This document shows, one piece after another, positions 1-42,057 of a DNA stretch of 42,057 nt. The stretch comes from a virus: positions 1 to 42,057 of the IMG/VR virus record IMGVR_UViG_3300007770_000032; one strand, written 5' to 3'. Both the position numbers and the translations under genes were made by a program. Position 1 is the first letter of the stretch; every line of letters begins with the position of its first letter. The notes beneath the pieces are model-generated. The model ran no database searches. It was not told the DNA's origin and saw only the letters and a program-made list of their open reading frames with translations.

Positions 1-2
1 AA

Positions 3-149
3 GAGCTTATTACCCGATTGAAAGACCTCGGTGATGAAATTGAGAATTTTAGAGAAGTTTTTGAGCCCACGCTAGACGAAGAGATAGAAAGAGAATTAGA
101 GGAAGAACTAAATGCCCCCGAAGAAGAGACGACGCTCCGGCCGATCTAA
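3..149 (+). CDS. C-terminal fragment of an acidic protein (5' truncated by window)
   Basis: An open frame enters from the left edge and stops at TAA 147-149, giving the last 48 residues of a larger protein. The visible part is highly acidic and Glu-rich (for example EEIERELEEEL), consistent with a charged helix. Its last 38 nt overlap the start of the sigma factor gene at 112, and the Shine-Dalgarno of that gene (AGAGGAAG) lies inside this frame. The two genes are therefore probably translationally coupled. The family cannot be recognised from so little sequence. Confidence 0.6.
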   Translation, partial: ELITRLKDLGDEIENFREVFEPTLDEEIERELEEELNAPEEETTLRPI

Positions 150-813
150 AAATCATTATTTTACCCAAGTACATGAAGATGCTATTGTAAAATATGCCAA
201 CACAAACGACATAGATCTGCGATCCGAGCTATACATAGAATATATACAACCAGCCTTCGATCAGATGGTCGATAAAATTATCTATACTTATAGGTTTACT
301 GGTCTTCCGAACATCGATTATCTTAAAGATGATTGCAAGGTGTGGCTTACCACCATCCTGAACAAGTATGATCCCAACAAGGGTTCAAAAGCTTTTTCAT
401 ATTTTAGCGTTGTTACTAAAAATTGGTTTATCCACAAGGTTAAGAGAACTCAAAAGCGCAATCAAACGGAAGTCTTCATGGAAGATGTCCTTAATGAATT
501 GGACGAAGATCTGGTCTCTGCTGAGCCAACCTATGAACAGAAAAGATCGGAACTTGAATTTTGGTCGTCTTTGAACCAAGAGATCAACACCTGGAACTCA
601 TTCATGCTGAAAGAAAACGAGAAGAAGGTCTTGATGGCGGTTCGAATTTTACTAGACTCTGCTGACACTATAGAAATTTTTAATAAAAAAGCTATTTATT
701 TATACCTGAGGGAGATCACTGGACTCAACACCAAACAGGTAGTTAACAACTTAAATAAGTTGAGAAAAAGATATAAGGTATTTAAAGACAAATGGGAAAG
801 CGGCGAGATCTAA
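112..813 (+). CDS. gp55: Late-transcription sigma factor, T4 gp55-like
   Basis: 233 residues. The stretch around residues 85-118 (YDPNKGSKAFSYFSVVTKNW followed by a Lys/Arg-rich run) has the pattern of sigma70 region 2 as seen in T4 gp55-type late sigma factors. Family role: it binds host core RNA polymerase and directs it to phage late promoters. The N-terminus is strongly basic (PPKKRRRSGRSK). Residues about 194-220 (IYLYLREITGLNTKQVVNNL) read as a helix-turn-helix, so a region-4-like DNA-binding part may be present. T4 gp55, at 185 residues, lacks a true region 4. The start has AGAGGAAG about 8 nt upstream. The gene overlaps the preceding gene by 38 nt and the next by 22 nt. It is likely the activator of the structural genes that follow. 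Confidence 0.8.
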   Translation: MPPKKRRRSGRSKNHYFTQVHEDAIVKYANTNDIDLRSELYIEYIQPAFDQMVDKIIYTYRFTGLPNIDYLKDDCKVWLTTILNKYDPNKGSKAFSYFSVVTKNWFIHKVKRTQKRNQTEVFMEDVLNELDEDLVSAEPTYEQKRSELEFWSSLNQEINTWNSFMLKENEKKVLMAVRILLDSADTIEIFNKKAIYLYLREITGLNTKQVVNNLNKLRKRYKVFKDKWESGEI

Positions 814-1106
814 GTCTAGACGACTACATCGAAGAAACAACAACAAACATTCGCGAGGACCGCGCTATGGCAAAATCGTTGCTAATGGATGCTGTTAATG
901 ATATGAAGTTATCAGACTCGGCACGCAAAGAAATGGGTCCCATCGCAGCCAAGTACGTAGAAAATCTCCAGCGATCTAATGAGCAAATGGTTAAACTGGC
1001 AGCTCTTCTTCAAAAACAAAAATCACACCAGTTCGGCTTATCTGACAATGATAAAGAACAGTTGTTTGATCTCTTAAATGAAAGAGATGATGATGAGGAG
1101 TCATAA
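792..1106 (+). CDS. Small acidic helical protein, candidate late-transcription accessory factor
   Basis: 104 residues, charged and almost certainly helical, with a Lys/Arg start and an acidic end (NERDDDEES). No family is recognised. Near the C-terminus residues 90-95 read QLFDLL, which resembles sliding-clamp-binding peptides. In T4 the late coactivator gp33 (112 residues) and gp55 both end in clamp-binding motifs. The similar size, the position overlapping the sigma factor and the C-terminal location make a gp33-like role possible, but the rest of the sequence gives no support. The ATG lies inside the end of the sigma gene with only a weak AAGG upstream, so it is probably translated by coupling. 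Confidence 0.6.
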   Translation: MGKRRDLSLDDYIEETTTNIREDRAMAKSLLMDAVNDMKLSDSARKEMGPIAAKYVENLQRSNEQMVKLAALLQKQKSHQFGLSDNDKEQLFDLLNERDDDEES

Positions 1107-1109
1107 GCG

Positions 1110-2165
1110 ATGACCGGGACGAAGATGAATATCTTCGAGATTCTTAAGTGGACTACCCTGAATCCGCTTGAAGACCAAACTGAACGCGGCAGTGCAGATC
1201 CTCGCCGCGGCACCTCCGTGAGGTTTCTGAATAAAACCCTTAACCACATGTATAGTAAGAATTGTCTTGTTAACACAGACGAATTTTATGGGATTGTGGT
1301 TATGCAATTTCGGAGAGATGTCGGCACAATAAATCTACCTCACACTATAATGAATAGTATTACGGGACAGAAGCAAGCATCCGGGCGCCATAACGTCTAC
1401 AAGGTTTATATACCCGAATTAGAGTGTAGACCATATCCAATGGCGCTTAATGATCCCATCTTGGCGACGTATCAAGATGTCGTGGGCGACGATCTTGCAT
1501 ACGCAATGGGCGACATTGTAAGAATTCAGTATGGCGACCTAGGCAATATGAAAAATCCTAGGATCATCGGCATGGTAGGGAAGGTCCCAAGCAATTTCCT
1601 CCCGGCTGAGATGGCAGAAGGACTGGGTACCCAATTCGAAAAAAGCCGCCCTGAACTTGTACAAAGCGCAGAGCCCTTCACCGGAGCTACTCCAAATGCC
1701 GACAAACTTCGAGACTATCTGATGGAGAAGGGGATATCTGAAAAAGGAAACCAGTTGTCGACCGGAGGTGATATTTCACCTGAAATTGTTAATGCAACAA
1801 TCGCTGTGCTAGACACTCTATACGCCGAACTTCCAAATGTGATCATAGAAGTCACAGCGGGAAATGATTTGTATCATCAAAATCTAGCAGATAGTATCAG
1901 TCGCCACAAAAGGGGTGATTCTGTCGATTTTACGGTCTCCCCGGACACTGGCACCGTCACGAGCCAGGTAGAAAAAGTCTTGCAACGTTATGCAGCAGGA
2001 AACGGGGGATACTTCAGGTATTTAAATGAGTACGATAAACCGAGCACTTATGCCACCGGCGGTCATTTTCATATTTCGTGGGGAGTTGGTACTGAGGCGC
2101 AAGCCGAAGTTGATGCCGCTGTTTACTTAGCCTCCCAGGGCGAAATCGAGGCAATACATATATGA
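1110..2165 (+). CDS. Baseplate central spike protein: OB-fold plus LAS-type zinc peptidase
   Basis: 351 residues. The N-terminal half resembles the OB-fold of T4 gp5 and related spike proteins: a beta-rich stretch (KVYIPELECRPYP, about 98-110) and a MGDIVRIQYGDLGNMKNPRI segment at about 133-152. The C-terminal half carries the metal-ligand pattern of LAS peptidases (M15/M74, D-Ala-D-Ala peptidase/hedgehog fold): SRHKRGDSVDF with H266 and D273 in the H-x6-D spacing seen in VanX, then GGHFH with H319 and H321. Inference: it cleaves peptide cross-links in peptidoglycan during penetration, taking the place of the lysozyme domain of T4 gp5. GAGGAG stands 9 nt before the ATG. It shares ATGA with the next gene, indicating coupled synthesis. 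Confidence 0.78.
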   Translation: MTGTKMNIFEILKWTTLNPLEDQTERGSADPRRGTSVRFLNKTLNHMYSKNCLVNTDEFYGIVVMQFRRDVGTINLPHTIMNSITGQKQASGRHNVYKVYIPELECRPYPMALNDPILATYQDVVGDDLAYAMGDIVRIQYGDLGNMKNPRIIGMVGKVPSNFLPAEMAEGLGTQFEKSRPELVQSAEPFTGATPNADKLRDYLMEKGISEKGNQLSTGGDISPEIVNATIAVLDTLYAELPNVIIEVTAGNDLYHQNLADSISRHKRGDSVDFTVSPDTGTVTSQVEKVLQRYAAGNGGYFRYLNEYDKPSTYATGGHFHISWGVGTEAQAEVDAAVYLASQGEIEAIHI

Positions 2166-3202
2166 GCGCCCTACGACGTAAAACTGCGCGCATGGCGATG
2201 CCGGTTTATGATGAAGATTGCTTAAGTGACGGAGAATTCTTACGATTGGAAAAGATCGCCGACCCCGTCGACCGTGAAAACTATTTATGCGGAGCAATGG
2301 GGCAACGACGGCCAGCATTTGATTGCCCGGAGTACAGTTTAAATCGTGGACGAGAAATGGTACTGGGGGGACCTGATCAAGGCGCCGGCAATGCTTGGAT
2401 TGTGTTTGGACTCGACAGGAACAGTTTTGCCGGCAGCGGCTTCGGGGGCAAGAACGCCTCGCACTGCGCAGCAATTGATATCGTAGTGGGTCGTGGCGCA
2501 AGCTATGCTGCAGCCATAGAAGCGGACGGCTCGCCAATAATCGTGGGTCCCATGTTTAATGGAGAGACGTCGGATGCAGCCAGAATATACCTCAGCCAAC
2601 GCGCCGGCGTTGATCAGTATTTTAATTTGCCGGCAGGAAATGTGGGGAATGTGACCTCCGAAGATCCTCGCTCGACAGCCGCGATAAAAGCGGATACGCT
2701 TCGTTTTATTGCGCGCGAAAATATTAAATTTGTAACCCGGAGTGAAGATCGAAACTCCCAGGGAGGGGTATTGGGAAATGATTTTGCCGGCGCATATGGA
2801 ATTGATTTAATAGCATGCGCCGATGTTGATACATTACAACCTATGGTAAAGGGCGCAAATTTACAAAAATGTTTGATGGATATAACAGATCTTATGGGCA
2901 CGATACTAGCAGTTATCAATACTTTAGTTAATGAAACCCGAAAGCTTCACAAAAAGATTATGCCTCATGATCATCATGCTCCATTTTATGGCAACAAAAC
3001 GGCACCGGATTTTGCCGGGTTAATCCCAGGAGGATTGAGCGTTATGTTGAATAACATAACCAATACTGATGTTGGCATACAACTGTTGCAACAGCTATTG
3101 CAACAGATTGAGCTGGCTTATTTTACAAATGCTCCAACGGCTGTATTGGATGAAGATGGAAATTCATTAAATATTTTAAGCCCTTATAATTCGAATAATT
3201 AG
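2162..3202 (+). CDS. Virion structural protein, putative spike/tail-tip component
   Basis: 346 residues, no named domain recognised with certainty. Residues about 100-165 are rich in short beta-like segments (AAIDIVVGRGASYAA, then SDAARIYLSQRAGVDQYFNL). Residues about 173-202 contain KADTLRFIARENIKFVTRSE, an alternating hydrophobic pattern typical of beta-helical or beta-prism spike parts. The C-terminal third is helical with a His cluster (MPHDHHAPFYGNKT), possibly metal binding. The start overlaps the peptidase-bearing spike gene by 4 nt (ATGA), with GAGG 9 nt upstream. One reading is that T4 gp5 functions are split over two polypeptides here, the OB-fold/enzyme upstream and the needle part in this gene. 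A generic baseplate protein is the alternative. Confidence 0.6.
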   Translation: MSALRRKTARMAMPVYDEDCLSDGEFLRLEKIADPVDRENYLCGAMGQRRPAFDCPEYSLNRGREMVLGGPDQGAGNAWIVFGLDRNSFAGSGFGGKNASHCAAIDIVVGRGASYAAAIEADGSPIIVGPMFNGETSDAARIYLSQRAGVDQYFNLPAGNVGNVTSEDPRSTAAIKADTLRFIARENIKFVTRSEDRNSQGGVLGNDFAGAYGIDLIACADVDTLQPMVKGANLQKCLMDITDLMGTILAVINTLVNETRKLHKKIMPHDHHAPFYGNKTAPDFAGLIPGGLSVMLNNITNTDVGIQLLQQLLQQIELAYFTNAPTAVLDEDGNSLNILSPYNSNN

Positions 3203-3204
3203 GA

Positions 3205-3212
3205 TATTTATA
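3205..3212. promoter_or_regulatory. TATTTATA motif (TATAAATA on the opposite strand)
   Basis: Exact TATTTATA in the 13-nt gap before the gene at 3216. The reverse complement is TATAAATA, the T4 late promoter consensus, but pointing away from the downstream gene. The same 8-mer occurs in two other gaps (34596-34603 and 36727-36734). It is only 11 nt from the ATG, too close for a normal leader with a ribosome site, so the role is uncertain. Confidence 0.25.
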
Positions 3213-3215
3213 TTT

Positions 3216-6200
3216 ATGGCACAAGGTGAGATTTCTAGTTATTTCATAGATGGAGCAGCTGCTACCAGTAATGGTTATCGGTCGAAAAAGGCAAACATCC
3301 CTTTTGCCACTAACACTAAATCTACCGGTCCACGATTAAATGTCAAATTAGTATATTCTAAATTTGATCCGGCAAATGGAGACGCCGATTTCCGCGCTGC
3401 CTTCCCGAGCATAAGGAACAAGGCTGCCAACCGGTTTATCCTCCACTATTTCCCAGAGTATTATACTTTCTATAGGGTGTTGGTTCGAGATAAAGAACGT
3501 TCGATTGGGTCCTTTATAGATACTCAAGAAATGGGCTACCGGCGTTTAAGAGAAACCATCAAAGATAATCTTCTCCCGCGGTATTATACCTCAGCCACGA
3601 AGCCTGCAACTGAATCGGTCGTCATGGCATTCTTGAATCAATTTAGGTTTGGGCTGACAGCTTCTGAAGTAGAGACACTCAAGTTCTCCACAGGACAATC
3701 TAGTCCAATTTACAATAAAATCAGAAATTTGCAGGCACCAGCAGCCACTGAATTAGCCTATTTTTATACTCATTCTCCCGTCGAGATGAAAACTTTATTA
3801 ACTCTTTTGGAACTTATACCTACTGGTACTCAGGTTGATGCCTCCTTCGAGCTTTTTAATTCCGATGAAAACATCACTCCGGGTAGTAAGACTACTACTC
3901 TCCAGATATCCTCCTTTATGGCCGATAATAAAGCCGCCAACGATGGACTCGGCGCCTATCAGCAACAACTAGATGGGTTTGAAGGATCTTTACCTATCAA
4001 CCTTAACTTCACTGATATGCAGAAGGGTGTGTTTACCATTCTTAATGGTGTCATAATGCAAAATCTGATGAGAGATTTAACAGATGTACATAACAGTGCA
4101 ACAGTGGGCGGACCCTATCTAGACTTCGCCGCAGCAGATAGCTTGGAGATCACCTTTGGCACGAAGCGCGAGCATGGAGACGTACCATCCAAAACTTGCA
4201 TCGCAAGTATTAAATATTTCGTGGCGCAATCGTCACTGAGCCAACAACATATGCGCGTCGGATATATGACAAACATTTTGTATAATAAAGAGTTTAGCAA
4301 TCAACTAGTTCTGTCTACCCTGAAGAATTATGAGTTTTTGGTAAGGTCCATGAGAGCCGCTGACGCATTTGGTGGACCAAACCTCTCCTTTACTGATTTT
4401 CTAGATGAGAACGCCGGCGACTTTGGTTTAGAAGGTAATACGGTTTGGGAAGATATCCCCAATCCAGCTGCAGTAGTTGAAGATATGAATCTGAAGGAAG
4501 CAGTCCGTTTGGGGATAATTGATCTCGAAGATGTTAAGAGCCTTGAAAAAGGGTTTGAAGCATTCCTGACACCTGAACAATTGGATAGATATAAGAGAGA
4601 GGTAATTGAAAATCCTGAATTTCAAAAGAAGTTAAAGGCTGCCAAAAGGAAAATGGCGTTTAGCACCGCGAAGGATATTAATAAGATTATTATTGGATTT
4701 TTAGAAGGAAGTCCAGAGGGAGTGGGAATCAAGAAAAATTCCCCCTTGGGACAGTTTATACGAAAAATAGGAATCCAAGAGCTTGCCATGGAAGCTATGA
4801 TATGCGCCACATTTGGCTTGGCGCCATCTTTTGCAAGAATTGGAAGAGCAGCTCAGAGCGCCCTGCAGCAAACTCAAGCTGGTACCAGCCGCGGCGCCTC
4901 TTTAGGCGGGACTGCCACTTCTCTTGCGGCAAAAGCGGCTAAGATTCGCCTGGCGCAACTAGGGCGCCCACCCAAAGCTCCCAAACCGAGCATAAAGTTG
5001 CCGAAGGTAAATAAGAAGATGTTTGAACCGCCCACCCTCGATAAAGAGTTGTGGGAATCACTGAAGAAGAGTATGCTTGACTCTTTGATGAAGGGTGCAA
5101 TGGAAGTAATTAAAAGTTTGGCAGCCCTATTAAAAGAACTTTGTAAAATTAATAATCCATATGCTCAAGACGAAGGAGCCACTGACGTTGGAGATCTGGT
5201 AAGAGACAATTTGGACCAGAATTTTAAAGATGCACCGGCAATTTCTAATGAGTCGGCTTTAGATCAGATGTTTGGGAACGACGGTCTAACACCAGAACAG
5301 GTGCTTGGTGATGGTACTATAGATAATAAGGGATATTTATCAGATCTTTCTGCGATCTTGACCTCGATGGAGATTTGTTTTTTGTTTACCGACCGTTCTC
5401 AGGTAACCGATTTTACATTAGATAAAATAGTAGACTTTAACCTGACCTATCCTGATCTACAGATCCAACAAAATCTGAATACCCCAACCGCAGTCTTGAG
5501 TTTTTTTGCTAATCTATCGCGCTTTGTCGACATAACAGATTTGTGCAACAAAATTGCCACCGATCTTTACAATGCTAATATTGATAATATTTGTTTGGTA
5601 GAAGAGCAAGCCCCAGAACTTATTGACAAGATTTTGGAAGATCTGGCGACGAATGGCATGGAGTTGGACAGCCCATTCCCGTATAACTTACAGTGTCCGT
5701 TGCGGGAGGATTACATCAACAACCCATTGGTCAGCTCCACGATCCCGTCATTTTTGGGGTCCGTCCAAGAGGCAGTCGAGATTGAGTTTGTTAATGGACT
5801 GTCCGCGGCTCTTCAAATTTTAAAAGAGCCGGTGATAACTTCCAGTGAGTCAACAGCCCAAATCGCCGGCGTCTTGCAAGCGGCAGGCTTGATAGGAGGC
5901 ACTGGACCAGGTCCTGATCAGTTCTCTGAGTTCGGTCCGGATTTGGATGCATCCGCGGCAGACAAGGCAGATGACATAATGAAAAAAGTTACTGAAGTTT
6001 TCCAAACAATTGAAGATAAAATTAATCACCTCGATCGGTATTGTGACGTAGGTGCTCTCTTGGGGGTGGAAGGTCAAGATTTAGTGGGCGTAACCCAGAC
6101 AATAATAAGCGTCCTCTTGAATTTTGTTCAGCAGGGTGATTTTATTAACGCAATCCGAGATCTCGACCGGCGCCTATCCGAACTTTCTGCTGCAGCTAAT

Positions 6201-9200
6201 TCGGCTGCTGGCTTGTCATCTGTAGCCACTCAGTATGAATTTCCTGTGTCATTTCGTGAGGATTTTGCATCGTATATCGATAAACAGTCAGCCGAAGTTC
6301 AAGCAGCATTCGGAACATTTTCGCCGACTTGGAACGGCACGGATCCCAACATTAATTTGGTCGACACTAAACAACTAGCTACCCGCACGATACAGAGGCC
6401 CGTCAGTCAAGAATTTGGGCAGTTAAAAGCAACAAGCAACGCACCGAGCCCCATCGCGGGCAAGTTTATGCCTCTCACACTTGATTATAGGTTTCCCACA
6501 AAGGCAGCACCTTTTATAGAGGAAGATGGTAACCTCCTTAATGAGATCACCGGGCTCCCAGTGCGAGTAGGGGGTAAAATTATCCCTAAATTTGTTGTTC
6601 GAGATTCTAATACGCCAGATGATTATCTACGCCTTACTTTCTTGCCGGCTTCCTCTGCAGGCGCGGACGTTCAGTTTAGTATGAATTCTAATTTATTTGG
6701 AAATAGCTTTTTATCACAATTTTCTGATCCGGGTCCTCTAAGCCGAGACTATTCAATAACTTCGGGCACCCCGGGAGGGACTGATATCAACACCTATGTC
6801 TCTCCCTTCACCAATGTACTATATTCCAAGCTTCGTGCGTCTGCGGGACTTGGTGGACAACAAATAGGCACCGCCGCAGCCGCATTTGGAGTATCCATGC
6901 GCAAGGATCCCGACGCGGGCTCAGACTTTGATCTCACTGAGCACCAGGATGAGCGCACACATGTGAAGGGTACGATATCTTCTATTCTATTTCCCGCACT
7001 GTATGCGGGTCAGACTGAGGCAATGTTTGATTTCATTCAGCGCAATGGTATTTTTGATACTCCGCGCCTTGATTCGTTAAACTTTTTCTTTGATAATCGA
7101 AGCTGTATTCCGGATAATGTCGCCGACTTGTTGGACATGGGCCCGGGCACAAACGCTTGTGGACCATCCATCTTGGACGAGGTAAATGAAGAATTACTTC
7201 AAGCATTATGCCATGATGGTGCAGATCCTGACGATCTCAATCCTCAGGGCACCCAAATTAGAGATGTGGTTAGACACTTTTCATTTTTAGTCCTGCTTCA
7301 GATTCATATTGCTCAATTCGTAGTAAAGAATATCTTTGTTTTTTCGGCCTTTGAAATTGACGATCTCATGACTCTGGGGACTATTAAAGAATTCATGGCT
7401 GTTAATATAAGAAACCAAGTACAAAAACTTATTGAGACAAAGCCGATTGTGGGCGAAAATTTGGTGAAGTATTATAATAAGAAGATTCAACGAGCCCCTG
7501 TAATTAATCAGGGAGGGCTTCTGGATACTGACGGTAATGTGGTATTCCCTCCCACCAAACGCTTTCGACAATCAGATGTCCCGGCGATTATCGAATATAT
7601 GACGAAGGATCGTATTACCAAGTCTCGATGTGCGGTGGCAAATGCTGTCAAGCGTTCATCGGATTTGACAAGTCCCAAGGATTTCGATCGAGTGTTTGTG
7701 GAGGATGTGTTGACGGTGGTTCCGTCGTTCTTCGGGGCGCGAATATTAGGAACACAGTATACCCCCAACATCTCGTCTGACCAGCCCATGATACAAGTCC
7801 GGCAACAGAACTCATCAACAGGCATTTCAGAAAATGGGTTTTATGGCGCGCTGCACACTAGTCCAACGCATGACCCCGGTGGACACATCGATGAACGCAC
7901 TGCATTAATGAATAATATTCCATCATATTTTGGAGGGTCCGAAGGAGTCCTGACAGGCAATTGGGTTGGTATAGCTGAGCCCGCAAAGTGGCGAGGCTTT
8001 GATCGCCAAATGAAATATGGAAAAATAGTCCTGGAAAGACAGGTTATTTGGGATTCTGTAGAACGACATGGTGGGGTTCCCCCCATATTGGAAAAGACCA
8101 CGGGGGCTGAATATGGACTTGAAAAGGATTTATTCGAACAGGTTCTTTACAATGATTCGCTCAAGACCGGCGGAAATAGCCCAGGCGCCGACCTTTCAGT
8201 TCCTCTAGAGTTCACAAATCTAAGATTTAAATATAATATTGTTTATTATATGCCAACTGTGCACTCACCCACCTCCGATCAACCCATGGCAATTTCTGAG
8301 ATATTTAGTCAAGCCAACCCCTTTTATAGTGATGCTTTCCATGGCACTAGGGCAGACCATAAGCTGTCCGGCATGGAACTTAGTCGCTACGTATTAACAT
8401 CATTGAATGGACACTTGCCTCTTAGGTCTTATATAAGCACAGATGACACGGAGCTTATATCAATCACCCAACAAGTCTCCGGCGACGCCAATGATGATGG
8501 GATTACTGCGCCTGGAGAAACTATTCTGCAGGTTGCCTGGCAAAATAGACCGGTATTAAAAACGATACTTTCAGAATATGGCACCACGGTTTCAGATTCA
8601 GAGCTTCAGCTTATTGTTAATGACGCTATCTTTAAGGATTATTTTGATAAGTCGATCAACCGTTCGGTGACTTCTTTGGTTCCAATATTAGAGAACTTTT
8701 ATTTGACAAGCAACTTCTTCCCTAAAATGGATAATATCTTACAAGGCGCAAAAGATCGCTGTCTGGGGATATACATAGATTCAATTCTCAACCAGACCCC
8801 ACAACCTCCCGGGCGAACGGTTTCTCCCCAAGCACTTGCCGCAGCAGGGCTGGATCCTGAGGATCCTCTTGCGGGACTCACGACGTCAGCGAGAGATTTT
8901 ATTCTTAAGATGCTTATTGAGACCCCCATTAATATTTTGCGTGGTGTTGCCGAAACAATGGACCCTCATGTGGGAATCTCAAAGATCATTCGAGAGATCA
9001 CTGCTCATGTTTTTAATGAAATGGCCAAGGGTATCGATGTGTCTCCTCCGGTTAAATTTCTTCGAGATGGACCCGCGCCCGCTGTACAGCAGGGACCCCC
9101 AGCAGCACAACAAGAGGGACCTGCGTATGCCGACAACGCGCCAGCAGGCACGCAGATGTATACATATGATGATGACTCCGAGCTAGAGTATGCCCGGGTA

Positions 9201-10481
9201 CCCGGAGGAGGATGGATGATCCGAAAGCGGGGCTTTACAACAAAATGGACCCCTCTCGCCTCCCCCGGCAGCACCGGCATCAGTATTGTTGATTTGGAAC
9301 AGAATGCTGAACCACTTAATGCAGCTGACTACTATTCTTCACTCCCGGAACAACTACGCGGTTTGGTGGAATATAAAATTCCAGGAGACGTCGTCAATGA
9401 TTATGCTACATTCACCAACAGCGCCGGCACCGAGACTTTTTGGGCAACTCGAAAGCGCGCCGGCAACACATCTTGGGAGAATGCCACAAGAGTCACGTCG
9501 CCCACTCTTATCCAACGACTTGCTGATAACGCCGTTCCGCGTTATAGCACTGCCCAACATGGAACTACCCTCAATCAAGCCGATCTTGATGCGGCTGCCG
9601 CGGAAATCCAAGCATCCCTCGCTGAATTGCCGGCAAGCCGCCCGACCTTGAGCGAGGAGAACCCCGGACCTAATGTAGTAAACGAAGACGTACGTATTTT
9701 ACAAGCCAAGCTACAGGGGTTAGCTGCCACCCAGGATCCTCCGAGTGTCCTCAGTATTGGTCATTGGGGCTCCCTGCCTGGCTGGGAAGTGGATGGACGA
9801 TTCGGCGATAGAACAAAGATCTCTGTCAAAGCACTTCAAGAGTGGGCCACAAACGTTCCCATGACCGGCGAGATGGATGGCGCCACATGGGCTGCTCTAG
9901 AACAAGCCCTGACCGAGCAAGCCCAAGCTCACTTAGAGGCACAAGCCGGTACCGGCGGCGGTATTTTACCAAACATCAAGGGCGAGAATATCATGAATCT
10001 CTTGTTCTGTCTTCTGGAAATGGGCATGCAAGATGCGGCTACTGGGTTTAACCTTGGCAACGGTCCGAAGAACTCCCCGGATTGGGAGAATTTTGTTGGC
10101 GATCCGGGCGGCGGCCCTGGGATCGGACCCGGATCAAACACTTTGGCTGCCTTCATTGGTAATCCCGTGGTACCTGGATCGGATCCTCTCTTTCCGCTAC
10201 TTACATATGTGCAAGGCGACAATGATCCCCGCGATCCCCGCAACACTATTCCGGATGATCTGAGAGGCTCCATATTCCCCAAGTTCAGCATGAAGGGGGT
10301 GGACTTCACTGGCACACTCTTGGGTCTTTTGATGTTGCCGCCTGGGCCTTTCGGTATTGTATACCTTCTGCTGATGTTGTTGGGTAGAGAACTGGAAGAT
10401 GCCCTCACTCCTGATGAAGATGGCACCACAACTGATGGACCGACAAATGTTTCTGAGGAACAATCTGGAGAACGATGTTAA
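3216..10481 (+). CDS. Giant tail-tip/baseplate protein (2421 aa) with peptidoglycan-binding domain
   Basis: 2421 residues; the overall family is not recognised. Visible parts: a long mixed N-terminal region; a Pro/Lys-rich linker (RPPKAPKPSIKLPKVNKK, about 587-605); an EF-hand-like calcium loop DANDDGITAPGE at about 1757-1768; a Pro/Ala/Gln-rich linker at about 1953-1978; and a peptidoglycan-binding-1-like domain at about 2153-2226 (VRILQAKLQGL ... VDGRFGDRTKISVKALQEW ... TGEMDGATWAAL). Near the end there is a strongly hydrophobic segment at about 2365-2392 (LLGLLMLPPGPFGIVYLLLM), capable of entering a membrane. It lies between the spike genes and gp25, so a hub, tape-measure or cell-puncturing role is plausible. 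Only AGGA about 11 nt before ATG serves as ribosome site. Confidence 0.7.
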   Translation: MAQGEISSYFIDGAAATSNGYRSKKANIPFATNTKSTGPRLNVKLVYSKFDPANGDADFRAAFPSIRNKAANRFILHYFPEYYTFYRVLVRDKERSIGSFIDTQEMGYRRLRETIKDNLLPRYYTSATKPATESVVMAFLNQFRFGLTASEVETLKFSTGQSSPIYNKIRNLQAPAATELAYFYTHSPVEMKTLLTLLELIPTGTQVDASFELFNSDENITPGSKTTTLQISSFMADNKAANDGLGAYQQQLDGFEGSLPINLNFTDMQKGVFTILNGVIMQNLMRDLTDVHNSATVGGPYLDFAAADSLEITFGTKREHGDVPSKTCIASIKYFVAQSSLSQQHMRVGYMTNILYNKEFSNQLVLSTLKNYEFLVRSMRAADAFGGPNLSFTDFLDENAGDFGLEGNTVWEDIPNPAAVVEDMNLKEAVRLGIIDLEDVKSLEKGFEAFLTPEQLDRYKREVIENPEFQKKLKAAKRKMAFSTAKDINKIIIGFLEGSPEGVGIKKNSPLGQFIRKIGIQELAMEAMICATFGLAPSFARIGRAAQSALQQTQAGTSRGASLGGTATSLAAKAAKIRLAQLGRPPKAPKPSIKLPKVNKKMFEPPTLDKELWESLKKSMLDSLMKGAMEVIKSLAALLKELCKINNPYAQDEGATDVGDLVRDNLDQNFKDAPAISNESALDQMFGNDGLTPEQVLGDGTIDNKGYLSDLSAILTSMEICFLFTDRSQVTDFTLDKIVDFNLTYPDLQIQQNLNTPTAVLSFFANLSRFVDITDLCNKIATDLYNANIDNICLVEEQAPELIDKILEDLATNGMELDSPFPYNLQCPLREDYINNPLVSSTIPSFLGSVQEAVEIEFVNGLSAALQILKEPVITSSESTAQIAGVLQAAGLIGGTGPGPDQFSEFGPDLDASAADKADDIMKKVTEVFQTIEDKINHLDRYCDVGALLGVEGQDLVGVTQTIISVLLNFVQQGDFINAIRDLDRRLSELSAAANSAAGLSSVATQYEFPVSFREDFASYIDKQSAEVQAAFGTFSPTWNGTDPNINLVDTKQLATRTIQRPVSQEFGQLKATSNAPSPIAGKFMPLTLDYRFPTKAAPFIEEDGNLLNEITGLPVRVGGKIIPKFVVRDSNTPDDYLRLTFLPASSAGADVQFSMNSNLFGNSFLSQFSDPGPLSRDYSITSGTPGGTDINTYVSPFTNVLYSKLRASAGLGGQQIGTAAAAFGVSMRKDPDAGSDFDLTEHQDERTHVKGTISSILFPALYAGQTEAMFDFIQRNGIFDTPRLDSLNFFFDNRSCIPDNVADLLDMGPGTNACGPSILDEVNEELLQALCHDGADPDDLNPQGTQIRDVVRHFSFLVLLQIHIAQFVVKNIFVFSAFEIDDLMTLGTIKEFMAVNIRNQVQKLIETKPIVGENLVKYYNKKIQRAPVINQGGLLDTDGNVVFPPTKRFRQSDVPAIIEYMTKDRITKSRCAVANAVKRSSDLTSPKDFDRVFVEDVLTVVPSFFGARILGTQYTPNISSDQPMIQVRQQNSSTGISENGFYGALHTSPTHDPGGHIDERTALMNNIPSYFGGSEGVLTGNWVGIAEPAKWRGFDRQMKYGKIVLERQVIWDSVERHGGVPPILEKTTGAEYGLEKDLFEQVLYNDSLKTGGNSPGADLSVPLEFTNLRFKYNIVYYMPTVHSPTSDQPMAISEIFSQANPFYSDAFHGTRADHKLSGMELSRYVLTSLNGHLPLRSYISTDDTELISITQQVSGDANDDGITAPGETILQVAWQNRPVLKTILSEYGTTVSDSELQLIVNDAIFKDYFDKSINRSVTSLVPILENFYLTSNFFPKMDNILQGAKDRCLGIYIDSILNQTPQPPGRTVSPQALAAAGLDPEDPLAGLTTSARDFILKMLIETPINILRGVAETMDPHVGISKIIREITAHVFNEMAKGIDVSPPVKFLRDGPAPAVQQGPPAAQQEGPAYADNAPAGTQMYTYDDDSELEYARVPGGGWMIRKRGFTTKWTPLASPGSTGISIVDLEQNAEPLNAADYYSSLPEQLRGLVEYKIPGDVVNDYATFTNSAGTETFWATRKRAGNTSWENATRVTSPTLIQRLADNAVPRYSTAQHGTTLNQADLDAAAAEIQASLAELPASRPTLSEENPGPNVVNEDVRILQAKLQGLAATQDPPSVLSIGHWGSLPGWEVDGRFGDRTKISVKALQEWATNVPMTGEMDGATWAALEQALTEQAQAHLEAQAGTGGGILPNIKGENIMNLLFCLLEMGMQDAATGFNLGNGPKNSPDWENFVGDPGGGPGIGPGSNTLAAFIGNPVVPGSDPLFPLLTYVQGDNDPRDPRNTIPDDLRGSIFPKFSMKGVDFTGTLLGLLMLPPGPFGIVYLLLMLLGRELEDALTPDEDGTTTDGPTNVSEEQSGERC

Positions 10482-10502
10482 TTATAGAAAGGAGAGAATA
10501 GA

Positions 10503-10886
10503 ATGTCTGGAATATCACCGAGATTACCATTATTAGTCAGCCCTGTAGACGGAGCATATGGATTGCTTAAAAACTATACCCAAGTGGCAAAGCAGAATTT
10601 CAAAATGCTGCTTTTGACAAGTCCTGGGGAACGTATCATGAATCCAGACTTTGGAGTAGGGCTTAAACACTACTTCTTTGAAAATAATGGTCCTCGTACA
10701 TACTCAGATATCAACGATCGTATTGTTCAGCAAACTAAAACTTATTTGCCCTTTATACAGCTCAATAAGATTGATTTTTCAATCCCAGAACACGAGCTAG
10801 ACCTACATCCACACCAATTATCTATTACCATAGAATTTACAATTCTTCCCTTGCAGGTAACTACTGCCCTGCAAATTGGATTTTAG
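10503..10886 (+). CDS. gp25: Baseplate wedge protein gp25 (GPW/gp25 family)
   Basis: 127 residues, close to the usual length (T4 gp25 is 132). It carries the family hallmark SPGERIMNPDFGVGLKHYFFE at about 39-59 and the helical N-terminal pattern YGLLKNYTQVAKQNFKMLLLT. Family role: the small wedge subunit that, with gp6 and gp7, forms the conserved core of contractile-tail baseplates and links it to the sheath. It sits directly before gp6, an order common in T4-like phages and contractile injection systems. Strong Shine-Dalgarno AAGGAGAG about 8 nt before ATG. Confidence 0.93.
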   Translation: MSGISPRLPLLVSPVDGAYGLLKNYTQVAKQNFKMLLLTSPGERIMNPDFGVGLKHYFFENNGPRTYSDINDRIVQQTKTYLPFIQLNKIDFSIPEHELDLHPHQLSITIEFTILPLQVTTALQIGF

Positions 10887-10911
10887 AACTAATTAATAAC
10901 GGACTTTTCTC

Positions 10912-12708
10912 ATGCCAAAGAAACTACAAGCCATAGATTATACCAGCCGCGATTTTGATTCGATTCGTAAAGATCTTGAAAATTACGCAAAACGATATTA
11001 TCCCAATACTTATAAAGACTTCAGCGAAGCCTCTTTCGGCTCTCTTATGCTGGATACGGTCGCCTATATAGGTGACATCCTGTCCTTTTACGTAGATTAC
11101 CAGGCAAATGAAAGCTTTCTAGATTCTGCCATTCAATATAGTAATGTCGTGCGCCACGCGCGCCAGTTTGGTTTTAGGCTTCCCGCTAGCCCTTCCGCTT
11201 ACGGAGTTTTAACTTTTTATATTAAAGTACCTGCAGCAAGCGTTGGAGGTGGACCAGACCTGAGATACGCCGGCACGATGCGTGCAGGATCTGTTTTTGG
11301 ATCCACAGGAGGAGGGTCTTATACCCTTCTGGAAGATGTTGATTTTTCTAAACCTTTTAATCAAGTCGTCGCCGGTGAAGCGAATCCAACGAATGGGGAT
11401 GCTACATCATATATTATTCGTGCTTTGGGTCGAGCAGTCTCTGGGCATGCAGCTGTTGAAGAGCGGACCATTGGAAATTTCCAGCGATTTTTGAAAGTTA
11501 ATTTATCGCGAGCAAATGTCGCCGAGGTGATGAGTGTCACTGACACCGAGGGTCATGAATATTATCAAGTAGATAATCTATCCCAAAATACAATTTATAA
11601 AGCGATCCGCAATACTGACTCCAATAGTTCCACGGTAGCTAGCATCCTTAAGCCTGTTCCCGTCGCGCGTCGTTTTGTATTAGAACAAACAGCTACTGAA
11701 TCCTTTCTACAATTTGGATACGGCTCCGACTCCGAGCTGTTGAGTAATTCAGTTCTTGACCCGACGTCGCTTATGCTTGACCTAAATGGTAGAAATTACA
11801 TCACTGATAGTGATTTTGATCCTACTCAATTAATAAGTACAGACAAATTTGGCATTGCCCCATCTAATACAACCTTGCGCATTTCATATCGACTTAATTC
11901 AAATGTAGATGTAAACGCCGCATCTAATACTGTTACAAGTGTTACCAACGCAACATTCCGATTTTTAGATCAGGCCAATCTTGTAAGGAGTACACGTGAT
12001 AGTGTAGCAAGCTCACTGGAAGTAACTAACGAACAGCCATTTGTGGGGAGCATTAGCCTTCCCTCTGCTACGGAAGTGCGAGAGCGCGTGCGAGGACACT
12101 TCGCTGCGCAGAATCGCGCAGTAACGGCTGAAGATTATCAAGCCATTGTATATGGTATGCCCGGGGCTTTTGGAGCAATCCACCGCGCTCGAATTGTGAA
12201 GGATTTTGATGAGTTTAAGAGGAATCTTAACCTTTATGTTATTTCAACCGACAGTAGCGGAAAGCTCATTGCTTCGAACTCTACTTTAAAAAATAATCTT
12301 AAAAATTGGCTTGGACAATATAGAATGGTTAATGATACGTTAGACATCCTAGATGCAGAAGTAGTAAATTTTGGAATTAAATATCAAGTTGCACTCGAAA
12401 CAACTGCCAATAGGTACACTATTCTTAATAAAGCCAACAATCGACTGGCTGCGTACTATAATGATAGACCATATGATATTGGAGAAAGCATAGTGATTTC
12501 TGATGTTTTTCGTGAGTTGCTCAAGGTACCGGGTATTTTAGATGTCTACGATGTTCAGATTGTCGCTAAACAAGGCGGACCCTATTCAGAAAGCAACTAT
12601 GATTTTTATAGTAATCTGTCTTCGGATGGTCGTATGATTAGAGCCCACGAGACAACTGTGTTTGAGTTAAAGTTCCCAAACACTGATATTAAAGGATCGA
12701 TTAGATAA
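10912..12708 (+). CDS. gp6: Baseplate wedge protein gp6 (baseplate J-like)
   Basis: 598 residues (T4 gp6 has 660). The N-terminus is typical of T4-like gp6: DYTSRDFDSIRKDLENYAKR, then FSEASFGSLMLDTVAYIGDILSFYVDYQANESFLDSA. The middle contains the baseplate J-like region, including VRERVRGHFAAQNRAVTAEDYQAIV at about residues 391-415, which is the usual hallmark of the family. Role: dimers of gp6 form the inner ring of the baseplate wedge and drive the sheath-contraction switch. It follows gp25 by 25 nt. Its stop shares one base with the next start (TAATG at 12706-12710). Confidence 0.93.
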   Translation: MPKKLQAIDYTSRDFDSIRKDLENYAKRYYPNTYKDFSEASFGSLMLDTVAYIGDILSFYVDYQANESFLDSAIQYSNVVRHARQFGFRLPASPSAYGVLTFYIKVPAASVGGGPDLRYAGTMRAGSVFGSTGGGSYTLLEDVDFSKPFNQVVAGEANPTNGDATSYIIRALGRAVSGHAAVEERTIGNFQRFLKVNLSRANVAEVMSVTDTEGHEYYQVDNLSQNTIYKAIRNTDSNSSTVASILKPVPVARRFVLEQTATESFLQFGYGSDSELLSNSVLDPTSLMLDLNGRNYITDSDFDPTQLISTDKFGIAPSNTTLRISYRLNSNVDVNAASNTVTSVTNATFRFLDQANLVRSTRDSVASSLEVTNEQPFVGSISLPSATEVRERVRGHFAAQNRAVTAEDYQAIVYGMPGAFGAIHRARIVKDFDEFKRNLNLYVISTDSSGKLIASNSTLKNNLKNWLGQYRMVNDTLDILDAEVVNFGIKYQVALETTANRYTILNKANNRLAAYYNDRPYDIGESIVISDVFRELLKVPGILDVYDVQIVAKQGGPYSESNYDFYSNLSSDGRMIRAHETTVFELKFPNTDIKGSIR

Positions 12709-14252
12709 TGGCCATTGCTCGTTACGTCGCAGATGCCGACACTACCATAACTAATGCTTTTGAAGCTGATCTCTCAATCCGCGGAACCGGCTCTAATATG
12801 GGATATGCCGATTCCATTGAGATTTTCTCTATTTATGGACAAACCTCTGGATCTGCCGGACAATCTCAAGAGCTTTCACGCGCTCTTATGCGGTTCCCTA
12901 TTACTTCTATCATCTCGGATCGAGCAGCTGGCACCATCCCGGCATCCGGTAGTGTCTCATTCTACTTACGAGTGCACAATGCAGCCCACCCTTTTACTTT
13001 ACCGCAAGATTTTAGCTTGACGGTCACTCCTGTGTCTCGGTCTTGGACCGAGGGCACCGGTCTCGATATGGATGAATACAAGGATCTCGGAACTGCTAAC
13101 TGGCTCAGAGCAACTGATTCTGTTGACTGGACTAACATTGGAGGAGATTATATCTCGATCGACCCGGGCTCAACTTACACAATTACGTTTGAGCAGGGCT
13201 ATGAAGATATTGAACTAGATGTTACTAGAATTGTTGAGCAATGGGTCGACGGTACTCATGACAACTATGGATTTGGAATCCATTTAGTTGCAACCGACGA
13301 AGCTTATTTTTCTAGTTCAACGGGAGCCGACACTTCGGTCCTGATTGACAATCCTACGGGCGCGCAACAGTCTTATTATACGAAGAAGTTTTTTGCTCGT
13401 TCAACTGAATTCTTTTTCAAGCGCCCAGTTATCGAAGCGCGCTGGGATTCTCGTGTTTCAGACGATCGAGAAAATTTCTATTATTCCAGTTCAGTGGCGC
13501 CCGCTGAGGACAACCTTAACAAACTATATTTATACAATTATGTGCGCGGTCGTTTGGTGAATATTCCGGTGATTGATGACGGGAACACTCTGATGGTTTC
13601 CCTATTCTCAGGTTCGACATTCCCCACCGGTTCAAAGTTAACTCTATATGACGGCAATCTCAATACGACAGCTTCTTGGGTATCCCGGGGTATTTATTCT
13701 GCCGAACTGGCCATCACCGCTGCCCTTTCAACGGAGCAACCAAAAGGGCTCACAGTTCTGTATGATGTGTGGCATAACCAGTCTAGCGGAGGGCCCCATA
13801 CTCTTGGGACAAGTCAGTATTTTACTGGCTCAATCTACCCGGAGCTAATGCCCACCTACGAGTCAGCGCCGACTTTCCAAAGAATTACTAGCTGTAGAAA
13901 TCTCAAAAAATCTTATTCGACTGCTGACACAGCTCGATTTAGATTCTTTGTGCGCGATAGAAATTGGAATCCCACCATCTATGTAAAGGCTAACGCAAAT
14001 AATCCAACTGATATTATTACGAGTGCTTCCTACAATGTGCGCCGGGTTGTTGATAACTATAACGCGGTTCCATATGGCACAGGTTCGCAATACAGTACAT
14101 ATTTGTCATACGATAAGCAAGGTAACTATTTCGATCTCGACATGTCATTATTGGAAGCTGGATACATGTATACGATAAATTTATCCTATTATAATGATAG
14201 TATAGGAGCATGGCAAGAACAACCACAAACGTTCAAATTTAGAGTTGATTGA
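12708..14252 (+). CDS. Baseplate/fibre-associated protein with DNRLRE-like N-terminal domain
   Basis: 514 residues. The first about 230 residues resemble DNRLRE/CBM96-type beta-sandwich modules: ADADTTITNAFEADLS at the start, SRALMRFPIT, a SVSFYLRVHNA strand, then VTPVSRSWTEGTGLDMDEYK and DWTNIGGDY, followed by ELDVTRIVEQWVDGTHDNYG. Such modules are found in surface and glycan-binding proteins. The rest is beta-rich with no named domain. The position between gp6 and the giant wedge-like protein suggests a baseplate-attached adhesin or fibre connector. Translation is probably coupled to gp6 through the TAATG overlap. Family assignment of the first domain is moderately sure; the function is inferred. 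Confidence 0.68.
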   Translation: MAIARYVADADTTITNAFEADLSIRGTGSNMGYADSIEIFSIYGQTSGSAGQSQELSRALMRFPITSIISDRAAGTIPASGSVSFYLRVHNAAHPFTLPQDFSLTVTPVSRSWTEGTGLDMDEYKDLGTANWLRATDSVDWTNIGGDYISIDPGSTYTITFEQGYEDIELDVTRIVEQWVDGTHDNYGFGIHLVATDEAYFSSSTGADTSVLIDNPTGAQQSYYTKKFFARSTEFFFKRPVIEARWDSRVSDDRENFYYSSSVAPAEDNLNKLYLYNYVRGRLVNIPVIDDGNTLMVSLFSGSTFPTGSKLTLYDGNLNTTASWVSRGIYSAELAITAALSTEQPKGLTVLYDVWHNQSSGGPHTLGTSQYFTGSIYPELMPTYESAPTFQRITSCRNLKKSYSTADTARFRFFVRDRNWNPTIYVKANANNPTDIITSASYNVRRVVDNYNAVPYGTGSQYSTYLSYDKQGNYFDLDMSLLEAGYMYTINLSYYNDSIGAWQEQPQTFKFRVD

Positions 14253-14262
14253 TAATTAAAAC

Positions 14263-17200
14263 ATGGGTTTAAAGGACTACTACGAAAAAGCAAAATCTCT
14301 TCAAGCACTATCGAACAAATCCGCTGCCGATATCGGCGAAGAAGTAGAATCTGCTGCATATCATACCGAGGATATAATCCGCGAAGAGCGGTTTATTCCC
14401 CGGGTTAATTTTAAATATCCTAAAAACTTCGCTCGGTATGGCTCTGCTGAAGAGTACTACGCTCAGTCTTTGCGGCGTATTTATGAGGATTATCCTTATG
14501 ATGGATCGCTTCGTGAAAGATTGGAGTGGGAGAATAAATCCACTTATTTAGATCTACATGTTTTCGAGAATGAGTATCCACGCACCAATGGATATATTAA
14601 TATGTCGGCCGGTGAGTGGGGCAACGTCTCTGCTAAACGGGAAGGTTATGGACTCCCCTCGGATGTAGAATATATTTTTCTTAAGGGCGGACCTCACCCC
14701 AATCCTGACGGGATGTCCCCCTATTCAACTCAGCTCACCGGCGCAAACTATTACGAAACTGCCTTAAACCGAACCAATAACTTACAGTTTGACCTTTTAA
14801 GCAAGGGCGCCACTGTAGAGTTTTGGATGAAGAAGGATGCTTTTGATCTCACAAAAACCGAAAAAGAAGTTATTTTCGACCTCTGGAATGGTAATGCATC
14901 TGGATCCGGTAACTACGGACGTTTTAGATTAGAATTAACCGGCGCCTCAGGCGCAGATTGTCTTCGCGCAACGGTATTGTCTGGCGGACATGGCTTTGAA
15001 ATGCAATCTGTTGCTGACAGCACACTGACCAGTGAAGCCATCGCAGATGGAACCTGGCACCACTATGCACTTACCATGATGTCGGCGTCTAATGGAGTGC
15101 TTACGAATTTCTACCTTGATGGAAATCTGAACCGATCACAAGTTCTTGGCAGCTCCATGGACCTTAATGAGGTCACGGGCGCCTTGAGGGCAAACATCGG
15201 CGCATTGATTTCCTCACCAGTCAGTTCTTCTGCCGCTCAATATTCTGGCAAGCTTTCGGCTTCGCTAGATGAGTTCCGATATTGGAAGACAGAACGTAGT
15301 GGTAAAGAGATTGGTCGCCATTGGTTCACTCAGGTGGGCGGCGGAACTAATGATGATCCTGAACCCTTTAAGACGACTCTAGACAAGGTAAACACCGATC
15401 TAGGAGTATACTACAAGTTTAACGAAGGAATTACCGGCGTAGCTGCCACGGATTCTGTCCTTCTTGATTATTCGGGACGTATCAGTAATGGTAGTTGGAC
15501 CGGATATTCATCAGCTTCCAGGGCGACTGGTTCAGCTATTGTCCTTTCGAATGCTGCCATCAAAGAATTTAAGGATCCGATTATCTATGCATTTCATCCT
15601 GAAGTTTCTGCACTGGCAACACGAATGCGTCTTACTGGATCCAGCTATGACGTTACAAATAACGCTGCCATTTATAATACTATCCCCGCATGGATTACAG
15701 AAGAAGACAACGAGGGGCAACGCCAACTCAAACAGCTTGTACAAATTATGTCGAGTTATTTTGACACGTTGCAACTTCAGGTCGAATCTCTTCCCAGCTT
15801 GGGGAATATCAATTATGCATCTGGAAGCCATAAGCCCCTTCCGTTCGCGGATCGCCTCGTTAGCTCAGCAGGGTTGGCTGTTCCAGATTTATTTATCGAT
15901 GCTGACATCATTGAAAAGCTAGCAGATCGCAGCGAAGATCGCATCTATGAAAAATCACTGGCTGATATTAAGAATACCATTTATCAGAACATCTATAATA
16001 ACTTGGTTTACATTTATAAAACCAAGGGAACTGAAAAGTCTTTCCGTAATTTAATTCGCTGCTTCGGTATCGACGACGATCTTGTTAAACTAAACATGTA
16101 TGGCGACGGAATCGAATATGAAGTTCGAGAAAATCGCCGCACCGTTTCTGTCGTTGATAAGTTTATTGATTTTAATACGCCTGATAACACATCTGCTACG
16201 GTGTACCAATCTCAGGGCAGCGACACCACCAACACCAAGGGATATCTGCCTCAAACTAGCGCATCCGCAACCGGTTTTGCACAAACTTTAGAAGCAGACA
16301 TCCTTTTTCCACTAAAGCCCGACGAGAATGCCTCATTTTATTATAACACTAATACTGTTAGCGCTTCGCTTTTTGGAGTGCACGCAGTTCACAATAATGA
16401 AAATTATACTACCTGGGCCACTTCTCCGGCTGATAGCGCTAACTTCCAGGTTTATGCCGTCCGCGATGAACAAACTTCTGATAGTGTTCGTTTCGTACTT
16501 ACAGGAACTGCCGGAACATGTGTGCCCTGGTCGATGGCGTCGGATTTATATGAAGCAGTTTATAACAATACTTACTGGAATTTAGCAGTTCGCATTAAAC
16601 CCCTCAATTATCCCCAGGCTGGACAGGTTCTTGGCGCTCCCACAAGTGCTAACATCAACAACTACACCATAGAGCTTCATGGCGTTCAGCTAGACGCCGG
16701 CACAGTACGTAATGAGTTCAACCTCGCTGCGACTGTTGAAGGAGCCCCAGGCGGCTTTGTGACAGGCAGCAAGAGAGCCTTCATCGGCGCCCACCGGACT
16801 AACTTCACCGGTTCCGTTCTAGAGGCGTCTGATGTTAAGGTAAATGCATGCCGTTATTGGTATGATTACTTAGAAGATGATGTGTTGGTTGGACATGCTT
16901 ACGATACTCAAAACTACGGGTCTCTATATCCCAATCGTTATGCGTTTCCGTTTAATGCTTCCGCGTCGTTTGGCGAGGTGTTGCAGTCGGATACTCTTGT
17001 ATTCAATTGGGAGTTTGCTGAGAACACCGGATCAAATGCTAGCGGACAATTCTCGGTAGCGGATGAATCATCGGGATCAATTGACACAGCAGCTAGATTT
17101 GATGCGCTTGGGAATATTCTGGGCTATCAATACCCAGCCAAGGGCTATGGCTTCTTAGAGTCTTCCACAAAGGTTGTCGACAAAGACCACGTGATCTCCT

Positions 17201-20200
17201 CCAAGCTACAACTACCAGAGAACGTTCACTCCAGCGACATGATCACAGTCTTAGGCGCCCAGGAACAACAGGTGTTTACTCGCGACTCACGACCCGTTAA
17301 CTACTTCTTTGCTTTTGAGAAGAGCATGGCCCAAGCTCTCTCGGTTGAAATGATCAACTATTTCGCTACGCTCAAGGATATCCATAATCTCATCGGCGCG
17401 CCAGTGAATCGCTATCGCCCAGAATATAAGGGACTGAAGGTTCTGCGACAGCGATTCTTTGAGCGTGTTTCTAACTCTGAAATTGATTTTGAGAAGTTCT
17501 ATGAATTCTATAAGTGGTTTGATTCATCGCTCACGATGATGTTGCAACAGCTTGTTCCTGCCTCTGCTGATTTCTCAGAGAATGTGCGAACGGTTATTGA
17601 GAGCCACATGCTCGAACGAAGTAAATATCAACACAAGATTCAGAATGTTAAGCAGCAATCCGCCGACCCGGAAGGAACTTTATTGGGTAACTCCACGCAG
17701 ATGCCACAGGGTGGCTCTCCCGAAGACAATCCGCCTGGCACCGGCTTCTTCTCGGCTAATGCCGCCACGCGAAGACAGCTCGGAACATCTCAGCCAATCA
17801 ACTTTAAGAACTGGAACTTCATTCATGCACCAGTTCCGCGCCCTCCTCCGGTACCCAAGTCCATGCTCTTCGACGGCGACGAGCCCAGCGAGATTGATAT
17901 TGGTGCCGATTCTGTTTGGAATCCTCTAGTAGGACTCGCCGGCGCTGACGCAAAAGCTTTTACTATCTCTGCCTGGATTAAAGCAGATGGAACAACAGGA
18001 CAAGGAGGCGGCTACGGAGTGATATTAGATCTTGCTGCCTGGGACCGTGTCCTCCTGGTAGATTATTCTTCGTTGCCTTATAGCACTTATAATCTTAAGT
18101 ATTATATGCGCGGCAGCACCCCGGGACAGGCTAACACCGCCACCGGCGGTTTGAATAAAGACGTCTGGTATCACGTTGCTGTCACGTATACCGGCGGCAC
18201 AGCCGGCACAATAGTTATATATGTCGATGGCGCTGACGCCACCGACTCGGTCACGACACCCTCTGTTCCCGACGCCATCGGTAGCGGTCATGGTTGCAAC
18301 ATCGGAGTAGATTATGGAGGCAGCGTGCAAGCCTTCGGCGGCAATATGTGTGATATCGCCATTTGGGACAAAGCCTTATCAGCCGCAGAAGTATCCGAAA
18401 TTTATGGCGATGGCAAACGAGTTAACTTAAAGAAGGTGGTTGCCACTCCCAATCTTCTGACCTGGTGGTTGATGGGCTCGGACCCGCTGGATACTTACAA
18501 TGGTACGATTTATGATCAAGTTGGAGGCAGAAACGGTACCGCAAGCAATTTCGCCTCGGCAGCATCTATCGAGGAAGATTCACCAGCCTTTGAACCCGCA
18601 TATTATGGATCAATTACAAATGAAAAGTCTATTTGGTGGCAATCCGAGGCTGCTCGAAATACGATTGCATTAGTCGAGGACACGCCCTCGGCAGATCCCG
18701 GCTTGTTGAAAAATAAGCAAACTATATTGGAGAATGTTAAAGCCACCAACAAGAGAGCGCAGCAGGCTCCCTATAAATTTGGCGCAGAAGGCAATTCAAC
18801 ACTGGGTGGTGTTGGATTTGGTATCAATAAGAAGACCGACTTTGTCTTTGTGGCCACGACCCCATTTGGTTCAGTAAGGAATGGCGCAGCTGAAAATATC
18901 ATGGTTGGCTTCCGACGCGAAGTTGAGGAGCTAATGAATACGAAGGATGTTTATCATCCAGCTTTTAAACAGCGCCTCGGATTCCAACTGAATCCCGATA
19001 TCAACCGAGACAATAGTGACCTTCATAAGGGCGATGGCAATCTATTGGCGCCATTTAGCATCTACTCTTCCTCAGTTACCACTGGACAAAACCTTCAAGT
19101 TATCCAAAACTATGCACCTGAGATTGAGATTACAAATCTACACCATGATATCGTTCATGACAGCGACACACCGCTTCAGGGACCCTTTACAGAGAAGTTT
19201 GTTGGCGGTCGTCAATACCGACACACTGAATTAAATGAGGGATCTGATAGTGCCCGCTACCGCGCTGAAGGTTGGAAGATAAAGTTCGATAAGGTTCTGT
19301 CGAAAGACGGCGCAGACTTTGAAACACCAATGATTGGCATCGTGCCGCCCAACTATGATGGCGGCGCCGCAGAGGGATTTGATAAAGATGTTCCCACTGC
19401 TCATCGCCTGCGCAACGTTGGTGCCAAGCGCCCCATAAACATTCAGAATGTTAAGATGACCACCTCTTCAGTGGGCACGAACCTTTCGGGAACGCTAGCC
19501 CATGGCAAGATCGGAAACTACCAGAAGAATTACGAAGTGGTACAGACGTCTGGCCGTACTCAAAACGATTTCTATTTCAATGATCAGTCATTTGATTTTG
19601 CTTCGAATCCTGAGACTCTTGCTACTCGTGGTCGATCGCCGATGAAGCAGGATCTAGGAAATACTGGCGGCACTCTGGATTATGAGTTGCCTAATCGAAC
19701 CGGTGCGAATTCCAATCAATCTGTTATTGTAAATCGCTTTAGTGCTGGTGGTGCTGGCTATGAAGTCGACTCCCTCGGATATATGGACCCAGCGCATGAA
19801 GAGATGTCAGTTTACAATGCGTCTCCTTACCGAAGCCCCCGCACCCTTAACTTTGGAAATACAGGATCTCTTGGACAAGTCTACGGCGAACTTTCAGGCA
19901 CCATCCAGGTCCGAGATCAGATCGGAAGGCCGCGAGGTCTTAGACAGCTTTCTAGACTTCACAGTGGCAGGTTCGGTGCAGATGGAGTCTTCGGGGAAGT
20001 TGTACCTCAGACATATGTGACCGTTCCGTCTTATCACAAGACCAATCGGAATGCTAAGGTGGTAATGAAAGAGGTCACTGGGCATGCTGCTAAATTTGAT
20101 AGCCCCTATGAGTCTGGAGTTGGATATGCCGTTGCAACTATCGCTAGCGGATCCCAGTACGGTTACATCGCCGGGTACTACTCAGGCAACGGCACCCCCG

Positions 20201-23200
20201 GCGACAATGCCGGCCGCATCATGACGTCTCTCCTCTACGGCTACCCGTATCCCGGCGGCACAATGCCATGGTCCATGGCAACATGGCTTTATATTGATGC
20301 AGAGTCGCCCAATATGCCTCCCCCGGGAGATATCTCGTCCAATGCCCATCTAGGTCGACATAATGTATTTTCTGCGCTTGATATAACCAGTCTGTATTAT
20401 GATCAAAGTAATAATAAAATGATGTGGCATTATAGTTCTTCCTTAGGTGGATCGAATAATGGTTTTATTAAAACAATTGGGGATGCACCTTTAAATCAAT
20501 GGTTCCACGTGGCACTGGTTAAAAAACGCGGGCGCAACGCAGGCAAACAGGATGAAAAGTTTCTGAGAATGTATATTAATGGAGAGGAAAATTGGCAGCT
20601 GCACGAGCACACCAACGATGGTGAGAGCGCTACTGGTCTGCTAACTCTTCCTGACAGCGTTCATGGTTACTACGGCATTTCGTGCACCATCGGCGCGGGG
20701 CATGCCGCCGACCCGGCAGTTCCACCAACGGTTACGGGCTCATATCCCTGGATTGGTTCTATGAGTGAAATGGTCTGGTATCGCCGACCGCTCACTACGA
20801 CACCAATTCGGAGCCTATATAATGGAGGATATACATTTGACCTTTTTGATAAATCGATGGTTAAACAAATCTCAACAGAAACTATACGCCAAGAGTATAA
20901 TAAACTGGGTATGTCACACAGTTCGGTGGCATCGGGATCCTATCCTACTGATTTGTTAACCAATCTTTTTGGATATTATCGTTTTCATCAATTTTCCGGT
21001 TCTCAAGTAGGAGGGACGAATTCATCTTATGGGTATTCAGATAATCCCGCGGCTTATAGCCCGACCGATCGATGGAATACTTTAGGAGTTCTTAATGCTA
21101 TAAATATACATTGGAGTGGATCCTATCCCGGCAGACCCCTGAGCTACGGAGAGTACGCCGCTGCAGCCGGAGACAATTCAGTGTTTGCTTCTATTATTCT
21201 TAATGGGAATGTCAAGTTCGAGTCAACTCAAACACCTCGTCACGTGCAACGATCCATTCAGTATGATAATTTGTTTGTACAGCATCCAATTCCGAGATCT
21301 GTGCAGCAATATAGCTGGGTTACTTCTTCTTTACGGTCCCACTCATCATATCGCCCCTTCCCGGCGCAAGATATTTTTTACGATCTCGAACCGCCGAGTT
21401 GTATAAAAGCCACTGCTCTCGAAGGTATTGCTACTCACGGAGATATTTTTTCTCGTGGCCCCCGCGTTCAAAGGGTCAACGGCGCCTGGTCCGGTGCACC
21501 CACCGACGTCACCGGATCAGATAGATTGATGTTTTTCGGTAGAGAGCCCTTGCATGTTGGCTTGAACACAATGATTACAGACCCTGTAGATACGAGCCTT
21601 CATATCCAGGGCGGTACAAATTATGAGGCAACCAATGTAATCTCTTCTCGCGGTGGAATGTATTTTAACACGACCAACGGCTTCAGCCAGTTCGGAACCT
21701 CGAAGACCTGGGACCAACTTATTGGCACCGGGTCGACAAATGCAAATCAAATGTCCTGGACGTGGTGGATGAGAAGAGACGGTCCCGGTAAGAACCAAGT
21801 CGACTATAATTCAGTACACCAATATTCGACCCCTCCACACTGGCCTAGAATTTTTAATTTTGGTAGTTCTAATATGCCCGGCACCCCCAATTACCAGGCC
21901 GGCACTTTCTTTACAACAGTCGATGATGATGGCTATCTATCGTTATATGCAAGTAATTGGACCACAGCTTCCGGATCCTGGGTTGTTTGCGACGAAACGG
22001 GCGGATCCACTATTGAGAATGGAAAGTGGTATCATGTTGTAATGACTTATGATGGGTCCTCTGCTTCAAACAATCCTATCTTCTATGTTAATGGACGAAA
22101 GTACAGTGTCTCTGGTTCAGCCATCGGCGGATCAGGTGGCAACATAGTTTGTCGGACACGACCGACTGGTTCATATGTAGGGCTGACTTCTAATGTCAAA
22201 CGCGGCGCCATAGTAGGGAATGGAATCTACAGGGTCTCCATCGCGGATGGATCCAATCAAGGTGCATGGAATGGAATGTTTGCTGATTTAGCCGCATGGA
22301 ATACAATCTTGAATGATACACAGGCGTCTGCGCTCTATAATAACGGCGCCCCAACAAATATCAAACAGCTTCTCCCGGAGGATTTGGTGGCTTGGTACCG
22401 CTTCAGCCCCGGCGCTGGAGATAGAGCTGTACAGCTCTGGAACCAAGCGATCCCTACTGCATATTCCCAAAGTAGTACAGGCAAGATCGCTTTGCCATCG
22501 CTCCCGGATACCTGTCACTTCCCGGTATCTTCGTCGGTGTTCCCAGTACGCCCGGGCATACCCGACCTTAAAACCTTTGAATCTGATTACGCTACATCTT
22601 TTAACACTCTTAATCTGGGTCGTAATGGACCTTATGGACATCCCATGTGGAAGCAGACAAGAACTGGTGAGCACAAAGTTGCGCGCCAATTGCGCAAGGA
22701 GAACAAGATCGGCGTTCTTATACCCCCGGCGCCAGCTAAGTCCCGCCGCGGTCTACAATACGGCAAGCAAGCCAACGACTTCGTGGATTATACCGAAATG
22801 CCGGTCGTTTACGATACCGCCAAGCCCATTGAGTTTGTATTCGAAGACCGCGCCGGCGGCAACAAAGACAACGACCTGAGACTCAAGGTTAGTTATCAGA
22901 ATAACATGGACTATTTCACCAATCAAGGACTCAATAATCGCTTGTCTTTGGGAGAGCGAATTAGACCAGATGTAGGAAATGCCTTTAATGCAGCTGCAGA
23001 TTATCTCTTTGATTCCAATTTGAGTGCGGTTGTTAAATATGGACAGAAGATTTACCCCGCTGCGGAGAATACGGGACAGAAGAGAATTCGAACCCGCGAA
23101 GCATATAACTTTGATGATGTTTGGAATGAAGTACGTAAATATCGTTCAATTCAGATCCCGCCGAAACCCAACTCCCAGGGCTTCTACGATCCTGGCGAGA

Positions 23201-26200
23201 GTATTTGGCCACTGGATGCGCCTCTTAATCTGACCCATTCTACTACGAGAGCTTCGTCGGGATCTGTGCCAAGTGAGACAGGGCTCTTCCCGGGAGGCAC
23301 TCCCGGGGTTGTCTTCGCGGGCGGAGGGCTGATGCCCGGTGGGGCGACCGCCGAGTCCCTTGACGCTGCCGGTTACTATGGTCAAGGCGCCGGCGAGTTA
23401 CAAAATACTTATTGTCGTTTTGGACTTTATACTGGAAAGGGAGTAGATGGAATCACCGCATCTTTGTCATATGCAATGCCCTATCGCGCAGGGCAGATAC
23501 CGTCTTCTTCAACTCCTGTTGGACCACCCAATGGTCGGGGATTATTGGTGGGACCGGTGGCTTGGACCGCTCATGAAAGCGCTTCAATGCCCTATAAGCC
23601 CTATGAAGGATATATGGAAAATGTTCAAAAACTTGGCAAGAATATGTCCATTATTCCAGAGTTTAGAATTAGCGATCACTTAGAACTCCTCGTTGATAAA
23701 AAAAGCGGCGATGTGCTAACAGATCTTCCAGATATGTTCAGTGTAACTGGAGCGATCCAAGCAAGCAGTACCAATGAAGATTTTTATAAGGTTTATTCTA
23801 CATCGGATTTCATGAAGTATTTCAAGGTTGTAGATAAGCAGCTTGCCAACAAAACTACTAGCGCCGGCGCTCAATTAAAGAGGTATGCTATAGAATTAAG
23901 TTGTGATGCTTTGATGCAGTTCCTTCCCTATAAAGGATTTTATCCTGCCGAAAGGACTGTAGAATTGGGAAGGCTGTTATCTCAATCATTGGGTCCGATT
24001 CGTACATATCCCCTGTCCGATAAGAACTGGAGTTCGGGAACGCGAGGTCGTATTACGAAGCGCATCTTGCTCGAACCTCTCATGGCGCCCGGAATTCTCT
24101 TTAATAGTATCAAATCGGGGATAGCCTGTAGTAGCCTAGTACTTGTTGGTAATGATGGCGTCGATATTTCTGACTCTACTGTTTCATCGCTTACAATGAG
24201 CAACACTTACCGAGAAAGTAATCTAGATGGTACTGCTTACACATATAAATGGTATGAGCCCTTTCCGTCACTTCGTGTGATTTCTAGTGGATCAAAAGAT
24301 TATTATGGCTGCCCTGTTTATGGACAACCACTACCATTTGAAGCCATTCGAAATCCAGAAGCGTACTTGTCCCGCACTGCTTTGCAAAATAGATCCGCAG
24401 TTGAGGCTACAGTCCCCAATCTATATCTATATGATACAGGTCTTTACAGCGCGAGCCTAGGTACTGCTACTGACGGAGCAACTCCGCGCATCATTTATGA
24501 CGGAAAGACAGAAAGCCCACTTTATAAGCTCGGAATAGATAACTTTTTATGCGAGACAGTAAACTTCTTTCAACACCCCCTGAAATCTTTTACTTCCAAA
24601 CCCGAAGAAGAGTTCCTATCAGTTAAAAAAGATAGTTATTATGGCATGCAGATTCACCTCGGCTTTTCACAGTTCTCGGCATCGCATGCCCAGTATCCAG
24701 CTCAACGTACGTTTGGAATGTATAGTCGGGATTCAGCATTTGGTCCTGCGGTGCAGCTAAGGGGGACAAGCAATGCTGATACTCCGATAAGCCGCATTGT
24801 TGGATCTTTCGAGCCCTGGCTACCGCCCTATTGGTATGGTTCTTGTGAGGCTAATATTATTTTTAAGGCACCCTATAGCGGTAAATTGAGCTTGGATGAA
24901 TTGCTAGGAAATAGTACGATTGAATACAAAAAAGATTCGGCTGATGTAGCTTACTTTGGCCGCGGCGGCGACAGCGCCGCCGAACAAGATACTGAGCATC
25001 TGTTCCGAACCTATGATCCGGGTTATGATGTAGTAAGACCGCAAATTACCTCAAGCGTGAATATTCTAGAGAAGCTACTCGTGGTGCCACCGAATACCAA
25101 TACTCAACAAGCACGCTGGCTCATTCAACCCAAATTTGAGGCGCCTGTTTTGAATTTCTTTGGGGTACCGTGTTCTGGGTCAACACAAACTCAAGTCAAC
25201 CAGCCCCAGTACCGGATCAACGGATCACCCCTCGTCGGCGGAAACGGCAATATAATGCAACGCGGCATGTGGCATCAATATGGTAAACCACTCAGTGGGT
25301 CTGAAGGCGTCCATCTCTCCATCCGAAACTTGCCAACAAAGTATAGTTCGTCGACGTATTCCGGTCCAATCGACGTCCAGCCTCTTAGCAAAATCGTGGG
25401 AATCCCCACATCAACTAAGAGAATTGGCGACTTCGCTGATGCCAAGACAGTCGAAGAGGCAATCGTATGCGTTCCCTTCATCACAGTTAGGGGCAATCGC
25501 GAGTTCTTTAACGTTGAGATGAGATCGCAAGAATATGTAACCCAATTAGCACTGCTGAACAAGTACGTGTTCCCGCCGACCATGGACTTCCTCAAGAACA
25601 ACAGCGTGAAGCCTTTCGCCTTCTATGCCTTTGAGTTCAATATGCAATTTACCCAAAAGGATCTTATGGATATTTGGCAGAACTGTGCGCCTACAAAGGG
25701 CTCTGCATTCCAGAAGTCGAATGCAACTATTAAGATCCGCAGCCTTGTTGACAAGATGTTGGAGAACAAGGAAGAACTTCAGTGGATGGTATTTAAGGTT
25801 AAGAGAAAGGCTGAAAAGGATTATAGTGTTTATACGAGGAAGGGTCTTACAGAGGGACTGCCTATCGTGCAACCGTCACTGGATTCCCCATACAGCTATA
25901 ACTGGCCTTATGATTACTTCTCCTTCGTGGAGCTAGTTAAGATAGATGAATCGGTGACTTACGCAACTGACGACATTATTCCAGAAGACGAGGAAGAGGA
26001 CGTGATAATGCCAGACCTACGAGAGTTTATTCCGGCACCTAAGAAACTACCCCGCGTTATTGCACCGCCAGCGGCGCTATTAAAGGAAGTAGAGGAAGGA
26101 ATTCCGACTAAGGTTATAAAGCCGAAGACGCCACCTAAAAAGTCCGCAGCTAAATCGGATATCAAGAAAGAGGCTAGCAAGAATACTAGACGCTCTAAGC

Positions 26201-26322
26201 CACGTCGTGAACAGAGTAAGGCAAAGTCCAAACGCTCAACGAAGAGCAAGGATGAGTCTCAGAAGCGCTCCGGGAAGAGGAGAGGCTCGCGCTATCCAGG
26301 AAAGGGTAAAAAAGGAAAGTAA
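14263..26322 (+). CDS. Giant baseplate protein (4019 aa), gp7/P2 gpI-like core with four LamG domains
   Basis: 4019 residues with no break in frame. Core: residues about 480-1130 include NTIYQNIYNNLVYIYKTKGT then EKSFRNLIRCFG (KGT at 588-590), like the KGT motif of P2 gpI-type wedge proteins, and FYEFYKWFDSSLTMMLQQLV at about 1079-1098 followed by a VIESHMLERSKYQHK helix. Four concanavalin A/LamG-like modules with the W-x-H-[YV]-[AV] strand pair are seen at about 180-355 (WHHYALTMM), 1205-1395 (WYHVAVTYTGG), 2000-2190 (WFHVALVKK) and 2455-2700 (WYHVVMTYDGS). The last 67 residues contain 29 Lys/Arg and 5 Asp/Glu. It follows gp25 and gp6, where the third wedge subunit is expected. Inference: wedge gp7 counterpart enlarged with glycan-binding modules. 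No clear ribosome site precedes the ATG. Confidence 0.75.
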   Translation: MGLKDYYEKAKSLQALSNKSAADIGEEVESAAYHTEDIIREERFIPRVNFKYPKNFARYGSAEEYYAQSLRRIYEDYPYDGSLRERLEWENKSTYLDLHVFENEYPRTNGYINMSAGEWGNVSAKREGYGLPSDVEYIFLKGGPHPNPDGMSPYSTQLTGANYYETALNRTNNLQFDLLSKGATVEFWMKKDAFDLTKTEKEVIFDLWNGNASGSGNYGRFRLELTGASGADCLRATVLSGGHGFEMQSVADSTLTSEAIADGTWHHYALTMMSASNGVLTNFYLDGNLNRSQVLGSSMDLNEVTGALRANIGALISSPVSSSAAQYSGKLSASLDEFRYWKTERSGKEIGRHWFTQVGGGTNDDPEPFKTTLDKVNTDLGVYYKFNEGITGVAATDSVLLDYSGRISNGSWTGYSSASRATGSAIVLSNAAIKEFKDPIIYAFHPEVSALATRMRLTGSSYDVTNNAAIYNTIPAWITEEDNEGQRQLKQLVQIMSSYFDTLQLQVESLPSLGNINYASGSHKPLPFADRLVSSAGLAVPDLFIDADIIEKLADRSEDRIYEKSLADIKNTIYQNIYNNLVYIYKTKGTEKSFRNLIRCFGIDDDLVKLNMYGDGIEYEVRENRRTVSVVDKFIDFNTPDNTSATVYQSQGSDTTNTKGYLPQTSASATGFAQTLEADILFPLKPDENASFYYNTNTVSASLFGVHAVHNNENYTTWATSPADSANFQVYAVRDEQTSDSVRFVLTGTAGTCVPWSMASDLYEAVYNNTYWNLAVRIKPLNYPQAGQVLGAPTSANINNYTIELHGVQLDAGTVRNEFNLAATVEGAPGGFVTGSKRAFIGAHRTNFTGSVLEASDVKVNACRYWYDYLEDDVLVGHAYDTQNYGSLYPNRYAFPFNASASFGEVLQSDTLVFNWEFAENTGSNASGQFSVADESSGSIDTAARFDALGNILGYQYPAKGYGFLESSTKVVDKDHVISSKLQLPENVHSSDMITVLGAQEQQVFTRDSRPVNYFFAFEKSMAQALSVEMINYFATLKDIHNLIGAPVNRYRPEYKGLKVLRQRFFERVSNSEIDFEKFYEFYKWFDSSLTMMLQQLVPASADFSENVRTVIESHMLERSKYQHKIQNVKQQSADPEGTLLGNSTQMPQGGSPEDNPPGTGFFSANAATRRQLGTSQPINFKNWNFIHAPVPRPPPVPKSMLFDGDEPSEIDIGADSVWNPLVGLAGADAKAFTISAWIKADGTTGQGGGYGVILDLAAWDRVLLVDYSSLPYSTYNLKYYMRGSTPGQANTATGGLNKDVWYHVAVTYTGGTAGTIVIYVDGADATDSVTTPSVPDAIGSGHGCNIGVDYGGSVQAFGGNMCDIAIWDKALSAAEVSEIYGDGKRVNLKKVVATPNLLTWWLMGSDPLDTYNGTIYDQVGGRNGTASNFASAASIEEDSPAFEPAYYGSITNEKSIWWQSEAARNTIALVEDTPSADPGLLKNKQTILENVKATNKRAQQAPYKFGAEGNSTLGGVGFGINKKTDFVFVATTPFGSVRNGAAENIMVGFRREVEELMNTKDVYHPAFKQRLGFQLNPDINRDNSDLHKGDGNLLAPFSIYSSSVTTGQNLQVIQNYAPEIEITNLHHDIVHDSDTPLQGPFTEKFVGGRQYRHTELNEGSDSARYRAEGWKIKFDKVLSKDGADFETPMIGIVPPNYDGGAAEGFDKDVPTAHRLRNVGAKRPINIQNVKMTTSSVGTNLSGTLAHGKIGNYQKNYEVVQTSGRTQNDFYFNDQSFDFASNPETLATRGRSPMKQDLGNTGGTLDYELPNRTGANSNQSVIVNRFSAGGAGYEVDSLGYMDPAHEEMSVYNASPYRSPRTLNFGNTGSLGQVYGELSGTIQVRDQIGRPRGLRQLSRLHSGRFGADGVFGEVVPQTYVTVPSYHKTNRNAKVVMKEVTGHAAKFDSPYESGVGYAVATIASGSQYGYIAGYYSGNGTPGDNAGRIMTSLLYGYPYPGGTMPWSMATWLYIDAESPNMPPPGDISSNAHLGRHNVFSALDITSLYYDQSNNKMMWHYSSSLGGSNNGFIKTIGDAPLNQWFHVALVKKRGRNAGKQDEKFLRMYINGEENWQLHEHTNDGESATGLLTLPDSVHGYYGISCTIGAGHAADPAVPPTVTGSYPWIGSMSEMVWYRRPLTTTPIRSLYNGGYTFDLFDKSMVKQISTETIRQEYNKLGMSHSSVASGSYPTDLLTNLFGYYRFHQFSGSQVGGTNSSYGYSDNPAAYSPTDRWNTLGVLNAINIHWSGSYPGRPLSYGEYAAAAGDNSVFASIILNGNVKFESTQTPRHVQRSIQYDNLFVQHPIPRSVQQYSWVTSSLRSHSSYRPFPAQDIFYDLEPPSCIKATALEGIATHGDIFSRGPRVQRVNGAWSGAPTDVTGSDRLMFFGREPLHVGLNTMITDPVDTSLHIQGGTNYEATNVISSRGGMYFNTTNGFSQFGTSKTWDQLIGTGSTNANQMSWTWWMRRDGPGKNQVDYNSVHQYSTPPHWPRIFNFGSSNMPGTPNYQAGTFFTTVDDDGYLSLYASNWTTASGSWVVCDETGGSTIENGKWYHVVMTYDGSSASNNPIFYVNGRKYSVSGSAIGGSGGNIVCRTRPTGSYVGLTSNVKRGAIVGNGIYRVSIADGSNQGAWNGMFADLAAWNTILNDTQASALYNNGAPTNIKQLLPEDLVAWYRFSPGAGDRAVQLWNQAIPTAYSQSSTGKIALPSLPDTCHFPVSSSVFPVRPGIPDLKTFESDYATSFNTLNLGRNGPYGHPMWKQTRTGEHKVARQLRKENKIGVLIPPAPAKSRRGLQYGKQANDFVDYTEMPVVYDTAKPIEFVFEDRAGGNKDNDLRLKVSYQNNMDYFTNQGLNNRLSLGERIRPDVGNAFNAAADYLFDSNLSAVVKYGQKIYPAAENTGQKRIRTREAYNFDDVWNEVRKYRSIQIPPKPNSQGFYDPGESIWPLDAPLNLTHSTTRASSGSVPSETGLFPGGTPGVVFAGGGLMPGGATAESLDAAGYYGQGAGELQNTYCRFGLYTGKGVDGITASLSYAMPYRAGQIPSSSTPVGPPNGRGLLVGPVAWTAHESASMPYKPYEGYMENVQKLGKNMSIIPEFRISDHLELLVDKKSGDVLTDLPDMFSVTGAIQASSTNEDFYKVYSTSDFMKYFKVVDKQLANKTTSAGAQLKRYAIELSCDALMQFLPYKGFYPAERTVELGRLLSQSLGPIRTYPLSDKNWSSGTRGRITKRILLEPLMAPGILFNSIKSGIACSSLVLVGNDGVDISDSTVSSLTMSNTYRESNLDGTAYTYKWYEPFPSLRVISSGSKDYYGCPVYGQPLPFEAIRNPEAYLSRTALQNRSAVEATVPNLYLYDTGLYSASLGTATDGATPRIIYDGKTESPLYKLGIDNFLCETVNFFQHPLKSFTSKPEEEFLSVKKDSYYGMQIHLGFSQFSASHAQYPAQRTFGMYSRDSAFGPAVQLRGTSNADTPISRIVGSFEPWLPPYWYGSCEANIIFKAPYSGKLSLDELLGNSTIEYKKDSADVAYFGRGGDSAAEQDTEHLFRTYDPGYDVVRPQITSSVNILEKLLVVPPNTNTQQARWLIQPKFEAPVLNFFGVPCSGSTQTQVNQPQYRINGSPLVGGNGNIMQRGMWHQYGKPLSGSEGVHLSIRNLPTKYSSSTYSGPIDVQPLSKIVGIPTSTKRIGDFADAKTVEEAIVCVPFITVRGNREFFNVEMRSQEYVTQLALLNKYVFPPTMDFLKNNSVKPFAFYAFEFNMQFTQKDLMDIWQNCAPTKGSAFQKSNATIKIRSLVDKMLENKEELQWMVFKVKRKAEKDYSVYTRKGLTEGLPIVQPSLDSPYSYNWPYDYFSFVELVKIDESVTYATDDIIPEDEEEDVIMPDLREFIPAPKKLPRVIAPPAALLKEVEEGIPTKVIKPKTPPKKSAAKSDIKKEASKNTRRSKPRREQSKAKSKRSTKSKDESQKRSGKRRGSRYPGKGKKGK

Positions 26323-26325
26323 GAA

Positions 26326-27324
26326 ATGGTAGAATTTTTTAACAAAAAAGAAGAAATTCTCGAAGTGCAGTTGACCGAGTACGGCAAGTATCTCTTGTCG
26401 ATCGGCAAGCTCGACCCTGTCTACTATGGGTTTTATGATGATGAGATCCTGTATAACTCTGAGTATGCCAATATTTTGGGGGAGGCTCAAAACGAAATTG
26501 ACCAACGAATTCGCCAGCAGACCCCGAATCTTAAGGTTATCCCCACGTGCACCAGCGCCGAAGGTCGCGTCGCCCGATTCATAGAAAGCGTTACAGACGC
26601 CTTAGGAAGCGATTCTTCTGATCCTGCAGACAACACAGAGGCTCTTCATCAAGAATCATTTACTGCCAGAAGTAATTTTACTTCTTATCCCATAGGGACT
26701 GGCGACATCTCGTCAACAAAGACCGCGGCATGGTCTATTAGCGCTTTGAAAAATACCATAGACAGCACGACCGATTATATTATTACTAACCCCTCAAGTA
26801 GCGTTGCTGGTTTAAATGACGGCGTCATAACTCATATCCCACAGTTGTCACTTGAGCTAGATTATCAGATATTTTATCAGCAGGGCGAATTTAAGAGTGA
26901 CGCAATTAGCGGGTACCTAGACAGTTCGGAGCCTAATATATACTTGTCAATGAAAGAAGATTATTTGGTGTTGGAGATTTTAGAGGGAAATACTAATTTT
27001 GAGAAAGAAAATTTTGAAGTTGAGGTCTTTTTTGATTCTGCACCTCCCACCGACGCTGACCTTCCAGCGGGACCAAGCACACTAGAACAAATGTCATTTG
27101 CCAGCGCTGATTCTACTCAATTTATAGCCCCCAAACCTCTCGGCAATACTCAAACTAACACTGGGGATGTCGAATATTATTTTAATTTATATTTAGATGA
27201 GGAGCTTCCTGCTCGCATTATGGATGCAATTAATATGACGCCGCGCGATATGGCTTCAAATACAAGTCGATTTAGCTTCAACAGAGACCTTTATATTACT
27301 GCTGATGATGAGGAGCCGTGCTAA
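26326..27324 (+). CDS. Virion structural protein, FFNKKEE-type N-terminus
   Basis: 332 residues. The N-terminus (VEFFNKKEEILEVQLTEYGK, then YYGFYDDEILYNSEYA) resembles, from memory, a conserved opening of structural proteins in T4-like marine phages; no enzymatic domain is seen. The body is acidic and beta-rich. It starts 3 nt after the giant wedge gene, with AAGGAAAG about 9 nt upstream located inside that gene's Lys codons. The context of consecutive virion genes supports a baseplate or tail-periphery role. The C-terminus ends in a short acidic stretch (ADDEEPC). Confidence 0.65.
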   Translation: MVEFFNKKEEILEVQLTEYGKYLLSIGKLDPVYYGFYDDEILYNSEYANILGEAQNEIDQRIRQQTPNLKVIPTCTSAEGRVARFIESVTDALGSDSSDPADNTEALHQESFTARSNFTSYPIGTGDISSTKTAAWSISALKNTIDSTTDYIITNPSSSVAGLNDGVITHIPQLSLELDYQIFYQQGEFKSDAISGYLDSSEPNIYLSMKEDYLVLEILEGNTNFEKENFEVEVFFDSAPPTDADLPAGPSTLEQMSFASADSTQFIAPKPLGNTQTNTGDVEYYFNLYLDEELPARIMDAINMTPRDMASNTSRFSFNRDLYITADDEEPC

Positions 27325-27325
27325 A

Positions 27326-30307
27326 ATGAAGCCTGTTGTTCCAGCGATTAATCCGGCGCAACCCATGGGACTCCCAGCGGTTTATGTGGAGAAAATAACG
27401 CTTCTTCCAGTCGACCCCGCAACCAATATTCAAAGAGTGAAAGTTCATCTCTCGCTTCAAGTGATATGTCGCCCTACGCGAAGCTCGAAACGCGCCGCAT
27501 ATAAAATTTTAGATGGATCTTATCGCGTTTTTGCTGCTTTTTCTAAAGATCCTGCCCCATTAATGGTGCTTAAAACAGATTTCCGTGCTGCTCGAATAGC
27601 TATTAAGCAAAAGAGAAGTGGTCCACCAGGGATCAAAAAGCACTATTTGAAGCCCCCGCATCGAACTCAGAAGCCTAAGACCTTTGTATTGGGTAGTGAT
27701 GATGTGGCGGTGATATCTCAAACCCTCATTGTGGAAGAGACCTTAGCCTCTTCAGAGGAGGGAAATAATCTTTATTTTTATGCTGTTGCTTACGGAACAG
27801 ACCCGAATAGCGTACATGAAAATGGCGTTGAAGGCAAAATCCGCGCCATGCGGGTGGGAATTCCTGCATGCGAGACAATATTGACCAAGGGTTCTTCTCC
27901 AATGCAGACGGCTGCTTTTAGAGTGAATGATCAGGACACCGATATGTTATGGCCCGGACCCGTTCATTATCATCCAGACTTTGGCTATATGGCAGGAGCG
28001 TTCCATGCTCAGACATCCCACCCAACTTTGTCTCCCATTTTAGTATCCAACCAAAAAATACAGGATTTGCGATTCATAAAAGCGACAAACCAACTAGATT
28101 TCACAGTGTCGGATAGTTATAAACCAGAATTTCTTTTAGCCGGACCTGCTGATAACCCCGCCGCTAGGAGGAATGCTTCTGCTATTGCTAAGATTCTTCA
28201 AACCCCTAGATATATCTCAGATTCAACTTATTCACGTATGCAGGACAATTCATTAAAAATCCTTTTCTCGATTGATTATGGGCGTTTAGCTCGGGAAAAT
28301 TCTACTTTGGGTCACCTAATACAAAATTCTGTTGCACTTTACAATTGTTATAGTCTTGAAAACATCAAGGTATACCGAACACGCATTAATGCCAATGTAG
28401 AACCAAATCAACTTACTCCTGGTAAAGTAGATATTTGCGGCAGTGGGCAGAAAAAACCCAACGAAGAAGAAAAGCTTGTTGCAACCTTGGCTAGTGGAGT
28501 CCGTACGCTAGGTTTCGATAACCTCTCGGGAGAGATTTTAGTTCTCGCTGTTACTGACACCACTATGGCAAATTATAATTTTGGAGTTTATGAATATAGA
28601 GTCGTCATCGAGACCGTAGACCACACAGCCTCAGCTATTAAGAATATACTTAGAAAGTTAGAAACTACTCTTAAAAAGTATGAACTTTTTTATAACAAGA
28701 TGGAGGGAATGGGCGTAAAAGGTGGTGGACTCCAGCGGCTATCTCCTGTTGAACCAGCTTCTCGCGTCACTGACAACCCGGCCTGGAAAGAACTGATTGG
28801 GTTATATTTGGCAGCAGTCGAGTTTATTTTTGGCACCGCTGCGATGACCCCAGATGCTGATGTGTGGAGAAAAAATTTAGTATCCATGGCAAATCCTCGC
28901 AATAGAGATCTTAAATCGATGCTTCGAGTAAAAGAGATTGTAGGAGACTTTGTAACAAACTTAAGAATGATCAGTACGCCCCCCACGCAACCTACCTCAG
29001 ATGGGGGATCTAATGTGAGGTCTAAGATAGACTCACAGAACAGTGCCACTCGTAAAATTCTTCTAAATCATGTTTTCAAATCTAACTACGCATCTTCTGG
29101 TCCCCCTAGTGAAGGGACAGATTATTTAGATGCCAGTCTCACGGAGAGGAATGGACCTTTGGTCAATATTAGTTACGAAAAGTTTACAGATCGGGTTCAA
29201 ATGGAGTTGAGCAAGTTCACGCTCCCACGACCAAACGACCCTGGTGTAAATCAATTTGGCTTTTTGACGCCGGTGAGCATCAGCACTGAAGGTAGTGTAA
29301 TTGACACGAGCACAGTCGATTTGGAGTTTTCACAGGGAAGCGGTATTCTTAACGCTTCTCTAGACCCCAATAGCTCGACAAGACCTCCCACGTCCCCCAA
29401 TAGTTCAGATACAGTGTACTATAATGAATTAAATAATATTTTATTGAGCGCCGGCATTTCGGTCGAGCAAACCACGTTGCCTTTGGGCGCTGTTTTGAAG
29501 AGCCGCGGCAAAGATATCAATATAAATACACTGCAGAGCAGCCAGTTTCTCTCAGCGACGTCGCCATTTTTCAAAGAGAATACAGCGCTGACGACTACTC
29601 TAAGTGGATCCAATGAAGTTAAGATGAATATTAGTAAAGAGATCACCGAGAACGTTCTGGAGTCTGGGATAGTGGGACACCTTGTTAATATGAGAGCTAT
29701 AAACTTCATTCCACCGAGTGATTATAGTCCCCCTGATAACGCTCGTGGATCACTAGCAGCCGAGTCAGCAGCACAAAATCCCGAATCTTTAGATTCAAAT
29801 AGCACTTTTGGACAATCAGTTAATTTTAATTCGGTGGCAGAAATTCAATATTTCAATGGCTATACGCAAACTGGAGCAGTTATAAATTTAAATTCTCCGG
29901 TCTGGAAGACTCTGACAAGAGAAGCATATTCAGCTGCGAAATCCCAAAACATTCCATTATTGTGCCGAATATCAGTAATGACGCCATCGTTGAACATGCC
30001 CAACAACTATAAGCTTCCGTTGTATGACGAACTATTTTTGCTCGGATCGTCATCAAGGGCAAAATCACGGCTGAACGTGAAAGGTGCTGCCTATCAAAAC
30101 TTTTTTACCTCTCTAACGAAAAGGAACACTGGCGCAGTTGGCGAACTTTTAGCTGGACCCGGCGCCAAGGTAAGCCCAACATATATGCATGTTCCTTTAG
30201 AAACAGCAATAAACGCACCCCTCGCAACTGGCGCCAAACGTGCCAAAACTGGCGCCGGTCGACAACGCGGTATGACAACAGGAACTAATAGGGGGGGAAG
30301 CTACTGA
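27326..30307 (+). CDS. Large virion structural protein (993 aa)
   Basis: 993 residues from ATG 27326. A longer in-frame start at 27305 exists, but GAGGAG near 27310 is well placed only for 27326, so the shorter form is preferred. The N-terminal 200 residues are beta-rich (VYVEKITLLPVDPATNIQRV), possibly fibronectin-like. A helical section lies at about 440-560 (IKNILRKLETTLKKYELFYN), followed by Ser/Thr/Pro-rich segments. The last about 30 residues are basic and Gly-rich (GAKRAKTGAGRQRGMTTGTN), echoing the basic tail of the 4019-residue protein. No family is recognised. It lies in an uninterrupted series of structural genes and shares one base with the next start (TGATG). Confidence 0.65.
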   Translation: MKPVVPAINPAQPMGLPAVYVEKITLLPVDPATNIQRVKVHLSLQVICRPTRSSKRAAYKILDGSYRVFAAFSKDPAPLMVLKTDFRAARIAIKQKRSGPPGIKKHYLKPPHRTQKPKTFVLGSDDVAVISQTLIVEETLASSEEGNNLYFYAVAYGTDPNSVHENGVEGKIRAMRVGIPACETILTKGSSPMQTAAFRVNDQDTDMLWPGPVHYHPDFGYMAGAFHAQTSHPTLSPILVSNQKIQDLRFIKATNQLDFTVSDSYKPEFLLAGPADNPAARRNASAIAKILQTPRYISDSTYSRMQDNSLKILFSIDYGRLARENSTLGHLIQNSVALYNCYSLENIKVYRTRINANVEPNQLTPGKVDICGSGQKKPNEEEKLVATLASGVRTLGFDNLSGEILVLAVTDTTMANYNFGVYEYRVVIETVDHTASAIKNILRKLETTLKKYELFYNKMEGMGVKGGGLQRLSPVEPASRVTDNPAWKELIGLYLAAVEFIFGTAAMTPDADVWRKNLVSMANPRNRDLKSMLRVKEIVGDFVTNLRMISTPPTQPTSDGGSNVRSKIDSQNSATRKILLNHVFKSNYASSGPPSEGTDYLDASLTERNGPLVNISYEKFTDRVQMELSKFTLPRPNDPGVNQFGFLTPVSISTEGSVIDTSTVDLEFSQGSGILNASLDPNSSTRPPTSPNSSDTVYYNELNNILLSAGISVEQTTLPLGAVLKSRGKDININTLQSSQFLSATSPFFKENTALTTTLSGSNEVKMNISKEITENVLESGIVGHLVNMRAINFIPPSDYSPPDNARGSLAAESAAQNPESLDSNSTFGQSVNFNSVAEIQYFNGYTQTGAVINLNSPVWKTLTREAYSAAKSQNIPLLCRISVMTPSLNMPNNYKLPLYDELFLLGSSSRAKSRLNVKGAAYQNFFTSLTKRNTGAVGELLAGPGAKVSPTYMHVPLETAINAPLATGAKRAKTGAGRQRGMTTGTNRGGSY

Positions 30308-33132
30308 TGCCCACAAATACAGCATATAAAGTACATTATAAACTTATTAATTCGGATGTAATGGGTCCCCGCCGCAGACAGGATCCAAACGTCGGACCTC
30401 CGGCATATGGTAATTATTTTTTAAGAGATTGGGGAACTCGGGACAAACTCCGCGCGGCTCTGGGAACTTATTGGTATGACTTCGGCGACGGTAGTGATCA
30501 ATGGGACATCTACGATGCCGGCGATACCCGAGGACTGAGCGCGGATTTACAGGATCCTAATCTTTATGGTGCCCCGGGAGTGGGAGGTGTTGAACCAGGC
30601 GGAGGCGCCGGCACCGCGCAGAGTACAGCCCTTACAGTGAGAATCGTTCCTCGGGTTCGTAATCTGGGACCATATAGCGCTGAGTTCGTAATTAATCCGA
30701 ACCGGACCACATGGAATGACCACAACATAGCAAATACTACAGACTCCATTATTCAAAACGAAGAGATTATGGGCGATATACCAAATCAGATGAATAACAG
30801 CGGCAACCCCAATTGGCTAAAATTTGTCATGGGATCTGCTGGATCATTTGACTGGGCGACGCACCTGCATATGCAGGGCGGCGGCATGCAGGGCGGCACC
30901 CTCGCCGGGCCAAGTACTGTCACCCCCGCCGGCTTCCCTGGCGCCGTTCCTGCTGCCGAAAGTACCCCATTTGCTGACTATACTACGACGTATTTTGGAC
31001 TTTCTGATAATTTAGATGATCGACTCGAAAGCGGAACAAATTTGCAAATCGAAATGGTATATAATTTTTATGCTGATACCACCCCTCCTTATGAAAAAAT
31101 TTCTAAGGAAGCTAGCGAACCCATGCTTGTCAATTATTATTGCTTCCAATCACTTCTACGAACTTCCGATGACAACAAAGACTTCGTGCCCAACCCCGAC
31201 CCGAACGACCCAGACCCGGTCACCGACTCCCAGGTCGAAGCGGATGAGTATTTCCAACAAGTAACACTCGTAGGGATGCAGGATCCGGCTCTTGCCGACG
31301 ATACTCTCTTTACTGATCTGGATCCTAGTACGGGTACTCCCCCGCGCTTTTCAATTAACCAAACACAGCGTTTTTATGAACTCTATAGTACCGCAATCGC
31401 CGGGCTTAAGGAGTTGAACTGGCTAGATGATATTAAAGAGAACTATAATGACAACTATAAAAACATGGTTATGTTAAGCAGTGACGTTAAATCGATGACA
31501 CAGTTGGTCGTTGGCGATGAGAAAGCTTCTGGATTGGCGCAATTACCTTTCTATAATAAAATTACTATACCACATGATTTAAATAGCGTTGCGACCGTAC
31601 CTGGGGTGATGGATTCATCCTACCTTGCGCGTATACGCTCTGCGCTAAATGCAGCAGAGCCCTTAAGGGGGGATAAGTTTATAAATATTTTACAACTTTA
31701 TGTATCCTCCAAAATTTTGGGTTCCACAGAGCCCACCTACGAGAATGTAGCTATAGTAAAATACCAGAATGCGACATCTGCCGAAACCGCGCTAGCGCCT
31801 GTAGGCACTAATATGCCTGTTCAGAAATTAATGAGCTTTTCAGACTTTATTACTGAATGTCGCAGCTGGAAAGCGGCTACCCTTGGTGCGGCCACACCTC
31901 CAAGTGGATTTTTGACCAACATACTTAAGCGCTTGGATCCTGCCTGGATGCCTCCACCACCGGATAATTATTGGGGGACGGGTACGGTTCAAGATAATAT
32001 ACCGGATAATTATATATTGCTTAGAGACTATAATAGTGGAATTTTAAGCGATTATGTTGCCGCAATCATAATGTTTTTGGACCTAGTTGATAACGACAAT
32101 CTTCCGGAACCGGTCGGCGGCATGCCAAGTGGATTTCCCTCGCGCACCGCGCGTCAATTAATTGTACAGCCAATACACGCTCCCAATGAAACCCTGATGT
32201 ATGAAGTGAAGAAAAGATTGTTGAACCCGGATGGAAGCCCGGGCACCACTGTGCAGACGATCATGATAGGTAAAGATTTTGGAGGATCTCAACTTGCCCA
32301 AGCGCCGGGAGATATTACATATATCGACACCCAGGTTAAATACGGGGTAAGGTATTATTATGAAATCAATGCGATTAAAATTATATATGGAAATGAGTAT
32401 TGTTATCGAGACCTTTATGTTAAAACCTTTGGCAACGACGCCGGCTCCGGTCTCCATCCAGTGCATGGCGCCGGACAGTCGGTGGTTGCCAACGCTTTAG
32501 GATTTACGGATAATCAAATATTCCGTAACACGGATGCCGGAGCGAACTTCCATGCCGCGAATGTAGATACCGAAGTTGAGGTGTTGACGGGCTATAGCTA
32601 TAGCTTCTTGGTTAACGCCGATGCAGGCGCCGAAGGCGATCCATCGTCCGGACCCATCGGCGGTGGGGGGCGCCTCACCTGGGGAACAGGTCCCCAGGGG
32701 AAAGTTTGGGGCTATTACGTTTTTACCGATCCGACAGTCGATCCCGACTCTGCTAACATTGTCGTAGGCGGAGACGGCGAAATCGGGGAAACTGGCGGCG
32801 GCGATCAGGGCGGACCTGGAGGAAGCTCCGGTAATACCCAAATACCAGGTACCAAAAAATGGGTTTTAACCGATTTGGCGAACAATGGAACAGACGAGTA
32901 TACTGCAGCTTCTACAGACGTAAATCTCAGAAACAAACTCAGTCAGCTTAAATTGGAAGTCGTGACCCCGGTATACGTTCCCGACAACGACGGCGTAGCT
33001 ATGAATGATATTGGTGGTGTCCTTAGTCGCGAAGTGGTGCCTATGCCCCAATCTTCTACTGATACTGATAACACACCTCAATGGACTCCCCTTCAGTTGA
33101 TGCTCATGGGATTGCAAGGAGGTGGTCAGTAA
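30307..33132 (+). CDS. Large virion structural protein with fibronectin-like segment (941 aa)
   Basis: 941 residues, family not recognised. Residues about 620-710 contain the pattern DITYIDTQVKYGVRYYYEIN then IYGNEYCYRDLYV, typical of the last strands of a fibronectin type III-like domain. A Gly-rich linker at about 821-848 (GGDGEIGETGGGDQGGPGGS) separates it from a C-terminal segment. Such layouts are common in fibres and adhesins. A G-rich ribosome site (GGGGGGAAG) precedes the ATG, which overlaps the previous stop by one base. Role inferred from context: exposed baseplate or fibre protein. Confidence 0.65.
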   Translation: MPTNTAYKVHYKLINSDVMGPRRRQDPNVGPPAYGNYFLRDWGTRDKLRAALGTYWYDFGDGSDQWDIYDAGDTRGLSADLQDPNLYGAPGVGGVEPGGGAGTAQSTALTVRIVPRVRNLGPYSAEFVINPNRTTWNDHNIANTTDSIIQNEEIMGDIPNQMNNSGNPNWLKFVMGSAGSFDWATHLHMQGGGMQGGTLAGPSTVTPAGFPGAVPAAESTPFADYTTTYFGLSDNLDDRLESGTNLQIEMVYNFYADTTPPYEKISKEASEPMLVNYYCFQSLLRTSDDNKDFVPNPDPNDPDPVTDSQVEADEYFQQVTLVGMQDPALADDTLFTDLDPSTGTPPRFSINQTQRFYELYSTAIAGLKELNWLDDIKENYNDNYKNMVMLSSDVKSMTQLVVGDEKASGLAQLPFYNKITIPHDLNSVATVPGVMDSSYLARIRSALNAAEPLRGDKFINILQLYVSSKILGSTEPTYENVAIVKYQNATSAETALAPVGTNMPVQKLMSFSDFITECRSWKAATLGAATPPSGFLTNILKRLDPAWMPPPPDNYWGTGTVQDNIPDNYILLRDYNSGILSDYVAAIIMFLDLVDNDNLPEPVGGMPSGFPSRTARQLIVQPIHAPNETLMYEVKKRLLNPDGSPGTTVQTIMIGKDFGGSQLAQAPGDITYIDTQVKYGVRYYYEINAIKIIYGNEYCYRDLYVKTFGNDAGSGLHPVHGAGQSVVANALGFTDNQIFRNTDAGANFHAANVDTEVEVLTGYSYSFLVNADAGAEGDPSSGPIGGGGRLTWGTGPQGKVWGYYVFTDPTVDPDSANIVVGGDGEIGETGGGDQGGPGGSSGNTQIPGTKKWVLTDLANNGTDEYTAASTDVNLRNKLSQLKLEVVTPVYVPDNDGVAMNDIGGVLSREVVPMPQSSTDTDNTPQWTPLQLMLMGLQGGGQ

Positions 33133-34574
33133 TGCCAATCGAGACACGAAATTACTGGTATATTGATGTTAAGGAGCATCCTACACCGCCAGCGCCGGCG
33201 ACTCAGGGCGCGCTCCCTGGAGCCTCCTCAGCGGCGGCGATGATGGCTGCAGGTCAAGCAAGAGAGTTTACTGTGGGTCCCATAGGACCAGGATCCGCAT
33301 TCGATCTAGGCTATAAAACAATCCCCGAGGGGTTTACGACAGAATACACCAGCAATGGGGATAAAACTGGTCCCGAAATTACGCCCGTTGAGATAGTTGA
33401 TGCCATTCAGGCTGCATTTGACGAGGCTCTAGAAGATGGTCGAACCGATCATCAATATCTTGTGGGAGTTGAAGCAGTAAGCATTCCCGACAACAGCGCA
33501 TATTATAATTTAAGATCTCAAATGGCGGTTGTCCTTCGATATTCTATTCGCAAAACATCGGTCAGCCAACCGGATTTCACTTTTCTGTTCACGTCCGGGC
33601 CTAACGGCGCCAATCCATACGCTAATGGGCAGTTTGCTGCAGACATAGCCGTGCCCGAATCGGACGGCACCGCTAATAAACATTGGCCAGTCGCGTCGTT
33701 TTCGGTTATCAACGAGCCAGCACCTGCAGTATTTTCTACCCCCTATTGCACCCAAACAGTGATGATCGCTGATAAACCCCCGGTACCACCCGACGTGGTG
33801 TTCGTGCCTTACGTGGGCGTAAACAACAAAGTGCTGGTACTGTTTAGTTCTAATGTCGGAGAAATTCTAGCTCGTCCAGTGATACTAAAGAATAGTGATG
33901 CTTCTTTTATAGCCGATGAATATTATGCTCAAAAGGGTATAACAATTACAGAGGAACAAGTATTAACACCAGATGTTGGAGAACTTACACGACCTAAATT
34001 AGAGTACCGCAATGATGATCCTATAAGAAAGTACGAGCTATTTCGGGTTGATCAGAAGCCTACGAGTTATGATGATTTTCGGGGCAAAAATTTAACAGAC
34101 GGACCCATTCAAGCCGAGTTGGGACCGGGTAAGTTTTCCACCGCCCCGGCATTTGTTGATAATATTCAACCCAATAGAAAATATTGGTACTGCGCGCGAT
34201 CTATAGACATTCACGAGAACATTTCTAACCCTACCTATATTTTTGAAATAGAGATGGTGGATAATAAGGGTCAGATGTATATGCGATATAAAGTTGTAAA
34301 TTTTGAGCCACAGGTGTTAAACTATAAAAAAATGGGACGTAAGATACTGGCTATAGAGCCACGCAACGTGCAAAGGTATTATAATCCTGCAAACCCACCG
34401 GGCGATGTGGCTCTTAATCAGGTCCCCACGAGTAACATCTTGGGAACTTCTGAAGTCAACAATGTATCATCTATATGGAACAAAAAATTCAAAGTCAGAA
34501 TAACGAGCAAGAAAACTGGCAGAAAAATTGATTTGAACTTAACATTCAAAAACACAGGAGTTGTTATTCCATAG
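33132..34574 (+). CDS. Virion structural protein with fibronectin-like C-terminal part (480 aa)
   Basis: 480 residues. ATG 33132 is chosen over an in-frame start at 33081 because GGAGGTGG lies just upstream and the ATG shares one base with the preceding TAA. The earlier start would overlap 52 nt and has no ribosome site. Near the N-terminus a Pro/Ala-rich linker (PTPPAPATQGALPGASSAAA) is seen. The C-terminal half has fibronectin-like strands (FVDNIQPNRKYWYCARSIDI) similar in pattern to the preceding gene. The end is basic (WNKKFKVRITSKKTGRKIDL). The family is unknown; it is likely a partner of the preceding virion proteins. Confidence 0.65.
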   Translation: MPIETRNYWYIDVKEHPTPPAPATQGALPGASSAAAMMAAGQAREFTVGPIGPGSAFDLGYKTIPEGFTTEYTSNGDKTGPEITPVEIVDAIQAAFDEALEDGRTDHQYLVGVEAVSIPDNSAYYNLRSQMAVVLRYSIRKTSVSQPDFTFLFTSGPNGANPYANGQFAADIAVPESDGTANKHWPVASFSVINEPAPAVFSTPYCTQTVMIADKPPVPPDVVFVPYVGVNNKVLVLFSSNVGEILARPVILKNSDASFIADEYYAQKGITITEEQVLTPDVGELTRPKLEYRNDDPIRKYELFRVDQKPTSYDDFRGKNLTDGPIQAELGPGKFSTAPAFVDNIQPNRKYWYCARSIDIHENISNPTYIFEIEMVDNKGQMYMRYKVVNFEPQVLNYKKMGRKILAIEPRNVQRYYNPANPPGDVALNQVPTSNILGTSEVNNVSSIWNKKFKVRITSKKTGRKIDLNLTFKNTGVVIP

Positions 34575-34580
34575 GAATAA
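34564..34580 (+). terminator. Small inverted repeat over the stop codon, possible weak terminator
   Basis: TTATTCC and GGAATAA form a perfect 7-bp inverted repeat with a 3-nt loop, with the TAG stop of the upstream gene inside it. The stem is AT-rich and is not followed by a clear T run, so it is weak for an intrinsic terminator. It opens one of the longest gaps in the virion block. Confidence 0.25.
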
Positions 34581-34595
34581 TACTTATTTATTTAC

Positions 34596-34603
34596 TATTT
34601 ATA
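34596..34603. promoter_or_regulatory. TATTTATA motif before structural gene
   Basis: Exact copy of the 8-mer seen at 3205 and 36727, here in the context ACTATTTATAA, which is identical over 11 nt to the 36727 copy. It stands directly before the Shine-Dalgarno AAGGAGAGG, 26 nt from the ATG at 34622. As a + strand -10 element it would place the transcript start inside the ribosome site. As TATAAATA on the - strand it would match the T4 late consensus but read backwards. Confidence 0.3.
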
Positions 34604-34621
34604 AGGAGAGGTTAACAAAAA

Positions 34622-35605
34622 ATGGGATTCTTAGATAACTCAGGCGACATCATATTGGACGCCGTTTTAACAGACACAGGTCGGATGAGACTGGCCAAAG
34701 GTGACGGCAGCTTTAAAGTATCCAAGTTTGCATTGGGCGATGATGAAATCGATTATGGTCTTTATGACAAAAACAATACAAATGGGTCCGCCTACTACGA
34801 TTTGACAATACTGCAAACACCGGTGCTGGAGGCGTTTACTAATAATATGTCGAGCATGAAGTCTCGACTTCTTACGGTTAATCAAAACGATCTTCTGTAT
34901 TTGCCGGTTGTTAAACTTTTTACTCAATCGGGACTGGGCTCTGCACAGAATAGCGACGGATTTTTTGTTATCCCTGTGGATAAGAGCACAGTCGAAACTG
35001 GCTTTGGCAGTTTCTTGGGCGCCGGACTGTTGAACGGATATCGTCCCAGTGATGATCCAGCGCGCATTGAAGTGCAGCAAGGACTCGACACCAATGAGCT
35101 TCCTAAGGAGGATCCTTTAAGCGACCAGTTGGTAGAGACTCAGTACATCGTTCAGATCGATAATCGATTGGGTCAGATTTTCCCATCCGCTGATAATGCT
35201 GGAGCTGTTGCCGATACTAACGCGGCGTCTAACACTCAGCTTTCCCCTGCTAGCTTTGCCTTTTTGGATGATGACGGCATTGCTAATTATTATTTTGTGG
35301 GTGGCGGATCCGGTCGTGGTTATGTGAACAATCTCGGGGCAACCGAAGCTTCGAGTATTCTTGGACCTCGGGGAACAAAGATGAGTTTCCGTATTGGCGC
35401 CAGTCTTGAGCTTAGGAATAGTCAATATCTCTTCGATCAGTTGGGAACTGTGGGCTCCGCAACAATCGCAAATTCAGCTACTTCAGGGCAAGACCTCGTT
35501 CCGGGAACCAATGCGTACAAATTTATTGATACAAACATTCGGGTTTCTGGAGTTAGTACGGGATATAGCATTGACATTCCAGTGCGGTTTGTTAAGTTAA
35601 CATAA
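34622..35605 (+). CDS. Virion structural protein, GFLDNSGDIILDAVLTDTG type
   Basis: 327 residues. The N-terminus (GFLDNSGDIILDAVLTDTGR, then FKVSKFALGDDEIDYGLYDK) looks to me like a conserved family of structural proteins in marine T4-like phages; this is recollection, not a search. The body is rich in beta-type segments with no catalytic motif. The strong ribosome site AAGGAGAGG lies about 10 nt before the ATG. The gene follows one of the few real intergenic gaps (47 nt), so a transcript boundary here is possible. The opening residues share a similar theme with the 26326 product (both refer to an L-T-x-x-G stretch near residue 15-20), but this may be chance. Confidence 0.68.
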   Translation: MGFLDNSGDIILDAVLTDTGRMRLAKGDGSFKVSKFALGDDEIDYGLYDKNNTNGSAYYDLTILQTPVLEAFTNNMSSMKSRLLTVNQNDLLYLPVVKLFTQSGLGSAQNSDGFFVIPVDKSTVETGFGSFLGAGLLNGYRPSDDPARIEVQQGLDTNELPKEDPLSDQLVETQYIVQIDNRLGQIFPSADNAGAVADTNAASNTQLSPASFAFLDDDGIANYYFVGGGSGRGYVNNLGATEASSILGPRGTKMSFRIGASLELRNSQYLFDQLGTVGSATIANSATSGQDLVPGTNAYKFIDTNIRVSGVSTGYSIDIPVRFVKLT

Positions 35606-35616
35606 GGAATTAAGTA

Positions 35617-36696
35617 ATGGCTTCTTCATTTAAAACAATCGAACCAAAAGATATAGTATCTACTAGAAATCTGCTACACGAAGCAATCCCAATCACGGGA
35701 ACCATCGTCTCAGGAACTTACGCCGACAACAATATCAAAAACTATTCTCACGGAATGTTTCAGTCAGTTTATGACTATCCGTATTTAAGTTCATCTGCAA
35801 ATCATATTGTGGATTTAACCTGTGGTTATTCAAGCGTGTCCGGACTCTCCGGCGCTGCTTCTGACCAAAACGCCAAGAAGATAAACATTTACAATGAAAT
35901 GGCACAAGTTCTTGCTGGCTTTGATGAGAGCGGCAATGTGCGTCGTTTTGATGAAGATGGCGATCTGTCCGGTGGAACAAAGATTAACGAAGCCTATATT
36001 ATTAACTTCACGCGTCTTTTATCTAAGGACGAGATCAAGAAGGGCAGCTTCACTCTTGAATTGGGAGTGGCTCAGAACTATATCACTCCATTCACCGAGC
36101 GAATTAAGCTAACGGATGCTAGTGGATCTACCGGCTACAAGGTTAACTCCCCCGCCGGCGAATATGGAATTCTGTTTGCTGCTGATAGCGCTGGCACTCC
36201 AATGTCAGTAGACAATCGGCCTGCGGGACTTCTCTTCTATCAAGCTGGAATTGCAGTTGTATCCTCTTCGGTGTTCAGTGGACAGTCCACCCACCGCCTT
36301 GGACAGGGAGTCGGTCTCTTGGAACAATCTGCCTCTATGAATGAAACGCATGAGAATGTTTCTGCTGTGCTGACAGGCTCTGCAATCTCTAGTTCATGCA
36401 CTGAGTTCAGGCATCGTCTCTACAATCTGTCGTTTAACAATACTACGGAATTGAATTCGACGATTTATTTCTGTCGCGCGAGTCATAACGACTTCAATTA
36501 TTCTGCCAATCCTACTTACTTGAGTTCTAGTAAGATTACTGTTAAGAATAACGCAACTGATTCTCCTGTGAGTTTTGCAACAACCGTTGGACTTTACTCT
36601 GCTGATAATGAACTTTTGGCGGTTGCTAAACTATCGGAGCCGCTTAAGAAAGATCCGTCCAATGAGTTCACACTCAGGGTGCGTTTGGACTATTAA
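35617..36696 (+). CDS. Virion structural protein, paralogue of the following gene at its C-terminus
   Basis: 359 residues. The N-terminus contains STRNLLHEAIPITGTIVSGT and NYSHGMFQSVYDYPYLSSSA, segments I associate with marine phage structural proteins. The last about 36 residues (VGLYSADNELLAVAKLSEPL, then ending FTLRVRLDY) match in pattern the end of the next gene's product. The two proteins therefore share a C-terminal beta module, perhaps for trimerisation or docking. AAGGA lies 8 nt before ATG. The gap to the upstream gene is 11 nt. Exact location in the virion is unknown. Confidence 0.68.
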   Translation: MASSFKTIEPKDIVSTRNLLHEAIPITGTIVSGTYADNNIKNYSHGMFQSVYDYPYLSSSANHIVDLTCGYSSVSGLSGAASDQNAKKINIYNEMAQVLAGFDESGNVRRFDEDGDLSGGTKINEAYIINFTRLLSKDEIKKGSFTLELGVAQNYITPFTERIKLTDASGSTGYKVNSPAGEYGILFAADSAGTPMSVDNRPAGLLFYQAGIAVVSSSVFSGQSTHRLGQGVGLLEQSASMNETHENVSAVLTGSAISSSCTEFRHRLYNLSFNNTTELNSTIYFCRASHNDFNYSANPTYLSSSKITVKNNATDSPVSFATTVGLYSADNELLAVAKLSEPLKKDPSNEFTLRVRLDY

Positions 36697-36726
36697 CATC
36701 GGCTTTCGTTAAAAAATACACCAAAC

Positions 36727-36734
36727 TATTTATA
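36727..36734. promoter_or_regulatory. TATTTATA motif with overlapping TATAAT
   Basis: Third gap copy of TATTTATA, in the context ACTATTTATAATAG, inside the 54-nt gap between two virion genes. It overlaps a perfect TATAAT at 36731-36736, but no convincing -35 box stands 16-18 nt upstream. It is 24 nt from the ATG at 36751. It could be a late promoter element for the gp55-like factor or an AT-rich leader. Confidence 0.3.
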
Positions 36735-36750
36735 ATAGTAGGGATTTGAG

Positions 36751-38112
36751 ATGCCGATTTATAAGTTTAAACATAACGATGTATACATTAACACACTAAA
36801 GACTTATCCTTCCGTCAAATATTTTATTTACGGTGGGGATGCTTTTTATAATAATACACCGACAATCCCCGGAACTGAGACGGCACCCGCCACCGACCGC
36901 GGACCGGGCGGCGGCACAATCCCAATAGATATTCGCCAGACTAATGCCGGCAGTATCAACTTATTCGAACTTAATGTTAACCGAGCCCACGGCGATTTTG
37001 GATACATCACAGAAGTTACGGGGGGCGACGGTAGAGTCGAGCCCTTACTGTCAATAAAAAATACCGGACTTATTTATCATTTCATGATTAAAGATGGAAC
37101 TCGTCTAGGGTTTAGCTCAACCTCAGCCGGCGCATTTAATGCCGGCATCCCGGGCGAAGTCTTCACGGGCAGTCTCCCTTACACTGCATCTATAACTAAA
37201 GAATACTATAGCGCAACGGATTATCGTCAAGAGACTTCGGTCATTTCCGGTGACGAAACCACCGGCTTGACGATAGATTCAAATGGATCTGTGTCGCATT
37301 TGTACGCGCTCAAAAACACTTTAAATCACTATACTTACGTCAGTCCTTTCTATACCTACGACGCTGTGGAGGCACCTATATCTCTCAGCCGATCTCTGAA
37401 TGATGTTCAGGTCGGGTTGATTAATGTACCTACAATCTTTTATGGTTCTCAAATTAAGCCCGGCTCGGTTAATTTAAGCTTTTATGTTTCTGGCTCTTTA
37501 GTAGGGCGCCTAAGAGATACGAATAGAGACGGGGTACTCTATCAGACCGAGCCGTCATGGGCAGCGGGATCCGGAAGCGACGCGGGGGTTGTTTTGTATA
37601 ATGAGGGATTTCTGGTGTTAACAGGCTCGTGGGATCTTACTAGCGGTGATCACAGTGAAAATTATGGCACCACAGACAACTTCCCCAGCTGGGTTAATTT
37701 TGCACAGCCACTAGTCAACGTGGGCCCCTCGGCTACCCCACGACCAGCTTTATCATCTTCGTTCTTGATAGAGATGAGCGGCACCAACAAGACCCAAGCA
37801 ATAACTATGTTCGCAACGGCTCCGAAGGGCGAGATGAATCAGTCGAGCAATCCAACGTTTACAACGTATTATACGGGAGCTATAGCGCCGGCTAATAATC
37901 AAGCATACATACAAAACCAAAATGTAGGGATTAAAAATATTGTGAAATCAGATTATAATACACCTACTGGATCTTTCGAGAGAACAACTTATATTTCGAA
38001 GATTGGTATTTACGACAAAGATATGAACTTAATCGCCTTAGCTAAGCCAGCCACCCCTATTAAGAAGACGGCCCAAAGAGACTTTACGTTTAAGATAGAA
38101 CTGGATATTTGA
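36751..38112 (+). CDS. Virion structural protein with EF-hand-like calcium loop
   Basis: 453 residues. The N-terminus PIYKFKHNDVYINTLKTYPS is of a type I associate with structural proteins of marine phages. A loop DTNRDGVLYQTE at residues 256-267 fits the canonical EF-hand calcium loop (D1, N3, D5, G6, L8, E12), suggesting calcium-stabilised structure. The C-terminus (IGIYDKDMNLIALAKPATPI, then ending FTFKIELDI) aligns with the end of the preceding gene product. AGGGA lies about 8 nt before ATG. It is the last clearly structural gene of the block; its stop overlaps the resolvase start by one base (TGATG). Confidence 0.7.
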   Translation: MPIYKFKHNDVYINTLKTYPSVKYFIYGGDAFYNNTPTIPGTETAPATDRGPGGGTIPIDIRQTNAGSINLFELNVNRAHGDFGYITEVTGGDGRVEPLLSIKNTGLIYHFMIKDGTRLGFSSTSAGAFNAGIPGEVFTGSLPYTASITKEYYSATDYRQETSVISGDETTGLTIDSNGSVSHLYALKNTLNHYTYVSPFYTYDAVEAPISLSRSLNDVQVGLINVPTIFYGSQIKPGSVNLSFYVSGSLVGRLRDTNRDGVLYQTEPSWAAGSGSDAGVVLYNEGFLVLTGSWDLTSGDHSENYGTTDNFPSWVNFAQPLVNVGPSATPRPALSSSFLIEMSGTNKTQAITMFATAPKGEMNQSSNPTFTTYYTGAIAPANNQAYIQNQNVGIKNIVKSDYNTPTGSFERTTYISKIGIYDKDMNLIALAKPATPIKKTAQRDFTFKIELDI

Positions 38113-38645
38113 TGATTTTAGGGCTGGATATCTCCACCAGCATAACTGGATATACAATATTAGATTATGAAGGCGAGATTCTTGCTTGCAATCATATTGA
38201 TATGCGCAAAGAGAAAAACTTTTTCAATAAAATACAAATGGTAAACGCGCGCCTTGAGGATCTCCTGGTCGACTACGATATAGAACACGTATACATCGAG
38301 CAATCACTCCAGTCCTTTCGATCTGGTTTTTCTTCGGCGCAAACCTTATCACTTTTATCAAAAATTAATGGCATTGTGTCTTGGTTATGCTATAATTTAT
38401 TCGGCGGCGAACCCAACTACCTAGCCGCAACATCCGCCCGCAAGCTATGCGGCATCAAAATTCCTAAGGGACAGAAAGCAAAAGCAGTTTCTTTGCAATT
38501 TGTTATTGACAACGTACCCGGTTTTGATGTAGAATACACTAGACATGGAAATCCGCGTCCTGGTTATGCTGACCGGTCGGATAGTTATGTGATTGCAAAG
38601 GCAGGCTGGATCAGTGAAAGACAAAAAACTAAAGATACTGACTAA
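38112..38645 (+). CDS. RuvC-like Holliday junction resolvase
   Basis: 177 residues from ATG 38112; an in-frame TTG three bases earlier is less likely. It has the RNase H-fold resolvase pattern: ILGLDISTSITGY with D6, VYIEQSL with E63, and ADRSDSYVIA with D154 and D157, which correspond to the four acidic metal ligands of RuvC (D7, E66, D138/D141 in E. coli). A KIPKGQKAKAVSLQF segment (about 116-130) matches the basic part before the last motif. Role: cutting four-way junctions of replicating or recombining phage DNA before packaging, the job done in T4 by endonuclease VII (gp49). It overlaps the preceding virion gene by 1 nt and the primase by about 32 nt, so the three are likely co-translated. 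Confidence 0.85.
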   Translation: MILGLDISTSITGYTILDYEGEILACNHIDMRKEKNFFNKIQMVNARLEDLLVDYDIEHVYIEQSLQSFRSGFSSAQTLSLLSKINGIVSWLCYNLFGGEPNYLAATSARKLCGIKIPKGQKAKAVSLQFVIDNVPGFDVEYTRHGNPRPGYADRSDSYVIAKAGWISERQKTKDTD

Positions 38646-39549
38646 TGTTCTGGGGGACTATTATCGGACCAACAATGAATATCTTTTTAAGTGCCCTTAC
38701 TGTGATCATCACAAGCGCAAATTCTCGGTAAATTTCGACAAAGGATATTACAAGTGCTGGGTTTGTGACACCCGCGGTAAGAATATTTATCGCGTCATCC
38801 GTCGCTTCGGAACCAATCACGACAAGGCACAGTGGTCAGAGATCTCAGCTGAGATTAACTTTGATAAACTCGAAGATCTATTTGCCGAGAAAATAGAGGA
38901 AAAACAAATACTTGAGATGCCTGAAGGGTTTATCTCTTTGGCGAATCGTACAATGCCCCCGACTGGCTTCGCGGCAATGAATTATCTAAGAAGGCGCGGT
39001 ATTACCAAGCAAGATATTATCTGGTGGAAGATGGGGTATTGCACCAAGGGAGACTATGAAGGCAGGATCATTATTCCGTCGTTTGATGACGAAGGGGATT
39101 TGAGCTACTTTGTGTCGCGATCTTATGACAGATCCTATTATCCTAAGTACAAGAACCCCCCAGCAAGCCGTAACATTATATTTAATGATTTGTTTGTAGA
39201 TTGGAGTTCGGACATTATCCTGGTTGAGGGAGTTTTTGATGCGATTAATGCTGGTCGTAATGCGGTTCCTATCCTCGGCTCTACTCTAAATCAACACTCT
39301 GTATTGCTTCGTAAGATTGTTAAAGAAGACGCCGGGGTTTATGTGGCACTCGACCCAGATGCCACAAAGAAAGAGCTTGAGATTATCAAGACTTTATTGG
39401 ATTTTGACATCGAAGTTTGGAAGGTCAATATCGGCGACAACGATGACGTAGGTTCGATGAATAAAGAACACTTCCAGAAATGCCTGGAAAATGCGACCCT
39501 TATCACTTCAGACAACTATTTACTGTTGACACTAGCAATGTCAGTGTAA
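38614..39549 (+). CDS. DNA primase (zinc finger plus TOPRIM, gp61/DnaG-type)
   Basis: 311 residues from GTG 38614; a TTG at 38593 is the alternative start and neither has a good ribosome site. The zinc finger is C27-P-Y-C30 and C48-W-V-C51. The primase core includes GRIIIPSFDDEGDLSYFVSRSY at about 150-171. The TOPRIM motifs are IILVEGVFDA (E205) and VALDPDA (D247, D249), with GDNDDVG at 274-280 as the third acidic segment. T4 gp61 has 342 residues, so the length fits. It makes RNA primers at the phage fork, normally with a gp41-type helicase that is not in this window. It overlaps the resolvase gene. Confidence 0.9.
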   Translation: MKDKKLKILTNVLGDYYRTNNEYLFKCPYCDHHKRKFSVNFDKGYYKCWVCDTRGKNIYRVIRRFGTNHDKAQWSEISAEINFDKLEDLFAEKIEEKQILEMPEGFISLANRTMPPTGFAAMNYLRRRGITKQDIIWWKMGYCTKGDYEGRIIIPSFDDEGDLSYFVSRSYDRSYYPKYKNPPASRNIIFNDLFVDWSSDIILVEGVFDAINAGRNAVPILGSTLNQHSVLLRKIVKEDAGVYVALDPDATKKELEIIKTLLDFDIEVWKVNIGDNDDVGSMNKEHFQKCLENATLITSDNYLLLTLAMSV

Positions 39550-39563
39550 AGGAATCATTTAAA

Positions 39564-39704
39564 ATGAAACAGTTATTATTGGATAGCCTAGCTTTAGGCA
39601 AGGACCTTTTATTATTAAAGGGACAACGAGAGATGTATGTTCTCTTGGCACTGAAGGGCACCGGCGCCTTCGCAGTCGGTGTTATCGTCGGATCGCTTCT
39701 GTAG
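39564..39704 (+). CDS. Small hydrophobic protein (46 aa), possible membrane protein
   Basis: 46 residues starting at ATG 39564 with AAGGA 8 nt upstream; a longer in-frame opening from 39480 lies within the primase and is not needed. The first half is amphipathic (MKQLLLDSLALGKDLLLLKG). The C-terminal 23 residues (MYVLLALKGTGAFAVGVIVG and following SLL) are hydrophobic enough for one membrane span. No family is recognised. It sits between the primase and a charged protein, with 9 nt to the next gene. Holin-like or superinfection-related functions are possible but unsupported. Confidence 0.6.
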   Translation: MKQLLLDSLALGKDLLLLKGQREMYVLLALKGTGAFAVGVIVGSLL

Positions 39705-39713
39705 GAGAAAATT

Positions 39714-40394
39714 GTGGACCTTATAATGGAAGGCTGGCGAGATTTTTTAAAATCTTCCAAAGAAAAAAAAGAAAAGAAAAAGCCATCTCGCGAAGAGAAG
39801 ATGCGCGCATATTTAGTAAAACACGGCGGCGTTACAGAGAAAGAGGCTGAGGAATGGATGAGTTCGCAAGTCGACATAGAGGAATCCTTTCCCGGTGTCC
39901 TTGAAGAATATACCGCGGACGAAGTTCGCGCTATTATGAGCGCCGGCGAAAAATCTAAAGCCCAGCCTCCTGCTCCACCAGAGGTACCCATGTGCGATCC
40001 GGAAAGCGAAGAGATAGATATAGAAATTCTTAATGCGGCGATTGAGGCTTTGGAAGGTTCGGATATGGCAGACCAACTGGAATGCTTTAGAAGCCAACTC
40101 CGACGCGCCTTCTCCGATGACGACGAAGGCTCCCCCCGCCCAGATTTTGGTGCACCCGCTCAACAGGGTATTGTTGGATTTCAAGAGTGGGTCCAGCGCT
40201 CTGAGCTAGAAGATCTTCCAGAACCATCTGGTCCGGGCTGGAAGCACAACGATCCGGCGGATTCACAGTTTTCGAATCTACGGCGCCTCGATCCAAAAGA
40301 GAAACAACCTTTAGACCCAGATAAGGTGGGTCTTGATACTCTGGAGATGTCACCCGAGGAATTTGCAAGATTTAGGAGAAGGAGAAAACAATGA
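39714..40394 (+). CDS. Charged protein of unknown function with WRDFL-type N-terminus
   Basis: 226 residues from GTG 39714, preceded by AGGAG with 6-nt spacing; ATG 39726 (giving MEGWRDFLKSS) is an alternative. The N-terminus is followed by a Lys run (KEKKEKKKPSREEK), then an acidic and Pro-rich body with no known domain, and a basic end (RFRRRRKQ). The opening MEGWRDFLKS resembles the T4 capsid-targeting peptide MKTYQEFIAE in size and aromatic/hydrophobic spacing, but lacks the final I-x-E. It ends by ATGA overlap with the first of the four leader genes, which suggests the same expression unit and perhaps the same destination. Function unknown. Confidence 0.62.
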   Translation: MDLIMEGWRDFLKSSKEKKEKKKPSREEKMRAYLVKHGGVTEKEAEEWMSSQVDIEESFPGVLEEYTADEVRAIMSAGEKSKAQPPAPPEVPMCDPESEEIDIEILNAAIEALEGSDMADQLECFRSQLRRAFSDDDEGSPRPDFGAPAQQGIVGFQEWVQRSELEDLPEPSGPGWKHNDPADSQFSNLRRLDPKEKQPLDPDKVGLDTLEMSPEEFARFRRRRKQ

Positions 40395-40732
40395 AAATTA
40401 CCAAACAAAGATTACGAGAGATTATCAAGGAAGAGCTTAATGAGGGCTTCGGCGACACCCCCCCTCGATCACCGTCGTCGATGGCCCGCCAGGACGAGCC
40501 CGGTGAAAAATACGACCCGTACCCCGCGCACTGGTACAGCATTGGTCGGAAGGAGCTGCTGGACTTCATCGACAACTTGAAGTCCCTCGTCGGTGACGAT
40601 CCCTCCTCTCCTGTGGCACCGAAGCTTCAACGTATCGAGCCTAGGTACGCAAATGAGTTGGCCGATGCCCTAGAAAGGATCATGGTGAAATTCCCCGAAG
40701 AGCCGCCCTGCCGGCCGCCACCCCGAGACTGA
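40391..40732 (+). CDS. Leader-family small protein 1 (113 aa)
   Basis: 113 residues. The first 16 (MKITKQRLREIIKEEL) form a basic amphipathic helix shared almost exactly with the next three genes. The remainder is unrelated to them: a Pro/Ser-rich stretch, then a helical segment (IGRKELLDFIDNLKSLVGDD), and a Pro/Cys-rich end. An I-x-E site (I12-K13-E14) in the leader fits the (I/L)-x-E rule of T4 gp21 prohead protease. ATGA overlap with the upstream gene, with GGAGAAGGAG before the ATG. The body is visibly more GC-rich than its neighbours, suggesting a separate origin. Function unknown; candidate head-packaged internal protein. Confidence 0.68.
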   Translation: MKITKQRLREIIKEELNEGFGDTPPRSPSSMARQDEPGEKYDPYPAHWYSIGRKELLDFIDNLKSLVGDDPSSPVAPKLQRIEPRYANELADALERIMVKFPEEPPCRPPPRD

Positions 40733-40741
40733 TATAATTCC

Positions 40742-41014
40742 ATGAAAATCACCAAACAAAGACTAAAAGAGATTATTAAGGAAGAGCTTGAAAACTCAGT
40801 TTTCTGGTCTCAAATGAGGCTCGATGACAAAGATGGTCCGTTTTTAGTTTTGGTTCCTAGCGCGCCCGTCGACGAGCGCTACGTCGGTAAAACAGGGGAC
40901 CAACTGGTATCTCTGGAGAATGCTAGAGCTTTTAATACCCTACGAGCGGCCGAAGGAGAACAAGCTCGATTGGGGCGCAATGCAGAGGTGCACCCCGTCG
41001 GGGGCGTGGAGTAA
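40742..41014 (+). CDS. Leader-family small protein 2 (90 aa)
   Basis: 90 residues, beginning MKITKQRLKEIIKEELENS. The first 16 residues differ from the previous gene only at position 9 (K for R). The body (WSQMRLDDKDGPFLVLVPSA, then a helical Arg/Glu-rich part) has no resemblance to the other three members and no known domain. It lies 9 nt after its predecessor, with no Shine-Dalgarno in the AT-rich gap, so translation may depend on coupling or on the A-rich start. The leader again holds I12-x-E14. Confidence 0.65.
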   Translation: MKITKQRLKEIIKEELENSVFWSQMRLDDKDGPFLVLVPSAPVDERYVGKTGDQLVSLENARAFNTLRAAEGEQARLGRNAEVHPVGGVE

Positions 41015-41017
41015 GCA

Positions 41018-41299
41018 ATGAAAATCACCAAACAAAGACTCAAAGAAATTATCACGGAAGAGCTTGAGTATACGGCAGACATAGAACAATACCCAGAAGT
41101 GCCAGAAGACGAGCCCTCCAGTCCATCCGCCGAAGCACTTACAATTTTGCGCCCCCTACATGCAATGAGCGAGAAGTTCAGTAGTTATTTGGAGTCCAAC
41201 GAAATCCCAGCCGATTACGAGGCAATCAAACAGCACCTGATAGAGCTTGGACTCGAAAGCAATGAAGCCGGCATCTATGCTCTCTATGGCATGAAATAA
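41018..41299 (+). CDS. Leader-family small protein 3 (93 aa)
   Basis: 93 residues, beginning MKITKQRLKEIITEELEYT; the leader differs from member 2 only at position 13 (T for K). The body is acidic and helical: a Pro/Glu linker (YPEVPEDEPSSPS), then LTILRPLHAMSEKFSSYLES and IKQHLIELGLESNEAGIYAL. No family is recognised. GGAG lies 6-7 nt before ATG, inside the end of member 2, and the gap between the genes is 3 nt. I12-T13-E14 keeps the presumed protease site. Confidence 0.65.
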   Translation: MKITKQRLKEIITEELEYTADIEQYPEVPEDEPSSPSAEALTILRPLHAMSEKFSSYLESNEIPADYEAIKQHLIELGLESNEAGIYALYGMK

Positions 41300-41304
41300 T
41301 AAAA

Positions 41305-41634
41305 ATGAAGATCTCAAAAACAAAACTACGACAGATTATCAAGGAAGAGATCACGCGGTCTTTTGATGACTCGCGCCCCGTCGTAGGACTCCCCAGTAAG
41401 GACGCTTGGGGAGCGGCTTTTGCTAATGCCCTAGAGCGCGTACGCTCTGAGGGATCATTGTCTCAAGAATTATATGATGACCTCATCGAGAAGAGCAGGT
41501 TTGCGATGAAAGATATCCGAACCGGCGATAAACTTATGGACCTTATTAAAGATTTGCGCCAAAACGCCCCCTTTGATTTCGACATTCTTAAGGTCGACAC
41601 CGAAGAGTGGATGGAACCCACACTCAGGAAATAA
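41305..41634 (+). CDS. Leader-family small protein 4 (109 aa)
   Basis: 109 residues, beginning MKISKTKLRQIIKEEITRS, the most diverged leader of the four but with the same K2, I3, K5, L8, I11-I12, E14-E15 pattern. The body is mixed-charge and helical (WGAAFANALERVRSEGSLSQ and ELYDDLIEKSRFAMKDI) and ends with a DFDILKVDTEEWMEPTLRK tail. No family is recognised. The start lies in AT-rich sequence without a Shine-Dalgarno, 5 nt after member 3. It is the last gene before the sigma70-type promoter at 41647. Confidence 0.65.
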   Translation: MKISKTKLRQIIKEEITRSFDDSRPVVGLPSKDAWGAAFANALERVRSEGSLSQELYDDLIEKSRFAMKDIRTGDKLMDLIKDLRQNAPFDFDILKVDTEEWMEPTLRK

Positions 41635-41646
41635 TAAAAATAATCC

Positions 41647-41674
41647 TTGACACCACCTACACGTCCTGTATACT
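41647..41674 (+). promoter_or_regulatory. Sigma70-type promoter for the gp47-like gene
   Basis: Perfect TTGACA at 41647-41652, 16-nt spacer, TATACT at 41669-41674. Transcription would start near 41681, leaving a leader of about 20 nt with AGGGGA before the GTG at 41701. This is a host-type early promoter and is the best match to a -35/-10 pair seen in the window. It marks the change from late to early or middle genes. Confidence 0.75.
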
Positions 41675-41700
41675 AGTATCATAGCCTAGGGGATAACTAC

Positions 41701-42057
41701 GTGTATAAAATAGCGCATCTTGCCGACACGCACATAAAGAATTTAAAGTTTCATTACGAGTATAAGATTGTTTTTGAGCAATTATACGAAACACTACGAA
41801 AAGAAAACGTAGACTACATCGTACACTGCGGCGACATCGCCCACACAAAGACACAAATCTCTCCGGAGTTCGTAGAAATGTGTTCAGATTTCTTCAGAAG
41901 CCTTGAGGCGATTGCCCCTACGTACATCCTGTGCGGCAACCACGACGGCAACCTGAAGAACAGTACCCGTCAGGACGCCCTGTCGCCCATTGTGAAGGCT
42001 CTGAACCTACCGGACCTACATCTGCTCAAGAATGCCGGTGAAACCGTCCTAGAGCCG
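41701..42057 (+). CDS. gp47: SbcD/Mre11-type recombination nuclease subunit, T4 gp47-like (3' truncated)
   Basis: The first 119 residues of a gene that runs off the window. It starts at GTG 41701, with AGGGGA about 9 nt upstream. Calcineurin-like metallophosphoesterase motifs are in the right order: HLADTHI (D9, H11), CGDIAH (D45) and CGNHDG (N80, H81, D82). This is the pattern of SbcD and T4 gp47. The family works with an SbcC/gp46 ATPase to process DNA double-strand ends for recombination-dependent replication; the partner would be expected just to the right of the window. Its own sigma70-type promoter suggests early expression, separate from the virion genes to the left. Confidence 0.88.
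   Translation, partial: MYKIAHLADTHIKNLKFHYEYKIVFEQLYETLRKENVDYIVHCGDIAHTKTQISPEFVEMCSDFFRSLEAIAPTYILCGNHDGNLKNSTRQDALSPIVKALNLPDLHLLKNAGETVLEP

Follow-up and report, generated by a model that had tools for sequence, protein, structure and literature searches.

A probable baseplate wedge protein of 4019 residues with exchangeable LamG cassettes in a group of uncultured phages

The window analysed here, a stretch of 42,057 bases that corresponds to a single viral record (IMGVR_UViG_3300007770_000032), contains a gene encoding a giant protein which, as judged by comparison with its relatives, consists of a wedge-like core and a fused large C-terminal module bearing LamG cassettes. The explanation that we favour, with a probability of about 0.6, is a baseplate wedge protein with an inserted sandwich, a fused C-terminal half and exchangeable glycan-binding cassettes. 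Comparative data establish the homology to proteins encoded near gp6 in cultured phages, the fusion or splitting of the C-terminal half, the fixed joints, and the gain, loss and transfer of cassettes.

Organization of the giant protein gene and its surroundings

The baseplate region of the window and the parts of the giant protein are the following (J1 to J4 are the joints where cassettes are inserted):

10503..10886, + strand: gene encoding a gp25-like baseplate/sheath-initiator protein of 127 aa (PHROGs baseplate wedge subunit, 6.2e-15), syntenic in the phages immuto and Mel-JY01
10912..12708, + strand: gene encoding a gp6-like baseplate wedge protein of 598 aa (PHROGs baseplate wedge subunit, 2.3e-21)
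12708..14252, + strand: gene encoding a DNRLRE-domain protein of 514 aa (NCBIfam NF033679), between gp6 and the giant gene
14263..26322, + strand: giant protein gene, one unbroken ORF of 4019 aa
14725..15546, + strand: LamG G1, aa 155-428, fixed in every full-length relative and forming a single clade
15580..16137, + strand: N-terminal half of the core, aa 440-625, gp7/gpI-like, with the KGT motif near aa 588-590
16135..17217, + strand: fifth beta-sandwich, aa ~625-985, LamG-like by fold, inserted in the core
17350..17667, + strand: second (C-terminal) half of the core, aa 1030-1135, FYEFYKWFDSS...LVPASADF, with residues that are invariant among the relatives
17866..18585, + strand: LamG cassette G2 at joint J1, aa 1202-1441, found by Pfam and a relative-trained profile
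19651..19653, + strand: joint J2, aa ~1797, empty in the window
20182..21096, + strand: LamG cassette G3 at joint J3, aa 1974-2278, found by Pfam and the relative-trained profile
21655..22500, + strand: LamG cassette G4 at joint J4, aa 2465-2746, found by Pfam and the relative-trained profile
22600..25977, + strand: conserved backbone of the C-terminal half, aa 2780-3905, encoded separately in some distant relatives
26095..26319, + strand: Lys/Arg-rich tail, with 30 K/R and 6 D/E in 75 aa

The giant gene is located where the wedge gp7 is expected, as a previous sequence-only reading had noticed, with gp25 and gp6 upstream and only the DNRLRE gene between gp6 and the giant gene. The window, immuto and Mel-JY01 have the gene order sigma factor, gp25, gp6 and core in common, and the gp6-like protein of the window shows full-length tblastn matches to both phages (31% identity in Mel-JY01 and 30% in immuto). 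The DNRLRE protein matches NF033679 with 1.6e-7 and 31.6 bits, slightly below the cut-off of 34, and its gene shows a tblastn match at the equivalent position in Mel-JY01. Immediately before gp25, positions 3216-10481 contain an ORF of 2421 aa with a peptidoglycan-binding domain (PF01471, 4.2e-6), which possibly encodes a hub, spike or tape-measure-type protein. At the opposite end of the region, few relatives align with the Lys/Arg-rich tail of the giant protein.

Relatives of the giant protein

A scan of IMG/VR found 432 stretches that encode relatives of aa ~480-1130. The distinct full-length relatives, 67 in number, range from 2782 to 4325 aa and contain one to six LamG domains each, so that the length which had been considered exceptional for a phage protein is not exceptional within its own family. 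In the GTDB collection there is one relative; its 4-kb contig, binned with a Flavobacteriales genome, may be contamination. The tblastn search of the giant protein against cultured phages gave no direct match at the thresholds used, and the link to cultured phages, Microcystis phage Mel-JY01 and Flavobacterium phage immuto, was made through gp6. The best matches in BFVD are unnamed or uncharacterised proteins, one of them from an uncultured marine virus, the matches to this viral library as a whole being mostly uncharacterised or LamG proteins, and phmmer and hmmsearch of the PDB returned only chance or repeat matches.

Some relatives show an interrupted gene. In L025 (8555-20891) it lies in two overlapping frames, with an overlap of 14 bases and the break near window aa 555; a frameshift, a sequencing error and programmed slippage are possible causes. 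In L313 (8690-17242) and L267 (6689-15581) the core gene consists of two ORFs, with the break near window aa 900, and L313 shows about 230 extra residues before the core gene resumes, which suggests an inserted element or intron.

The core and its inserted sandwich

The KGT..R..IRCFG motif and the FYEFYKWFDSS helix, which had been pointed out from the sequence, are both present and strongly conserved in 52 sequences. The proposal that the four LamG modules interrupt the core needs to be modified, since G1 precedes the core and G2 to G4 follow it, in the C-terminal half. What splits the core is the segment of aa ~625-985, previously counted as part of it, which is a fifth beta-sandwich. By blastp, the window core and immuto gp109 share two colinear segments, 461-614 (E 2e-12) and 1039-1121 (E 3e-6), which are separated by 424 residues in the window and by only 84 in immuto, where the inserted sandwich is missing between the matched flanks. 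The core profile aligns to the Mel-JY01 protein over aa 445-1119 (hhalign, P 1.7e-10). The AF2 model of the fifth sandwich shows beta strands with moderate to high pLDDT. In Foldseek, LamG structures dominate the matches of the whole N-terminal model, of which about 770 columns align to structures with two LamG domains, such as neurexin L2-L3; at the level of the model, this span is consistent with G1 plus the fifth sandwich. Because the sequence similarity of the fifth sandwich to LamG is weak, it is termed LamG-like by fold only; a decoy control for this segment was discarded on account of one absurd outlier.

The similarity of the core to gp7 of T4 and gpI of P2 had been proposed for a profile search, and it stands in part: the KGT region is in register with gpI/TIGR02242 and with gp7, but the curated cut-offs are not reached. 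For the KGT region, 49 of the 112 relatives have TIGR02242 (phage tail protein domain) as their top NCBIfam family (best E 0.0013), and no other family comes near this frequency. The window protein itself scores 14.7 bits against TIGR02242, under the curated cut-off of 51.85. Tail_P2_I (PF09684, cut-off 20.6 bits) gives no match in the window and matches two of the 112 relatives, with a best E of 0.2, and phrog_964 (T4 gp7) shows no profile match in the window or in 13 other records. In hhalign comparisons of a 112-row core profile, with column-shuffled decoys as control, the best match falls on the KGT motif, in register, for gp7, gpI and pooled gpI/TIGR02242; decoys scored as high in 4 of 200 cases for gp7, in 1 of 200 for a set of 11 gpI proteins and in none of 200 for pooled gpI/TIGR02242. 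When this profile was widened with immuto, Mel-JY01 and a third phage, KGT was again in register, the pooled gpI/TIGR02242 comparison reached a P of 0.0011 with 0/100 decoys scoring as high, and the gp7 comparison was likewise equalled by 0/100. The C-terminal half of the core alone shows no significant match to gpI or gp7, an immuto profile of three sequences does not match gp7, and the alignment of three TIGR02242 proteins alone gives its best match out of register. Nor was the KGT match recovered when gpI was compared with gp7 by hhalign as a control, so single comparisons at such a distance are insensitive. The AF2 model of the KGT region from the 112 rows is poor (pLDDT 66, pTM 0.35), and Foldseek with that model, including the PDB, found nothing significant.

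The core is single-copy in 14 records. A separate gp7 gene elsewhere, which would speak against the assignment, was not found in the 14 long records, a negative of little weight; the TIGR02242 and Tail_P2_I searches of relatives, which found nothing, overlook the core too. Overall, the profile data indicate that the core (aa ~440-1135) is probably gp7/gpI-like, and a wedge role is supported by its position, its homology and the in-register profile matches.

LamG domains and cassette joints

The presence of four LamG modules is well documented by Laminin_G_3 (PF13385), with a whole-protein E of 4.6e-41 and 140.9 bits. Its single matches have E-values of 4.0e-23, 7.3e-15, 5.6e-8 (G4) and 2.7e-7 (G3), three of them above the cut-off of 27.6 bits and the fourth below it at 25.7 bits, and a LamG profile trained on the relatives recognizes all four domains with 2.6e-26 or better, including G3 and G4, the weakest in Pfam. 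The W-x-H motifs, which had been interpreted as module boundaries, number exactly four (WHH 265, WYH 1302, WFH 2080 and WYH 2589); since each LamG contains one of them internally, the motif is part of the domain and not an edge marker.

The expectation that LamG domains would be present or absent at the same joints among relatives holds for G2, G3 and G4 and fails for G1, which is fixed. G1 was considered as a variable cassette and rejected because it is universal among full-length relatives, in which it is strongly conserved and makes its own group in the LamG tree. The smallest full-length relatives (2782-2942 aa) contain G1 only, and one of these, L062 (2823 aa), was used as the reference for the joints. 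Insertions relative to L062 are mostly of about 245-350 residues and occur at recurring places, which in L062 coordinates are J1 (1184-1195), J2 (1536-1545), J3 (1671-1688), J4 (1735-1793) and a rarer J1b (~1393-1430). Among the 67 distinct full-length proteins, LamG occupies J1 in 8, J2 in 28, J3 in 7, J4 in 15 and J1b in 5, counts which are approximate as in a few proteins a single unaligned gap spans neighbouring joints; the automatic table also missed J1 of L045 and J2 of L030, both of which carry LamG there. The number of LamG domains tracks protein length (Spearman 0.80). Where J1 is empty, as in L016 and L012, G2 is absent and a W..xHAP motif is directly joined to S[IL]WWQ. These alignments place the gain and loss of cassettes at four or five fixed joints.

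Cassettes of different joints intermix in the LamG tree, which shows 27 changes of joint label where 7 would be sufficient; the changes are fewer than with shuffled labels, and many branches are long and poorly supported. Cassette G2 of the window and the J1 cassette of L045 show 87% protein identity and 90% DNA identity over 682 bp (~17855-18536), whereas the cores of the two share 61% protein identity and the DNA adjoining the cassette is without match. On these identities, G2 is a recent and sharply bounded transfer between distantly related phages. Similarly, the J2 cassettes of L038, L045 and L058 are 77-81% identical and their cores 60-64%. L301 and L320 show the reverse, with cores 86% identical and J4 cassettes 49% identical, which would reflect either replacement or very fast change of the cassette.

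The DNRLRE gene upstream of the giant gene is enlarged in L293 (6447-8690) and L306 (6167-8731), encoding 748 and 855 aa, respectively, compared with 514 in the window. In L293, one part of this gene resembles LamG (32.5% to G2 of the window), so the neighbouring gene may also receive cassettes.

The C-terminal half as a fusion

In L295, L306 and L288 the core stops at ~1240 aa, and the ORF after it encodes the counterpart of the C-terminal half of the window protein; L261, L303 and L293 are likewise split, at a point further downstream. Since this half is a separate downstream ORF in distant relatives, the 4019-aa protein corresponds to the core plus a protein that is elsewhere separate. Gene comparison thus identifies the giant protein as a fusion, the direction of change being inferred. 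Joint J1 is situated near the boundary between the core and the C-terminal half. No cultured member bearing the C-terminal half was found by tblastn of cultured phages, and no homologue of it was detected in the tail regions of immuto and Mel-JY01, which differ in this respect from the window.

Proposed function and alternative explanations

The core (aa ~440-625 and ~1030-1135) would most likely play the role of gp7/gpI and join the neighbouring gp6-like protein in the wedge. It is enlarged by a LamG-like sandwich inserted in it, with the fixed G1 before it, and by the fusion to a second large protein, encoded by a separate gene in distant relatives, whose backbone gains, loses and swaps LamG cassettes of ~250 residues at fixed joints via recombination. 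The cassettes would probably project from the periphery of the baseplate and bind host-surface polysaccharide with low affinity and high avidity, given six wedges with several modules each. Such binding would aid adsorption and orient the tail before contraction, and cassette swapping would have adaptive value, letting the phage track changing host glycans. The multivalent glycan binding by the baseplate that the sequence-only reading had advanced is plausible and has parallels in other baseplates.

LamG folds are not invariably sugar binders, and the core could be a wedge whose LamG cassettes are structural or decorative, binding virion proteins or fibres or acting as spacers. This alternative is rather unlikely, yet it is the one with most in its favour: LamG-like jelly rolls are frequent in viral proteins, as the BFVD matches illustrate, G1 is as universal and strongly conserved as a structural piece would be, and the available text on XM1 (PMC10457771) and AlgoCIS (PMC8894135) describes a gp7-like part that attaches spikes or fibres. 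The gain, loss and swapping of G2 to G4 fit a changing external ligand better, an argument which is silent on G1. Very large multi-lectin proteins are often adhesins, and a tail-fibre-like or peripheral adhesin encoded after gp6, with the KGT similarity as a short convergence, would explain why the curated wedge families are not reached and why there is no confident fold match. We consider it improbable, because conservation and colinearity of the core hold whether or not a phage has an insert in it, the KGT match recurs across target sets and beats nearly all decoys, and the long records searched gave no other gp7 candidate. The records are metagenomic and L025 is split by a 14-base overlap, so the long ORF and the cassette differences might be attributed to assembly artefacts such as chimeric contigs or collapsed repeats; the single intact frame of 12 kb in the window, the long intact homologues in dozens of independent contigs and the recurrence of the same joints across many samples make this explanation very remote.

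A wedge protein with exchangeable glycan-binding cassettes is the preferred reading. A bolder version of it, which we put forward only tentatively, is that the wedge of a widespread uncultured phage group is a re-assortable lectin array with standing sockets, where LamG cassettes recombined between phages change host recognition and leave the tail fibres untouched.

Significance and comparison with known systems

Tail fibres and spikes are the usual basis for reading the host specificity of contractile phages. If a protein in the wedge position carries exchangeable lectin-type modules, fibres alone cannot predict the host range of this group, and the tip of the tail may itself act as a surface binder that is rapidly re-assorted. 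The combination of fixed joints and sharply bounded transfers would also be, if true, a natural experiment on the tolerance of virion proteins to inserted domains.

The KGT region of P2 gpI/TIGR02242 and T4 gp7 is in register with that of the window, and their genes likewise follow a gp6/gpJ-like gene; gpI (176 aa) and gp7 (1032 aa), unlike the window protein of 4019 aa, are without such cassettes. The Bacillus phage Vp4 wedge protein Gp119 contains carbohydrate-binding modules (CBMs) that are absent from its homologue, and it decorates host cells (PMC11406892). Gp119 (831 aa, wedge protein 3) differs from the window protein in that its CBMs are of other types, not LamG, and its kinship to the core is undemonstrated. 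According to the accessible part of the AlgoCIS report, there are two CBMs in the wedge protein Alg11, and the gp7-like part of Alg12 is described as a hotspot of evolution and re-engineering (PMC8894135). Both are wedge proteins enlarged by extra domains, as is proposed for the window protein; AlgoCIS is an extracellular injection system with different modules, and multi-joint cassette exchange is not described in that part of the report. Recent domain exchange in receptor-binding and other tail proteins of phages is documented in the available text of a study of domain shuffling (PMC10684548), where a wedge-like protein with LamG cassettes at fixed joints is not mentioned. Nothing was found in the open-access literature on LamG together with baseplates. 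As far as the accessible texts on Vp4 and AlgoCIS go, the idea of a sugar-binding wedge is already known, and the novelty seems to lie in the scale, in the LamG modules and in the direct evidence that phages of a widespread uncultured group exchange cassettes at fixed joints.

Immuto gp109 (YP_010114574.1, 1265 aa) and Mel-JY01 WWT39511 (1336 aa), with cores homologous to that of the window, are annotated as hypothetical proteins, and as in the window their genes lie few genes after gp25 and gp6. In immuto, whose laboratory host is Flavobacterium sp. LMO8, the gp6-like protein is gp112, and aa 395-760 of gp109 are free of the insert. The present analysis proposes a role for these proteins of two cultured phages, where it is testable. 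The immuto core is without LamG, and three LamG matches occur elsewhere in that genome (NC_055915.1, ~139,900-142,400), in small ORFs far from the baseplate cluster.
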